From positions 1,860,001 through 1,924,000 of the forward strand of contig NZ_CP060723.1 in NCBI RefSeq assembly GCF_014395225.1: DNA of 64,000 nt. Direction: 5' to 3'. The notes beneath the pieces are model-generated. The model was not told where the DNA came from. It saw only the letters and a program-made list of their open reading frames with translations, and did not search any database. Source of the stretch: Pedobacter roseus. Its GTDB lineage: Bacteria > Bacteroidota > Bacteroidia > Sphingobacteriales > Sphingobacteriaceae. The first letter of the stretch is position 1. Each line of letters begins with the position of its first letter. The translations under genes were made by a program, and so were the position numbers. Below are positions 1-64,000 of this stretch, one piece after another.

Positions 1-2287
1 CTTATCTGAAGCTTATAAATGGTTATGGTCCTACAGAAAATACAACTTTTTCGTTGACCTATGAGATATCCGGTAATGTTTCATCGATTCCTATCGGGCG
101 TCCTATTTCAAACAGCCGTGTTTATATACTTGACGTTTCGGGCCATCTTTGCGGTATCGGCATTCCGGGTGAGATCTGTGTTTCCGGTGCGGGGCTAGCG
201 CGGGGCTACCTTAACCGTCCCGAGCTGACTGCGGAGCGTTTTGTTCCGAACCCTTATCTGGCTGGGGAGCTGATGTACCTTACGGGTGACATCGGGCGCT
301 GGCTGCCTGACGGTAACATTGAGTTCCTTGGGCGTGCTGATGACCAGGTGAAGGTCCGTGGTTACCGGATCGAGCTTGGTGAGATCGAGAGTGTTCTCCA
401 GGGTCATGCGGATGTTGATTCGTGTGTTGTGGTTGCACGTGAGAACAGTTCGGGGGATAAGGACCTTATCGCTTATGTGGTGGGTTCGGAAGGCCTTGAC
501 GTATCGGTCCTGCGGGGCTACCTTGGGGCATCCTTCCCCAGTACATGGTTCCCGGCCATTATGTGGGGCTTGCCTCTCTTCCGCTGACGCCAAACGGTAA
601 GGTGGACCGCCGTTCCCTTCCGGATCCAGAGGGGCTTGAGCTTGGCAGCGGGAGGGAGTATGTTGCTCCGCGCACAGAGACGGAGCGTGCACTGGTTTCT
701 GTTTATCAGGACGTGCTCAAAAAAGCAGGTATTGGCATACGCGAAGACTTTTTTGCTTTAGGAGGGGATTCGATAAAATCCATCCAGGTGGTTTCCCGAT
801 TGAAACAACAGGGTTATTCGCTGACGATCCAGGATGTTTTGCTCTATCCTGTCATAGAGGAACTATCTCTGTATGTTCGGTCTGTCAGCCGTTCTGTAGA
901 CCAGGGGGTTTTCCAGGGGGTTATTCCCTTGAGCCCTATCCAGCATTATTTCCTTGGAGGCAGCTCTGGGGATAAGCACCATTATAACCAGTCTGTTCTT
1001 TTGAGCAGCAGTGAGCCTATTTCGCCCGAAGGTCTCCGCGCATGCCTTGGGCACCTTGTTCTTCACCATGACAGCCTCCGTATGGTATACTTTCAGGATG
1101 AGCATGGCTGGGTTCAGGAGAATCTTGGCAGTGAGCAGGGCTTTTCATTGGATATACTGCCATATGAGCCCGGGGCATCCTTTGTTTCAGCCTGTGAGTC
1201 TGTTCAGTCTGGTATAGATCTTGGTACGGGACCTCTACTGAAAGCCTGTCTTTTTCAGGGCGACGGTTCCGATCGCCTTCTTCTGGTGGTACATCACCTG
1301 GTTGTGGACGGTGTTTCCTGGCGTATTCTCTTTGAGGATCTTTCGGTTCTTTATAGCCAGTACAGCTCGGGCAATGCGTTGGTCCTTCCAGCTAAAACTG
1401 ATTCCTTTGGTTATTGGCAATCGGTCCAGATGGATTATTCTCTCAGTCCGCGCTTGTCCGGGGAGTCTGCCTACTGGTCTTCGTTAGAGGATGCCGGTGC
1501 GGATCTGCTTCCAATGGACAAGCCCGGGGGCAGCAATCTTGTTTCCGATGGGGCTTCCTGCTCCTTTACCCTTGGTTTGGAGGAGACTTCGCGCCTGCTT
1601 ACGGAGTGTTATAGTTCATACCGTACCGATATAAATGATATTTTGCTCACTGCGCTGAGCCTTGGGCTGACAGATGTTTTTGGACTTGACCGTGTTATGG
1701 TTAAGCTTGAGGGTCATGGCCGTGAAGATATAGGGGGGGATACGGATATTAGCCGCACGGTGGGCTGGTTTACCACGATGTACCCTGTTGTTTTCGATAT
1801 GGGTTACCGTACAGATACAGTCCGTCAGCTTATCGAGGTGAAGGAGAGCCTTCACCGGGTTCCCAATAAGGGCATCGGTTACGGCATCCTCCGTTATCTG
1901 TGCGGATGTGACTACCGTCTATCTCCCGGGATAAGCTTCAATTACCTTGGGGACTTTGGCTCTGGGCTGGACAATGGGCAGGGCAGTTCTCTTTTCCGTT
2001 TTTCCGGGGATTACCATGGCAGCCCTGTTTCCGGTCACCGGGAACGGGATTCTGTACTTTCTGTTTCTGGTCTTATGGTGGATGGCCGTATGAACCTTTC
2101 GATTAATTACAGTAGGGAGCAGTTCCATGAGGAAACAATTCAGGGGCTCCTCTCTGCCTACCGGTCACGTCTGAACAGCCTTATCGGGATCTTATCATCT
2201 GAAACCGGCCATCATCCGACCCCTGTGGACCTTACCTTTAAGGGGCTGAGTGTAGAACAATTAAACCTTTTAAACAAAAAATTATGA
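1..2287 (+). CDS. Non-ribosomal peptide synthetase, 3' part (A-PCP-E), interrupted by an apparent 1-base deletion
   Basis: The frame is open to the left window edge (from base 3). It begins inside an adenylation domain at the A5 motif (NGYGPTEN) and runs through A7-A10, with the A10 lysine in NGKVDRR. A carrier domain follows (FALGGDSIKS, about 745-780), then an epimerization domain (about 890-2210) with the E-type active site HHLVVDGVSWRIL. The visible part of the A-domain code (G, T, F after the A5 motif) fits Val-type codes such as DAFWIGGTFK, but most of the code is off-window. The frame breaks at the G4 run 525-528; the same repeat has G5 at 9465 and 12648, where the frame stays open. 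One added base gives a 761-residue fragment. The gene ends in a short tail and overlaps the next synthetase by ATGA. There is no thioesterase domain, so the chain passes to the next protein. As an E-terminated protein it should hand over a D-residue. Confidence 0.93.
82..2244 (+). repeat. Long NRPS repeat, copy 1 (A C-subdomain, PCP, E)
   Basis: By eye this is near-identical to 4550-6711. It covers the A-domain C-terminal subdomain, the carrier domain and the whole epimerization domain. Differences seen are one base in the G-run near 1733-1739 (G7 here, G6 in copy 2) and isolated substitutions. It ends where the E-C linkers diverge. Confidence 0.9.
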
Positions 2288-5200
2288 TAGAAGACGTATA
2301 TCCTTTGAGCCCCCTTCAACAGGGGCTATATTATCACTGGGCCTCTTCGCCTACTTCTGAGGTTTATTTTGAACAGATGAGCTATCGGGTTGAAGGGCTT
2401 CTTGATGTGGATAAGATCGAATCTAGCTATCGTTCCCTTGTATCCCGTCATGCTGTTCTTCGTACTTTCTTTACGCAGGATTATGGAGACCGCCTGCTTC
2501 AGGTTGTGGCCAGGTCGTTTTCGGGGGGATTCAGTTATATTGATGCTTCCGGGGATCCCCATTTCTCTATTTCGGATTTCAAGGAGGGGGACCGTTCCCT
2601 TGGCTTTGACCTGCATCAGGGCTCACAGATGCGCCTGAGTGTTGTTTTTCTTGGGGATGGCCGGTATGAGTTTGTCTGGAGTTTTCACCATATATTGATG
2701 GACGGGTGGTGCGTGGGCATACTGGTCAAGGAATTTTTTGAATTCTACCGAAATCTCAGTACTGGTCAGTCATTGCAGTTAAATCGTATAGAACCTTATT
2801 CTAGCTATATAAAATGGCTTGAAGAAATCGATAGAGCCAAAAGCTTTACCTATTGGGGAAAGTACTTATCAGAATTCAAATCACTTGCTTCTTTACCGAA
2901 GTTTTCAACAGGATTGAAGCCGGGTAGATTCCGAGAGCAGGTTCTTACAATTGATGGGGACATCCGTTCCAGCCTCCGCTCGCTGTGCATCGAGCTGGGG
3001 GTAACCGAGAATACTTTTGTTCAGGCAGCCTGGGGTCTTCTGCTGGGCCGCTATAACAATACTGATGATGTTGTTTTCGGTTCGGTCGTATCGGGCCGTC
3101 CGGCAGATATAGAGGGGATTGAGGATATGGTTGGGCTATTTATAAACACCATCCCGGTAAGGGTCCGTGCCCGTGGCGGGATGTGTTTCCGGGATCTGCT
3201 GAAAGAGGTTCAGCAGGAGGCGATTTCCGGGATGGAACACCATTATGTTCAACTGGCAGAAATCCAGTCTTTGTCTGGGGTTGGGGGAGCTCTTTTCGAC
3301 CATATACTGGTATTCGAAAACTACCCCGTACAGGAAATTATTTCCCAGGGACAAGAGACATCTAATGAAAAGATTTCGCTCCTTTCTTTCGAAATATTTG
3401 AACAGAGTAACTATAGCCTTACCGTTGTTATAATCCCCGGGGACAATCTGGTTGTCAAGCTGGCATATAACGACAGTATCTATGAAGACGCTATGATTGA
3501 ACGTCTCAAAGTACATCTGCTAACCTTAATAACTTCAGTCTTGTCCAGTCCGGATGCTCCCGTTGGGGATATTGATTACCTTGGTACTGTGGAGCGTTCG
3601 CTGTTATTGGGGGATTTCAATTCGACAGGTTCAGACTATCCGCGGGACCGCAGTATAGTTGATCTTTTCGAGGAGCAGGTTCTGCTCTGCCCCGAGCATA
3701 CAGCAGTAGTTTTTGGTTCAGCGCGTCTGAGCTACAGCGAACTGAACATGCTTTCCAACCGTCTTGCCCATTATCTCCGGGAGGTCCATGGCATCGGTGC
3801 GGGCGATCTTGTGGGGATCCTTCAGGACCGCAGTGATTTGCTGATCGTTTCTATTCTGGGTGTTCTTAAATCTGGAGGGGCCTATGTTCCCATCGACCCT
3901 GACTATCCCCGGGATCGGATTGATTACATGCTAAAGGACAGTGGATGCCGTGCTGTTCTGGATTCGGATGAGATCAGCCGTTTTGTTTCCTGTTCTGAAG
4001 ATTACCGTGCAGAGAACCCTGTAGGAATTTCTGGGGCTGATGACCTTGCGTATGTGATCTACACTTCGGGTTCGACGGGTATGGCCAAAGGCTGTTCAGT
4101 CACGATGTCGAGTCTTTTCAATTATGTTCATTGGAGTAACGGTTATTATTTCGAGGGCCTTGAGTCGGTGAATTTCGGTTTTTATACCTCTCTGTCCTTT
4201 GACCTTACCATAACGAGTATTTTTTGTTCTTTAACGCAGGGTGGGATATTAACTGTGTATGGTTCGTATGAAGAACTTACGGATATTTTTTCTTCTGTTT
4301 TTAGTGATGATAGTTTTGTAAACTGTATTAAGCTGACGCCTTCGCATATCCATGTATTAGCGCATCTCAGTCTCAGTTCATCAACTGTGTCCCGCGTAAT
4401 TATTGGAGGTGAGCAGGTATTATCCTTTCATATAAAAACACTGAAAGAACTTGGCGGTTCTTTGATGCGTATCTATAATGAATACGGTCCTACGGAGTCA
4501 ACCGTGGGTGTCATCGTGAATGAAGTGGAAAAGGTTGATCCAGATGTTTCATCGATTCCTATCGGGCGTCCTATTTCAAACAGCCGTGTTTATATACTTG
4601 ACGTTTCGGGCCATCTTTGCGGTATCGGCATTCCGGGTGAGATCTGTGTTTCCGGTGCGGGGCTAGCGCGGGGCTACCTTAACCGTCCCGAGCTGACTGC
4701 GGAGCGTTTTGTTCCGAACCCTTATCTGGCTGGGGAGCTGATGTACCTTACGGGTGACATCGGGCGCTGGCTGCCTGACGGTAACATTGAGTTCCTTGGG
4801 CGTGCTGATGACCAGGTGAAGGTCCGTGGTTACCGGATCGAGCTTGGTGAGATCGAGAGTGTTCTCCAGGGTCATGCGGATGTTGATTCGTGTGTTGTGG
4901 TTGCACGTGAGAACAGTTCGGGGGATAAGGACCTTATCGCTTATGTGGTGGGTTCGGAAGGCCTTGACGTATCGGTCCTGCGGGGCTACCTTGGGGCATC
5001 CTTCCCCAGTACATGGTTCCCGGCCATTATGTGGGTCTTGCCTCTCTTCCGCTGACGCCAAACGGTAAGGTGGACCGCCGTTCCCTTCCGGATCCAGAGG
5101 GGCTTGAGCTTGGCAGCGGGAGGGAGTATGTTGCTCCGCGCACAGAGACGGAGCGTGCACTGGTTTCTGTTTATCAGGACGTGCTCAAAAAAGCAGGTAT

Positions 5201-8200
5201 TGGCATACGCGAAGACTTTTTTGCTTTAGGAGGGGATTCGATAAAATCCATCCAGGTGGTTTCCCGATTGAAACAACAGGGTTATTCGCTGACGATCCAG
5301 GATGTTTTGCTCTATCCTGTCATAGAGGAACTATCTCTGTATGTTCGGTCTGTCAGCCGTTCTGTAGACCAGGGGGTTTTCCAGGGGGTTATTCCCTTGA
5401 GCCCTATCCAGCATTATTTCCTTGGAGGCAGCTCTGGGGATAAGCACCATTATAACCAGTCTGTTCTTTTGAGCAGCAGTGAGCCTATTTCGCCCGAAGG
5501 TCTCCGCGCATGCCTTGGGCACCTTGTTCTTCACCATGACAGCCTCCGTATGGTATACTTTCAGGATGAGCATGGCTGGGTTCAGGAGAATCTTGGCAGT
5601 GAGCAGGGCTTTTCATTGGATATACTGCCATATGAGCCCGGGGCATCCTTTGTTTCAGCCTGTGAGTCTGTTCAGTCTGGTATAGATCTTGGTACGGGAC
5701 CTCTACTGAAAGCCTGTCTTTTTCAGGGCGACGGTTCCGATCGCCTTCTTCTGGTGGTACATCACCTGGTTGTGGACGGTGTTTCCTGGCGTATTCTCTT
5801 TGAGGATCTTTCGGTTCTTTATAGCCAGTACAGCTCGGGCAATGCGTTGGTCCTTCCAGCTAAAACTGATTCCTTTGGTTATTGGCAATCGGTCCAGATG
5901 GATTATTCTCTCAGTCCGCGCTTGTCCGGGGAGTCTGCCTACTGGTCTTCGTTAGAGGATGCCGGTGCGGATCTGCTTCCAATGGACAAGCCCGGGGGCA
6001 GCAATCTTGTTTCCGATGGGGCTTCCTGCTCCTTTACCCTTGGTTTGGAGGAGACTTCGCGCCTGCTTACGGAGTGTTATAGTTCATACCGTACCGATAT
6101 AAATGATATTTTGCTCACTGCGCTGAGCCTTGGGCTGACAGATGTTTTTGGACTTGACCGTGTTATGGTTAAGCTTGAGGGTCATGGCCGTGAAGATATA
6201 GGGGGGATACGGATATTAGCCGCACGGTGGGCTGGTTTACCACGATGTACCCTGTTGTTTTCGATATGGGTTACCGTACAGATACAGTCCGTCAGCTTAT
6301 CGAGGTGAAGGAGAGCCTTCACCGGGTTCCCAATAAGGGCATCGGTTACGGCATCCTCCGTTATCTGTGCGGATGTGACTACCGTCTATCTCCCGGGATA
6401 AGCTTCAATTACCTTGGGGACTTTGGCTCTGGGCTGGACAATGGGCAGGGCAGTTCTCTTTTCCGTTTTTCCGGGGATTACCATGGCAGCCCTGTTTCCG
6501 GTCACCGGGAACGGGATTCTGTACTTTCTGTTTCTGGTCTTATGGTGGATGGCCGTATGAACCTTTCGATTAATTACAGTAGGGAGCAGTTCCATGAGGA
6601 AACAATTCAGGGGCTCCTCTCTGCCTACCGGTCACGTCTGAACAGCCTTATCGGGATCTTATCATCTGAAACCGGCCATCATCCGACCCCTGTGGACCTT
6701 ACCTTTAAGGGGCTTGAGATAGAGGATGTACTGAAGCTGGACAGTTCTGTCGGTCTGGAGGATGTGTATCCTTTGAGCCCCCTTCAACAGGGGCTATATT
6801 ATCACTGGGCCTCTTCGCCTACTTCTGAGGTTTATTTTGAACAGATGAGCTATCGGGTTGAAGGGCTTCTTGATGTGGATAAGATCGAATCTAGCTATCG
6901 TTCCCTTGTATCCCGTCATGCTGTTCTTCGTACTTTCTTTACGCAGGATTATGGAGACCGCCTGCTTCAGGTTGTGGCCAGGTCGTTTTCGGGGGATTCA
7001 GTTATATTGATGCTTCCGGGGATCCCCATTTCTCTATTTCGGATTTCAAGGAGGGGGACCGTTCCCTTGGCTTTGACCTGCATCAGGGCTCACAGATGCG
7101 CCTGAGTGTTGTTTTTCTTGGGGATGGCCGGTATGAGTTTGTCTGGAGCCACCACCACATATTGATGGACGGCTGGTGCGTGGGCATACTGATCAAGGAA
7201 TTTTTTGGATTTTATTATAATTCACTGGAAGGTATGCCTACCGAACTGGGGCGTCCCCACCTTTACTCAAGATATATAGAATGGCTAGGTGCTGTCGATG
7301 AGAAAAAGAGCCTGGGATACTGGACGGACTATCTGAATGGATATAATACCTTGTCGGTATTGCCCAAATCAAAGAAAGGTAATGGTGGTGCCAGAAAAGA
7401 GCAGGTTCTTACAATTGATGGGGACATCCGTTCCAGCCTCCGCTCGCTGTGCATCGAGCTGGGGGTAACCGAGAATACTTTTGTTCAGGCAGCCTGGGGT
7501 CTTCTGCTGGGCCGCTATAACAATACTGATGATGTTGTTTTCGGTTCGGTCGTATCGGGCCGTCCGGCAGATATAGAGGGGATTGAGGATATGGTTGGGC
7601 TATTTAGCAACACGATCCCGGTAAGGGTCCGTGCCCGTGGCGGGATGTGCTTCCGGGATCTGCTGAAAGAGGTTCAGCAGGAGGCGATTTCCGGGATGGA
7701 ACACCATTATGTTCAACTGGCAGAAATCCAGTCTTTGTCTGGGGTTGGGGGAGCTCTTTTCGACCATATACTGGTATTCGAAAACTACCCCGTACAGGAA
7801 ATTATTCCCGATAATAAATCAAAACAACCAAAACTTAAACTTCTGTCTTCAAAAACGATGGAGACAAGTAATTATGACTTTGCTCTCATAATCTTACCTA
7901 ATACAAATTTTAATATACAATTTCATTATGACCAGAATGTGTTTTCAGACGAGTCAGTTAGACAGTTATGCAGACATCTAAAAGCGATCATTCATAAATT
8001 AATCCTAAACTCTCATGCCGACATCAGTTGTTTTGATTTTGTAGACCTAGAAGAGCAACAAAAAATACTTTATTCATTCAATCATACGCCAAATTTATTT
8101 TCAGAAAAGAGGACCGTTATCGATATGTTTGAAGAACAAGTTAAAAATAGTCCCGATGGGTTATGCCTTGATTTTGAGGGCAATTCGTTAACATATAATG

Positions 8201-11200
8201 AGGTAAATATCAGAGCGAATCAGCTTGCTAATTATCTCCATATTAATTTCAATATTAGAAGAGGAGATCTTATAGGTATTCTCTTAGACCGGAGTGACTG
8301 GATGATAGTTTCAATTCTTGGAGTTCTCAAATCTGGTGCGGCTTATGTTCCCATAGATGTCGACTATCCTAATGATCGAATTAATTATATAATAAAGGAC
8401 AGTGGATGTAAGTTAATTTTAGATAATTCTCAAATTCTCAAATTTATTGAATGTCGGAAAGAACTAGATTGTCTGAATAATAAAAAGCGTTCGGGTTTGA
8501 ATGATTTGGCTTATGTTATTTATACCTCGGGTTCTACGGGTAATCCCAAAGGAGTGATGATTGAACACAGTAGTCTTTCCAATAGGATTATTTACTTTCA
8601 GGAGTATTATGAAATTACTACCCTTGATGTAATGTTCTTTTATCGATCCTTTAGTTTTGACGGATCTATTGAAGAATATTTACTGCCATTGATGATTGGT
8701 GCAAAATGCTACCTTGCTTCTTCAGATTTTAAGTTGAATTTATTGGATAATTTAGTTAATGCTATTGAGCTAAATAGTGTTACAAAAATAAATATGCCAC
8801 CTGCTTTACTGGGGGAAATAATTAACAGTGATCAGCCAGAAATAATTTCTAAACTTAAGTCGCTTAAGCACCTGGTTTCCGGTGGGGATAAAATTTCGTT
8901 AAAGACCGTTTCGGCAGTTTTATCTAAACTTTCATGTAAGCTATATAATAGTTACGGACCAACAGAAAATACTATTGATTCAACTAATTATTTAATAGAA
9001 AAGGTTGATCCAGATGTTTCATCGATTCCTATCGGGCGTCCTATTTCAAACAGCCGTGTTTATATACTTGACGTTTCGGGCCATCTTTGCGGTATCGGCA
9101 TTCCGGGTGAGATCTGTGTTTCCGGTGCGGGGCTAGCGCGGGGCTACCTTAACCGTCCCGAGCTGACTGCGGAGCGTTTTGTTCCGAACCCTTATCTGGC
9201 TGGGGAGCTGATGTACCTTACGGGTGACATCGGGCGCTGGCTGCCTGACGGTAACATTGAGTTCCTTGGGCGTGCTGATGACCAGGTGAAGGTCCGTGGT
9301 TACCGGATCGAGCTTGGGGAGATCGAGAGTGTTCTCCAGGGTCATGCGGATGTTGATTCGTGTGTTGTGGTTGCACGTGAGAACAGTTCGGGGGATAAGG
9401 ACCTTATCGCTTATGTGGTGGGTTCGGAAGGTCTTGACGTATCGGTCCTGCGGGGCTACCTTGGGGGCATCCTTCCCCAGTACATGGTTCCCGGCCATTA
9501 TGTGGGTCTTGCCTCTCTTCCGCTGACGCCAAACGGTAAGGTGGACCGCCGTTCCCTTCCGGATCCAGATGGGCTTGAGCTTGGCAGCGGGAGGGAGTAT
9601 GTTGCTCCGCGCACAGAGACGGAGCGTGCACTGGTTTCAATCTGGCAGGATGTACTTGGAAAGGAGGGGATTGGGGTAAAAGACAACTTCTTCGAGCTTG
9701 GGGGGCATAGTTTGAAAGTTATCCTTCTTAGCGGACAGATACACAAAAAAATGGACATACGGCTTGCCCTGAAAGATTTTTTTGAACATCCGCTGCTTGA
9801 AGAGCAGTCGATGCTAATTGAGCAGGCCCAAAAGGATTCTTTTTCTTTCATTTCCGCTGTTCCCGGATCTGGTTCTTATGCTTTGTCATCGTCCCAGCGC
9901 CGATTATGGATATTGAGCCAGTTTCCTGAGGCGAATGTGGCATACAATATGCCCGGTGTTTATGTTTTCAGCGGTTCGGTGAACGCGGATGGTCTTTTTC
10001 ACAGTTTTTCACAGCTGCAGGAGCGGCATGAGATCCTGCGTACGGTTTTCCGGGAGGATGGTGAGGGTGTTGTCCGTCAGGTTGTTCTTACTTCGTCTGA
10101 GAGCGGTTTCTTTCTTGAGCAGCGGGACCTTCAGGGAAAAGATGCTTCTTTTGTCGATTCGGTTGTTGAGTCCGATTTTGTTCGTCCCTTTGATCTTTCG
10201 TCAGGCCCTCTTTTCCGGGCTGGTCTTTACCGTGTATCGCAGGACCGCTGGGTCTTCACCTATGTGATGCACCATATCATAAGCGATGGCTGGAGCATGG
10301 GTATACTTATCCGTGAGCTTCTTTCTCTCTACAACAGTTATGTTCTTGGTGAAGAGAACGCTTTGTCTCCCTTGCGTATCCAGTACCGGGATTACGCCGC
10401 CTGGCAGCAGGCCGAGTTGTCGGGTTCCCGTTATGAGGAACACCGTTCCTACTGGCTGGACCATCTGTCGGGTAAGCTTCCAGTTCTTGAGCTCTTAGGC
10501 GGCCGAGCCCGCCCATCGGTAAAGACATACAATGGTGGTGTTGTACACCGTATGCTCGGCTCAGATCTGAGCAGTGGCCTGAGATCTTTGAGCCAGGAAC
10601 GGGGCGCTACGCTTTTCATGGGCCTACTGGCGTGCGTTAATGTTCTGCTATACCGCTACAGCGGCCAGAGCGATCTGATCATAGGTACGCCTATGGCCGG
10701 TCGTGAGCATTCTGACCTTGAGGACCAGATCGGTTTCTATGTGAATACGGTAGCACTACGGAGCCGTTTTTCGGGTTCGGATAGTTTTCTTGAACTGGTT
10801 GACCATGTCCGTGGGGTAAGCCTTGGGGCCTATGAGCACCAGGCCTATCCGTTCGATGAGCTGCTGGAAGAACTTCACCTGCAGCGTGACATGAGCAGGA
10901 GCCCCCTGTTCAATATACTGGTGGATTTTCATGACCTAAGAGAGCGGGGTTCAATAAAAGAATTGAGTTACAATAGTCTAAATGTCGAGCCATATAAAAA
11001 TATAGAGCGCGGTATCAGTAAGTATGATATAACTTTTTATTTTAGCTTATCTGTTCAAGGGCTTGGTTTATCCATTGAATACAACAGTGACATTTATGAT
11101 GAGCCGGCGATGTTGCGTATGTCTGGCCATTTTGAGCATCTCCTTTCCGGCCTGTTGTCCAGTCCGGATGCTCCCGTTGGGGATATTGATTACCTTGGTA

Positions 11201-13053
11201 CTGTGGAGCGTTCGCTGTTATTGGGGGATTTCAATTCGACAGGTTCAGACTATCCGCGGGACCGCAGTATAGTTGATCTTTTCGAGGAGCAGGTTCTGCT
11301 CTGCCCCGAGCATACAGCAGTAGTTTTTGGTTCAGTGCGTCTGAGCTACAGCGAACTGAACATGCTTTCCAACCGTCTTGCCCATTATCTCCGGGAGGTC
11401 CATGGCATCGGTGCGGGCGATCTTGTGGGGATCCTTCAGGACCGCAGTGATTTGCTGATCGTTTCTATTCTGGGTGTTCTTAAATCTGGAGGGGCCTATG
11501 TTCCCATCGACCCTGACTATCCCCGGGATCGGATTGATTACATGCTAAGGGACAGTGGATGCGGAATCCTTCTCACGCAGACCGAATATGTCTTTGGTCT
11601 GGAGTCTTTTCCGGGCGAACTTTTCGCTGTCGATATCCAGCTGTCAGGTCTGGATACCTCGGCAGAGAACCCTGTAGGAGTTTCTGGGGCTGATGACCTT
11701 GCGTATGTGATCTACACTTCGGGTTCGACGGGTATGGCCAAAGGCTGTTCAGTCACGATGTCGAGTCTTTTCAATTATGTTCATTGGAGTAACGGTTATT
11801 ATTTCGAGGGCCTTGAGTCGGTGAATTTCGGTTTTTATACCTCTCTGTCCTTTGACCTTACCATAACGAGTATTTTTTGTTCTTTAACGCAGGGTGGGAT
11901 ATTAACTGTGTATGGTTCGTATGAAGAACTTACGGATATTTTTTCTTCTGTTTTTAGTGATGATAGTTTTGTTAACTGTATTAAGCTGACGCCTTCGCAT
12001 ATCCATGTATTAGCGCATCTCAGTCTCAGTTCATCAACTGTGTCCCGCGTAATTATTGGCGGTGAGCAGGTATTATCCTTTCATATAAAAACACTGAAAG
12101 AACTTGGCGGTTCTTTGATGCGTATCTATAATGAATACGGTCCTACGGAGTCAACCGTGGGTGTCATCGTGAATGAAGTGGAAAAGGTTGATCCAGATGT
12201 TTCATCGATTCCTATCGGGCGTCCTATTTCAAACAGCCGTGTTTATATACTTGACGTTTCGGGCCATCTTTGCGGTATCGGCATTCCGGGTGAGATCTGT
12301 GTTTCCGGTGCGGGGCTAGCGCGGGGCTACCTTAACCGTCCCGAGCTGACTGCGGAGCGTTTTGTTCCGAACCCTTATCTGGCTGGGGAGCTGATGTACC
12401 TTACGGGTGACATCGGGCGCTGGCTGCCTGACGGTAACATTGAGTTCCTTGGGCGTGCTGATGACCAGGTGAAGGTCCGTGGTTACCGGATCGAGCTTGG
12501 TGAGATCGAGAGTGTTCTCCAGGGTCATGCGGATGTTGATTCGTGTGTTGTGGTTGCACGTGAGAACAGTTCGGGGGATAAGGACCTTATCGCTTATGTG
12601 GTGGGTTCGGAAGGCCTTGACGTATCGGTCCTGCGGGGCTACCTTGGGGGCATCCTTCCCCAGTACATGGTTCCCGGCCATTATGTGGGGCTTGCCTCTC
12701 TTCCGCTGACGCCAAACGGTAAGGTGGACCGCCGTTCCCTTCCGGATCCAGAGGGGCTTGAGCTTGGCAGCGGGAGGGAGTATGTTGCTCCGCGCACAGA
12801 GACGGAGCGTGCACTGGTTTCAATCTGGCAGGATGTACTTGGAAAGGAGGGGATTGGGGTAAAAGACAACTTCTTCGAGCTTGGGGGGGATTCTTTATCT
12901 ATGATTAAATTTATTGTTATTTTAAAAAATAAGATGAGCTATAAGCTGGAAGTAAAAGAATTACTTCTAAATTCAACAATATTCCAAATGTCTATACTAA
13001 TGGAAAACAGAAATGAGAATCAAAAGCAAAACAATACAGAACTATATAAATAA
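2284..13053 (+). CDS. Three-module NRPS, C-A-PCP-E / C-A-PCP / C-A-PCP (three apparent 1-base deletions)
   Basis: Open pieces 2284-5055, 5013-6308, 6227-7105 and 7096-13053 join into one 3590-residue protein if one G is restored in each of the runs 4993-4996, 6201-6206 and 6991-6995. Sister copies in this window have the longer run each time. Module 1: C (2290-3570, HHILMDGW), A (3620-5080), PCP (FALGGDSIKS near 5215), E (5390-6690). Module 2: C (6760-8040, HHILMDGW), A (8100-9580), PCP (FELGGHSLKV). Module 3: C (9860-11150, HHIISDGWS), A (11190-12760), PCP (FELGGDSLSM). I read the A codes as DLTKIGEVGK for modules 1 and 3 (close to Asn, DLTKLGEVGK) and DGENVGSIDK for module 2 (unassigned; E239 hints at a basic residue). 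The first two C domains follow E domains, so DCL type is expected; the third should be LCL. There is no C-terminal TE, so release or continuation lies elsewhere. Confidence 0.93.
2298..2680 (+). repeat. C-domain repeat, N-terminal half (copy 1; copy 2 at about 6767-7147)
   Basis: The first part of the C domain is shared almost base for base between modules 1 and 2. It runs from the YPLSPLQQG motif to just past the HHILMDGW motif and then diverges into an AT-richer module-specific stretch. Copy 2 has G5 at 6991-6995 where copy 1 has G6 at 2523-2528. Confidence 0.85.
2939..3342 (+). repeat. C-domain repeat, C-terminal half (copy 1; copy 2 at about 7402-7805)
   Basis: A second shared block of the module 1 and 2 C domains, separated from the first block by about 250 bases of unrelated, AT-richer sequence. 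It ends sharply where the module 2 sequence becomes AT-rich near 7805. Confidence 0.85.
4550..6711 (+). repeat. Long NRPS repeat, copy 2 (A C-subdomain, PCP, E)
   Basis: Second copy of 82-2244, about 4.47 kb downstream. Both copies carry the short G4 run that breaks the A domain (525-528 and 4993-4996). The A-domain part alone (to about 5165) recurs twice more, at about 9008-9640 and 12190-12822. Confidence 0.9.
9001..9640 (+). repeat. A-domain C-subdomain repeat, module 2 copy
   Basis: Third of four near-identical A-domain C-subdomain copies (about 82, 4550, 9008, 12190). The left junction is abrupt. AT-rich module-specific A-core sequence ends at about 9000, and the repeat begins with the bases encoding KVDPDVSSIPIG, as in modules 1 and 3. 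Confidence 0.88.
11158..12766 (+). repeat. Asn-type A-domain repeat, module 3 copy (module 1 copy about 3545-5120)
   Basis: The whole A domain of module 3 is near-identical to that of module 1, apart from a short divergent patch (about 11565-11670 versus 3947-4018) between A2 and A3. The specificity-determining core is identical, so both modules should select the same amino acid. Confidence 0.88.
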
Positions 13054-13111
13054 AATAAAAAACTGATATAATACCAGAGTCAACGGGAAATTGAATACCG
13101 AATATAAAATT

Positions 13112-14569
13112 ATGGATCAGAAAAATATAGTAATTTATCACAGACAACCTTATATAGAGAAAGCTTTAAATGGTAAAGTAGTTTTTTACAAAGAAGGAAA
13201 TAAACCAAACGGAATAATTCCCCTATTGATGAGTTTTTTTTCCTCCATCAAAGGTGGGTTATGGATTGCGGGAAGTGAATTTGCGGAAATGTCAGGCAAA
13301 GAACAATATGAGAAAGTGAAATTTGAGGACTACAATGGAGAATGTAGAATAAAAAAAGTATTAATAACAAAAGAGGAAAATGAAAAATTTTATCACGAAA
13401 CTTCAAAAAATGGATTTTGGTCGATTTTACATTCATCACAAGATAAATTTAACTCAAAAAATATCGATTGGGAAAATTTTGTCCTTATAAACAAACGCTT
13501 CGCAGATTCTGCGTTGATAGAAGTGGGCGACGAAAGTACAATTTGGATTCATGATTATAACTTATGGTTGGTCCCCCTTTATATAAGACAAAAAAATCCA
13601 GCTGTTAAAATAATTTTTTTCTTACACACTCCTTTTCCATCTGCCGATATTTTTAATATTTTACCCTGGAGAGATGAAATTCTTCTGAGTTTGCTTTCCT
13701 GCAATAAAATAACATTTGCAATTCCAAGGTACGTGGAGAATTTCATTAGCACGCTTAAGTCTAATTTTAAAATTAAAATTAAAATGAGAACTAAGGTCCC
13801 TAATAGATTTTTGAATAAAGGTGCATTGATAGAGCATGAAATGACTAAAAAGATTAGTTTTAATGGTAATATTATAGAATTAGATGCCTATCCTCCTGGT
13901 ACGAGCCAAAAGAACATAAATCGGATGCTAAACCTTAAAGCCAGTAAAAAAAGGATAGAGGAATTACGTCAAGAACAAAAAGGACGTGTAAGTCTATTAG
14001 CAGCTTCAAGATTAGATTATATAAAAGGGATTGATACACTTTTGGAGGCCTACTACAGATTGTTGGTGCGTAATTTTGTAATACATAATAAAATCACCTT
14101 AACTTTAATAGCAGTGTCTCCAGCCAGTGGCATAAAAGCGTTTAATGAGCTGGAAAGTAAAGTTTTTATGCTTGTAAATAAAATTAATAGCCGCTTTGGT
14201 GGTAACGACTGGACTCCGGTAATCTATTTGACTGACTCCTTTAATTTTCAGGAGATGCTATGTCGATTTTCGGTAACCGATATTATGTGTGTTACTTCAT
14301 TAAGAGACGGTACTAATCTGGTATGTAAAGAATTTATTGCTGTAAAAAAAGGGAAATCGGGAACACTTATTTTATCTGAGTTTGTCGGTGCATCAGTAGA
14401 ACTGAAAGGTGCGATTATTACAAATCCATATTCTGATAGCTGCATAGACCAAGCTTTTAATGTCGCTTTATCGAGTTCAATTCCAGAAATCAAAGAAAGA
14501 GCTGAAACCATGTATAATTCTATTAAGAAATCAGATGTCAGTTTCTGGTCAAAACAAATAATTAAATAG
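13112..14569 (+). CDS. GT20 family glycosyltransferase (trehalose-6-phosphate / glucosylglycerol-phosphate synthase-like)
   Basis: About 485 residues, the usual length for OtsA-type enzymes. Family motifs are in order: HDYNLWLVP (about residue 142), FFLHTPFPSADIFNILPWR (about 165), SRLDYIKGID (about 300), LRDGTNLVCKEF (about 400) and the C-terminal LSEFVGASVEL. Known GT20 members move a glucosyl unit from a nucleotide sugar to a phosphorylated acceptor, or form a pseudo-disaccharide bond. I chose the ATG at 13112; the frame also has a TTG at 13091. It sits 58 bases after the NRPS stop and leads a run of closely packed AT-rich genes. In this setting it may decorate the peptide or make a sugar building block rather than trehalose. 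The acceptor cannot be told from sequence. Confidence 0.85.
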   Translation: MDQKNIVIYHRQPYIEKALNGKVVFYKEGNKPNGIIPLLMSFFSSIKGGLWIAGSEFAEMSGKEQYEKVKFEDYNGECRIKKVLITKEENEKFYHETSKNGFWSILHSSQDKFNSKNIDWENFVLINKRFADSALIEVGDESTIWIHDYNLWLVPLYIRQKNPAVKIIFFLHTPFPSADIFNILPWRDEILLSLLSCNKITFAIPRYVENFISTLKSNFKIKIKMRTKVPNRFLNKGALIEHEMTKKISFNGNIIELDAYPPGTSQKNINRMLNLKASKKRIEELRQEQKGRVSLLAASRLDYIKGIDTLLEAYYRLLVRNFVIHNKITLTLIAVSPASGIKAFNELESKVFMLVNKINSRFGGNDWTPVIYLTDSFNFQEMLCRFSVTDIMCVTSLRDGTNLVCKEFIAVKKGKSGTLILSEFVGASVELKGAIITNPYSDSCIDQAFNVALSSSIPEIKERAETMYNSIKKSDVSFWSKQIIK

Positions 14570-14597
14570 TAAATCGTAATATATTTTAAGAATTCCC

Positions 14598-15476
14598 ATG
14601 AAGAACCCAATATTAAGTGTAATTATACCAACATATAACAGAAAAGGATTGCTGGATCACACATTGATGAGTATTACTAATCAAAAAATTGACCTCGAAA
14701 CAATAGAAGTTATTATTGCCGATGATGGTTCAACGGACAATACAGAAGAATTGGTAGAAAAATATAGCGGTATTCTTAACATCTCATATTATTACCAGGA
14801 AGATGAAGGATATAGAGTAGCATCAGCAAGAAATTTGGGTATTACAAATGCAAATGGGGAGATTTTATTTTTTGTCGATTCAGGGATCTTACTAAGTAAA
14901 GATTGTATTTCTCAACATATATCCTCTCACAAAGGTAGTTTGAATAGTGTTGTAATAGGAACTGTTCTAGGAGTCGAGGAAGAGTATGATAATAACAAAA
15001 CATTGTTAAAACAAATTGATCTTAGCGCTATTGAGAATACAATAGCTAAAATTCAATCTGAAAATATATATCTTGATATAAGAGAAAAAGTATTTAAATC
15101 TTGTCTGGATAACTTGATGAGCTTAAAGGCTCCCTGGGCATTGTGCTGGACTGGTAACCTGTCGCTCAGGCGGAGCATGTTAATTGAGGTAGGGGAATTT
15201 GACATTGCTTTTGATAAAAACTGGGGAGTTGAAGATATTGATCTGGGGTATAGATTGTTTTTAAAGGGCGCTTTTTTTAAATTAAATAGACTTGCCCTGT
15301 CCCTGCATTACCCTCACTATAGTGATACAAGAGGCAAACTTGAACAGGAAAAAATAAATAAAAGATATTTTGATAATAAACATCAAATTTTAGCTTCAAG
15401 AACGTTTTTATCATGTACAGCAATTTGCTTAAATGACAAATTAGATGTACTGGAAAGTATAATTGATGAAATTTAA
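14598..15476 (+). CDS. GT2 family glycosyltransferase
   Basis: 292 residues. The GT-A fold signature is at the N terminus: LSVIIPTYNRKGLL, then VIIADDGSTDNT and a DSG in the DXD position near residue 95. The C-terminal WGVEDIDLGYRL is the galactosyltransferase-like (Glyco_transf_7C) motif that holds the acceptor-side acidic residues. There are no membrane segments, so it should be cytosolic. It starts 29 bases after the GT20 gene and ends 10 bases before the methyltransferase gene. It probably adds a sugar to the peptide or to a lipid-linked intermediate; donor and acceptor are unknown. Confidence 0.88.
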   Translation: MKNPILSVIIPTYNRKGLLDHTLMSITNQKIDLETIEVIIADDGSTDNTEELVEKYSGILNISYYYQEDEGYRVASARNLGITNANGEILFFVDSGILLSKDCISQHISSHKGSLNSVVIGTVLGVEEEYDNNKTLLKQIDLSAIENTIAKIQSENIYLDIREKVFKSCLDNLMSLKAPWALCWTGNLSLRRSMLIEVGEFDIAFDKNWGVEDIDLGYRLFLKGAFFKLNRLALSLHYPHYSDTRGKLEQEKINKRYFDNKHQILASRTFLSCTAICLNDKLDVLESIIDEI

Positions 15477-15485
15477 AAATGGATA

Positions 15486-16082
15486 ATGACTCGATTTGGA
15501 TGGGTTTTTCGGAAAATACTGTGGTATTTAAATAATAATAATCTCAAATCACAACGGGCGTGGAACGAGCAGTATTTAAATGGGGATTGGGATTGTTTGG
15601 CTTCAGAACTTGAAGAATGTCGTTTTGCAGCTGTAAGGAATTCAATTGATAAACATTGTAATCAGAAATCCAAAGTTTTAGATGTTGGATGTGGAGCAGG
15701 ATTATTGCTGAAGAATGCCAAACATAGCATATTTGATCAATATATTGGGATTGATATTTCGAATGTAGCGATAGAAAGAGCACGCACTAACAAGAAATCA
15801 AATATTAAATACATATGTGCTGATATGGAAAATTATTATTCAGCTACCAAGTTTGATATGATTATTTTCAATGAATCATTATATTATTCTAAAAATCCTC
15901 ACAAACTTATAAACCGTTATGTTGAGTTTTTGAATAAAGGCGGATATCTTATTTTCTCCATTTTTGAGGCTAAAAATCATTTAAACTTAATAAGGGGATT
16001 GCAAAAGGACTTTCCTGCCATTGAAACTACAAGAAGCAATAATAAGCGGGGAAGCTGGTATTGTCATGTGCATAAAATATAA
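15486..16082 (+). CDS. Class I SAM-dependent methyltransferase
   Basis: 198 residues with the Rossmann-type methyltransferase core. Motif I is VLDVGCGAGLLL (about residue 61), the acidic loop is GIDISNVAIERA, motif II is the ADMENY region, and post-motif FDMIIFNESLYY is followed by NKGGYLIFSIF. The fold class is clear; the acceptor (sugar hydroxyl, amine or peptide) is not. It sits 9 bases after the GT2 gene and overlaps the next gene by 17 bases, so it is translated with the tailoring genes. The C terminus lacks an obvious extra domain. Confidence 0.85.
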   Translation: MTRFGWVFRKILWYLNNNNLKSQRAWNEQYLNGDWDCLASELEECRFAAVRNSIDKHCNQKSKVLDVGCGAGLLLKNAKHSIFDQYIGIDISNVAIERARTNKKSNIKYICADMENYYSATKFDMIIFNESLYYSKNPHKLINRYVEFLNKGGYLIFSIFEAKNHLNLIRGLQKDFPAIETTRSNNKRGSWYCHVHKI

Positions 16083-17448
16083 GAGCTTAAAATTTAGAGA
16101 CAAAATGGATGTTATGATATTAGATACAACGCCTAAGCAGATTGAAGATTGGCACTATAATTATAGTTTGAAAAAAAAGCAAAAGCCGCGTATTATGAAA
16201 ATAAGGCATAGATTTCCCAACTGTGATGTAGAAAATGTTAGAATGGCGTTTAAAATGTTAGTTCAGAAACATGAAAGCTTACGGACTTGTTTCCCTCTAA
16301 TTGATGGAAAAATCAAACAGAAAATCAACGAATATAGTGCTATATATGAACTAAGAGTGTACAACAAAAAAGAAATTAATAATATTTCAGATTTCATTTA
16401 TTCTTTAGAAAATTCTCTCAAAAATATCCAGAATGGATCCCTTCTCCATGGGATTTTGATAGATCAAGATGGAGAAGGCTATGAATTTTTTTTAATCATT
16501 CATCATATAGTTTCCGACATGTGGTCAATTGAGATTATCAAAAAAGATTTATTAGCTTTCTATAATCACCTCACCCAAAATGCAATTCTTGAAATAGATG
16601 AAGAACAATTACAACTACGCCATTATACTGCATATTTTAAAGAACACAGGATTTCCATCCATGAGGAAAGTTTGCAACATTGGCTCATGGATTTAAGTAA
16701 GGACAGCTGGAAAGTAGATTATAATGTCATCTACCAAAAACTTTCTGCGAGTTTTCCAAATCTAATTCCGGAACATTATATGAGGGGAGATCGAACATTT
16801 CTTTCTGGATTTGAACTCGAGAAAAATCCTGATGGGGAGTCTTATAGTGTTATTTGTAAGGGCGAGATATATTCCAGGCTCCAATCTTATAAAAAACAAA
16901 TAAATACTGGTGTTTTCAGTATCCTACTTACATCACTCAACATCCTCTATCATCGATTGACTGGTCGGAACGACCTCGTGGTACTTTCTCATTTCTCAAA
17001 TCGGCATGAGGTTAGAACCCAAAGCATCATAGGGAATTTAATAGGAAAGCTAATTCATCATACGAAACTAAATGAGAAAGACTCGTTTAAGGAATCCATC
17101 ATTACTGCAAGTCAAAACTTTGTCGATTCTATTGATAAGATAGTTTTTAACTCGGAGACACTAAAAAAACTAAATTTAGTAACTTCTAGTTTTGTGTTTT
17201 TAAATTTTATCAACAAAGAAAGAGAGGTTGGGCCAATTTATCTTGCAGGTAAAAATACATTAATGAAGTCGAGAGTTGAATCACCATTGGTATGCGAGGT
17301 AATTGAATTTTCAAACTGTTACGTAATAAATTGGTCTTACCATTTATCCTACTATAATTTTGAAATGATAAAAGTAATCAGCTCGCTTCATCTTTCTCTG
17401 CTTTCGAAAATGGTTATGTTTTCTGATAGAAATTTATTGACCGCATAA
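16066..17448 (+). CDS. Free-standing NRPS condensation-domain protein
   Basis: About 460 residues, one C domain in length, with no A or PCP domain. The catalytic signature HHIVSDMWS is present: both histidines and the Asp are kept, while the usual DG is DM. Late C-domain motifs follow, such as the RNDLVVLSHFSNR region in the place of the floor-loop motif. I placed the start at the ATG at 16066, which overlaps the methyltransferase gene by 17 bases; a later ATG at 16105 is also possible. Stand-alone C proteins in NRPS clusters join an amine or alcohol to a carrier-bound chain, release the chain, or recruit an oxygenase. The synthetase here lacks a TE domain, so a role in release or in attaching a side group is plausible but unproven. 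Confidence 0.82.
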   Translation: MCIKYKSLKFRDKMDVMILDTTPKQIEDWHYNYSLKKKQKPRIMKIRHRFPNCDVENVRMAFKMLVQKHESLRTCFPLIDGKIKQKINEYSAIYELRVYNKKEINNISDFIYSLENSLKNIQNGSLLHGILIDQDGEGYEFFLIIHHIVSDMWSIEIIKKDLLAFYNHLTQNAILEIDEEQLQLRHYTAYFKEHRISIHEESLQHWLMDLSKDSWKVDYNVIYQKLSASFPNLIPEHYMRGDRTFLSGFELEKNPDGESYSVICKGEIYSRLQSYKKQINTGVFSILLTSLNILYHRLTGRNDLVVLSHFSNRHEVRTQSIIGNLIGKLIHHTKLNEKDSFKESIITASQNFVDSIDKIVFNSETLKKLNLVTSSFVFLNFINKEREVGPIYLAGKNTLMKSRVESPLVCEVIEFSNCYVINWSYHLSYYNFEMIKVISSLHLSLLSKMVMFSDRNLLTA

Positions 17449-17494
17449 CCACAAATATCCAAATTATAGTGAATATAACTTTTTTAAAATAAGA

Positions 17495-18220
17495 ATGATA
17501 GATTCAAACATTTCATTTATAAAGAAGAAAGCTAAGCTTTTTCTCCTTCATTATGCTGGTGGAAATGTTTACTCATACCAGTTTTTAATCCCTCTATTAA
17601 ATGATTTTGATGTAATTCCACTGGAGCTCCCGGGAAGGGGGAAAAGGGCAAAAGAACCTCTGTTAAAACTATTCGAAGAGGTTTCTGTTGACCTTTATAA
17701 TTTAATTCTCAATCAGGTTCAGGAAGAGGAATTTTTAATTTACGGTCATAGTATGGGTGCATATTTGGGTTTGAAGATCACAGATATGTTAAATGGAATT
17801 AATAAAAAGCCGGTATGTTTAATTGTCAGCGGTAATCCTGGGCCCGGTATCAAGGATGATTTACAAAGACATCTTTTAGATGACTGTGAGTTCATTCGCG
17901 AACTAAAAAAAATAGGAGGGATACCTTCGGAAATATTCGCAAATAATGAGGTTCTGAATTATTTTTTACCTATTTTAAGAGCTGACTTCGAAGTCGCAGA
18001 AAATAATAACCTTGATTCAACAAGAGCTTCAGATGTTCCAATTTTTGCAATGATGGGCGATCAAGAAGAAAAATGTGAACAAATATCAAATTGGAATAGA
18101 TTTACTAGCGGCTCCTTTGATTTTAAAATCATGAAAGGTGGACATTTCTTTATTCGAGAAAATCCTGAACTTCTTGCTGGAATAATTAGAAAATGTTATG
18201 ATGAAAATATTATATCATGA
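17495..18220 (+). CDS. Type II (editing) thioesterase
   Basis: 241 residues, alpha/beta hydrolase, GrsT/SrfAD-like. The N terminus reads LFLLHYAGGN, the typical start of this family. The nucleophile is Ser86 in GHSMGA, and a late GGHFF supplies the histidine; an Asp around the MMGDQEE motif is the likely acid. Such enzymes clear mis-primed or stalled carrier proteins by hydrolysing aberrant thioesters. Because no TE domain is fused to the visible synthetases, it might also take part in release. Its end overlaps the PPTase gene by 23 bases. Confidence 0.92.
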   Translation: MIDSNISFIKKKAKLFLLHYAGGNVYSYQFLIPLLNDFDVIPLELPGRGKRAKEPLLKLFEEVSVDLYNLILNQVQEEEFLIYGHSMGAYLGLKITDMLNGINKKPVCLIVSGNPGPGIKDDLQRHLLDDCEFIRELKKIGGIPSEIFANNEVLNYFLPILRADFEVAENNNLDSTRASDVPIFAMMGDQEEKCEQISNWNRFTSGSFDFKIMKGGHFFIRENPELLAGIIRKCYDENIIS

Positions 18221-18842
18221 ATTAGATAATTCTTTGGATATTGATTTTGAGTCCTATTTGCAATTGTTGCCGACACAGATGCAAGATGAAATTAGAAGGT
18301 ATAGAAATTTAAATGATAGGAAATCTCGACTGATATCTAGATTGATGTTAAAGTCTCATCTTTATTCTTCTAATCAATCAAGCCTGATTTATTCATGGAA
18401 CCGGGATATCCATAATAAGCCATTTATCTCGAATGGAATTAATTTCAATATATCCCATTCAGGAGATATAGTACTTTTTGCGACATCAAATCTGCCAATT
18501 GGAATAGATGTGGAATTCAAATCCGATCTAAATTTTGATGAATTGATAGATTTTTTTCATGAGCAAGAAATATCCCAGATTTCTAATTCAGCCTCTATTA
18601 AGTCTGCTTTCTTTGAAATTTGGGTAAAAAAAGAAGCTTTTTTGAAGGCTATTGGTATTGGTTTAACAATAGACATTAGAAAATATAACTGTTCTAATAA
18701 ATCCATATTTTATTTGAACAAAGAGTGGTTTTTTCATAGAATTGATATCTCTGAGGAGTATGAATCTTTTGTCTGTTGTTTAGAGAGTAATCCCCAAATT
18801 CATATAAGCAAATATATTGTCAATTTAAAAACACTACTGTAA
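18198..18842 (+). CDS. Sfp-type 4'-phosphopantetheinyl transferase
   Basis: 214 residues. It carries the family signatures FNISHSGD (about residue 83), GIDVEF with the Mg-binding acidic pair D104/E106, and FEIWVKKEAFLKAIGIGL with E146. It transfers phosphopantetheine from CoA to the conserved serine of the PCP domains, turning apo-synthetases into working holo forms. The start overlaps the end of the thioesterase gene, and two adjacent ATGs (18198, 18201) are possible. Its position inside the cluster supports dedication to this assembly line. Confidence 0.92.
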   Translation: MMKILYHELDNSLDIDFESYLQLLPTQMQDEIRRYRNLNDRKSRLISRLMLKSHLYSSNQSSLIYSWNRDIHNKPFISNGINFNISHSGDIVLFATSNLPIGIDVEFKSDLNFDELIDFFHEQEISQISNSASIKSAFFEIWVKKEAFLKAIGIGLTIDIRKYNCSNKSIFYLNKEWFFHRIDISEEYESFVCCLESNPQIHISKYIVNLKTLL

Positions 18843-18868
18843 TACTAACTCCACCATAACAGAAGCAT

Positions 18869-20479
18869 ATGAAAAATACAACTTATCTTAAGCCAAATGT
18901 CGTAATTGAACCTTTGATTTCAAGATGGTACGCTTGGTCCCATCTGATTTCTCCTGCAACCGCCGCTATGAATGTAGTTAATAGACACTTGAAAATTATG
19001 AACTCATATATTCAAGCACCACAAATTCACGAAGCAGCGGTATCCAATCCGAAAATGTTGGGTGGCCCATTTATGGATTATAGGCCACGAAGAGTTGATG
19101 AAGTGAAAGTGCTCAGGGATGAAACTTTGTCGATACAGGGTAACTTGATTGAATTAGCTAGTGCTATAAAAGAGCTAGATCAGATGCTAAAAGATAACGC
19201 AAAAGGTTTTTCTGTGGAAGAATTATACAGTAATGTTCCTGAGCTACTAAAAGGATACGTTGAATTAGTGTATGATTTAAACAATAATCCTTCCTATAGG
19301 ATATTTGAAAGCCTGCTTTATAAAAGTGTATTTTATAATGAGGAAACGCAAAGCATCGCTCTATGGTTGACGGATAATGATGAACGCCCATTCTGCCTCA
19401 GTACTGCAAGATTGGATGATCCAGATACAATACATTTGAATCTGCCACTAAAACATCCAAATATTGATCTATTGAGTAAAATGAAACGTTACCCGAATGA
19501 TTTGGCTGAAATATTTTCTCTTTTTGAAATTCCGGATGAAAAACAAGCCCTGTTTAATTCACTTTTTACAGAGCAGGCTCCGCCACCATATAAAAAATAT
19601 AGCGGTGAAAAAGCAAGAATGAGATACTTTGGTCATGCTTGTATACTTATCGAATTTAATAATATCAGCATCTTAGTTGATCCATTGATAAGCTATTACG
19701 GCTATGAATCGAAAATTAATCACTATTCAGATATGGATCTGCCAGAAGAAATCGATTATGTTCTTATAACCCATAATCATCAAGACCATATTCTCTTTGA
19801 AACTTTATTGCCCCTTAGACATAAAATTAAAAATATAATTGTCCCTTCTACAAATTCTGGTTCCCTACAAGATCCCAACTTGAAATATGCATTCAATGCT
19901 GTTGGATTTACTAATGTGATTGAGGTTGACAATATGGAGCAAATTAATTTGGGGAATTGCGTAATAACTGGAGTCCCCTTCACAGGAGAACATAGTGACT
20001 TAAATATCATTGCGAAGACTTGCTATCATGTTTCGGTTGATGATTTTAGTTTCCTCTTTGTGGCAGATTCTAGAATTGTAGAGCCAAAGATATACGAGCA
20101 TATTTACAAAACATTAGGTAACATTGATGTGATTTTCCTTGGTATGGAGTGTGATGGAGCTCCGTTATCGTGGCTGTATGGGCCATTGCTGACTCAAGAC
20201 CTAGCCAGAGATAAAGATCAGTCAAGAAGACTTTCAGGCTCTGATGCGGAAAAAGGTATGAGTCTTGTCAATATTTTTAATCCCAAAGAAGTTTATGTAT
20301 ATGCAATGGGCCAAGAACCTTGGTTGGAATTTATCAGCAGTATAAAATATACTCCCGAATCCAATCCCATTATTCAATCGGATATTCTTATTAAAGAATG
20401 TGAATCAGCAGGGATAATTGCAGAGAGGCTCTTTGGAGAAAAAGAAATATTTTATTCAACGGTATCTCAAAATAAATAA
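18869..20479 (+). CDS. CmlA-type di-iron beta-hydroxylase (MBL fold)
   Basis: 536 residues: an N-terminal domain of about 245 residues, then a metallo-beta-lactamase fold starting at MRYFGHACILIEF. The metal motif HNHQDH lies at 302-307. The next ligand position is Glu374 (in FTGEHSDL), not the usual MBL histidine, and Asp400 follows in LFVADS. As I recall, CmlA (532 aa, chloramphenicol pathway) uses H305, H307, D309, H310, E377 and D403, which is the same spacing with an offset of three. CmlA enzymes hydroxylate the beta-carbon of an amino acid tethered to a PCP. With two Asn-like modules nearby, beta-hydroxy-Asn is the natural guess, but the substrate is inferred. Annotation pipelines may call it simply an MBL-fold hydrolase. 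Confidence 0.85.
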   Translation: MKNTTYLKPNVVIEPLISRWYAWSHLISPATAAMNVVNRHLKIMNSYIQAPQIHEAAVSNPKMLGGPFMDYRPRRVDEVKVLRDETLSIQGNLIELASAIKELDQMLKDNAKGFSVEELYSNVPELLKGYVELVYDLNNNPSYRIFESLLYKSVFYNEETQSIALWLTDNDERPFCLSTARLDDPDTIHLNLPLKHPNIDLLSKMKRYPNDLAEIFSLFEIPDEKQALFNSLFTEQAPPPYKKYSGEKARMRYFGHACILIEFNNISILVDPLISYYGYESKINHYSDMDLPEEIDYVLITHNHQDHILFETLLPLRHKIKNIIVPSTNSGSLQDPNLKYAFNAVGFTNVIEVDNMEQINLGNCVITGVPFTGEHSDLNIIAKTCYHVSVDDFSFLFVADSRIVEPKIYEHIYKTLGNIDVIFLGMECDGAPLSWLYGPLLTQDLARDKDQSRRLSGSDAEKGMSLVNIFNPKEVYVYAMGQEPWLEFISSIKYTPESNPIIQSDILIKECESAGIIAERLFGEKEIFYSTVSQNK

Positions 20480-20576
20480 AAATATTTCAACATTTTATTG
20501 AGAACCATTCGCTGTGACTATTACATAAAGAGTATAATATTTTACATTGAACATTAAAATCCTTAAGTAGTGGGTT

Positions 20577-22385
20577 ATGCAAAAAGAAAAAAGATTTAGA
20601 CGAATATTTAATTCGTTGTCTTATCTAGTGAAGTTTTTCAGAATGGTTTGGGAAACCAGTCCAAAGTTGATGATTGCAAATTCCTTTTTAAGGGTTTTGA
20701 GGGCGCCGATTCCATTGTTACAACTTTATGTAGGTAAACTTATACTAGACAAAATCGTTTCGTTAAATCAGGGGGCTGAATTGAGTTACTTTAGTTCTTT
20801 TTGGAAATTGATAATTATCGAATTTTGTTTAGTTGTCCTAGCAGATATTATTTCCAGACTAACTAATTTGGCTGATACCCTGCTTGGTGATTTATTTACA
20901 AATGAAAGTGCCATAAAAATAATGAATCATGCATCAAAACTAGATTTTGAATATTTTGAAGATTCAAATTTTTTTGATAAGCTCGAAAGAGCAAAAAGTC
21001 AAACAGGGAGGCGGACTATGCTCGTCACGCAGGTTTTTACCCAATTTCAAGACATCATAATGGTCTTGTTTTTGGCATTTGGACTAATCATTTTTAGTCC
21101 TATTACAACTCTGATCTTGTTAATAGCTATAACTCCAACTTTCTTAAGCGAATTCCATTTCAATAATAAGTTATATAAGCTGTATCGAAGGCAAACGGTA
21201 AGAAGGAGGCTTTTGGATTATTATCAATTTCTTGGTGCAAGCGATGACACAATCAAGGAAGTTAAATTGTTCGGTCTATCCGATTACCTCATTGAGAATT
21301 ACAGAAAAATAGCCGATAAATTTTTTCTAAGTAATAAAAAATTATTGCTAAGTAAAACTTTTTGGGGGGGATTATTTTCTGTCATCAGTGTTGTTGGGTA
21401 TTATATTGGTTATATCTACGTAATTTATCAGGCATATAACCAGCATATTACAATTGGAGGTTTAGTTTTTTTGGCAGGTTCTTTCAACAAGTTAAAAGGG
21501 CAGTTGGAAGTAATCTTATTTAGATTTTCTGTTATATATCAATCAACAGTTTCATTAAAAGATTTCTTTGAGTTCTTCGATGTTCAACCAACACCGAAAT
21601 CTGCAAAAGGCTTGATGTTTCCCACTCCAATGAAAATAGGTTTTTATTTTGATAATGTTGGATTTAAGTATAAAAAATCAAACTCTTGGGCGATTAGAAA
21701 CTTAAATTTATCGATTTCGGTTGGAGAAAAAGTAGCTGTGGTTGGCAAAAATGGAGCTGGTAAAACGACATTGGTTAAATTGATATCCCGATTGTATGAA
21801 CCAACTGAAGGGAGCATTTTTTTAGACGGAATAAACCTCAAGGAATACGATCTTGAAGATTTAAGAAAAAATATTGGAATAATCTTTCAAGATTTTATCA
21901 GATATCAGATGTCTTTTGGCGAGAATATTACTATCGGGAATATTGCTGAGCGAAAAAATATTGATAAAATGATTTTAGCATCTGTTGCTAGTCAGGCAGA
22001 TAGTATTTTGAGAAAACTTAATATTAATTATGGACAGTTGTTGGGAAGAAGATTTCCCAATGGTGTTGATTTGTCAGGCGGCGAATGGCAAAAAATAGCT
22101 TTAGCCAGGGCTTATATACGGGAGGCGCAATTTCTAATTCTCGATGAGCCCACCTCGGCATTGGACGCAAAGTCGGAATATGAAACTTTTCAAAGATTTT
22201 TAAAGCTGTCTTCAGACAAAACCTCTATTATAATTTCTCACAGATTTTCTACTGTCAGAACAGCAGATAAAATAATAGTACTTATGGATGGTGCAATAAA
22301 GGAATCGGGAACTCACAATGAATTATTGGAGATCGATGGACATTATGCGGAATTGTTTAATCTGCAGGCGCTCGGATTTCGTTAA
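20577..22385 (+). CDS. ABC exporter half-transporter (fused TMD-NBD)
   Basis: 602 residues. The N-terminal half (about 1-330) has the hydrophobic segments of an ABC exporter membrane domain. The C-terminal nucleotide-binding domain has Walker A GKNGAGKTT, the signature LSGGEWQK, Walker B FLILDEPTSALD and the switch His in IIISHRFS. It should work as a dimer in the inner membrane. Its place in the tailoring block suggests export of the peptide product, which would also give some immunity. Flippase activity for a lipid-linked precursor is an alternative. Confidence 0.9.
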   Translation: MQKEKRFRRIFNSLSYLVKFFRMVWETSPKLMIANSFLRVLRAPIPLLQLYVGKLILDKIVSLNQGAELSYFSSFWKLIIIEFCLVVLADIISRLTNLADTLLGDLFTNESAIKIMNHASKLDFEYFEDSNFFDKLERAKSQTGRRTMLVTQVFTQFQDIIMVLFLAFGLIIFSPITTLILLIAITPTFLSEFHFNNKLYKLYRRQTVRRRLLDYYQFLGASDDTIKEVKLFGLSDYLIENYRKIADKFFLSNKKLLLSKTFWGGLFSVISVVGYYIGYIYVIYQAYNQHITIGGLVFLAGSFNKLKGQLEVILFRFSVIYQSTVSLKDFFEFFDVQPTPKSAKGLMFPTPMKIGFYFDNVGFKYKKSNSWAIRNLNLSISVGEKVAVVGKNGAGKTTLVKLISRLYEPTEGSIFLDGINLKEYDLEDLRKNIGIIFQDFIRYQMSFGENITIGNIAERKNIDKMILASVASQADSILRKLNINYGQLLGRRFPNGVDLSGGEWQKIALARAYIREAQFLILDEPTSALDAKSEYETFQRFLKLSSDKTSIIISHRFSTVRTADKIIVLMDGAIKESGTHNELLEIDGHYAELFNLQALGFR

Positions 22386-22450
22386 ACAGATGTGGTAGAA
22401 CAACAAATTCATGACATGATTATAACGTTTTGGCTACATAATTTAAGTAA

Positions 22451-23329
22451 ATGATGATAAATATTGCTTTGACATTTGACGATGGGCCTTCTGTTTACAC
22501 CGAAAAACTTATAGAGGAGCTTTTAGAACGTTCTATCAAAAATGTAACTTGGTTTGTATCTCGCAAGCAAGTTTCGAAATTTAATTACGTTGATAAGTTA
22601 AAAGCCTTGCAAAGTTTGGGAGGTGAAATTGGAATCCATGAAATCCATGATAGTAAGGATAATATGAATTGGTTCCCAATAAGTTCTAACTCTTACAAGA
22701 CAGTAAAATCAGCTGTAGAGGATTTGAAAATTTTTCTCTCGGAGATGTCTGCTCACAATATTAACTTACGCTTTGTCCGCTTGCCGGGTGGGGAATATTC
22801 TGAAATTATTTCATATTTGATTGCAAAGGGATGCCCAACTCATCAAGCGCATTTTTTGACTACCAGCGTAATTGATGGAAATCCACTTCCCATGGAATTT
22901 TCTCAAGTTAAAAATGATTATGATTATTTGATAAGTGAATTGAATACGCTTGGCTTGAAAATCTGGTCAGGTGCGCCTAGAGGGTTTCCATTGCTTGGTG
23001 GAGGTGGTTTTTTTTATAATAGCTGGCAAGCAGAATGCTCGGGGATAAATATTGGAAGGGGTGCGGATAATTTAACTCTAAACCAGTCGACGGCAAGAAA
23101 AAGAGCCGGTGTTATTGAACAAAATTTTGGGATGTTTGAGCAATATCTGTATAGTGTAAAAGAATTTGGCTGCGAAAGGTCTCTAATAGTTTTAGCGCAT
23201 GACACAAGTTTAGAAGATTTAGTAAAGATAGTTTCTGATATAGATAGGATGCAAGACCAAGCTGGGAAAAATTCTGTTGAATTAAACTTTCTTACAATTT
23301 CGGAATTGTTCAAAAAAATCAGAGCATAA
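22451..23329 (+). CDS. NodB-type polysaccharide deacetylase family protein (cytosolic)
   Basis: 292 residues. NodB motif 1 is at the very N terminus (IALTFDDGP, with the paired Asp residues), and IGIHEIHD at about residue 60 stands in the place of motif 2 (the metal-binding histidines). There is no signal peptide, so the enzyme should act inside the cell, unlike most chitin or peptidoglycan deacetylases. Within a glycopeptide-like cluster it could remove an N-acetyl group from a sugar nucleotide or from an attached amino sugar. The exact motif 2 pattern is not canonical, so catalytic competence is likely but not certain. Confidence 0.78.
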   Translation: MMINIALTFDDGPSVYTEKLIEELLERSIKNVTWFVSRKQVSKFNYVDKLKALQSLGGEIGIHEIHDSKDNMNWFPISSNSYKTVKSAVEDLKIFLSEMSAHNINLRFVRLPGGEYSEIISYLIAKGCPTHQAHFLTTSVIDGNPLPMEFSQVKNDYDYLISELNTLGLKIWSGAPRGFPLLGGGGFFYNSWQAECSGINIGRGADNLTLNQSTARKRAGVIEQNFGMFEQYLYSVKEFGCERSLIVLAHDTSLEDLVKIVSDIDRMQDQAGKNSVELNFLTISELFKKIRA

Positions 23330-23343
23330 TCTATGCTCAGTTG

Positions 23344-25209
23344 ATGGTTATGAAAAACAAAGTAAAATTGCTCGTTTGGATATTGATTTCAAATTTTTCG
23401 TTTAGCAAGTCCCGAAGACTGAAGTATTCGACAAAAATCAAAATCAAATACAAAAAAAAAATCGAGTTTAGTAGGATAAAATTTGTCAAAGTTAATGCTA
23501 TCCAAATAGACAATTTTCTCTATGAAGATTTTAAGGATGGGATGGTGCTTTCAGTCCAAACTATTATAATCCATGTGAAATTTGGTTTTTTTTTAGCTGA
23601 TAAATTTCGAATCCTAAATTTAGAAATACTGAATGGTAACCTATCGATAAAATCTGAATCCGATCCTAACCGTGAGACCACCTTAAAAACCGAAAAGATA
23701 TTTAATCCGCAAGCCTTTTTGCGGGGTTTTTACGCTTCAGTGGATAATATGCTAACCCAGATTATTGTTTTAAGTTTTAAGGCTATTAATGTTGAGAAAT
23801 TCCTGGTAATAGATAAGAGAACTCTGATTGAGACAGATATTGCTCAATTCAAATTGACAGATCATAAGTACTATTGTGATTTAATTGTGAAAATTGCCAA
23901 TTTAGATCCAAGCCGAATAATTATCGAAGGTGATCTAATGCCTTTGAAGAAAAGCATTCATTTCTCGCTTACTGCAAAAGAAATATTTTTTTATAATTCC
24001 TGTCGTGAAAAAGTTCATTTAAACAAGTTGAGAATTGATGCATTAAAAATCTCATCATCATTTCAAATATATAGTAAAACAAAAAAATATCTGTATGTTA
24101 ATATAGTAATAAGAGGTTTTAGCATTAATTGGGATGCTTTATCTGATAAGGAAATTTCTAATCAAGATATGCATCTCGATATAAAATCTAAAAAAGATGA
24201 TAAAGGTTTCTTTATCGATAAGATCTCAAGTTTTGGGTACAATAATTTATTTATTAATATAGGGTTTGAACATAGATTTCTTTCTCAGGATCGTGTTGAG
24301 TTGTTCCTGAATTTAAATAAATCAAAGATGTTGGAGATTCTGACCTCCTTTCCTGAAATGTTTTTTTCAAAAAAGATGAAAGACTCATTTTTTTTAGGTG
24401 CTGTCGAAATAACTTTTGAATTAAACTTTTTATTGAATAATCCAAACGATAAAACTATCAGTTTAACAAAGGAAGGTGGATTAGTGTTGGAATCAAAAGG
24501 CGATTTTGATTTACTCTACTTAAACTACCCGTTCTATCATTCAATATTTGATAACGGTCATTTAATAAAAACGATACAACTAGATAAATCCAATCCTAAA
24601 TATACTAACCTTGAGAAAGTATCTAAAAGTCTCATAGATGCGGTTATCTGCCTGGAGGATCCAAATTTTTATGTGCATAAAGGCATTGATACAGAGGGGC
24701 TAGCTTTAGCCATCTTTACCAATATTGCAACTGGTAAATTTTCTAGGGGTGGGAGTACAATCACAATGCAACTTGCTAGAAATTTATATCTTAACCACAA
24801 AAAAAATGGCTTCAGAAAGCTTGATGAATATATGATTACCTGGCTGTTGGAAGATGTTTTCAAAATTAAAAAAAATAGGTTATTAGAAATTTATCTAAAC
24901 ATTATAGAACTAGGTCCCAATATATATGGAATAGAGGAAGCTTCTAACTTTTATTTTTCTAAATCAGCTAACGAACTAACACTCACTCAATCATTTGTAC
25001 TCACATATATAATTCCAAGGCCAAAATTTTTTTTGGATGCGGTTAGAATTAAAAGCCCTGTACTAGCAGTGAATCTTTTTAGGCATTTTCAGTATCTGTC
25101 AAAAAAGATGCTTAAAAACGGTATGGTGTGTATTGAGGAAATTGAAAACTTAGAAAAGGTAATAATATTTAGTAATAATCTGGGTGAGATCAATATTCGT
25201 GAAGTCTAA
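23344..25209 (+). CDS. GT51 peptidoglycan glycosyltransferase with long N-terminal AsmA-like region
   Basis: About 621 residues. A short hydrophobic N-terminal stretch is followed by about 390 residues of beta-rich, AsmA-like sequence, then a GT51 domain from about residue 420. All family motifs are present: the catalytic Glu in LEDPNFYVHKGID, then RGGSTITMQLARNL, KLDEYMITWLLE and LEIYLNIIELG. There is no penicillin-binding transpeptidase domain, so it is monofunctional. GT51 enzymes polymerise lipid II into glycan strands at the inner-membrane outer face. Chromosomal copies are common in Bacteroidota, but this one lies between tailoring genes of an NRPS cluster and is equally AT-rich, so a self-resistance role is worth testing. 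The start is the ATG at 23344 or 23350. Confidence 0.87.
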   Translation: MVMKNKVKLLVWILISNFSFSKSRRLKYSTKIKIKYKKKIEFSRIKFVKVNAIQIDNFLYEDFKDGMVLSVQTIIIHVKFGFFLADKFRILNLEILNGNLSIKSESDPNRETTLKTEKIFNPQAFLRGFYASVDNMLTQIIVLSFKAINVEKFLVIDKRTLIETDIAQFKLTDHKYYCDLIVKIANLDPSRIIIEGDLMPLKKSIHFSLTAKEIFFYNSCREKVHLNKLRIDALKISSSFQIYSKTKKYLYVNIVIRGFSINWDALSDKEISNQDMHLDIKSKKDDKGFFIDKISSFGYNNLFINIGFEHRFLSQDRVELFLNLNKSKMLEILTSFPEMFFSKKMKDSFFLGAVEITFELNFLLNNPNDKTISLTKEGGLVLESKGDFDLLYLNYPFYHSIFDNGHLIKTIQLDKSNPKYTNLEKVSKSLIDAVICLEDPNFYVHKGIDTEGLALAIFTNIATGKFSRGGSTITMQLARNLYLNHKKNGFRKLDEYMITWLLEDVFKIKKNRLLEIYLNIIELGPNIYGIEEASNFYFSKSANELTLTQSFVLTYIIPRPKFFLDAVRIKSPVLAVNLFRHFQYLSKKMLKNGMVCIEEIENLEKVIIFSNNLGEINIREV

Positions 25210-25961
25210 TGTGTCGAGCCAGAAATTAGTTAAGCATTACACCTTTAAACATTGGGGAAAGTCTCCCTCAAAATTGCCAGTTTCCATAATAAAAATAATT
25301 CCAGTAAGATTTGCGTTTAATAACAATTAATTTAATAATGGATATCAGGTTATATCCATTGGAGGTATAGTTTTTTAATTAGAAGTCTTTTAACCAGGAA
25401 TGAAGTTAAACTCGGAATTGACTTTTTCGGAAATAGGAGGTAGTTTAACGTCTTTGCTAGAAATTTTTTTACTGGGAAAATTGATGAATATTTTGGTCAT
25501 AATTTCCTCAATTGGAATATAGAAGTTTAAGTTTAAGATGTGTTATCTGTAATGTTTTTGATTATCAATTAAATGCTGTGGTTAGCCTTACAGGTTCTAA
25601 GAAGTCACATAATCTAGTTTATGAACACAAACATTTCGAATTTGGAAATCAGGATAATACAGTGATTAAAAAAGAATTCCTAATTCCGTATCAGAAAGGT
25701 TAGAAGTTCATTATACTTTGTGTGATAAAACAAATTTAAGTTAACAGATAAGTCTAAGAAACTTAAAGTAACTCAACACTCAATCAAGCGTCATTTTTGG
25801 AGGTATGTTCACTGAGTATGGCTATTATGATATGCAACAAGTTATAGCCTCCGCATTTGCCAAAAGTGAAAAAACTCACGGAAGACAAGTTTTTATAAAT
25901 AATCTTAATATTAAGATCGGATTTTAGATATAGGACAATTCAGAATTTTAATGATAATATA
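25210..25961. other. Gene-poor stretch with decayed ORF fragments
   Basis: 752 AT-rich bases without a convincing gene. Two short open stretches look like tails of former proteins: 25512-25703 (63 codons, ending LIPYQKG) and 25772-25927 (ending NLNIKIGF, without its own clear start). I could not assign either. They may be remains of a gene lost from the cluster. Confidence 0.45.
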
Positions 25962-26570
25962 ATGAAAGAGAAAATTAATCTGTTTATTCAAGATAGCGGT
26001 ATAACTAGAGAACAACGAGAAAATAGGAATGGTGCAAATGCTTTCACAATTTGGATGACTGGGCTATCTGGAGCTGGAAAATCTACCCTTTCGATAAGCT
26101 TAGAAAGATGGCTTTTCAATAACTCTTATAATTGCTATCGATTAGACGGCGACAGTATTAGACAGGGTATGAATCGTGATCTTGGCTTTTCAAAAGTAGA
26201 CAGAGCAGAAAATATTAGAAGAGCTGCTGAAGTCTGTAAATTATTTAATGATTCTGGAATTATTGTTATAGCATCATTTATATCGCCTTTTTCAGAAGAC
26301 AGGTCTATTGCGGAGAATATAATAGGAAAAAGATGGTTTCATCTAGTTTATATTAATGCCAGCATCGAAGTTTGCAAAAAACGTGATGTAAAAGGATTAT
26401 ATAAACTGTCAAGTGAAGGCAAATTAAAAGATTTTACAGGAATTGATAGTCTATTCGAGATTCCAGAATCGACTTCATTAACCCTGAATACGGAGATATT
26501 AAGTGAGACAGCCTCTTTAAATATCCTGATTCAATTTGTTCAAACAATTATTACGGGCAAAAAGCCATAA
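25962..26570 (+). CDS. cysC: Adenylylsulfate (APS) kinase
   Basis: 202 residues, the normal length. The P-loop is GLSGAGKST (about residue 31); the family motifs RLDGDSIRQG, the FISPFSEDR loop and CKKRDVKGLYK all follow. The enzyme phosphorylates APS to PAPS, the donor for sulfotransferases. It stands alone, without cysND or sulfite-reductase genes next to it, and closes the NRPS cluster. That suggests PAPS supply for sulfation of the product, but no sulfotransferase is visible in the window. An unrelated insertion next to the cluster is the alternative. Confidence 0.9.
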   Translation: MKEKINLFIQDSGITREQRENRNGANAFTIWMTGLSGAGKSTLSISLERWLFNNSYNCYRLDGDSIRQGMNRDLGFSKVDRAENIRRAAEVCKLFNDSGIIVIASFISPFSEDRSIAENIIGKRWFHLVYINASIEVCKKRDVKGLYKLSSEGKLKDFTGIDSLFEIPESTSLTLNTEILSETASLNILIQFVQTIITGKKP

Positions 26571-27321
26571 CCAACTGATTCTGCTCCGATAAGAATAATC
26601 TGTTGATTAATACTTTTGTTTTGTGCCGTTAGGCAATCGGGAATAACCAAGTTGGCCTTTCCAAAAGAAAAGAATATAAATTATTACTGGAGAATTGTCA
26701 TGGGTTTTGCGATAACTTGCGATTTAGATTGGACTATCATTGTGTTCCGGAATCAAGGCTGACCTAAATGTGTGTTTCCCTCTGCCCAGTGCTAGTCTTT
26801 ATAAAATGTTTTGATTACATCGGTGCGTTAGTTCCCATGTGCTTCCGCATTCAGTTTTTTCGAAGCCAGGCCAAATACACATAAAGGCTTTATTAGTTAT
26901 TCTGCGCTCAAGTCACCACTTTTTAAGCTCTCTGTAATATTTTTTGCTACCATTCCGATAGATTCTATAATCAGTAAAAAGGGATTTTGTTGATAAAATG
27001 AAAAAATACGAAAAACCCACAGGGTAAAACGTATTATTTTTTATTTGATTACAATCAATTTTTCCCTGATATAAGTAAGCCAAAATACATCATTTTCGTT
27101 TTGCTTTAAATTTAAGGCCAGGGCATCCATTTTTAACGATATTTAGGTTGGACCATACAAAAAAAGAAATGACCTGACTGGAATTGTCATTTTACTATAC
27201 CGTGTTTCGAAAAAAAAAGATCAAATTAGACTTGCAAAATGAGTGGTAGGAAAACTCCATTTTTTTCTACGTCTTAAAAGTGATCAATTCCACTTATCCA
27301 GAACGATACTTCAGGGCTAGG
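26571..27321. other. Non-coding stretch
   Basis: 751 bases with no ORF I can support on either strand and no clear repeat or hairpin. It separates the NRPS cluster from the XRE/GLPGLI region and may mark the cluster border. Confidence 0.5.
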
Positions 27322-27669
27322 TTATTTTTTTAGCAATGAAATTAGCTCGTCTTTTTCTTTGATCCTAAGTTCATATTGCTCGATAAGCTTTTTTATGGCT
27401 TCCTGGTCATGGAATGGACCAGCGTTACATGCAATGGTAAGCTTATCATTGTTTTGCTGATGAGTAATTTTTCTTTCATTGAAGAGGTCCGAAATAGAGA
27501 CCTTAAGTACCTCAGAAATTTTCAAAAGTTTCGGTACCGTTAATCTTCTGTCATCTTTTTCTAAACGGCCGTAGTTACTTTGAGCAAGGTTAAGTTCTAA
27601 TGCCATTTTTTCTTGCGAGATGTTCTTCTCTTCGCGCAATTTTCTTATTGTTAAGCCGATTTGAGTCAT
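27322..27669 (-). CDS. XRE-family helix-turn-helix regulator
   Basis: 115 residues. The N-terminal Cro/CI-type HTH spans about 8-62, with the recognition part ISQEKMALELNLAQSNYGRLE. The C-terminal tail ends in a short charged helix (YELRIKEKDELISLLKK) that could form a coiled coil. It is divergent from the small exported proteins at 27808, with 138 bases between them, so it may control them or itself. No toxin partner is adjacent, which argues against a toxin-antitoxin pair. Confidence 0.88.
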   Translation of the reverse strand: MTQIGLTIRKLREEKNISQEKMALELNLAQSNYGRLEKDDRRLTVPKLLKISEVLKVSISDLFNERKITHQQNNDKLTIACNAGPFHDQEAIKKLIEQYELRIKEKDELISLLKK

Positions 27670-27729
27670 TATTTAGATTTTTATTTATGAGAGGATTAAA
27701 TTTTATTCATAATATAGATTGTTCAGTTC

Positions 27730-27737
27730 TATATTTG
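27730..27737 (+). promoter_or_regulatory. Possible Bacteroidota -7 element (TATATTTG)
   Basis: This matches the Bacteroidota sigma-ABfr -7 consensus TAnnTTTG. It lies 70 bases before the ATG at 27808 in the divergent region. I do not see a good -33 TTTG at the right distance, so this is a weak call. Confidence 0.3.
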
Positions 27738-27807
27738 GCGTTAAATTAGTAAAAGGAATGTTACTTTAAAACTAAAAAACTCAATCTTTTAAAAACCTAA
27801 AAAAATT

Positions 27808-28086
27808 ATGAAAAAATTATTGCTCCTCATGACAGTTATGTTTGGATTTGCAAGTTTAACATTTGCAAAATCCGGAACAAAGGCTGTGAAAATGTCCGTT
27901 AAAAAGGAAATTGTTAAGACCATAAAAGAAACAAAGTTGACTAACGAAACGTTTACATGCGTACCAGTTACTATTGTTGAAACAACTTTTTGGGACTATG
28001 AATCCGATGGGACTGTTAGCGAACACCACATCGTTACCGCTTTGATTGACGGTCCCTGTCTTCTTAGCCTGATCTATGGGTACTGA
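27808..28086 (+). CDS. Small exported protein, paralog 1
   Basis: 92 residues. A classic signal peptide (MKKLLLLMTVMFGFASLTFA) is cut after about residue 20, followed by a lysine-rich stretch and a C-terminal part with two cysteines and DYESDGTVSEH. I do not recognise a family. The next gene encodes a similar protein with the same layout (Lys-rich linker, YDSDGGQIS in the same place, C-terminal Cys), so the two are paralogs. Mature length is about 70 residues. They lie upstream of a GLPGLI protein and a TonB-type receptor. A secreted signal, bacteriocin-like peptide or periplasmic factor are all possible. Confidence 0.75.
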   Translation: MKKLLLLMTVMFGFASLTFAKSGTKAVKMSVKKEIVKTIKETKLTNETFTCVPVTIVETTFWDYESDGTVSEHHIVTALIDGPCLLSLIYGY

Positions 28087-28155
28087 TCCCATCAGATCAT
28101 GCAAAATTAATTTTGTAAAAAACAATTTAATATTCCATCTAAATTACAAAACTTT

Positions 28156-28425
28156 ATGAAAAAACTATTATTAATGCTCGCCTTGATGTTTTCAGTAGCA
28201 ACAATTTCATTTGCCGCTACAAAAACGGTAAAATCCGGTTCCAGTAAACAAACTGTTAAAAAAATAGCCGGTAAACTGAAAGACAAGAAAACTGAAATCT
28301 GTTTAACAATTTCCGCGACAACCTATACAGAATATGATTCCGATGGGGGACAGATCAGCTATACAATATGGTCTCTTGACTCCTTAGATCTTGGCTGTTT
28401 ATACAGGATGGCTGGCTTACAATAG
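28156..28425 (+). CDS. Small exported protein, paralog 2
   Basis: 89 residues. The signal peptide is followed by a Lys/Ser-rich linker, then a C-terminal segment with EICLTISATTYTEYDSDGG and a second cysteine near the end (DLGCLYRM). The similarity to the preceding gene product is spread over the full length, with a cysteine near the start and near the end of the mature C-terminal part in both, so a disulfide is conceivable. It starts 69 bases after its paralog and is followed by a good terminator at 28444, so the two form a small transcript of their own. Function unknown. Confidence 0.75.
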   Translation: MKKLLLMLALMFSVATISFAATKTVKSGSSKQTVKKIAGKLKDKKTEICLTISATTYTEYDSDGGQISYTIWSLDSLDLGCLYRMAGLQ

Positions 28426-28443
28426 TTAAATGTTGACATTCCT

Positions 28444-28487
28444 AAAGATCCATTTGTTTTAATTAGCTAATGGATCTTTTATTTTTT
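28444..28487 (+). terminator. Rho-independent terminator after the small exported proteins
   Basis: The inverted repeat AAAGATCCAT / ATGGATCTTT (loop about 16 bases) is followed by a T-rich run. It lies 19 bases after the stop of the second small gene and 24 bases before the GLPGLI gene. Confidence 0.75.
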
Positions 28488-28510
28488 ATATCTTAGATCA
28501 CAATCAGATT

Positions 28511-29355
28511 ATGCTTAAAAAATTCAAAATATTCTTCTTGCTCCTCTGCACCGCCAGTGGTGCGATTGCCCAAGGAAACAATCCGGCATTGGGGCAGGTA
28601 ACATACGCGTTCAGAACGGCTTATATCAAGACCGATAGCGGTATTGTTGCCCCCACGTCCTATCAGGTTGCAAACTATAGGCTGTTGTTTGGTCAGAACT
28701 CATCTCTTTACAGCCTGATCAGCAGGCCGGTGAATACTGTAAATTTCACCAGTGGAATCGATACAGCCGAACTGTTCAAGAACAAGGGCGCAAGGGATCT
28801 TGTTTATAAGGAAATAAGTAAAGTTGTACCTTCGAATGCTAAAGGCAGGGAAACCAATTACCTGAAAAAGTATGGTTCAAGGCTATTGACCAGGCAGGAA
28901 ATAGGCACCACAAATGAGAAGTACCTGATCCTTGATACCGTTCCGGAAATTAACTGGCAGGTTTCTGAGGAAACCAAGGTGATATTGAGTTATAGCTGTC
29001 AAAAAGCGGTAGGCAGCTTTAGGGGCGCAACTATACGGCGTGGTTTACTACCCAGATCCCGCTGCAGACAGGCCCCTGGAAATTGGGAGGGCTTCCTGGT
29101 CTTATCTTAGCTGCCAGTGATGATAAAAAGGAGATATTCTTCGAAGCCACAAAAATTGAAATACCTGCCACTGGTTTTGAGATACCGGAAAACCTCACCG
29201 GCGATACGGTAACTGCCTCTAAATTTGTTGAGCTGAACACTTCCAATCTCACCAAAAATAAAGAAAAACATGATGCTATGATGAAGGCCGCGGGACATAC
29301 AGTAATTACCAAGAGCGGGGGCAGATCCGTTTTGATAGAACTCAATAAAAACTAG
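28511..29355 (+). CDS. GLPGLI family protein (one apparent 1-base deletion)
   Basis: The pieces 28511-29110 and 29083-29355 join if one G is added to the G4 run 29022-29025. The corrected frame reads [20 protein letters not shown] and runs straight into [10 protein letters not shown], the family's name-giving motif. The corrected protein has 281 residues, typical of the family, and a signal peptide (IAQ at the cut). GLPGLI proteins are exported and nearly restricted to Bacteroidota. They often sit beside TonB-type receptors, as here (10 bases upstream of one), but their biochemical role is not established. If the break is real, the gene is dead, because the signature region would be lost. Confidence 0.88.
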
Positions 29356-29364
29356 AATATTTAA

Positions 29365-32082
29365 ATGCTTAAAATTTTCTGCTCTCTCTTAATCTTTTTT
29401 ACCTTATTTACCTTTTCTTTTCTTTATGCACAGCGGAATGTCACAGGAAAAATAGCAGATGCTTCTGGCAAACCTGTTTCTAGTGCCAGCATAATACTGA
29501 AGTATACCAAAGAAGGCAACCCCCAAACAAAATACACATTAGTAAAAGCTGACGGCACCTATAGTATCAGTCTGGTTGAAGGAGCACTAAAGCCGGGCCT
29601 GCAGTGCATTGCCCTTGGCTTCCAAAGCCAGTACATTGACCTGGACTCTATAAGAACAGATTATAATTTTGTACTTCAGCCCAGCGTAATCAAGTTGGAC
29701 CCGGTAAATATTACAGCCAAACAAACGGTAAGGGTGAAGGACGATACCACTACTTTTTTGGTAGAGAAGTTCAGCAAAAAAAACGAGCAGACGGTTGAAG
29801 ACCTGATTAAGCGCCTGCCTGGTATGAGCGTCGATAAAGACGGCAACATCAAGTATAACGGACGTCAGGTTGAGCGGGTGCTGGTGGAGGACGGTGATCT
29901 GTTCGAAAAAGATTTTAAGATGCTGACAAAAAATCTTTCTGCAGATATGGTGGAAAAGATACAGGCTATAGACAACTACAATGATAACCCTTTGCTATCC
30001 GGGCTGACCAAAACTGACAAACAGGTCTTGAATCTTAAATTAAAAAAAGATAAACTGCTGAATGTTAACGGCAATGTAAATCTGAACGCCGGTCTACCAA
30101 AGGATAAGTACGAGGGTAAAGTAAACCTGATTTCAATTTCGCCAAATTTAAAGGGCATACTCTTAGGGGCGGGAAACAATGTAGGTATCAACCCGTTTTC
30201 CATGCTAAATATTGCTGAACCGGTAGCCAACCAAAGGCGGTTCAACTTGGAGGATAATATAGTTCTACAAGCCAATAACAGGTTGGTGGAAATACCTTAC
30301 CTATATTATCAAGGAATTGACCTGAACCGTAATAATTTTAATGATACCAAAATTGCTTCAGGCAATTTTATGTTCAGGCCTTTAAAAAAACTTGAGGTAA
30401 AGTTAGCTGCATATTTTCTTAATGATAATAATAGGCAGCAGCTGTATAACGATACCAGATTTGCTATCGATAATCAACCACCGGTTGTTTTCAACGAGGT
30501 GAATAACCTAAATAAACAGCAGCTTTATCAGGCTTACAATCTCACGCTGACCTATAGACCCAATAAACGACAACAGTTCAAATATGTGGGCAAGTTTAGC
30601 TTCAATAGCCTTGATCAACAAAATGAAGTACGCCTTGCAACGGGACCTTTATATCAGAACTTAGCTGAAAATGGCTACAGCACTGAACAGCGTTTGGAGT
30701 TCACCGACCGTTTGGCAGATGAAACGGCAATTGTTGTAGAAGTCCTGTATAACAACAGGAATAATAAACAATATTTAGGTATTAATCCCTCAAATTATAT
30801 GGGGTTTTTGCCTGAAGGCATGACTGGGGATAGGGATATTTATCAAGATTCAAAATTTCCATTAAGACAGTTTTCTGGAAATGCAAGGTTTTTGGGCAAG
30901 GTATATGGACAAGCTTTAACTTTTAATGCTGGTTTTAACCATGTAGAAAGAAATTTCAATTCACTTTTATATAGCCTTAACACTGGAGGTGCAATCACAG
31001 CAGATGGTTTTGGTGGCACCTATGATAACTTAACCGAAAACATCTATTTCGATGGGGCGTACGATTGGAATATCTTGTCGAATCTGTCGCTGACCGTGAA
31101 CAGTACCTATACTTTGGAACGCTATAAATTAAAAGTGGCGGGACCATCAGCAGAACTTATAAATGAAAACTATGATTATCTATTAAATAAGGTCAATCTA
31201 AGATATAAACTCGAAAATTTTGGGACTGTAAACCTACAGTACAACAACAATATCAACCTGCCGTTACTTACCGATGTCATACCTGTTTACTGGATGAATA
31301 ACTATAAGAATTTTTTAAAGGGCTCAGGTACCCTGGTCAAAAAAGGGGGACAAAGCATTTCTATTTTTTACAGCCTTGCAGATTATAATAAACTTAGAAT
31401 GCTTTTAACAACAGGGTTCGTTTACAGTACGAATCCGACAAATTATATTACTAACCAGCAGTTTACCCCTTTATATCAGGTTTATACAAAGAACCCTGCA
31501 CAACATAATTATGCAAATTATCTTGCATATGGCCGATTGGAAAAATATATTGACCCCTTTAAGGGAAATTTGATTGTTGACTTCAACTCTTTTTTTACCA
31601 AAATAGCAGGTACGGCCAATAATATTGCCAACCTGATCGATTTCAACACCACTTCGCTACTTTTGGGTTACAAATCAGGCTTCAAGGGTTGGCTTAGCTT
31701 TGATGCAAACACTGCCTTACGTTTAAACAGACAGAAAACAACTGCTATAGTGGAGAATTTGGCCAAGACAGAAAGCATAGAAAATAAGTTAAGCATTTTT
31801 TTTATACCTGGGGACAGGTTTAATCTTGAACTTGATATGGAACAGTACTTCTTGCCTGTGAACAGTAGGTTTAAGCAGCTTGTGTTTTTCGATGTGAAAG
31901 CAAAATATCAGTTGAAAAATAGGGACTGGAGCTTGAATTTTACTGCACTTAATATCTTGAACAATAAAAGCCTGACTTTTGACTCCATTTCGCAGAACCA
32001 GTTCAGTACACAGAGCTATAACTTGGTCCCAAATACCTTTCTGATAGGTGTTTATTATCGCTTTCACTTAGCCAAACATTGA
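29365..32082 (+). CDS. TonB-dependent receptor-like outer-membrane protein (CarboxypepD_reg-plug-barrel)
   Basis: 905 residues. A signal peptide ends at about FLYAQ. An N-terminal carboxypeptidase-regulatory-like domain follows (about 24-110, NVTGKIADASGKPVSSASI), then a plug-like region (about 120-230, with VEDLIKRLPGMSVDKDG and NGRQVERVLVEDGD). The long barrel has aromatic-rich strands and ends in GVYYRFHLAKH. I see no TonB box that I would trust; many of these GLPGLI-linked receptors belong to the OMP_b-brl_3 group. It is likely an outer-membrane importer or exporter acting with the GLPGLI protein 10 bases upstream, and perhaps with the small exported proteins further up. The substrate is unknown. 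Confidence 0.88.
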   Translation: MLKIFCSLLIFFTLFTFSFLYAQRNVTGKIADASGKPVSSASIILKYTKEGNPQTKYTLVKADGTYSISLVEGALKPGLQCIALGFQSQYIDLDSIRTDYNFVLQPSVIKLDPVNITAKQTVRVKDDTTTFLVEKFSKKNEQTVEDLIKRLPGMSVDKDGNIKYNGRQVERVLVEDGDLFEKDFKMLTKNLSADMVEKIQAIDNYNDNPLLSGLTKTDKQVLNLKLKKDKLLNVNGNVNLNAGLPKDKYEGKVNLISISPNLKGILLGAGNNVGINPFSMLNIAEPVANQRRFNLEDNIVLQANNRLVEIPYLYYQGIDLNRNNFNDTKIASGNFMFRPLKKLEVKLAAYFLNDNNRQQLYNDTRFAIDNQPPVVFNEVNNLNKQQLYQAYNLTLTYRPNKRQQFKYVGKFSFNSLDQQNEVRLATGPLYQNLAENGYSTEQRLEFTDRLADETAIVVEVLYNNRNNKQYLGINPSNYMGFLPEGMTGDRDIYQDSKFPLRQFSGNARFLGKVYGQALTFNAGFNHVERNFNSLLYSLNTGGAITADGFGGTYDNLTENIYFDGAYDWNILSNLSLTVNSTYTLERYKLKVAGPSAELINENYDYLLNKVNLRYKLENFGTVNLQYNNNINLPLLTDVIPVYWMNNYKNFLKGSGTLVKKGGQSISIFYSLADYNKLRMLLTTGFVYSTNPTNYITNQQFTPLYQVYTKNPAQHNYANYLAYGRLEKYIDPFKGNLIVDFNSFFTKIAGTANNIANLIDFNTTSLLLGYKSGFKGWLSFDANTALRLNRQKTTAIVENLAKTESIENKLSIFFIPGDRFNLELDMEQYFLPVNSRFKQLVFFDVKAKYQLKNRDWSLNFTALNILNNKSLTFDSISQNQFSTQSYNLVPNTFLIGVYYRFHLAKH

Positions 32083-32095
32083 TTTAAATCATCAT

Positions 32096-32487
32096 ATGGT
32101 GCTGCCAAACGGAAAAAGGCTTCTGACTACTCAAGGGTTCAGCCCTTGGTATAAGATGATTGCCAAAAACTTTGTTCACGGGGATAGACCGATCCCTTTG
32201 GCAACTGCCCAGAATTATTTTTCATCTCCTGATTCTTCGAAGTATATTTTTACATCGGAAAAGGATAGATCCTTTGATATCGTGCCGGTCAGATCCGAAA
32301 GCTAGACAAGCGGTCGGAGTTTGTAATTGAATCATGGTATAGTCAACTTAATCTTAAGGTTAATGAATTATCAAATGAGCAGATAATTGGCATACTTTCA
32401 ATGACTTCAAACATTGGTAACAATGACAAGAAGAATACAAAAATTAATTTGGCTCCAATTGTTATTTTAATAATGATCAACCCCTAG
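32096..32487 (+). CDS. Hypothetical protein, probably joined across a 1-base deletion
   Basis: An open frame at 32096-32305 is followed at once by a second open frame to 32487 (reading RKLDKRSEFVIESWYSQLN), offset as expected for one lost base near the CC/GG cluster 32285-32288. Joined, it gives about 130 residues with a hydrophobic C terminus (APIVILIMINP). It starts 13 bases after the receptor gene and so may share its transcript. I do not recognise a family. Without the correction only a 69-residue ORF remains. Confidence 0.45.
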
Positions 32488-33272
32488 GCCTAAGATAAGC
32501 TAGTTCGTATACAGGCGAAGGATAGATTTTACCAAGATCTTCGATCTATGTGTCATCAGACCTTGGCAAAATATTAATCAAATGAAGGTCTTTTGACCAC
32601 TGCAGGTGAAAACCGTTTTACAGGAAATAGAAAAAACAGGAGAAGTTCAGGTAAACACTTAACAGGAATAAGAAAAATTGATATGAATAAACAGCCCGAT
32701 TCTATCTTCTACAGCCATGTGTAGAGCCGGTTGTTGCCTGAAGACTGGCTTTTTTGTACTATGAATCTGATCTGTGAAAATATTTTTAACTGATTTTCAG
32801 TCGCTTATTGGGGATTATTCCAAAAGTGGCCACTTGTTTTTCTGCAAAGTGGCCACTTTTTTCGGTTCAAAATGGCCACTGTTTTCGCTTAAAAGTGGTC
32901 AATCGGCTCATTTTAAGCGGTTTTAAGGCTTGTTTAAAGCCAACCTGGTTCAATGGTTGTTTTTGTGCTCAAGGCAGCTTCAGTGGAGCGCTAAAGCGCT
33001 TAAAAATGGTTTTTTTAGAAAGGGTGTTGCTGGAGTTTTTTGTCTGTCGGTTTTTGGATGTAATTGTGCCCCAGAACAGCTTTATTAACTGGATAATCAT
33101 ATCCGGGATGCCGTGGAGCGGAGTTTTGTGCGGATGGAAGGCAGAGCATTGACAAAATTTCTTTTGCGGTGGTTCTGATAGGAATGGATATATTTGGGAC
33201 TCTTCTCAAGATGTCCTGCTCAAAGTCGGGCTAATCTACGGGTGTACAGTTTGGAACGGAATCCTCTGTCTA
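32488..33272. other. Non-coding stretch with IS21-like repeats and decayed sequence
   Basis: About 785 bases with no supported gene. It holds the GTGGCCAC repeat array at 32822-32904; downstream, 32950-33250 reads like decayed coding sequence. A 114-codon ORF at 32808-33152 crosses the repeats and looks accidental. Confidence 0.5.
32822..32904. repeat. Array of AAAGTGGCCACTTT-type repeats (possible IS21-family end)
   Basis: Four spaced copies: AAAAGTGGCCACTT at 32822, AAAGTGGCCACTTTT at 32846, AATGGCCACTG at 32870 and AAAAGTGGTCAATC at 32891. The first two are perfect palindromes. Multiple repeats of this kind, with AAGTGGTCA, occur at the ends of IS21-family elements in Bacteroidota as transposase binding sites. 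No istA/istB gene is present, so this would be a remnant. Confidence 0.55.
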
Positions 33273-34481
33273 CTATTGCCGAAATCCCCAGCGCAAGTTC
33301 TGAAGTGCTGGATGTCCTTTTTTCATGATCTCATTCTGTAATTCTAAATATTCTGTGTTGTACTCGTCAACCGATTTTTTATCCGAAATTTCAAAATCCA
33401 GTGGTTTGATGAAAAAGTACTTCATCGTGTCCAGGTCATAGTTTTCCTTGCAGGAATAGCTGGTGAATAATGCTAAGTTGGCCTGGATGTTTGAGGGGTA
33501 AAGTATTGAGGTAGTTTGAATATCTTTTCCATCGAATTGCGTAGAGGGAAATTTGACCCCATGATAGCCGTTTATTCTAAGGGCCTCTGTCAGGATTTGT
33601 GCTGGTATGTATTCCTCTATAAAAGTTTGCCCGTGGGTTCTTTTGAAAGTACAGATTTGGGTAAGAATGAATTTTTTGAAGTCTCTGATAATATCTTTCA
33701 GGTTTGGACTATAAAGCGGATCGTTGAACTTTGGAATGCCGCCACCAGACCTAATCAGGTTGTTGAGCACGCCGTTGATCAGATTATGGATATGGTTGCT
33801 GACATCATAGATTTTTAATTTTTGGAAAGGTAGCTGAGTGTTTTTGTTGATGGTGTTTTCTATCATTTGATCATAAGCGAATGACGCAATGGCTATCTCA
33901 TTAAAATTGTCCACTGAATGGCGTAGTTCATAGAGTACATCCAATATCGAGGATCCAATGTAAAGTATGGGCTGACCTGAAAAACTGAAACGTTGGTTGC
34001 CGATTAAGAATCTCTTATCAAAGGGGATATGATAGAAGTAGTCCTCACCGATTTTTGCATTACCTTCAGGCTTGGCTCTGCCCTTGTAGAATATCCCGAG
34101 TTCACCGGGGCTGATCACATCTGCTATATCGTACTTTTCAAGTACATCGAAGATGTGTATTGTAGCCTTGTAATGTTTACCATCTATGAATAGTTGGTAG
34201 GATTTTATCAAATCACTAAAAAATTCTTGAAATTCATCTTTTTTGGTCTGTAAGCCTTTATAAGCACCATCTATCCAGTCGTATAAGGTATCTTTGGAAT
34301 GGTATGGCAGATGGTCAAAATATTTAACTTTATGTGCGGATACCAGGTTGTCAAAGGACTCGAAAAATAATTGGTAATAATTTTCCAACGTGTTTTCAAA
34401 ACGGTTGGAGGATTGATCTGAGGCTTTTTCTTTTAGTCTGTACTGAAAGGCGTCGGATAGGAATGTGTTTAAATCATTCAT
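33273..34481 (-). CDS. RES-domain protein (possible NAD+-degrading enzyme)
   Basis: 402 residues. A central segment fits the RES pattern: YKGRAKP, then NQRFSFSGQPILYIGSSILDVLYELR, in which R, the small-residue turn and the Glu in YELR match the conserved Arg/Glu positions. RES proteins such as Xre-RES toxins degrade NAD+. This one is longer than classic RES toxins (about 150-230 aa), with about 120 extra N-terminal and about 130 C-terminal residues, and no Xre-type antitoxin gene is adjacent. It could be a host-defence or stand-alone NAD+-consuming enzyme. An AT repeat lies just before its start codon. Confidence 0.65.
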   Translation of the reverse strand: MNDLNTFLSDAFQYRLKEKASDQSSNRFENTLENYYQLFFESFDNLVSAHKVKYFDHLPYHSKDTLYDWIDGAYKGLQTKKDEFQEFFSDLIKSYQLFIDGKHYKATIHIFDVLEKYDIADVISPGELGIFYKGRAKPEGNAKIGEDYFYHIPFDKRFLIGNQRFSFSGQPILYIGSSILDVLYELRHSVDNFNEIAIASFAYDQMIENTINKNTQLPFQKLKIYDVSNHIHNLINGVLNNLIRSGGGIPKFNDPLYSPNLKDIIRDFKKFILTQICTFKRTHGQTFIEEYIPAQILTEALRINGYHGVKFPSTQFDGKDIQTTSILYPSNIQANLALFTSYSCKENYDLDTMKYFFIKPLDFEISDKKSVDEYNTEYLELQNEIMKKGHPALQNLRWGFRQ

Positions 34482-34489
34482 TTGCTGAG

Positions 34490-34510
34490 TATATATATAT
34501 ATATATATAT
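34490..34510. repeat. (AT)10 microsatellite in front of the RES gene
   Basis: A pure AT dinucleotide run, ending 9 bases before the ATG of the minus-strand RES gene (34481). In this position a length change would alter the leader or promoter spacing. Confidence 0.9.
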
Positions 34511-34694
34511 GGTTAATTTATTTGCAATTTAAAAACTAAAAGCCTTTTGCCAACAACTTACTTGGTTTTGCTAGTGGCAGGCAAAATCTTGTTTTCAAAT
34601 TTTCTACTGTTTTTGCCGGCCTACAGGCAGATCGAAACGCCACTGTATAGGATGGGTAATCATTTCGTTAAAACTGTACCGTTCATTTCCAGCT

Positions 34695-34755
34695 AATATA
34701 CAAACAAAAAATTATACAAACATTTTTGTTTGTATAATTTTTTGTTTGTATAATT
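34695..34755. promoter_or_regulatory. Large AT-rich inverted repeat before the two-ATPase operon
   Basis: Arms of about 28 bases (34695-34722 and 34727-34755), each made of two ATTATACAAACA-like units, are separated by four T. One mismatch region is near the outer end. Promoter-like TATAAT sequences lie inside the right arm, 20-45 bases before the ATG at 34776, so it may be an operator or part of the promoter. It could also form a cruciform. Confidence 0.7.
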
Positions 34756-34775
34756 GTTTTCTAACATTGAGTCAA

Positions 34776-35969
34776 ATGGCAAAACTGCATAATAAAGTCG
34801 GACCGCCTGTTGAAGGAGCGGATTTTTTTGGAAGGGAAAGTGAGGTGAATGACAGCTGGTCGGATCTGGAAGACGGAAACCATCTCCTGATTTCCGCGCC
34901 ACGGAGGATTGGTAAAAGTTCATTGGTGAAGCGTCTCCTTTCTGAGGCCGATAGCCAGGGCTGGAAATCCACTTATGTCGACGTACAGGGGTTAGGAAGC
35001 GAAGTTGAATTTTATAAGGTGTTTACCGAACATCTCAAGAAGGATGGAACAGGCTGGTTCGTGAAAAACAGGCAAAGGGTGCTTGAAGGGATCGGCAATG
35101 TGCTTTCGAAGTTTGAAGTTTCTGTAGCGGCAAACGATATAAATATTAAGCTGTCTTATAACAGCAAAGAAGTTAAGGACCTGCGTGATGGCATAGAGGC
35201 ATTGCTGGAGGGGTGCGGAGATATGCTTATAGCAATTGATGAGCTGCCCTTTTTTCTGGCCAGATTGGAAAAGGAATCCGATGGACCGTTACGCGTTTCG
35301 GATTTTTTACACTGGCTACGTTCTTTCAGGCAAAAAAAGGGCAGTGGGATAAGATGGGTATTCTGTGGCTCCATTGGTCTGGATACTTTTACAGAACGGC
35401 TCAAACTTTCAGGCGCTTTCAATGATGTCCTGAACTTTCCCATAAGTGCGTTTGATGATGCGACCGCGATCAGGTTTTTGATCCAGTTAGGAAGCGATAA
35501 TGGTCTGGCAATTTCCCAAGAGGTGGCAGAACAGATAATAGAGGTAATCGGTTGGCCGCTGCCTTATTTCCTTCAAGCCCATTTTAAACAGTTAAAGCGC
35601 ATCAAATCACAGGATATGAGAAAACCGGTGACATCTGATGAAATAAAACAGGCCTATGCAAATATTATACGTGATACCTCTTCGCTTAAAACATGGGAAG
35701 AAAGGCTGGACGATCAATTGCCATCGTCTGATGCCGGCCATTGCAAGGTAATACTCAAGAATTTATGTAAATCAAAAAAAGGGCTTTCAAGAAAGAAACT
35801 CTTTGATCTGCTATATAATAGTTTTTCGGACGTCCAGAAATGCGAGGATGCATTGGCCTCATATATCGCAATGCTGGACCGTGATGGCTACATTATAGAA
35901 GTTAACGGTAATTATAGCTTCAGATCCCCGCTACTGAGGGATTTTTGGTACAAAATGAAAGTGAGATAG
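34776..35969 (+). CDS. AAA/STAND-type ATPase with C-terminal winged helix
   Basis: About 397 residues from the ATG at 34776; an earlier TTG start is less likely because it falls inside the inverted repeat. The N terminus reads GADFFGRESEV, then Walker A SAPRRIGKSSL (about 40-50) and Walker B MLIAIDELPFF (about 150). The C-terminal part (about 320-397, GLSRKKLFDLLYNSF and DRDGYIIEVNG) looks like a winged helix. The design resembles archaeal-type/Orc1-like ATPases and STAND regulators. No effector domain is fused. The gene ends 4 bases before the next ATPase gene, so the two are almost certainly made together. Confidence 0.8.
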   Translation: MAKLHNKVGPPVEGADFFGRESEVNDSWSDLEDGNHLLISAPRRIGKSSLVKRLLSEADSQGWKSTYVDVQGLGSEVEFYKVFTEHLKKDGTGWFVKNRQRVLEGIGNVLSKFEVSVAANDINIKLSYNSKEVKDLRDGIEALLEGCGDMLIAIDELPFFLARLEKESDGPLRVSDFLHWLRSFRQKKGSGIRWVFCGSIGLDTFTERLKLSGAFNDVLNFPISAFDDATAIRFLIQLGSDNGLAISQEVAEQIIEVIGWPLPYFLQAHFKQLKRIKSQDMRKPVTSDEIKQAYANIIRDTSSLKTWEERLDDQLPSSDAGHCKVILKNLCKSKKGLSRKKLFDLLYNSFSDVQKCEDALASYIAMLDRDGYIIEVNGNYSFRSPLLRDFWYKMKVR

Positions 35970-35973
35970 AGAA

Positions 35974-38900
35974 ATGAAAAATAAAGATAATTTGATTTCG
36001 GTAAACAGCCTGCACTATTTCAATGCGCACACCAGGAGTGCGGAAGATATCGTGAATACTTTTATCGCCCGCAGGTCGGTATTAAAAGAACTTGAAGATG
36101 GTGTGCTTTCTGAACCCAAAAACAGCATTCCCCAGCATTATATGATCATCGGTAGCCGTGGGATGGGAAAAAGCACTTTATTGAGACGTCTGGAGATTTC
36201 CATCAGGTCCGAGCGGTTCCGTGACAAGTTCGTGCCCATACTGTTTCCAGAGGAACAATATAACATCGACAGACTGTCTAAGTTCTGGCTCAACAGCCTG
36301 GATGCGCTTGCCGATAGCCTGGAGATTGAGCAGAAACATGATGAAGCAGATCAGATCGATGCCATTATCCGCGACATGGATAGTGTCTCTAATGAAGAAC
36401 GGCTTACTGAAATGGCCTATGATGCCCTTATGGAAATATGTAAAAAGATGGGAAGGCGTGCGGTTTTCCTATTGGACAACATTGACATTCTTTTCGAGGG
36501 TATTTCTCCCGATGAACAGTTCAAGCTCCGCAAAGTCATTACCGAAAACGGTGCGCCGATTTTTATCGCGGCGAGTACAAACAATCCTGCGGAAAGCCAG
36601 GACTATGATGCGGCATTTTATGATGCATTCGACAACATTTACCTGGAAAGGCTCAGCCAGATTGAAATGCGGGAACTTTTGCTTTATCTCGCCGAGCGGA
36701 CAGGGGAAGACAAGAGTTTTGAAGCTATATACGAAAAGACCGGTCAGCTTGATGCACTGCACAACCTCACGGGTGGTAATCCTAGGATAGCGGTTTTTAT
36801 GTTTCATCTTATCGCAAATGGACTTAGTGATAAGATTTTTGAAAACCTGAACGCTTTGCTCGATGTAATCACTCCGCTTTATAAGGCAAATTTTGAACAG
36901 CTCAGCAAACAGGCACAGGTGATTGTCGATGCCCTGGCATTGAACTGGGATCCCAGTGACCTGGATACTTTAAGCAGGGCAACCAGGCTGGAAAATAATC
37001 AGCTCAGCTCGCAGCTTGAGCGCTTGATCAAACAGGGATGGGTAGAACGGGGGAACAGATTTTCGGTTGAAAAAAACAAGATGCTCGGAAAGGTGAAAAA
37101 TTATGCGGTGAGGGAGCGTTTTTTCAATATCTGGTACATCATGCGCCGTGCCAGCCGAAGACAGCGGGGAGACCTGAAAAGCCTTACCTGTTTTTTGGAA
37201 ACCTTCTATACGCCCCAACATCTGGATATTGAGAAGCAGCGTATTATCCAGTTGCTCAGGGAAAATCTTGATAGCGACAGGATTACCTATGCGCTGGCGC
37301 TTTCCAAAGCCTTCAACAAAGGTAAATACAACCAGATGGAAGAAGAAATTTACAGAGAGGTCCTTTCAAAAACGAAGGGCGACCTGGGAGAGATTTCGAA
37401 ATACCTTGATCCGGATATTATTCCGCATGAGGTTCTGGCCGATTTCATGAGTGGAAATACCGACCTGCTTTTTGATTACATTCAGATCCTGATGGAAAAA
37501 GGTGAGTACCAAAAACTGGAAAAACTGCTCCTGTGCATGATCGATATGGAAAAATTTTCCGATAGTGCTTATCTGAATGTCAAACTTGGACAGGTGTATA
37601 AGGAGCTTGACAATATTTCGCAGGCAGAAAAACACTATGCTACTGCTCTCGATATTGATCCTGAGGATGCATGGGCGCACTCGCACATGGCGAGGTTAAA
37701 GGAGGAACTAGGGAAACTTGATGAGGCAGAAACAAATTACGTCAAAGCAGCTGGCCTATCTGATGACCCGTTCTATCCATGGTTATTGGCAGAATTTTAT
37801 CTCAAAAATGGAAAAGAAGAAAAAGGGGAAGAAATATTGAAGGAGGTAGTTGAACTGCATCCTAAATATGTCCATGCGATAAATTCACTGGCATTTTACT
37901 ACATGAGCGGTACCAAGCTCGATAAAGCGATTGATATGCTTCAAAGGGTAGTTGATCTGGGGGATGCACCCGCGGATGCCTATTATTTTTTGGGCCGTTG
38001 CCAATGGTCTGAAAAGAGCGGGGACGCCCTTGATAACTTTGCGGCTGCTGTGCAGTTAGCTCCTGATGCTGCTAATTACTGGTTTTATCTGGGGTTATGC
38101 CAACGGGAAAAAGGTCAGGTGGAACAGGCTCAGATCTCCTATGAGAAAGCCATTGAACTGGAACCTGATAACGTTGACTATGTTGCAGGGTATGGCAGGT
38201 TTCTAGCTGCGTGCAAAGAAGATTTTCAGAAAGCGGCAAAAGTGTTTTATCGTGCAATAGAAATTAAGCCGTCTGCCAAATTATATTTGCAGCTAGCTGC
38301 CTCAGTTTCCGTTCTAGCAAGGCATGAGGAAGCCGTATGGGCCTTTAAGAAAGCGATAAGTCTTAAGAAGGATTATGCAGAAGCCTATGCGGGACTTGCG
38401 ATGCATCAGGAGATATTTTTAAAGCAAATTGATCCTGCCTTGAAGAATTACAGGAAAGCGCTCAAGCTTGATCCTGAACAGGATGAGGTGTGGTATTTTT
38501 ACGGAAATTTGCTACAGTATAAAATTGGGGATTTCAAGGAGGCAAGATTAGCTTATGAAAAGTCGATTTCCATAGCTGAACCTGATATAGACGTGATTGA
38601 TGATTATGTCATACTGTTAAGGGACAGGATTGGGCTTAGAGAGGAGGCATTCGCTATATTTGAGCAACATCAGCAGCTTTTCAGCCGGGACGGTTTTTCA
38701 AGGGGTTTGCAGCAGGCACTTTTTGCCCTTTATGACCATAATCTTGGCGATGCAAAAAAACACTGGATGACCGCGCTTAAGTTTGAGGGTGAAATAAGTG
38801 AGGGAAGGTTGGAAGCTTTATGGCGTGCAGCCGCTACGGCATCACAGCTGGGTTTTACCGATACCCTCGCGCTGGTTTTTGAAGAAAGTGGTAAGGACAG

Positions 38901-39045
38901 GGAATTGCGACCGGTATATGAGGCAATCAAAGCATTAATTGCCGGTTCTACGGATTATTTTCTGAACATAGCACCCGAAGTTGCTGATACTGCCATGCAA
39001 CTATATGTGCAGATGAAAAATTATCAGGAGATGGGCGGCCACTAG
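35974..39045 (+). CDS. ATPase with winged helix and long TPR array
   Basis: 1023 residues. The N-terminal ATPase domain has Walker A IIGSRGMGKSTLL (about 58-70) and Walker B AVFLLDNIDILF (about 163-174), then a winged-helix region ending in VRERFFNIWYIMRRAS (about 375-390), the usual end of STAND-like ATPases. From about residue 525 to 900 there are repeated TPR units, for example KHYATALDIDPEDAWAHSHM and NYRKALKLDPEQDEVWYFYG. The layout is that of a sensor or scaffold: TPRs to bind a partner, ATPase to switch. With the smaller ATPase 4 bases upstream, it forms a two-gene system with no assigned role that I know of. Confidence 0.8.
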   Translation: MKNKDNLISVNSLHYFNAHTRSAEDIVNTFIARRSVLKELEDGVLSEPKNSIPQHYMIIGSRGMGKSTLLRRLEISIRSERFRDKFVPILFPEEQYNIDRLSKFWLNSLDALADSLEIEQKHDEADQIDAIIRDMDSVSNEERLTEMAYDALMEICKKMGRRAVFLLDNIDILFEGISPDEQFKLRKVITENGAPIFIAASTNNPAESQDYDAAFYDAFDNIYLERLSQIEMRELLLYLAERTGEDKSFEAIYEKTGQLDALHNLTGGNPRIAVFMFHLIANGLSDKIFENLNALLDVITPLYKANFEQLSKQAQVIVDALALNWDPSDLDTLSRATRLENNQLSSQLERLIKQGWVERGNRFSVEKNKMLGKVKNYAVRERFFNIWYIMRRASRRQRGDLKSLTCFLETFYTPQHLDIEKQRIIQLLRENLDSDRITYALALSKAFNKGKYNQMEEEIYREVLSKTKGDLGEISKYLDPDIIPHEVLADFMSGNTDLLFDYIQILMEKGEYQKLEKLLLCMIDMEKFSDSAYLNVKLGQVYKELDNISQAEKHYATALDIDPEDAWAHSHMARLKEELGKLDEAETNYVKAAGLSDDPFYPWLLAEFYLKNGKEEKGEEILKEVVELHPKYVHAINSLAFYYMSGTKLDKAIDMLQRVVDLGDAPADAYYFLGRCQWSEKSGDALDNFAAAVQLAPDAANYWFYLGLCQREKGQVEQAQISYEKAIELEPDNVDYVAGYGRFLAACKEDFQKAAKVFYRAIEIKPSAKLYLQLAASVSVLARHEEAVWAFKKAISLKKDYAEAYAGLAMHQEIFLKQIDPALKNYRKALKLDPEQDEVWYFYGNLLQYKIGDFKEARLAYEKSISIAEPDIDVIDDYVILLRDRIGLREEAFAIFEQHQQLFSRDGFSRGLQQALFALYDHNLGDAKKHWMTALKFEGEISEGRLEALWRAAATASQLGFTDTLALVFEESGKDRELRPVYEAIKALIAGSTDYFLNIAPEVADTAMQLYVQMKNYQEMGGH

Positions 39046-39157
39046 TTCGCTATTTGTGCTAGATAAGTGTTGCAGGATTTTTCCACGCATTTGTTTGGTC
39101 CAGGTCGAACCATGCAAACTATTTTAATACATTTTTCGCCTAGCGCGTTTATTCAAG

Positions 39158-39205
39158 CAGCGGAACATTCGCCGAAAAGGCGAAGTTCCGCTTTATTTTT
39201 ATCCA
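39158..39205 (+). terminator. Rho-independent terminator of the two-ATPase operon
   Basis: A GC-rich stem, AGCGGAAC(A)TTCGCC / GGCGAAGTTCCGCT with loop GAAAA and a one-base bulge, is followed by TTTATTTTTAT. It lies about 115 bases after the ATPase-TPR stop codon. The remaining bases up to 39422 hold no gene I can support. Confidence 0.85.
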
Positions 39206-39422
39206 GAATCGTGGGGAATTGTAAATCTTTTAAGACTTAATGGTTGGCACATTTACGTTGAGTCATTTTAACGGATTTACCGGCAGCTGGAAAAGGTTTT
39301 GATGTTGAGTTCCAGTGAGCGGAAAGGGAATCCTATGTTTTGCGTTTTTTTTCTGTTACAAACCGCCATTGATAAACAACCGCGCTTATTTTTACTCTTG
39401 CATCGCCTTTAAGCCATTGAAT

Positions 39423-40883
39423 ATGAAAAAAAGCTATTTTTTAACAGTTTTAGCCATATTTAGTTTTAGCGTGGCTTTTGGCCAGGCCTGCAACTGTGAG
39501 GCCAATTTTGAGTGGGTCAAAAGTACCTTTGAGCAGAACGATGCGGGTTTTAAGTACGTGATCGATACCAAGGGCAGGCAGGCCTACCAAGAGCATAACC
39601 AGAGGATACTTGCCAAAACCGGAACGGTGAAAACCCTAACGGATTGTACACCTATTTTGTACGAGTGGCTTACGTTTTTCCGCTCGGGCCATATTGCCAT
39701 CAAGCTCAAAGCCCAAAACGGGGTCAATGGAAATACACCGGCTTCGACCGTTTCGGATAAGGTTTTTCCGGACTGGGAAAAGGTAAATGTTGATCTGGAC
39801 AGTTTTAAAACCTATCTTTTGGCAAAAAAGGAGATAGATTATGAGGGGATTTGGGATTCTGCTCCCTATCAGATCGGGATCAAGAAGATCAATGGGGAAT
39901 ATTTAGGGTTCATCATACAGTCCGGGGCACCCAATTGGAGCAGGGGGCAGGTAAAACTTAAAATCACGCCTGGCAGGGATTCGGTCAGTTCCGTTTTTTA
40001 TTCGCGCGACCATTCTGCCAATAAATCAGTGGACGTAGTGCTCATGGGAAAGGACAACCTGAGGATCGGTAATTTTTCATTGCACAGGGTATTTCCGGAG
40101 TTAAGGGAGGAAAAAGAAATTGCTGCCTATTTGAAATTACTCAGTGCCGCCAGGCCCTATCTGGAGGAGCTCAACAAAACAACGCTTTACCTCAGGATCC
40201 CCTCTTTTCAGCCGGGTTCCAAAAAGGATATCGACAGTATTGTCCAGGCCAACAAGGCAAAGATCCTGAAAACGGCCAATCTCATTATCGATATCAGGAG
40301 CGGTACCGGGGGGAGCGATGCGAGTTACCAAAGTCTGATCCCGTTGATTTATACCGGTCCGATACGCACCGTTGGGGTCGAGTACCTTTCTACCAGACTG
40401 AACAACCAAAGGATGCTGGATTTTATCAACAAGCCGGAATTTGGTGCCAGTGAGGCAGATAAAAAATGGGCAAAAGCGTCCTATGATAAATTAAATGCCC
40501 GGCTTGGCGAATTCGTTAACCTTGATTCCGCTGTAGTCAGCGTGGAAAAGCTTGGTGCTGTATCTGCCTATCCCAAAAATGTCGGGATCATTATCAATGA
40601 GGGAAACGGAAGTACGGATGAACAGTTCCTGCTGGCGGCAAAACAGAGCAGGAAAGTGAAATTGTTCGGCGTGACCACATTTGGGGTACTGGATATTTCG
40701 AATATGTATTTTGTAGATTCACCCTGCAAGGAGTTTGAACTGGGGTATTCATTGACCAAGAGTATGCGGATCCCTGATTTCACAATAGACGCCAAGGGGA
40801 TACAGCCGGATTATTTTATAGACAGGAGTATCCCAAAATACAAATGGGTTGACTATGTAAACGGGGTGTTGAATGAAAAGTAA
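39423..40883 (+). CDS. Exported S41-family peptidase-like protein
   Basis: 486 residues from the ATG at 39423, chosen because a signal peptide (cut after VAFGQ) starts there; the open frame extends upstream to 39315. The C-terminal half has the S41 (tail-specific protease) core: LRIPSF, NLIIDIRSGTGGSDASY and GIIINEGNGSTDEQFLLAAKQ, where the Ser of GNGST is in the nucleophile position. No PDZ domain is evident. Many such proteins in Bacteroidota are uncharacterised periplasmic peptidases or lipoproteins. It stands alone. Confidence 0.82.
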   Translation: MKKSYFLTVLAIFSFSVAFGQACNCEANFEWVKSTFEQNDAGFKYVIDTKGRQAYQEHNQRILAKTGTVKTLTDCTPILYEWLTFFRSGHIAIKLKAQNGVNGNTPASTVSDKVFPDWEKVNVDLDSFKTYLLAKKEIDYEGIWDSAPYQIGIKKINGEYLGFIIQSGAPNWSRGQVKLKITPGRDSVSSVFYSRDHSANKSVDVVLMGKDNLRIGNFSLHRVFPELREEKEIAAYLKLLSAARPYLEELNKTTLYLRIPSFQPGSKKDIDSIVQANKAKILKTANLIIDIRSGTGGSDASYQSLIPLIYTGPIRTVGVEYLSTRLNNQRMLDFINKPEFGASEADKKWAKASYDKLNARLGEFVNLDSAVVSVEKLGAVSAYPKNVGIIINEGNGSTDEQFLLAAKQSRKVKLFGVTTFGVLDISNMYFVDSPCKEFELGYSLTKSMRIPDFTIDAKGIQPDYFIDRSIPKYKWVDYVNGVLNEK

Positions 40884-40975
40884 AAAGGAGGTGATCGGGT
40901 ATTGGCCGGGAATACTTTCAGCTAACCGTTTTTGTTATGGCACGGATAAACATATTGGCCAATGGAAATGATCAG

Positions 40976-41145
40976 TCTCGGGGATTGTAGTTTTTTGGGG
41001 GTGAACAAATCAAGGGACACGGTGAAGCTTTATCGCAAGGTGGCCAAAGGAAAAAGGCGATAGCAATGTTCAAAAAGCAGCTGGTGATTAACCCTGGAAT
41101 GAGGGGCCGAAGCAGACACTGGAGAAAATGTTGGGCGGGCAATAA
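40976..41145 (+). pseudogene. Decayed C-terminal gene fragment
   Basis: Only frame changes give sensible protein here. One frame reads KKAIAMFKKQLVINPG and the next continues NEGPKQTLEKMLGGQ before a stop. This resembles the TPR-like tail found at the end of exported serine-hydrolase proteins. No upstream part survives, so it is a remnant. The rest of the 40884-41686 interval has no gene I would defend. Confidence 0.4.
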
Positions 41146-41178
41146 TTGTGCTATCCTGAGACTGTAATGCGCTGGCCG

Positions 41179-41415
41179 TTAATAGGCCGGTAAGAAGATT
41201 TCGCTTGGTGTATCACAAGGAAAGTAGGTTATGGCCTCAAGGTCGGCGGACTTTAGTGTAAACAACATGGCCGGAGCAGCGTGAACTGTCCGGCCTAAAA
41301 AACAAAATAATTTCGATGTCGAAATATTACTCCTTGGCACCCATCCGGGATACCTTAATTTACAATAAGGGATGAGCATAGCGGTGCAGCATCCGCCGGC
41401 ACCGCAAATAGCCAC
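41179..41415 (-). CDS. Small ORF of unknown validity
   Basis: 78 codons with a cysteine-rich N terminus (ICGAGGCC). I see no leader, no ribosome-binding site and no recognised family. It is listed only because it is the longest frame in an otherwise empty 800-base gap; it is probably not a gene. Confidence 0.15.
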   Translation of the reverse strand: MAICGAGGCCTAMLIPYCKLRYPGWVPRSNISTSKLFCFLGRTVHAAPAMLFTLKSADLEAITYFPCDTPSEIFLPAY

Positions 41416-41686
41416 TAATCATTACTAACTTCTGATAGCCCATGATGTGATGAAACATTTGATCTTTGGCAGACCGGGATATCTCTATTAAACTGGCGCA
41501 AAGATGCGGATGCTGGAGGGATGGGAAAAGGTTATGTTTAAGATAAGTCCGTTGGTTTTTTTTAGGTTGGTTTGGCAGGATTTAATTTGGAACTGACCGA
41601 CATGCTTAACGGTTGAGGAAATACAATTTCATTTGGCCAAAGGTGTAAAATGGTTTTTAGCCTTTGGCCTAATATTTATTCTGCTT

Positions 41687-42831
41687 CTACTGGATCCTGC
41701 CGGTTTTCTGCTTTAGTTTTTTGGTGTCAATTTTTTGTTGGATCTGCCGGGATTCCAGTCGTTTTTTGATCTCACTGGATTCCAGTTTCTGTGCAGGGCT
41801 GCCATTGTCCAGCAATAATTGCAACCGCTCGAGTTTATCCATATTGTTTTTGTTCAGCTCGGTGGCCTTTCGCTGGCTTTCAATGGCCTCAGCCAGATTA
41901 CCGAGCTGCTGATCGGCGATGGACTTGTATTCCCACAATTGGCCTTTATCTGAAAAGTCAGGTTTTAACAGCAGTTCCTCGGTCAGTTGTTTCGCCCCGG
42001 TGAAATCCCCCATTGACATCTTGAAATCGATCACATGGTAAATGGATGACCTTCCGTTCCTGGCCATCTGTATCCTGGCCACGCTGTCAATCTTTTTGAA
42101 CATATCGATCCTCAGCGGGTCTTTGGGGTTGTTTGCGGCTTTAAAACCTTCCTTTACCGCTGCTATACGGTTTTGGAGGGTAGGATAAATGCTGAACTTT
42201 TCTTCCGCCGCATCCCTGGGACGATAACTCTGGGGATCAAGGCTGAGTATACCTTCGATGGCATCCTGTTCGGTAGCCCCCGGAAAACGGCTGATGACGA
42301 AACCGGTAAAGAAATCGGCACGCCTTTCCCGTTTTCTGCGTGTATTGCTGTCACCCGCAGGGGTTGAAGGGAGCGTATGTCCCATGAAATGGTGGCCGAT
42401 TTCATGGGCGATGATACACCTTACTGCCCAGCGCACTTTGGTGTCCGGGCCTTTGATCCCGTCCAGAAAAGCCTGGTTGTAGTAGATCACCTCGCGGGAG
42501 GACCTGTCGAGGGTACTGGCGGCATTACAGGTGGCCTCGCATTGCCTGAAGGTGTAGCTCAGGGGGTATGGGTTGGCAGGATCGGCTTTGAGGGTAGCGA
42601 TCATGTTATCAAACTCGGTGAAAGGGTTGACGCTGGCCAGTGGATCGATGGTAATTTTGGTCTGTAGGGTAGCGCTGCATCTTTTTTGGAGTTCCTCATA
42701 GGTATTGCTGCAGTTGAATGAGCAGACCATTGGATCCTGTTTCTTCAACGCCGGCCAGACCTGTGCGCTGGCTCGGGGAGGATAATGGAGGATAGTCCGA
42801 TCATGTAGACAAGAATGGCCAAGTTTTTCAT
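41687..42831 (-). CDS. Exported zinc metallopeptidase, M48-like with TPR tail (one apparent 1-base deletion)
   Basis: The long frame (to 42748) has no signal peptide. In the adjacent frame, directly upstream, lies MKNLAILVYMIGLSSIIL, whose ATG (42831) overlaps the stop of the preceding gene as ATGA. Adding one base to the G4 run 42775-42778 joins them through RASAQVWPALKKQ, giving 381 residues and a proper signal cleavage site. The catalytic motif is HEIGHHFMGH (both His and the Glu), with a downstream RRADFFTGF that can supply the third ligand. The C-terminal region (LWEYKSIADQQLGNLAEAIESQ) is TPR-like. It is the last gene of a minus-strand operon of exported proteins. Substrate unknown. Confidence 0.82.
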
Positions 42832-44417
42832 TTCGCGCTCAGGTTATAAGTGAATGCCCCAAAAAAGCCGAACCTGCTGAAAGATGAGGTCGGGATCGTT
42901 TCGGGTGCACCAGCTTTGTCGATTACCTGCCCATCCTGGTATTTGTCAGCTATCAGTGTCGCTTTGGTGAGCGTTGCCCCTGCGCTAAGGATAAAGCGTT
43001 TGCTGGTCCCGAAGATCAGCGAAGCACCCGCGTGGTAATTGATCCGTTCCAGGTCACGCGTGGAGAGACCGAAAGCGCCGGCGAGTTTAACATCACTGGC
43101 CGTACGCCTGTAGATATGCATCAATGCACCTACGGATGGAAATATGGCATTTTTAGCGTCGTTTTTTACAATCTTCTGCTGGGTGGTATTTCCCTCGATC
43201 GGATCGTAGCGGTAGGTCTGGTCCTTGAAATCGTTTCCGCCATAGTTGATGAAAAGCCCGGTGCTGAAGTCGATCTTCAGTCCTCCCTTAGGGCGTACCT
43301 TGTAAACATAGCTCCTCATCAGCTGGGAACAGGTAACTGATTCCTTTGCCTTGATATTCACCGTAATTACTGTCAGGTCATCCTCGATCGGTTGGGGATC
43401 TACAATATAGGTCCAGTTGCCTTCATTGAAGTATTTGAAGTCATTGATTACCTCGAACCTGGCTGTTGCATTGAATGCTTCCATGTCACTGCTGAGTTTG
43501 GTAATATCGGTTTTGGTATAATGTTCCATATTGTCCTTGTATAGGCGGGAAAGTTTCGAATTATCCCTTTCGCCTTTCAATGTCTTCAGGATTTCTTTGG
43601 CTGGTTCGGTGGTTTTTTTCTCTTTTTCGATCAGGCCGATGAGTTCGGTGATCAGCGCTGCGGCCTTCGTTACATTTTTGCCAAGCTGTTCGCGTTTACT
43701 GAGCGCGAATGCGCTGGAGAGCTCCTTATAAGCAGGCCTCATGTCCGTTTCGATGAGTTTGTCAAAATACCGTTCCAATACGCCGGGGATAATGGCATAA
43801 TCGGGCGTTTCCAACAGGTTGCGGTCTTCGTCGGCCATGGTCGAGGTTAAAAAGGCCTTTTTGGTTTCGTCATATACCTGGGTACGGAGTTGGGTAAACG
43901 GTTTGTCGCAGTCATTCTGGAGGCCTTTCAGGATCATCTGGTATCGCAGGACATTTCTTACCTCTTTGTAGGTTTCCCCAAAGGCGATCAGTCTCATGTC
44001 ATTGCTGTTCAGGGTATCGGCATTGCGAACATAAAGGTCCGCCAGCTCGGTGAGTTTTTTGGCAACCGGCGCAGGTAGTTTGGCATCCGAGATCTGTGTT
44101 GGGGTAAAGAGCTTAAACTCTTCAGATTTAAAACCGGATGATGCTGCATTTTCCCCTGGCAGTTTGGCTTTGCTGAATAGGTCAAAAAGTCCCGGCGCTG
44201 TTTCATTGTAGCTGGTCTGGGTTACCGCATTGTTGATGGTGTAGAGTTTTTTGTTGATGTTGCTGATCTTCAGGCCCAGCCTGGAGCCAGTTTTGATCTT
44301 AAGGGTATTGATCTGGCTGGTATCCTTTTTAAAATCAAGATTTTTGTATTCTACGGTCTGGGCCACAGCAGATAGGGTGGCAAGGCACAATGTGCCACAT
44401 AGGATCAGGTGTTTCAT
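42828..44417 (-). CDS. Exported protein with C-terminal outer-membrane-barrel-like region
   Basis: 529 residues from the ATG at 44417, which begins a signal peptide cut after SAVAQ; the open frame starts further upstream. The N-terminal two thirds are helical and charged, with no recognised domain. The last 170 residues alternate in short amphipathic strands (for example FSTGLFINYGGNDF, ASLIFGTSKRFILSAGA) and end FGAFTYNLSAK, like a small outer-membrane barrel. Its stop overlaps the start of the metallopeptidase gene by four bases, so the two are coupled. I do not recognise a family. Confidence 0.75.
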   Translation of the reverse strand: MKHLILCGTLCLATLSAVAQTVEYKNLDFKKDTSQINTLKIKTGSRLGLKISNINKKLYTINNAVTQTSYNETAPGLFDLFSKAKLPGENAASSGFKSEEFKLFTPTQISDAKLPAPVAKKLTELADLYVRNADTLNSNDMRLIAFGETYKEVRNVLRYQMILKGLQNDCDKPFTQLRTQVYDETKKAFLTSTMADEDRNLLETPDYAIIPGVLERYFDKLIETDMRPAYKELSSAFALSKREQLGKNVTKAAALITELIGLIEKEKKTTEPAKEILKTLKGERDNSKLSRLYKDNMEHYTKTDITKLSSDMEAFNATARFEVINDFKYFNEGNWTYIVDPQPIEDDLTVITVNIKAKESVTCSQLMRSYVYKVRPKGGLKIDFSTGLFINYGGNDFKDQTYRYDPIEGNTTQQKIVKNDAKNAIFPSVGALMHIYRRTASDVKLAGAFGLSTRDLERINYHAGASLIFGTSKRFILSAGATLTKATLIADKYQDGQVIDKAGAPETIPTSSFSRFGFFGAFTYNLSAK

Positions 44418-44531
44418 GGGTTTTGAGATCATTTTAGATGTTTGGTATATGCTAATAAATTTATTCCTTAAAGTTGTTTTTTGCAATACCCATTATTAGG
44501 TATTTACTGTACTGCGTTTATTTTGAATTGT

Positions 44532-44888
44532 TTAAGGTTGAGCTGTTTCCGCGCTTGTTATGTAGGGAAGCCGGTAGCGCCCGTTGTGTGCAATAAACTG
44601 CCACCACTCCCAGAACTTCAGGGGATTGATCCGGAAAGTTCGGTAGAGGGTTTTGTTGGGATTTTGCCGGTTTAGTTTTTTAAAGCGTTCCCAACGGGTC
44701 TGTCCGGTTTCAAAATCAAGGCCTTTGCCGGGATATTCGGTATAGCTGAAACTACTGTCCGCGTTCCTGTAGTGATAGCCGTCCAGGGTAAAGAACTGGA
44801 CAGGCGAGGTATTGCTGATGGCGATGAAGCAGAGCAATAGGATAATGGTGTTGCGGACCTTACGTTTTTTGTTTTCGCTGTTTTTCAT
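44532..44888 (-). CDS. Small membrane-anchored hypothetical protein
   Basis: 118 residues. A charged N terminus (KNSENKKRKVRN) is followed by one hydrophobic segment (TIILLLCFIAI) and a Trp/Tyr-rich soluble part with FWEWWQFIAHNGRYRLPY. This is a type II single-span topology. It lies 15 bases after the lipoprotein gene and probably shares its transcript. The size, anchor and adjacency to a putative NlpC/P60-like protein would allow an inhibitor or chaperone role, but nothing shows this directly. Confidence 0.6.
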   Translation of the reverse strand: MKNSENKKRKVRNTIILLLCFIAISNTSPVQFFTLDGYHYRNADSSFSYTEYPGKGLDFETGQTRWERFKKLNRQNPNKTLYRTFRINPLKFWEWWQFIAHNGRYRLPYITSAETAQP

Positions 44889-44903
44889 GGTTATTTGTTT
44901 ATG

Positions 44904-46417
44904 TTATTTACATGGACCTTTGCTTGGGCCGATTGTTCCCCCTCCCTGGTTGAGGTCCATCGCAGGGTTTTTGAATTTCTGTTCGCGCAGGGCCGCCGCC
45001 ATACCAGCCGGGGTATCGGCAAAACCTGCGCCGCCGGGGCCTGAGATGCCGACAGGGGTAATGGGGTTTGGAATGGGGATACCTGCTGCCTGGCCGGCCT
45101 GGTAGACGTAGCTGGCGCAATTGAAGTCGGTAAAATGGTAGTCCTTCCGTTCGCCAGAAATGTAATTGATGAGTTTACCGAATGTCTCGCCGGTTACCGC
45201 ATAGGTGGCGCTGAGTTCGTAACGCATGTCGCCATTGTCCAGGATCTGGCCCCTTGACTCCAGTTTGTCAATGCCTGTACCGGTTGGATAAAGTCCCATG
45301 GTCTGGGTAATGGTCTGGCCGTTACCGGTTTTGGAGAGCTGGATCGCTACATGACCGAAACTGTTCGGGCCGACATTGAAGCTGGTGCCGGCAAAGGGTT
45401 CGAGGACCAGAACCCTTACGGTAAAGGCAGCATTTGGTGTAGTGATCAATGAAAAGCAGTCCATCATTTTTTTGGGGTCCACGGGTTTGGCATCCTCCAT
45501 GGGAAGGTTGGAGGGTTCGGGAACCGCCGGGTTTACCGGACCTGTACTGCCAGAACCGCCGCTGCCGTATTCATAATAATATTCCCCTCCGCCGCCACCT
45601 CCACCAAAGTCGTCGCTGATGCTCCACATCATGTCCTGATAGAAATTATAGGAGCAGCTCATGTAGCTGTGGATGGTAAGGCCACCTTCGCCGTCGATGT
45701 ACCATTCCTGGCTCCAGCCGCAGGATTCGGTGATTAACATCAGGGGATCTTTGGGACTGGAACCTTTTAAGTTTGGGTTTTGGAGTTTGCCCATCAAAAG
45801 ATCGCTCATAGGGGCAGGCCCAGGTCGGATTTCGCCGGTGGTTTTTCCGGCTGATATTATGGAGCCGCCTTTAAACCTGTAGCCAAGGTCGTAGCGGAAG
45901 ACTTTTCCGGTGAAGGATTGGAGGTTTTTGATTTTTCCGAGTTGCAGGGCTATCGGGTCCGGAAGTACCTCGATGATTTCGGCCGATATCTGTTTGGTTG
46001 CAGCATCAAGGAAGATGCGCATTTTGCGGTAACCAAGCTTCTGACCGTGGTAAATAGGCGAACCGTTAATGGCAAGGTTCCAGGAATCTGTGCCGGAGTT
46101 TTTCTATGGTAGAGTTTGTTATAATCGGGATGTAAATTACTCAGGAAACGGTTGGAACTATCCGCAGGATTTTGTTTGGCGGTGGTGATACTGTTTTCTA
46201 TAAAGCGTATGGCTTCCTGTTTAGAAACAGATAACCGTTCATGTTCATTTGTTTTATCGCCGGGCAGAGGGCTGGGATCAGGCTTTTTGCATGAACCAAG
46301 TGAAAATACCAGGTATATCAAAAAATGATATGTAAGGACCTGTAATAAGCAGGACAGGGATCCATGGTTTGCAAAAAGTGGTTGCTTTAGACGGGGTTTG
46401 AGGTTAAAGTTTTTCAT
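44904..46417 (-). CDS. Lipoprotein with C-terminal permuted NlpC/P60-like cysteine hydrolase domain (one apparent 1-base deletion)
   Basis: The pieces 45950-46417 and 44904-46022 join if one base is added to the T5 run 46099-46103 (A-run on the coding strand). The corrected frame reads GTDSWNLAINGSPIYHGQKLGYRKM. The 504-residue protein starts with a long signal and lipobox (LGSC). A Gly-rich linker follows, then a C-terminal domain with FGHVAIQLS and later FNCASYVYQAGQAAGI. His before Cys is the order of permuted NlpC/P60 (YiiX/LRAT-like) hydrolases. It may cut peptidoglycan or an acyl bond, and an effector role is possible. It heads the operon that includes the small membrane protein and the barrel protein. 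Confidence 0.75.
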
Positions 46418-46465
46418 GATGGTTTTTGATTTGGTTAGCTGATTTACATAGTGGAATATTTGATT

Positions 46466-47119
46466 TTATGTTTTTTCAGGGTGCCTGGACTGCTCATCTC
46501 TGACACCGTTTTTGTGCTCAGGATCACTTTTTAGTCTTTGGGCGTTTAGCCTGTTGAGCGTTTCGCGGCCAATGCCGAGGTAGGAGGCGATGATAATCTG
46601 GGTGGTTTTTTGGGTGATATCAGGATAGGTTTTGAGCAGTTGCTCGTAGCGCTCGGATGGGGTTTTACAGCGCAAGAAGATTGCTCTTTCCTCGCTCATG
46701 ATATAATAGCGTTCCATCATTGATCTACCGATCAGGTTACCTTCGCGGAAGTCTGCATAATAGCTCTGGAGTTGCAGGTAAGTGATGGATTGCAGGGTGG
46801 AATCCTGCAGGACTTCGATGTATTCGTATGCGGGTTTTTGGGTGAAAAAGCTGTATACTGATATCATCAGGTCATATTTGCCCATGAACCAGGTGGTACA
46901 TTCGCGGCCGTCCCGGTCAAGGAAATAGGCTCGCAGGAAACCTTCTCTGATGAAATAGATGTTTCGGGCAGTTTCTCCCGGGCGAAGCAGGATGTGGCGC
47001 CTGGGGAATTTAGCGGTGATGAGCTGCTCGGCGAGCCGCTGCTGGAAAGGCTGCGAAATGGGGGTAATAAATGAAAATGCAGCAAGCAGTTCGGTAGCCT
47101 CGCTTTGGGTGTTTTCCAT
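46466..47119 (-). CDS. Crp/Fnr-family transcription regulator
   Basis: 217 residues. The cyclic-nucleotide-binding-like jelly roll (about 25-115) includes ILLRPGETARNIYFIREGFLR, and a C-terminal helix-turn-helix reads IIASYLGIGRETLNRL (about 175-192). There are no cysteines in FNR-cluster positions. Small single regulators of this type are frequent in Bacteroidota. It is transcribed away from the RteC remnant. Confidence 0.9.
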   Translation of the reverse strand: MENTQSEATELLAAFSFITPISQPFQQRLAEQLITAKFPRRHILLRPGETARNIYFIREGFLRAYFLDRDGRECTTWFMGKYDLMISVYSFFTQKPAYEYIEVLQDSTLQSITYLQLQSYYADFREGNLIGRSMMERYYIMSEERAIFLRCKTPSERYEQLLKTYPDITQKTTQIIIASYLGIGRETLNRLNAQRLKSDPEHKNGVRDEQSRHPEKT

Positions 47120-47301
47120 GTGGTTCGATTGTGATTCAAACCAACTTTTTTCTTAAATCCAGGAAATAGATTTGTCTTGTCAGACGGGATACAGAAATGA
47201 ATATCGGAATAATTTTGATCAGTTGGGCATTCATTTTTGTGTTGCGGACTGAATGCATGGCCAGGGGCCGTGCGCTTTTTGTTCACTAAGACCGATTATC
47301 T

Positions 47302-48057
47302 ATGATTAAGGAATTTTCAGTGCGCGCTTTGGCGCAGCTTATGGATGAGCTCCACGCTATTGACTACCAGGTGGGCGATCCGCTCGAAAAAATGAAATCT
47401 TCACTCAAACCGATCAGGGCTGCTTTGTTGAAACTCCGCATGTTATGTGTGGAGCATAGTTTTGAAACTGAGGAAGACGAGGTTTATTTTTTTAAGCACA
47501 TCAAACCCGATTTTTACTGCCAGCAGATTTTTGTGATCCAGCGCTATACGCTCGAACGGAATATGCCTGACAGGGATGCGGAAGCGCAGCGGCTTTATTT
47601 ACTGGCCGAACTGGCTTATGTGGAGCGCTTTTTTCTGTCACATCCACTGGCGTATGAATATTACCGTCTGGGAGCGGCTGAGCTGGACAGCGAGTATTTC
47701 CTGCGTTCTTCCGAATGTAATGGGTTACTGGTTGGGGATATTTCGGATTTTGACAGGACGTTTTCTACGCCAGCGGATTACCTGTTTTCACAGTTCCGGG
47801 CTTATGGTTTGTTGAAGGAATGGATTTTTGAAAGGCTGGATTACCTGGCAAGGAATCCTGCGATGGCTTATGTTCCGGGATCAGAGGCGGTAGAGTTGAA
47901 GTGGACCGGGGATAGCGTGAATCTGGCAGAACTGGGATATGCGCTGGTATTAAGTGGACAGTTCAATAATGGGCAGGCCGGGGTAGCTGATGGAATCCAT
48001 TGGCGGCCGTCCTTTGGACGGCCCGGGGGCCTCGCGTTCTGCGAACACTCGGCCTGA
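47302..48057 (+). pseudogene. RteC-like protein, truncated at the 3' end
   Basis: 251 codons. The body and the C-terminal motif LKWTGDSVNLAELGYALVLSGQFNNG match RteC, the protein that controls excision of CTnDOT-type conjugative transposons and occurs widely in Bacteroidota. RteC proteins normally run some 50-60 residues past FNNG. Here the match stops at about 47980 and the frame continues into unrelated sequence (GIHWRPSFGRPGG), which contains a GC-rich hairpin (CCGTCC / GGACGG). I infer that a rearrangement cut off the 3' end. No relaxase, mobilisation or integrase gene is in the window. Confidence 0.7.
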
Positions 48058-48101
48058 CCATAAATAGGCTTACTTAATTGCCATAGATTGCTAAAGCTAA
48101 A

Positions 48102-49196
48102 TTATTCCCATTCGTCAGGAACCTCCCAGGGCTGGGAGATAAGTTTTTGACTGTTCGAAAGTTTGCATTCCCAGTAGTTTAACAAATGTCCTTTATTTTT
48201 CATAAGCTTATAGATCCGTTTTTTGTCCCGCTCAGGGGTATTAGTGCCGAAATAAATGCCCGTCAGCGCTTCAATAGGATAATGCCTGATCCGCTCTTCC
48301 GGCTGTTTCTCTCCTGCGAAATTTACTTCAATAATGCGCCACTCGTTCTCATACTCCCATGTCTTTTTCTTTGTGGCAAAAACATTTTGTAAATGGTCTG
48401 CGAAGCCATGCCAGCGCGATTTAGATAGTTGCTGCAGGTCGATATCGTCAGGGTTAAGAAAGACCGGGGCAAAATCAAAGAAATTGATACATCTTTCCTC
48501 ATCATGGTAGTTGACCGGCCAGATGTTTTCTCCGTATGAAATAGTTTCAATCTGTCCTTTTGCCAGGTCACGGCCGTACCCTCCCTCTAGGAATTTTCGT
48601 CTTCCCATTTCCTCAAATGGGAACTTGCCATTTTTTGTCAATGTAAATTCTAGGCAGATCCCATAGTGGCTTCCTGCATAATGGGACCACATCAGAAAAG
48701 CAAGGGGATCGCTCGAAAAACAACTGGTGTAACTGTTTAAGAGAAATCTTTTTATCAATTGGTTGATGCGGTCGAAACAGGCGTTTACGTGAAGTTTGAA
48801 GTCGAAATGCTGTTTTTTTACCATTTCCATGGTCAGTGCACGTGCCTGGTCTTCATATATAAATCCACCGTCCTTGCCAGCCTTGGTGAACCTTTCTGCC
48901 AATTCTTTTTCGAAATTGTCCATTTTGGGCCTGTCCTGGCAGAAGGCAACAACTTTCCTGGTATTTGACAGGATGGTTTCATCACCGCTTTCCGATAGTA
49001 CAATTGATTCCCGGAAAAGAAAATGGGTCAGTGCGGAGATGTGTTCTTTATCTTCCAGCATAAATTCGACCTGAGTACGCAGGTCCAACGGATCGTTCAG
49101 TTCTGTGCAGGATGCAAAATAAAGTTCCTGATAGTCAAGTTCCTTATAAAGGAAATGGCTAAGTGACCTGTATTTATAAAGTTTCCGTGTCGGCAT
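48102..49196 (-). CDS. DUF2971 family protein
   Basis: 364 residues. The N-terminal LYKYRSLSHFLYKEL and ELYFASCTELNDPLD, and the central LAFLMWSHYAGSHYGICLEF, are the hallmark motifs of DUF2971. Late motifs include ENEWRIIEVNF and TGIYFGTNTPERD. Members are widespread, often in accessory and defence-like regions; the activity is not established to my knowledge. It lies 14 bases after the HNH-like gene, with the same direction, so the two are likely a unit. Confidence 0.88.
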   Translation of the reverse strand: MPTRKLYKYRSLSHFLYKELDYQELYFASCTELNDPLDLRTQVEFMLEDKEHISALTHFLFRESIVLSESGDETILSNTRKVVAFCQDRPKMDNFEKELAERFTKAGKDGGFIYEDQARALTMEMVKKQHFDFKLHVNACFDRINQLIKRFLLNSYTSCFSSDPLAFLMWSHYAGSHYGICLEFTLTKNGKFPFEEMGRRKFLEGGYGRDLAKGQIETISYGENIWPVNYHDEERCINFFDFAPVFLNPDDIDLQQLSKSRWHGFADHLQNVFATKKKTWEYENEWRIIEVNFAGEKQPEERIRHYPIEALTGIYFGTNTPERDKKRIYKLMKNKGHLLNYWECKLSNSQKLISQPWEVPDEWE

Positions 49197-49210
49197 CTGT
49201 TAATTTAAAA

Positions 49211-50086
49211 TTAGGTTTTATTTGACTTTTTCTGTGTATAACCGAGGATTTTTCCGAGATCTTTATCCTGCACCTCACTACGTTTCTGGTCCGTGAAATT
49301 CTGGATCTTTTCTCTCTGGAACGGAGACATGTCATTAAACATTTTTTCGACCATTTTTACCCGTTCCAGAAAGAAGCCGCCAACATCGGTGTCTGTTATT
49401 TTTGCAGAATTCCGGTCATAGTGGCCACCTTTTGGATTGATGCATGTTCGGATGAAATCAACCTGGTCGAAACCAAAGATTTCATAAATAAACAAAAATC
49501 GCGGCATTTTCAGAAATAGCATACATTTTGTATCTGAATCTGCGATCCCGGCATCTACCATCCTGCCCATATATTGTATCATGAGCTCGGGAACTTCGAC
49601 AGGATCATCCTCTATAACCTCTACAACATCCACTCCGGATAACAAGTGTAGCCTGTTATCTTGCGGTTTCCATTCTGGATTTAGTAATCCTAACCTCCAC
49701 TTCTCTTCCAGGGCACATAAGACGGGGTAGAAGATCTGATCTTTTTCCTCCGCTAAGATCTTATGCTTTAGCACGCGCCAGAATATGGAAACTACACAGC
49801 GATAAAACCGGTGATCGTATTCCAGTACTTTAGTATCAGCTTTCACCACAGGCAGAAAGATATTTTTGGCAAAATAGTTTTCGTCGCTACTGAAAAGATC
49901 CTCGCAATTGGCACAAAGAAAGTATTCTTTGAAGCCATCCTGGATCCTTTTATTAAAGTTATCGCTAGTTCGCATGTAGCCTGTTCCGGTTTCCTTGATC
50001 CACCGGAAAATAAATTTGGGTATCAGGTGGCTCAATTCCAGCACCGTTTCCTTTTTACATAGCTGACAGGTTCCTGTTTTACCCAT
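49211..50086 (-). CDS. HNH-like zinc-finger protein of unknown function
   Basis: 291 residues. The N terminus has CQLCKKE, then LSHLIPKFIFRW, and CANCEDLFSSDENYF: two CxxC pairs with a His between, the layout of an HNH-type zinc fold. The C-terminal 200 residues are not recognised. A nuclease function is possible, but the catalytic His-Asn pattern is not clear. It sits directly upstream of the DUF2971 gene. Confidence 0.65.
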   Translation of the reverse strand: MGKTGTCQLCKKETVLELSHLIPKFIFRWIKETGTGYMRTSDNFNKRIQDGFKEYFLCANCEDLFSSDENYFAKNIFLPVVKADTKVLEYDHRFYRCVVSIFWRVLKHKILAEEKDQIFYPVLCALEEKWRLGLLNPEWKPQDNRLHLLSGVDVVEVIEDDPVEVPELMIQYMGRMVDAGIADSDTKCMLFLKMPRFLFIYEIFGFDQVDFIRTCINPKGGHYDRNSAKITDTDVGGFFLERVKMVEKMFNDMSPFQREKIQNFTDQKRSEVQDKDLGKILGYTQKKSNKT

Positions 50087-50241
50087 TGATTAATGTATTG
50101 GTTAATGCACTTAATGTAATAGTTTTTTTGCTGTTGCCTGCGCCCCGGGCTCTAGCTGCGATCTGCTGCGCAGGATCTCCACGACGAGCCCTAACAGGAT
50201 TGATACATGACAGAAGTTAGTTTGACTGGTAATCTAATTGG

Positions 50242-51015
50242 TTAGCCCAGGCCAAGTAATGGCTTGATGCTGTCGTAAATCGGTGCGGATATGAGACTGG
50301 TAAAAAGGTTGACACCCACATCTTTTATTAATCCCCCAAGATTGATCAATTGCGGTTGGATATCTCTTTCTCTCTGCAACTTCGTGGCAGCATAGGTAAG
50401 TTCCATATCGAAATCTTTGCGGATCTGTTCATCCATGTTTTTGATGTCCAGTCTGATCAGCTCAAGCACTTGCGACAGCTCGTCTTTTTTGATTTTATTG
50501 TGCTGGGTCTGATTGGAGTGAACAGAATCCTGCTGTAACTGCGTCGGGGCATTGATGTTGCCCACCGTGATGTTGTTGTTGGTGATATTTTGCGGGATAA
50601 TTTTATGGTTTTTTTTAGGTTCAATCTGGTCAAGCCATTCCTGAAAAAGTTCGAGATAGGCATTTGATGGGTTCCTTGCGATGAGTAAGTCCTTTACCTC
50701 AAAGCGCATGTGCCTGATGAAGAGTTCACCGGCTGTTCCGGTCTTTTGGAGGTAATGATGAAAATGGTGGTCCAATAGCTTGTCGATATTATAGGAAGGC
50801 CTGGTGTAGAGGATTTTCGTGACGAAAGCTCTATCATAATCTGCTGCAGTAACTTCGGTATAATAACGTTTACTGCTGTAGCTATCCCGTTCACCCCAGC
50901 CACCCCGGCTCCTTGTTCCAGTAATCATCGATACTTGTTGTGTGCCGAGGTTTCTCAATTTCAGTGAGTCTTCAGGAAGCTCAGTATTCTCACTGATATC
51001 ATAAAAAGGGTTCAT
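50242..51015 (-). CDS. Hypothetical protein with low-complexity linker and C-terminal helix
   Basis: 257 residues of no recognised family. The N-terminal 135 residues form a mixed domain with a His-rich segment (HHFHHYL). A polar Asn/Gln linker follows (NNNITVGNINAPTQ), then a charged coiled coil (about 175-220). The C terminus has a weakly hydrophobic stretch (VGVNLFTSLISAP) that might insert in a membrane. Sensor-linker-effector layouts like this occur in defence genes, but I see no effector motif. Confidence 0.55.
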   Translation of the reverse strand: MNPFYDISENTELPEDSLKLRNLGTQQVSMITGTRSRGGWGERDSYSSKRYYTEVTAADYDRAFVTKILYTRPSYNIDKLLDHHFHHYLQKTGTAGELFIRHMRFEVKDLLIARNPSNAYLELFQEWLDQIEPKKNHKIIPQNITNNNITVGNINAPTQLQQDSVHSNQTQHNKIKKDELSQVLELIRLDIKNMDEQIRKDFDMELTYAATKLQRERDIQPQLINLGGLIKDVGVNLFTSLISAPIYDSIKPLLGLG

Positions 51016-51204
51016 AAAATAAATTTAGATTTTCAAAGATAGCAAAGGAGGTTTTGATACTCAAAAAAGGTTTTGCACCATCAGTGCAAACATGATGCTG
51101 CAAGTCAATGGCGGAAAGTTTGGTGTTTTAAACATACGTGGGATATTTTATAATGTGGTTTTTAATGGAATGATACTATATTTAAACACTAAAACGCGAT
51201 AATT

Positions 51205-51939
51205 ATGCCCAGAAAGACCATTAGAATAAAAGCCTCCGATTATCGGTATCCAAGTAGGGATGAGCTGCGGGAGATTTACAATATCAACCCTGATTTACAT
51301 GCTTTCGGCTATATGTCGGAATACCCGATGACTGCTCTGATATCGATGAAAAAGGGTATCAAGGAGGTTCACCGGGATGACCATCTACAATATTGGGACC
51401 GTGTGTTGCTGAACAGGAACGGCATGCTTTCCCGTACTTACCACAATGCCATGGTACATTATATGCGCGGCTTTCCGGACGATGAAAGTGCCTTCGAACA
51501 TGAACATTATATCAACAGAATACAGTTTGATCAATATGCTGAAATATTTTATTATCATTTTTCAACGGTAAAAGATACCATTGGGCAGCTTTTAAATGTG
51601 TATTATTCGATGGGGTTCGACGTGGCAAAACTGTTTTTTAAAAACGTTTTGGCCAAAATTCCAGATCAGGCAGTTTTAAAGGCCATAACGGATTTTAATG
51701 TACTGACAGAGGTGACCACTGAATACCGCAACAGCTTTACGCACCGTACACCGATCAATTATCCTGACTCGCGTAGCACGATTGACCACACCGGTGACAG
51801 CCTGATTTATGGCTCTGCAAACCATAATTTTGTGAAATCATCTGTTATCAGGGATAACATGGAATCTACCTTTGTCGCACTCGCGGGATTGCTCGACACT
51901 TTGAAAATATTATTGCCTCAGAAGATAAGTGGTATTTAG
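51205..51939 (+). CDS. HEPN-domain protein (Cthe_2314-like)
   Basis: 244 residues, helical. The stretch TTEYRNSFTHRTPINYP carries the R-x4-H motif (RNSFTH) of HEPN ribonuclease domains, and the flanking pattern resembles the Cthe_2314 HEPN group. HEPN proteins commonly cut RNA in toxin-antitoxin and abortive-infection systems. No MNT-type antitoxin gene is adjacent, so it may be a stand-alone defence or stress enzyme. It converges with the IS-disrupted gene, leaving only 8 bases between. Confidence 0.65.
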   Translation: MPRKTIRIKASDYRYPSRDELREIYNINPDLHAFGYMSEYPMTALISMKKGIKEVHRDDHLQYWDRVLLNRNGMLSRTYHNAMVHYMRGFPDDESAFEHEHYINRIQFDQYAEIFYYHFSTVKDTIGQLLNVYYSMGFDVAKLFFKNVLAKIPDQAVLKAITDFNVLTEVTTEYRNSFTHRTPINYPDSRSTIDHTGDSLIYGSANHNFVKSSVIRDNMESTFVALAGLLDTLKILLPQKISGI

Positions 51940-52315
51940 GCTCTATTTTATTCGGTTGGGCCATTTTGGCTTCTGCGCCCCTCAGCCAGTGCCTTCATTG
52001 CCGCAATTACATCCACCTTTCCCCATTCTGTTGATTCTGTGTCGAATTTCATGGTGTCGGCCATAGCTTGGGGCTGGGTAGGTATTTCTTTTTGTCTGGA
52101 AATAAAATCGAAAAGTTTGTCCATGGCTTTATCGTAATCTGTAGGACTCAGACCTGCCGGAAGTTGAAATTCTTTTACCTGATTGTTCTCAAAGATTATC
52201 CTGAGCCCAAAATTTGGGGTATGTAGTTCTCCAGTTGCCGACTTCCTGATCAGTTTTGAACGGACTGCCTCCCAACTGATCCTGGACTGCCCCCAGAAGT
52301 TTGGACAAAAATAAT

Positions 52316-53122
52316 TTAATTTTTCCACATTTGAGTTCGGTACTTTACCGGACTCATTCCTTTTAAGTTAAGTCTGATCCTGTCGTTATTATAATAGCTT
52401 ATGTAAGATTTGATTTCCATTTTTAGTTCTTCTATGGTTTGATATTTTTTCAGGTAAAACAGTTCGGATTTTATAGTTCCAAAAAAGTTTTCAATGACTG
52501 CATTGTCCAGGCAATTTCCCTTCCTTGACATGCTCTGTATAACAGCTTTTTCCTGAAGGAGCTTTTGGTACGCCTTCATTTGGTACTGCCATCCCTGATC
52601 GGAATGTAAGATAAGCGCTGTTTGTTGCTTGGGTATGCGTATAAAAGCTTCTTTGATCATTTCTGTTACTTGCTTAAAATTCGGCCTTTCCGACAATTTG
52701 TAACTTATTATCTCACCATTAAAAAGATCTATTATAGGCGAAAGATATAACTTTTGTACGCCTACTTTAAACTCTGTAACATCTGTTGCCCATTTTTGGA
52801 AAGGCCTATCTGCTCTAAAGTTACGCTGCAATACATTCTCGGCCACTTTACCGAACTGCCCCCTATAGGTTTTATATTTCTTTACCCTGATCACACTTTT
52901 CAGCCCCATCGACTTCATGAGGCGCAGAACTGTTTTATCATTGAGATGAAAGCCCAGCTCCCTTAGGGCATAGACCATCCGTCTATACCCTAATCTGCCC
53001 TTATGCTGGTCATATAAGTTCTTGATCTGTATTTTAAGATGATCGTATTTATCTGCTTTTTTATTTTTCTGGATGTGGTAATAGAACGTACTCCTAGCCA
53101 TATCTGCTGCCTGTAGCAACAT
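52316..53122 (-). CDS. IS3-family transposase OrfB (DDE integrase)
   Basis: 268 residues from the first ATG. The catalytic triad is visible as TDVTEFK, LHSDQGWQY and ENFFGTIKSE, with the IS3 motifs KGNCLDNA and YYNNDRIRLNLKGMSP. The frame is open upstream of the ATG and reads KALIIQGLRQKHDLK directly after the OrfA lysine run, so the active enzyme is probably an OrfAB fusion made by -1 frameshifting near 53163-53175. Confidence 0.92.
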   Translation of the reverse strand: MLLQAADMARSTFYYHIQKNKKADKYDHLKIQIKNLYDQHKGRLGYRRMVYALRELGFHLNDKTVLRLMKSMGLKSVIRVKKYKTYRGQFGKVAENVLQRNFRADRPFQKWATDVTEFKVGVQKLYLSPIIDLFNGEIISYKLSERPNFKQVTEMIKEAFIRIPKQQTALILHSDQGWQYQMKAYQKLLQEKAVIQSMSRKGNCLDNAVIENFFGTIKSELFYLKKYQTIEELKMEIKSYISYYNNDRIRLNLKGMSPVKYRTQMWKN

Positions 53123-53157
53123 TTTAAGATCGTGTTTCTGCCTTAATCCCTGGATGA

Positions 53158-53676
53158 TCAGCGCTTTTTCTTTTTCTCTGCTTCTTCCTTCTGAATTAAG
53201 GCATACAACTTTTTTAGATATTCATTTTCGGCACGCAAAAAATTGTTTTCCTTTTCCAACTCCTGCTCCCTGGTTTGTTTAGGATTATTCTTTTTAGATT
53301 TTTTATCGGGTGCATCCATAAATTTTTCCCTACATGATTTGAAAAGTGCCCCCACACCTTCACTTTCATACTTCTTTTGCCAATTGCTGAGCATACTGAC
53401 TGAAGGAAGTTTGAATCTGATGCAGGCCTGGTATAAAGATAAGCCTTCAGTTCTTAATGTTTCTATTACTGTTAACTTAAAATCGCCATCGTATTGACGT
53501 GGCTGCAATTGTAATCCTTCAATTCCATAGGCTTTATAAAAACTAACCCATTTATCCAAAATCGTATGGTTAATCTGGTTTTCCTTAGCAATAGCACGAA
53601 CCGAACCTTCTCCATTGATCGCCTGTTTTACCAACAGTAATTTTAACTCTAAACCGTATTTAATTTTTCTACTCAT
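53158..53676 (-). CDS. IS3-family transposase OrfA
   Basis: 172 residues. Two helix-turn-helix-like segments are present (SVRAIAKENQINHTILDKWV and LYQACIRFKLPSVSMLSNW), then a C-terminal heptad-like stretch (LEKENNFLRAENEYLKKL) for dimerisation. OrfA binds the IS ends. It ends in a run of Lys codons (AAAAAG), where the ribosome can slip back one base into OrfB. Confidence 0.9.
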   Translation of the reverse strand: MSRKIKYGLELKLLLVKQAINGEGSVRAIAKENQINHTILDKWVSFYKAYGIEGLQLQPRQYDGDFKLTVIETLRTEGLSLYQACIRFKLPSVSMLSNWQKKYESEGVGALFKSCREKFMDAPDKKSKKNNPKQTREQELEKENNFLRAENEYLKKLYALIQKEEAEKKKKR

Positions 53677-54132
53677 AAAAATGCCCCCATAAAGTGTCTA
53701 ACTTTTTGGGGGCAGTGTAATCCTGGTGACTGCTTTAATAGCATCCCAAACTGCACTCTGCATCAATGTTACCACAAGGGTTGGTCCGAATGCAATGGCT
53801 ATCTGAAGGGAAAAATCTTGAAGGTTTCCATAGATAACGCCGCTTTTATCATACCTGCTCAGTTCAAGGCCATTCCGGCTGAGGATTTCTTCGATCTGCA
53901 CGATCTCGCCATCAGAAATAATGCCACCATAATAATCTAGGTGCACCACATTGGGTCCCCTCTTCAGTGTAGCATGGTTTTTGGCTTTGATCTCGATCTG
54001 ACGATCAATAAAATCGTCGCTCAGGTTAGGCGACATGTCTTTTAGGGTTTTCCTATATTCTTCTTTATCAAACATAAACTAAAAATACCAAAATAAGTGG
54101 ATTTGCCTCTCATTCATGTCATTGAAGCTTAT

Positions 54133-54393
54133 TCAACCTTTTTTAGGACTCCACAACAAACAAAAAAGCCCTGCTCCAAATAGAAGCAGGACTATCATTT
54201 CCCAAAACAGCTTATCTGTTTTTATTACTTTCTTTTTAAGCTTAGTTACTTCAGCTATTCCGGCTGGCTCAAAACTATGATTTCCTGATAGGCCTTGCGC
54301 AAACGCGTTCCAGCTGCTTTGTTTCCCTTTTTGGGTATTTCGGCAAAAGTGATGAAGAACCAGTTTCATTGAAATCATAATGTAGTTACCCAT
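54133..54393 (-). CDS. Small membrane protein, hypothetical
   Basis: 86 residues with one C-terminal transmembrane segment (FWEMIVLLLFGAGLFCLLW) ending in a short charged tail (SPKKG). The N-terminal part is polar and not recognised. It is tail-anchored in design. It lies 57 bases upstream of the IS-split gene on the same strand, so the two may once have formed an operon. Confidence 0.5.
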   Translation of the reverse strand: MGNYIMISMKLVLHHFCRNTQKGKQSSWNAFAQGLSGNHSFEPAGIAEVTKLKKKVIKTDKLFWEMIVLLLFGAGLFCLLWSPKKG

Positions 54394-54837
54394 TGTCTTT
54401 AAACCAAGTTTTTGTCTTACTAAGATTCAAAAAACGGATGAAATATTTAGCTCAAAATGCATTATTTTGATTAACTTTACCTCAGTTAAAACAGTTTTAG
54501 ACTTGGGAAAATGCCCTGGTAAAAATGCGGTTTTGCAAGCTGAAAAGTGGGCCAAAAATGGCAATCCCTTATTATGGCACCACTAGAAATATATAGGTTT
54601 AAAATACTGATAATCAATTTATTATATGGGAGTTTTTCGTCCTGCCATCCCGACGAAACAAGGATTCAAAATCCGTCAAAAACCCTCTAAATCAATTGAT
54701 TAGAGGGTTTTTTGTTTTTATTCCATATCAGTTTGGTGCTATAAATATCAACCTATTTAGCACCTGTTCCAGCACCAAAATCTTATTTCTATCATTGTAG
54801 ATTTTCTGAGTCGGATATTTTCAATCACTTATGTACC
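54394..54837. other. Intergenic stretch with a terminator; possible element border
   Basis: 444 bases without a gene. It holds the hairpin at 54678-54717. Just before that is a short GC-richer patch (54633-54675, CCTGCCATCCCGACGAAAC) that stands out from the AT-rich surroundings. It may be a former attachment site, but I cannot show a second copy in the window. Confidence 0.4.
54678..54717. terminator. Strong bidirectional hairpin terminator
   Basis: The stem AAAACCCTCTAA / TTAGAGGGTTTT with a short loop (ATCAATTGA) has a T-run on one side and an A-run on the other, so it can end transcription from both directions. Confidence 0.85.
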
Positions 54838-55230
54838 TTACCGGCGGGAACCCAGGTCGCGTTCACGCTCATCACCACTAACGAGACGAGTCAATTCATT
54901 GCAATAGGTTATCTTACCATCATTAACCCTGAATTCAGCTATCACATGGATAAGTGCATGCCGGTCTTCATTCGTCTGAATTTTGACAGCGTGATTCGTA
55001 AAGATGATATTACCTTCTTCCACCATGGTCTGAAAATCAATCAGGGAATATTTGATAGCGAGTTTCTGCGCTTTCATATGTTTGCAAAAATTATCGAAAT
55101 CCAGCTCTTCCCCGTCAACATGTTGACGGTAATCACGGCTGAAGTATTTTTCGATGGTAGTCGGGTCATAGGTTGGATTCTCTACAACTGCCTTGAAGGC
55201 ATTTCTGATCAATTCTTTGTAACTGTTCAT
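54838..55230 (-). CDS. SnoaL-like (NTF2-fold) protein
   Basis: 130 residues from the ATG at 55230; an alternative start lies at 55254. The fold signs are IRNAFKAVVENPTYD, an HVDGEELDF segment and the C-terminal AEFRVNDGKITYCNELTRLV, the pattern of SnoaL-like polyketide-cyclase/steroid-isomerase relatives. Most small members like this have no proven substrate. It is transcribed away from the AraC gene's end with a 60-base gap, on the same strand, and may be controlled by that regulator. Confidence 0.8.
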   Translation of the reverse strand: MNSYKELIRNAFKAVVENPTYDPTTIEKYFSRDYRQHVDGEELDFDNFCKHMKAQKLAIKYSLIDFQTMVEEGNIIFTNHAVKIQTNEDRHALIHVIAEFRVNDGKITYCNELTRLVSGDERERDLGSRR

Positions 55231-55291
55231 TTTTTTTAGGATTTGTTGATACAAAATTAGTTCCTAAACACAGTTCAAAATAAGTAATGAA

Positions 55292-56164
55292 TCAGGTAAA
55301 AGCTGGACTAAATAGGGTTGCTTTCCTAAATGCTGCCGGAGAGACACCACTCGACCTTTTAAATAAACGTATAAAATAAGTGTCATCCAAATAGCCAAGC
55401 TTATAAGCGATTTCTTTTACATCAAGCTTGCTGTAAGCCAGGAGTCTTTTGGCTTCAAGCACAATCTGTTGATTTATCCAATAACTGACAGGCCTGCCGG
55501 AGACAGATTTTACACACTCGTTGAGGTAGCTGGGCGATACATTAAGCAAACCGGCGTATCCTGATGGCTTCTTTTCAATATTGAAGTGAGATTTAAGCAA
55601 TACCCGGAACTGTTGGTTGAGGTAAAGACTGCGAGATGGGTGTGGCTGATCGTTTCCCTTCGGTAGAGTTGAAATGAAGAGCCCGGCGCATACCGATACC
55701 ATGTGTGATAAAAGTGATACCTGAAGGTGACCATCCATTCTATTTGCAAGCAAATCTGATAAGGACTTCAGACAGTTCCCGAATGTGTAATTGATTGAGC
55801 CTTCTAATCCCATTGGTTTTTGATTCCCATATTCCTTTTCTGCTAAATCCCGATAATTTTGATCGATTAACAGAGGTTCAGCTGCCAAGATCCAACCAGT
55901 GGTGTTCCTGGAGGCTATAAAATGGTGAACCTGACCAGGAATGATAAAATAACCACAGGGACCAATTAAAGAAACTGCTTCGAAATCTACCATTATATGG
56001 CTTTCTCCCGATTGCTGAAAAATAAATATGTAATAGCTGTCGCTGTGCGCGGTTTCAAGTGGAGGGCGACTGTTAATATAGTCATGCAGTGGCCGCAGAT
56101 AGATATCTGTATGTTTTAGCGTGTTTAAAGTGTAAATGGGGATGGGAGCTTTCTTTTTGCTCAT
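55292..56164 (-). CDS. AraC-family transcription regulator
   Basis: 290 residues. The N-terminal cupin-like sensor domain includes FIIPGQVHHFIAS. The C-terminal double helix-turn-helix has VSPSYLNECVKSVSGRPVSYW and VKEIAYKLGYLDDTYFIRLF, followed by the family end motif GVSPAAFRK. It is likely an activator; the inducer is unknown. The neighbouring SnoaL-like gene, 61 bases downstream on the same strand, is a plausible partner. Confidence 0.93.
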   Translation of the reverse strand: MSKKKAPIPIYTLNTLKHTDIYLRPLHDYINSRPPLETAHSDSYYIFIFQQSGESHIMVDFEAVSLIGPCGYFIIPGQVHHFIASRNTTGWILAAEPLLIDQNYRDLAEKEYGNQKPMGLEGSINYTFGNCLKSLSDLLANRMDGHLQVSLLSHMVSVCAGLFISTLPKGNDQPHPSRSLYLNQQFRVLLKSHFNIEKKPSGYAGLLNVSPSYLNECVKSVSGRPVSYWINQQIVLEAKRLLAYSKLDVKEIAYKLGYLDDTYFIRLFKRSSGVSPAAFRKATLFSPAFT

Positions 56165-56276
56165 AAAGTAATAATATAGAATCAGGTGCTGAAAATGGCT
56201 TATATGCTGAAGAAACCAGTGATAAATCGGGTAGTAGCCCGGTATTATTTAAATGTAAAATACAATACTGCCATTA

Positions 56277-57110
56277 CTACTCTTTTTTCGAGCGTACCCA
56301 TATCAGTTTATTCGCTTTATCAAACCGATAAATCTCGCTCCACCACCTTGCCCCGCCACGGCATGAGGTAGAAAGGAGCCTGTTTTTTTTGTCAATGGTC
56401 ACATCACAGAACCCGATGCAATTCGCATTGTTACTGGCTGGTTCTTTAAGCTTTTTAAAACGTTTTGATCCCGGATCATAAAGAAAGATTGTAAAAGTCC
56501 GATAGACGCCCATGCCAGCATCCGGGATGGAAAATCCTACATCATCATACCCGTCAAAATTGTAGTCGGCTATATGGCTCCGCCTAATTTGCTGTGGATT
56601 ATCAAAGCTTTCAAGCTGTAAAGTTTCCTTATGCCCGTCCTGATATGTAAATGTTAGTGCAGTATTTTCATGATGGCTAAAAGTTATCAGGATATGGTTG
56701 ATGAATAATCTGTCTTCCTGTCTGTTATCAGGGGAGCCACCTGCAGTCTGTTCAAGATTAAATATCTTTCCGTCTTTAGCGCGTTTATAAACTGCTCCTG
56801 AAATGTTTCTGCTTGTTTCACTGAGGCTATAATTTCCGGTAATTTTTCCGTCAATCAGCTCATCCCACCTATAGTAAACAGTTGAAATATTATTTTCGTT
56901 ATTTTTTTTGATATCCATTGTTCTTATCCTAAGAGGGATAATGCCTTTTTGTCCAACGTACTGCACAAACGCCCCTTTTCCTTCGGTCCCATAATAGATT
57001 TTCAACTGAAAATTTTTCCCGCTGTCGGTGGATTTCAGAAGGTAAGGCTGGGCCCTCGCCCGTGAAAAAAAGAGCAAAAGGATGATACAGGCCACATAAT
57101 TAAATTTCAT
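56277..57110 (-). CDS. Exported XAC2610-like protein
   Basis: 277 residues with a signal peptide (cut near RARAQ). The middle contains HIADYNFDGYDDVGF, an Asp-rich calcium-loop-like motif typical of XAC2610-related proteins, and a C-terminal paired-cysteine segment (NCIGFCDVTID, STSCRGG). XAC2610 relatives are periplasmic; some are thought to inhibit lysozyme-like or lipase effectors, but the role here is unknown. It stands alone on the minus strand. Confidence 0.75.
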   Translation of the reverse strand: MKFNYVACIILLLFFSRARAQPYLLKSTDSGKNFQLKIYYGTEGKGAFVQYVGQKGIIPLRIRTMDIKKNNENNISTVYYRWDELIDGKITGNYSLSETSRNISGAVYKRAKDGKIFNLEQTAGGSPDNRQEDRLFINHILITFSHHENTALTFTYQDGHKETLQLESFDNPQQIRRSHIADYNFDGYDDVGFSIPDAGMGVYRTFTIFLYDPGSKRFKKLKEPASNNANCIGFCDVTIDKKNRLLSTSCRGGARWWSEIYRFDKANKLIWVRSKKE

Positions 57111-57212
57111 GCTTTTCGGTTTTAATTTATTAGACTTTTGATACCGCTACTTTATGGGATGTTACAGTATAGCTAACCTCATCAATGAAGATATAAAATT
57201 ATAATCTAATTT

Positions 57213-57240
57213 TTTTATTTCCCGAATCCGGGAAATAAAA
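57213..57240. promoter_or_regulatory. Perfect inverted repeat between divergent genes
   Basis: TTTTATTTCCCG / CGGGAAATAAAA with a four-base loop (AATC). It lies 103 bases upstream of the XAC2610-like start and 176 bases upstream of DUF92. Between two divergent genes, this is more likely an operator than a terminator. The rest of 57111-57415 is AT-rich promoter-type sequence. Confidence 0.5.
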
Positions 57241-57415
57241 TACCCGCAACATATCTTTATTGGGTCTCTTGGCAATACTAAATTCCGTAGTAAATATAGC
57301 TATGCTTACAATATTATCCCATTTGGTTTTCCTGATCAGGTTTCTTGATAACTTGTCACTGATTTAATATTTTTCATGTGCTTTTGCACAAATATAATTC
57401 AGATATATTTGTAGT

Positions 57416-58132
57416 ATGTTTAGTAACGGCATCCTTTTGCCTATCATCATTATTTCAGGTATGGTCTACAGCATACTGGCAAGAAAGCTGACCGTTACGG
57501 CTGCCTTTACAGGCGGGATACTGGCAGTTATTATTTTTAGTGCTGCAGGTTACACGGGTTTTGCGATGATGACAACCTTTTTCATCCTGGGTTCTTTCGC
57601 CACTTCCTGGCAGAAGCATAAAAAACAAGCTTTTGCGCTTAGAGAGGAAACAGGTAAAGGCCGTAATGCCCTTCAGGTACTGGCCAATGCCGGAGCAGCT
57701 GCCGTTGCAGGTATCCTGATTCTATGTTATCCACGGCTCGATTATCTGATGCTTCCGGCTATGGCAGCAGCTTTTGCCTCGGCTACAGCTGATACCTTAT
57801 CCTCAGAGCTGGGTATGGTTTATGGAAGACGGTTTTTTAATGTTATTTCGTTCAGGCCCGACAGTTGCGGGATGGATGGGGTGATTAGTCTGGAAGGAAC
57901 CCTGATCGGTATTGGTGGCAGCGGTATTATTGCGGGCATTTATGCGCTGGGATGTGGATGGGACATTAGCTTTTTATTTATTGTATTGGCAGGAACGGTA
58001 GGGAATCTCACTGATTCTGTATTGGGGGCAGTGCTCGAGCGCAGGGGGATGATCGGGAATGATGTGGTCAATTTTTTGAATACGTTGGCTGCAATGGGGG
58101 TGATGGTCGTCCTGATATTACTTTTTCTATGA
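57416..58132 (+). CDS. DUF92 / TMEM19-type integral membrane protein
   Basis: 238 residues, almost entirely hydrophobic, with about six membrane segments. Family motifs are LTVTAAFTGG near the N terminus, the central FASATADTLSSELG, FRPDSCGMDGVISLEGTLIG, and the end GNDVVNFLNTLAA. The DTLSSE and DG motifs are conserved polar residues within the membrane. Some DUF92 relatives in plants and cyanobacteria act on phytyl- or polyprenyl-phosphates (VTE5/VTE6-like), so an isoprenoid phosphate role is possible here. Confidence 0.9.
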   Translation: MFSNGILLPIIIISGMVYSILARKLTVTAAFTGGILAVIIFSAAGYTGFAMMTTFFILGSFATSWQKHKKQAFALREETGKGRNALQVLANAGAAAVAGILILCYPRLDYLMLPAMAAAFASATADTLSSELGMVYGRRFFNVISFRPDSCGMDGVISLEGTLIGIGGSGIIAGIYALGCGWDISFLFIVLAGTVGNLTDSVLGAVLERRGMIGNDVVNFLNTLAAMGVMVVLILLFL

Positions 58133-58134
58133 TA

Positions 58135-58162
58135 AATGGCCAGAATGAATATTCTGGCCATT
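58135..58162. terminator. Hairpin between convergent genes
   Basis: AATGGCCAGAAT / ATTCTGGCCATT with a four-base loop (GAAT), just after the DUF92 stop and 57 bases before the convergent phosphoketolase stop. There is no long T-run. It probably separates the two transcripts. Confidence 0.65.
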
Positions 58163-58218
58163 ATTGGTTATCGTTGAATATTTTTAGATAATTAGTATTA
58201 TTAACCGCTTTTGAGGTA

Positions 58219-60591
58219 TTATTTGAAAAGATCAGTTCCCCATTTCCAGTCTCTGATCTCAGGCATATCAATACCATGTTCACGGATATATAATTTATGT
58301 TTGATGAGCTGGTCTTCCATTTCCTGTTTTAAATAGGCACTTTTATTCCCTAATTGAGGCAAACGTTTCAGTGCGTCCATAACCAGGTTGAACCTGTCCG
58401 TTTCGTTCAGTACCGTCATATCAAATGGTGTGGTAATGGTGCCTTCTTCTTTATATCCGCGCACATGGATATTATGATGATTGGTACGGCGATAAGTAAG
58501 GCGATGGATAAGCCATGGGTAAGCATGAAAAGAGAAAATAACGGGTTTGTTCGAAGTAAATAATGAATCAAATTCTTCATCGTTCAATCCGTGTGGATGC
58601 TCTGATTCTGGTTGAAGTTTCATTAGGTCGACCACATTTACAACCCTGATTTTTAACTCAGGAATATGTTTTTTCAAAATTTCTACTGCAGCAAGTATTT
58701 CCAGAGTAGGCACATCACCTGCGCAGGCCATAACCAGGTCAGGTTCCTGTCCCGCATCGCTGCTGGCCCATGGCCAGATGCCAATACCTTTAGTACAATG
58801 TATAGTGGCCTCATCAATAGAAAGCCATTGTGGTGAAGGGTGTTTGCCAGCAATTACTACATTTACATAATGCCTACTACGCAAACAGTGGTCCATTACC
58901 GATAACAGGCAATTGGCATCAGGTGGAAGATAAACACGGACAACAGAAGCTTTTTTATTAATCACATGATCAATGAAACCCGGATCCTGATGGGTAAAAC
59001 CATTATGGTCTTGTCGCCAAACGTGCGATGCGAGCAGTATGTTCAGGGATGCAAGTTTTCTTCTCCATGGTAATCCTGCCGTAACCTTTAGCCACTTGGC
59101 GTGTTGGTTAAACATCGAGTCGATAATGTGTATAAATGCTTCGTAACAGTTAAACAGGCCATGCCGTCCGGTTAGTAAATATCCTTCGAGCCAGCCTTCG
59201 CACTGGTGTTCACTGAGCATTTCCATCACCCTGCCATCGTTTGCTAAAAAGTCATCATTTTCCTCTTTAAGGGCATTCCATTGCCTGTTGGTTACCTCGA
59301 AAACAGCATTTAACTTATTGGAAAGTGTTTCATCTGGACCAAACAGTCTAAAGTTTCTCGATTCCATGTTCAATTTAATCACATCCCTGATAAAACTGCT
59401 CAAAATCAACGTATCACCCTGTCCGGTTATACCTTTTTGCTGAATGTCAATGGCATATTCCCGGAAATCGGGTATATGAAGATTTTTAAGCAAAATGCCG
59501 CCATTGGTGTGTGGATTAGCGCCCATCCTCCGTTCGTTCACAGGAGCCAGTGCAGCCAGTTCCGGGAGGAGCCTGCCATTTTCATCGAAAAGTTCATTAG
59601 GTTTGTAGCTAAGCAACCACTTTTCCAGTGCTGCAAGATGTTCCGGCGAATGGGCGGGATCTGAAAGCGGTACCTGATGTGCCCGGAATGATCCTTCTAC
59701 TTGTAGGCCGTCTACCACTTTCGGTCCCGTCCATCCTTTCGGTGTCCGTAAAATAATCATTGGCCAGCATGGCCGTGTTATATTACCGTTTTGCGCCTGC
59801 TCTTTAATTTCATTTATATCTGCCATCACCTGGTCAAGCACATTGGCCATTTGATGGTGCATGGTAGAAGGCTCATCGCCTGAAAGCAGATAGGGTTTCC
59901 AGCCGTAGCCCTTAAAAAGATCTTTCAATTCTTCCTCAGGGATCCTTGCCAGGACTGCAGGATTAGCAATTTTGTAGCCATTTAGATGTAAAATAGGTAA
60001 AACCACACCGTCTGTAATCGGATTAAGGAATTTGTTAGAATGCCAGGCTGTAGCCAGCGGACCGGTTTCTGCCTCCCCATCGCCAACTACACAGGAAACG
60101 ATGAGTCCCGGGTTATCAAAAACAGCACCAAATGCATGACTGAGCGAATAGCCAAGTTCGCCACCTTCATGCATGGAGCCCGGACATTCGGGAGAAACAT
60201 GGCTGGGAATCCCGCCAGGGAACGAAAACTGTTTGAATAGTTTGGTCATTCCCTTTTCATCCTGTGATATTTCGGGGTAGATTTCCGAATAAGTTCCTTC
60301 CAGATAAGTTTGCGCAACCATCGCCGGGCCTCCATGGCCAGGTCCGGAGATATAAAACATATTCAGGTCATGCTTTTTAATGATCCTGTTAAGATGGGTG
60401 TATATAAAATTCTGACCAGGTGTAGTACCCCAGTGGCCTAGTAAAACCCGCTTTATATGTTCTGATTGCAAGGGCTCTTTCAATAACGGGTTTGCCCTAA
60501 GATATATCTGCCCTACAGCTAAATAATTTGATGCACGCCAATAGGCGTCCAGTCCGGCCAGGGTTTCGGATGATAATTCATTGTTATTCAT
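58219..60591 (-). CDS. xfp: Phosphoketolase (xylulose-5-phosphate / fructose-6-phosphate)
   Basis: 790 residues from the ATG at 60591, chosen because the [11 protein letters not shown] start matches the family; the open frame begins at 60648. Thiamine-diphosphate-enzyme motifs are present: [53 protein letters not shown] and [20 protein letters not shown]. The C-terminal [13 protein letters not shown] is typical. It splits X5P or F6P with phosphate to acetyl phosphate plus GAP or E4P in the cytosol. It stands alone, divergent from the histidine kinase gene. Confidence 0.96.
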
Positions 60592-61042
60592 AATGTTATT
60601 AATAGGTTGATAGCAGTAGTGATTAAAGGTCGCGATTGTTTTTCGCATTAAGTCATGTTTTTTTGTGTCTTTTCATGAATATCGCATCAAAAAATTATAG
60701 ACGAAAATTTCTTATGTTATCTTATTAACTTTCCGTCGATTCCCGAATTTCATGCCAGTAAAGAATACACCCATAGGTGCAGAATCAGCACCTGGAAAAG
60801 AATATCAAAAATCAGTTGTTACACACTAAGCATTTCAAAACCATTAACAGGAAAGGCTTTCTTTACCTTTTTTTATAGAAATATAGAATGGTGAGGAATC
60901 AAGATTTATTACCTGAATGCTAAGTTTTTACAAACAATTTATCTGTTTTAAAGTTTTTCATTCTTCCTGGGTGTAAACACGCTAAGGATAATAGGATACA
61001 TCTTTTTATATTTACACGTGGGTATTTTCACTTAGAGAATTA
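60592..61042. other. Divergent promoter region
   Basis: 451 AT-rich bases between the phosphoketolase and histidine kinase start codons. It should carry both promoters. I see no strong repeat or operator-like palindrome and no gene. Confidence 0.4.
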
Positions 61043-63499
61043 ATGGGGCAAAATAATAGTCCTTCTTTGGACACACTCAGGGCGTTTGAAACAGCACCTG
61101 CTATGTTTATGATCTTATCTCCAAATCTGTATATCCTTACAGCAAGTGATCTTTTTCTGGAGGCTACCGGAACGCGGAGAGATACAATTGCCGGTAGTTA
61201 TATCTTTGATGCCTTTCCAGGTAATCCGGATTTGGAAGGCGCAGATGGGGTCAAAAATATTTTATCTTCGCTCAGGAAAGTGATAGCTACGGGAAAGCAG
61301 CATGCTATGCCGGTACAGCGTTACGATGTTCCTGACCGTTCGATTCCGGGAACTTTCATCGTACGCTACTGGGAACCCCTGCACGTACCCGTGTTTGATG
61401 ATACCGGGTCACTTTCCTATATCATACAGTCGGTAAAAAACGTTACCGGGGAGATCATGAGCCGGGCCGAAGCAAAACAGAGCCGTGCTGACAGGGAGGA
61501 AAGTTTAAGGGAACTGGATTTAGTAAACAGGCGTCTTAGTGCTGCACATGATACCCTGCAGGTGATGAACCTTTCACTCGAATCGGAGGTGGCGAAACGT
61601 ACGCTCGAGCTTGAACAGAGTGAACGCAAATACAGGAATCTTATTGAGCATAGTCCGGTAGCCATGCAGGTATTCAGGGGAGAAGATATGACTTTTGAGA
61701 TCGTTAACGATTCGATGCTCAGGTTTCTGGGTAAGGACCGTGATATTATCGGAAAAACACTTTTTCAGGGTGTGCCTGAAATAATAGGTCAGCCTGTTGT
61801 TGATGTCCTGTATGGGGTTTACAGGACAGGAAAACCCCTGGAACTACATGGGGAAAAAGTAATTCTTGAGCGCAATGGCATAAGTGAAACAGGATATTAC
61901 GATGTGATTTATCGCGCCCTTTACGATGATGGTGAAGTGACAGGAGTACTCGGGATTGCAATTGATGTTACCCCGCAGATTCTTGCACAACAGGCTATTT
62001 TGGAGAGTGAAGAGCGTTTTCGGAATATGGCGGAAGGTAGCGATATATTTATATCGCTAACAGATGAGCATGGGGCGCTCGAATATCTCAATGCCTCCTG
62101 GGCAGATATGACAGGTTGGGCACGTGATAACTTAAAGCAGCTTAGCTGGGATGAATTTGTCCATCCCGATGATAGGAAAGCGGTTACGGCAAAGTTCCTT
62201 CATGGACTTGAAAACAAACAGGAGTTTACAAATGAATTCAGACTGCAGAACAAAGAAAATGAATACCGGTGGCTCAGGATAAAGGGAATACCCAGATTTG
62301 ACAGTACACAGTCTTTTAACGGATTCATATTTTCTGGAATAGATGTAACTGAGGAGAAACAGCGCTTGCTGGAAATCGAGTATATCAATAAGGCACTTAT
62401 ATTTTCCAATGAACAGCTTTCAGATGCAAATCTGAAATTATTGGAAAGTGAAGAAAATCTTAAAACGGCCTTTGATGCGGGCGGATTGGGAAGCTGTAGC
62501 CTTGACCTAAAGACAGGAAGGGCGGAGATGTCACCCACATACCGGCACCTTTACGGACTTCCCCAGCAAGGTGATATTTCATGGGGAATGTTACTAGACT
62601 CAGTAGAACCAGAGTTTTTAAATGAAGTAAACCTCGTCCTGGAAAATGCCATTAATCATGGAGCTCCAGTAGATAGCACCTATGCTATACGCAACCTTTC
62701 CACAGGTGAGCGGCGGTGGATGCGCGTTGTTGGTAAAGTTTATCAGGGTGCTGATGGAGTGAACGAAAGGATATATGCCGTTGTTATGGACGTAACCTCG
62801 CAGAAAGAGGATGAGATCCGGAAAAATGATTTTATCGCCATGGTAAGCCACGAACTAAAGACCCCACTTACTTCGATATCGGGTTATGTTCAGCTTCTTG
62901 ACCTTAAAACGAGGCAAGGCAGCAGCTATGATGGAAAACCTGTTCTGGATAAAATACAGACCCAGCTTAAAAAAATGACCACCATGATTAATGGTTTTTT
63001 GAGTATATCGCGACTTGAATCTGGAAAAATACAACTGGCCAGGAAAAAGTTTGATATCGCAGATATTACTTCCCGGCTTGTGGAAGAATACCATACCCTG
63101 GTTTCAACGCACAGTTTTGTTTTTAATCATTGTACAGCCACCCTGGTTCACGCTGATGAAGACAAGATTGAACATGTAATTAACAACCTCTTGAGTAATG
63201 CAGTAAAATATTCTCCATCCGGCACCTCAATTGAAATCAACTGCACTTTAAAAGGAGATCTGGTTGTGCTGAGTGTAAAAGATAATGGCATGGGAATCCA
63301 TGCCCATGATGTACCAAGGCTTTTTGAACGTTATTACAGGGTGCAGAGTTTACAAACAAGTACCATTGCGGGGTTCGGCATCGGATTATACCTGTGTGCC
63401 GAGATCATTCACAGGCATAGTGGGAAAATATGGGTTGAAAGTGAACTGGATCAAGGTTCAACATTTTATTTTAGTCTTCCTATTGCCAATGGTGAGTAA
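61043..63499 (+). CDS. PAS-domain sensor histidine kinase (soluble)
   Basis: 818 residues and no membrane segments. A first PAS-like domain (about 10-130) is followed by a short coiled coil (140-190) and three more PAS domains (about 195-310, 325-440, 470-585; for example LEYLNASWADMTGWA and the C-terminal caps EEKQRLLE). A HisKA domain has the phospho-acceptor His603 in MVSHELKTPL. The HATPase domain has N-box INNLLSNAVKYSP, G1 VKDNGMGI and G2 GFGIGLYLCAEIIHRHSG. It senses a cytosolic signal and phosphorylates a response regulator that is not adjacent. It is an orphan kinase by position. Confidence 0.95.
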   Translation: MGQNNSPSLDTLRAFETAPAMFMILSPNLYILTASDLFLEATGTRRDTIAGSYIFDAFPGNPDLEGADGVKNILSSLRKVIATGKQHAMPVQRYDVPDRSIPGTFIVRYWEPLHVPVFDDTGSLSYIIQSVKNVTGEIMSRAEAKQSRADREESLRELDLVNRRLSAAHDTLQVMNLSLESEVAKRTLELEQSERKYRNLIEHSPVAMQVFRGEDMTFEIVNDSMLRFLGKDRDIIGKTLFQGVPEIIGQPVVDVLYGVYRTGKPLELHGEKVILERNGISETGYYDVIYRALYDDGEVTGVLGIAIDVTPQILAQQAILESEERFRNMAEGSDIFISLTDEHGALEYLNASWADMTGWARDNLKQLSWDEFVHPDDRKAVTAKFLHGLENKQEFTNEFRLQNKENEYRWLRIKGIPRFDSTQSFNGFIFSGIDVTEEKQRLLEIEYINKALIFSNEQLSDANLKLLESEENLKTAFDAGGLGSCSLDLKTGRAEMSPTYRHLYGLPQQGDISWGMLLDSVEPEFLNEVNLVLENAINHGAPVDSTYAIRNLSTGERRWMRVVGKVYQGADGVNERIYAVVMDVTSQKEDEIRKNDFIAMVSHELKTPLTSISGYVQLLDLKTRQGSSYDGKPVLDKIQTQLKKMTTMINGFLSISRLESGKIQLARKKFDIADITSRLVEEYHTLVSTHSFVFNHCTATLVHADEDKIEHVINNLLSNAVKYSPSGTSIEINCTLKGDLVVLSVKDNGMGIHAHDVPRLFERYYRVQSLQTSTIAGFGIGLYLCAEIIHRHSGKIWVESELDQGSTFYFSLPIANGE

Positions 63500-63560
63500 G
63501 CGTGATAGCATACAGGGCCGGAATTGTTGGAAAACAAATTTAAATAGAAAGCAGGATAGA

Positions 63561-63659
63561 AAAAGCCATACCCCGCCAAATAGATGTTGAGGGGATGTAT
63601 CCCTTTCAAATGTTTTTTTAGTCTGAATGCTGATTATCATAATCAGGTATGGCTTTTAT
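63561..63659. repeat. Nested inverted repeats (long stem with inner palindrome)
   Basis: The outer arms AAAAGCCATACC (63561) and GGTATGGCTTTTA (63646) are about 75 bases apart. Inside, before the right arm, is the palindrome CTGATTATCATAATCAG. It may be a transcript-end structure of the kinase gene or a small mobile repeat. The rest of 63500-63946 holds no gene I can support. Confidence 0.5.
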
Positions 63660-63946
63660 AATTTTACTTAAACTTTTTTTGCTTGCGAATATTTGTTGAC
63701 AGGCTTTATAATATAAACTATGTTTCGGTAAAACCGGTCTATATTGTATATGGATAAACCGGGAGAGATTGACCACACTTCTCTGGAAAAAAAACACAAA
63801 ACACTGTAAGTCATTATGTTAAGTGTTGTTTAGGTAGGTCAAATAAATTCTTTTGTTATTAATGCAACCTCTAATCAATTCTTATCGTCTTTCCTGCAAA
63901 CATTAAACAGATATGTCCTGGCAGTACCAAACAAATTTTAAAACGA

Positions 63947-64000
63947 TGAAAAAAACCACTTACCTTTTTATTTTTACCCTTTGCGTTTTATGTAGTTCCT
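63947..64000 (+). CDS. Start of an exported protein (cut by the window edge)
   Basis: The ATG at 63947 begins MKKTTYLFIFTLCVLCSS, a clear signal-peptide start with a cysteine that could belong to a lipobox. Only 18 codons are in the window, so nothing more can be said. Confidence 0.6.

Follow-up and report, generated by a model that had tools for sequence, protein, structure and literature searches.

Module 21 of a long NRPS locus in Pedobacter roseus is, with near certainty, a recombination mosaic, in which a single-copy, AT-rich tract lies inside near-identical, GC-rich repeats. We incline, by a little, to the reading that this tract is the surviving specificity segment of a module whose surroundings were overwritten. 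The window, bases 1860001-1924000 (64,000 nucleotides) of the single-contig, 6.33 Mb genome, holds the end of the locus at positions 1-13053. The whole locus covers ~92 kb, from about 1781000 to 1873053, and has 22 AMP-binding domains, numbered A01-A22, two of which are split into two matches. The tract belongs to A21 and lies in the last open frame:

7807-8997, + strand: unique AT-rich tract, delimited by composition and homology, with C-domain tail, C-A linker and A domain up to and including motif A5
7096-13053, + strand: open frame covering the final two modules, with the end of C21, A21, T21, C22, A22 and T22

The frame carries Condensation, AMP-binding, AMP-binding C-terminal and carrier domains, two stretches of each, and so has the C-A-T make-up of an NRPS. 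Upstream of ~7000, G runs that differ in length by one base interrupt the reading frame.

Borders and content of the tract

The GC content of the tract is 0.325. By 300-base stretch, GC drops from 0.520 (7501-7800) to 0.30-0.35 (7801-9000) and returns to 0.553 (9001-9300). When two borders were fitted over 6701-10000, the optimum for composition lay at 7800 and 9027, and the log-likelihood rose by 56.6; in 40 block shuffles, fitted on a coarser grid, the rise was at most 16.4. The 5' flank has a GC3 of 0.532 and the 3' flank one of 0.552, whereas three parts of the tract have 0.276, 0.267 and 0.299; none of the 14 codons in the last 42 bases of the tract has G or C at its third position. By homology, the tract begins after GAAATTATT at 7807 and stops at 8997, sequence shared with the repeats resuming at 8998 (GAAAAGG). 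GC, GC3, codon usage and homology all shift at the same two places, and these sharp borders bear out the original prediction of an abrupt AT-rich stretch at about 7805-9000 with differing codon use.

Nine positions of the A21 code, D G E N V G S I D, fall within the tract; they were placed manually with the GrsA motifs as guide, and the last residue is taken to be Lys (DGENVGSIDK). The tract was correctly described as the end of the C domain plus the A-domain core with all but one code residue. The further claim that only the substrate-choosing part differs goes too far, as the tract also holds the C-domain tail and the C-A linker. An Arg code trend is given in PMC12283262, and the A21 code agrees with it at seven of ten positions, counting the assumed Lys; judged from the code, the substrate may, at a weak guess, be cationic. 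The literature searched contained no match to DGENVGSIDK, and the available sections of PMC12181424, on Pedobacter NRPS, held nothing bearing on the tract or the mosaic.

Flanking repeats and the sister module

On either side the tract joins long repeats, and Asn-type modules lie nearby:

4528-7809, + strand: 5' repeat block with A20 C-subdomain, T20, a condensation-like domain read as E20 and most of C21
8998-12821, + strand: 3' repeat block with A21 C-subdomain, T21, C22 and A22
4081-4482, + strand: A20 core with Asn-type code DLTKIGEVGK, the same core as in A18 and A22
11734-12135, + strand: A22 core with Asn-type code DLTKIGEVGK

The 5' block is 99.88% identical to genome positions 1847953-1851238 over 3286 bp (four gap columns, offset 16575), and the 3' block 99.84% identical to 1852426-1856249 over 3824 bp (no gaps, offset 16572), in line with the expectation of high-GC repeats shared with other modules on both sides. 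From its position, the condensation-like domain of the 5' block is probably E20. The whole stretch from the A20 C-subdomain to A22 copies that from the A16 C-subdomain to A18, the tract excepted. Since both flanks match one and the same other block, the sister of module 21 is module 17, with code DGTKVGHVGK, and not an Asn module. Compared with module 17, positions 6732-7799 show no substitution and a single gap at 6990, and 9001-10077 show three substitutions; the A17 and A21 C-subdomains are 100% identical and their cores 30%. The code DLTKIGEVGK, which we take to be an Asn code, is carried by A18, A20 and A22. PMC12283262 places it among Glu/Gln and Asp/Asn-type domains. A change from Asn to DGENVGSIDK, as originally proposed, is not supported, the sister block carrying DGTKVGHVGK at the same place.

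Recurrence of the mosaic in the cluster

Module 21 is one case among many. Among the 46 own pairs of A domains with C-subdomains at least 94% identical, which involve 17 of the 22 own domains, frame-broken A domains being partly absent, the cores are just 19-34% identical in 40. Five pairs have cores 100% identical (A02/A03, A15/A19, A18/A20, A18/A22 and A20/A22) and one, A10/A13, stands at 60%. A01 was excluded from the core alignment. With a C-subdomain cut-off of at least 95%, which covers 16 of the 22 own domains, cores fall below 60% in 20 of 22 own pairs, compared with 3/7 in genome G019, 0/22 in G095, 0/2 in G070, 0/1 in G077 and 0/1 in G121. On these sequences, the frequent pairing of alike scaffolds with unlike cores is an unusual feature of this cluster and atypical of the genus. 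Copying in the cluster at times carries the core too (A18/A20/A22, A15/A19).

Composition and GRINS-like segments

Repeated DNA in the locus has a GC content of 0.494 and unique DNA 0.373, the genome elsewhere having 0.38-0.42 (five stretches of 20 kb). Measured as codon distance, the tract is 0.075 away from the unique modules A12/A14 and 0.076 from the downstream genes, against 0.129 from ten other genes of the window and 0.177 from the adjoining flanks, which stand at 0.111 from those ten genes; GC3 is 0.54 in the flanks and 0.27 in the tract. The composition of the tract is therefore normal for the cluster, and it is the repeats, GC-rich and skewed, that are odd. Because its codon usage is near that of unique modules and tailoring genes, the low GC of the tract is no sign of an introduced piece, and a foreign origin on that ground is ruled out.

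Two skewed segments lie next to or near the tract:

6891-7490, + strand: GRINS-like segment, repeated, within the C domain that precedes the tract
8961-10070, + strand: GRINS-like segment starting at the 3' border of the tract (located in 30-base steps)

As set out in PMC10394414 and PMC9899208, GRINS are repeats of ~1 kb within an assembly line in which G exceeds C and T exceeds A, and a role in driving gene conversion has been proposed for them; PMC10394414 describes them as rare in Bacteroidetes PKS. The flanks studied here are repeats of at least 500 bp and >80% identity within the same assembly line, as GRINS are, although they were detected with blastn and not by the published pairwise GRINS scan. 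Skews of both GC and TA >25%, in the wording of PMC10394414, are rarely reached: both are at least 0.25 in 1% of repeated 300-base stretches and at least 0.15 in 17%, and we therefore call the segments GRINS-like and not GRINS. In the own cluster 22 repeat segments pass the 0.15 skew level, and such skew covers 36% of the repeated DNA but 7% of the remainder. Among nine other clusters of the genus with repeats, GRINS-type skew is higher in the repeats in six and lower in three (G077a, G019b and G070b). The resemblance to GRINS thus lies in skewed repeats of ~1 kb within one assembly line; the differences are that the system is an NRPS, that GC is raised relative to the rest of the cluster and that the segments pass a skew of 0.15 but rarely 0.25.

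Moving scaffold or moving core

Which part moved can be approached through related cores that sit in different scaffolds. There are four such pairs with full values available, A05/A12, A07/A17, A08/A15 and A08/A19, and a fifth, A09/A13, without a C-subdomain value. Percentage identities of N-subdomain, core and C-subdomain are 65, 61 and 72 for A07/A17, which share a code, and 66, 53 and 65 for A08/A19, with similar codes; the A19 C-subdomain is frame-broken, and A08/A15 gives 71 in its stead. A09/A13, again with the same code, has 68 and 60 for N-subdomain and core. A05/A12 (45, 59 and 62) fits an in-step pattern less well, and A10/A13 is itself mixed (64, 60 and 94). To judge from these sequences, related cores diverged roughly in step with their scaffolds, and their age seems to match that of the division into two scaffold sets. 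Old cores, combined with near-identical C-subdomains within a set, favour overwriting of the scaffold around resident cores. For A21 the other scaffold set offers no related core, which is why we give overwriting only slightly better than an even chance and keep import of the core as the less likely alternative.

Under overwriting, the scaffold repeats (C, A C-subdomain, T and neighbours), GC-rich, skewed and GRINS-like, would recombine among themselves and grow alike, so that gene conversion or block copying would replace the surroundings of a module with near-identical scaffold sequence from elsewhere in the cluster. Selection on the peptide would retain the core of each module, and the core may be too diverged to pair well during scaffold recombination. 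The colinear flanks, derived from a single source block, and the GRINS-like segments on both sides of the tract support overwriting; the comparison is with paralogues only, no orthologous cluster that could indicate direction having been found among 145 genomes of the genus.

Import of the core would have involved duplication of an 8.3 kb block, after which the C tail, the linker and the A core of the copy gave way to a 1.19 kb segment of another NRPS, with a change of amino acid. For module 21 alone, one 8.3 kb duplication and one import are equally simple, and the single colinear block flanking the tract on both sides suits this history too. A-core exchange is, moreover, well documented by comparison with orthologues (PMC8097286), and the A21 N-subdomain falls among modules from other genomes. 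In trees of 163-168 sequences, the twelve tips nearest to A21 come from other genomes for both N-subdomain (inner support 0.80-0.87) and core (0.34-0.44), while its C-subdomain is at distance 0 from A16, A17, A18 and A22. The nearest relatives of A core and A C-subdomain differ, therefore, as the original prediction expected. Support of 0.34-0.44 around A21 is too weak for a donor clade to be named from the core tree. Taken as a whole protein, the tract is closest to own modules (38-39%), and in this the protein match and the core tree disagree about the nearest relative.

That match and the cluster-like codon usage speak against import, as do the searches for a donor. Scoring the top 4-12 candidates per genome in 297 relatives, the best match to the tract outside its own genome has 40% identity, and the top candidates from 145 members of the genus and 395 of the phylum (overlapping sets) include none better. 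A pattern scan of GTDB gave four loci at 31-34%. Among plasmid proteins all matches are <60%, the ten listed reaching at most 35.5%, and a plasmid DNA search returned 43 records, covering at most 7% of the tract among the 20 listed. No orthologue or donor showing a core change was seen among relatives, genus, phylum, GTDB or plasmids. For the whole cluster, import would demand many recent arrivals from unseen donors. The natural subdomain exchange originally proposed hence stands as a recombination mosaic; that the core was the moving part, and that the substrate changed, do not follow, since overwriting of scaffold around old cores fits the cluster at least as well.

GC3 and repetition across the genus

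A third history, which we consider improbable, has an ordinary tract around which a foreign, GC-rich scaffold was acquired and amplified. The contrast in GC3 between flanks and tract would be expected, and in the repeats of G095 single-copy changes run 34 towards AT to 18 towards GC, as if eroding from a richer start; in the own genome, however, they are near balance (9 and 7), the total in families of at least four copies being 43 and 25. Searched within the genus, no source of the scaffold was apparent: scaffold DNA has only partial matches in the 145 genomes, 66-75% identical where at least 180 bases align, with the best long match at 67%. With the neighbouring GT20 gene, which has no match above 36% identity in the same genomes, as a second query, an orthologous cluster was again not found in them. 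Listed identities between genomes are at most 0.7, four parts of G019c near G065 excepted, so that one shared import is no explanation.

Higher GC3 in repeats is, in addition, seen in other genomes of the genus. In ten NRPS-rich genomes, selected as such (the own and nine of the genus), GC3 correlates with best within-genome identity for N-subdomain (rho 0.53, n=167), C-subdomain (0.65, n=163), C domain (0.63, n=198) and core (0.38, n=168); without the own genome the values are 0.47, 0.59, 0.58 and 0.42, respectively. With cores excluded and two or more members required on either side, seven genomes yield 19 genome-by-part strata; in all 19, GC3 is higher in the repeated parts, the excess running from 0.017 to 0.191, which argues against a foreign scaffold. 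A second set of six similarly selected genomes, four of the genus and two of other families, has few repeats; rho there is 0.18-0.30, with four of five strata positive (differences 0.04-0.05). Conversion among modules might hold scaffolds off the composition of unique modules, GC3 then rising with paralogue identity. At third positions A is lost in all eight clusters compared (fall 0.03-0.13), to C and G alike in the own cluster (0.07 each), but T changes by only 0 to -0.06, and symmetric GC-biased conversion as the sole cause of the GC-rich repeats was rejected on these figures. A tentative generalization, which we would not yet favour, is that NRPS scaffolds of the genus are self-homogenising recoding elements and that apparent core swaps are mostly old cores left behind as the scaffold was rewritten; its weight is lowered by the near balance of single-copy changes in the own genome.

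Misjoining of long repeats around the tract during assembly is very unlikely: one-base differences in G/C runs do break frames in several repeat copies, as in unpolished long-read repeats, but the tract is single-copy, and one open frame (7096-13053) runs over both of its borders. Whichever scaffold copies adjoin the tract, there has to be one on either side, so that the mosaic stands even if the copies are wrongly ordered. At the four kinds of site examined, G or C runs are shorter by one base in 3/9 A C-subdomain copies, 1/4 E, 1/4 C and 1/9 A. These breaks look like sequencing errors, although they could be real. Additional frame breaks were seen as well.

Relation to known systems

Medema and co-workers reportedly described, in 2014, concerted evolution in the domains of assembly lines (PMC4256081). 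That process and the present case have in common that modules of one cluster become homogenised, but in the present case similar scaffold and dissimilar core change places abruptly within single domains. The survey of Baunach et al. 2021 (PMC8097286) finds A-core recombination in NRPS with the C-A linker mostly kept, exceptions existing. As in its cases, the variable A-core differs here between near-identical modules, the A C-subdomain is shared and borders are many and differing. Unlike them, the tract includes the C-domain tail and C-A linker, so that the native linker is not kept; the comparison is between paralogues; and the direction may be reversed.

Mosaics between sister modules may be taken as proof of core swapping and so guide engineering. 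A moving scaffold around a staying core explains the mosaic at least as well and reverses the inference as to which part is portable. The module pairs with C-subdomains 94-100% and cores 19-34% identical form a natural list of the cores that one scaffold accepts, and, since GC3 rises with repetition both here and in other genomes of the genus, the question of how skewed assembly-line repeats arise can be put to the test in bacteria of lower GC.

Setting of the locus

The cluster has a GC3 of ~0.29, compared with 0.48 in host genes of the window, and its unique parts are AT-rich relative to these genes; the cluster may therefore be an acquired island, from which nothing specific to the tract follows. 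Downstream lie genes for family 20 and family 2 glycosyltransferases, a condensation-domain protein, a thioesterase, a phosphopantetheinyl transferase, a CmlA-type diiron hydroxylase and an ABC transporter. This set fits a modified peptide, perhaps glycosylated and hydroxylated.

GC3 and paralogue identity

Comparison of the NRPS regions in ten members of the genus, the present locus included, shows that higher within-genome paralogue identity is accompanied by higher GC3 in all 19 of 19 strata, a stratum being one domain part in one genome in which repeated and unrepeated copies are compared. The rise is weaker in the second set of six genomes, four from the genus and two from other families, where it is seen in 4/5 strata. 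Near the start of the locus (stretch L009), a pair of 1574-base repeats, at contig positions 1784980-1786553 and 1788100-1789673, shows 100% identity and has a GC content of 0.43 against 0.33-0.34 in the surrounding sequence.

Reading frame within the repeats

The NRPS frame is broken at window positions 518-537, 4986-5005, 6195-6221 and 6982-7001, where the G runs lack one base relative to the sister copies. These shortened runs are probably long-read errors in repeats.

Genes beyond the NRPS

Two groups of genes lie further along the window:

13091-22385, tailoring genes: two glycosyltransferases, condensation protein, thioesterase, PPTase, CmlA-type hydroxylase and ABC transporter
34746-39045, AAA-type protein, then NTPase with TPR repeats

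For the GT20 gene of the tailoring group, all matches among the 145 genus genomes searched have at most 36% identity.

Additional stretches in other adenylation domains

In A04, also within L009 at contig positions 1791620-1793710, some 1.08 kb interrupts the core; judged by eye, this stretch resembles a luciferase-like monooxygenase. Inspection by eye likewise picked out what seem to be methyltransferase-like stretches 3' of the cores of A11 (stretch L011, from 1828924) and A14 (stretch L012, from 1839694).
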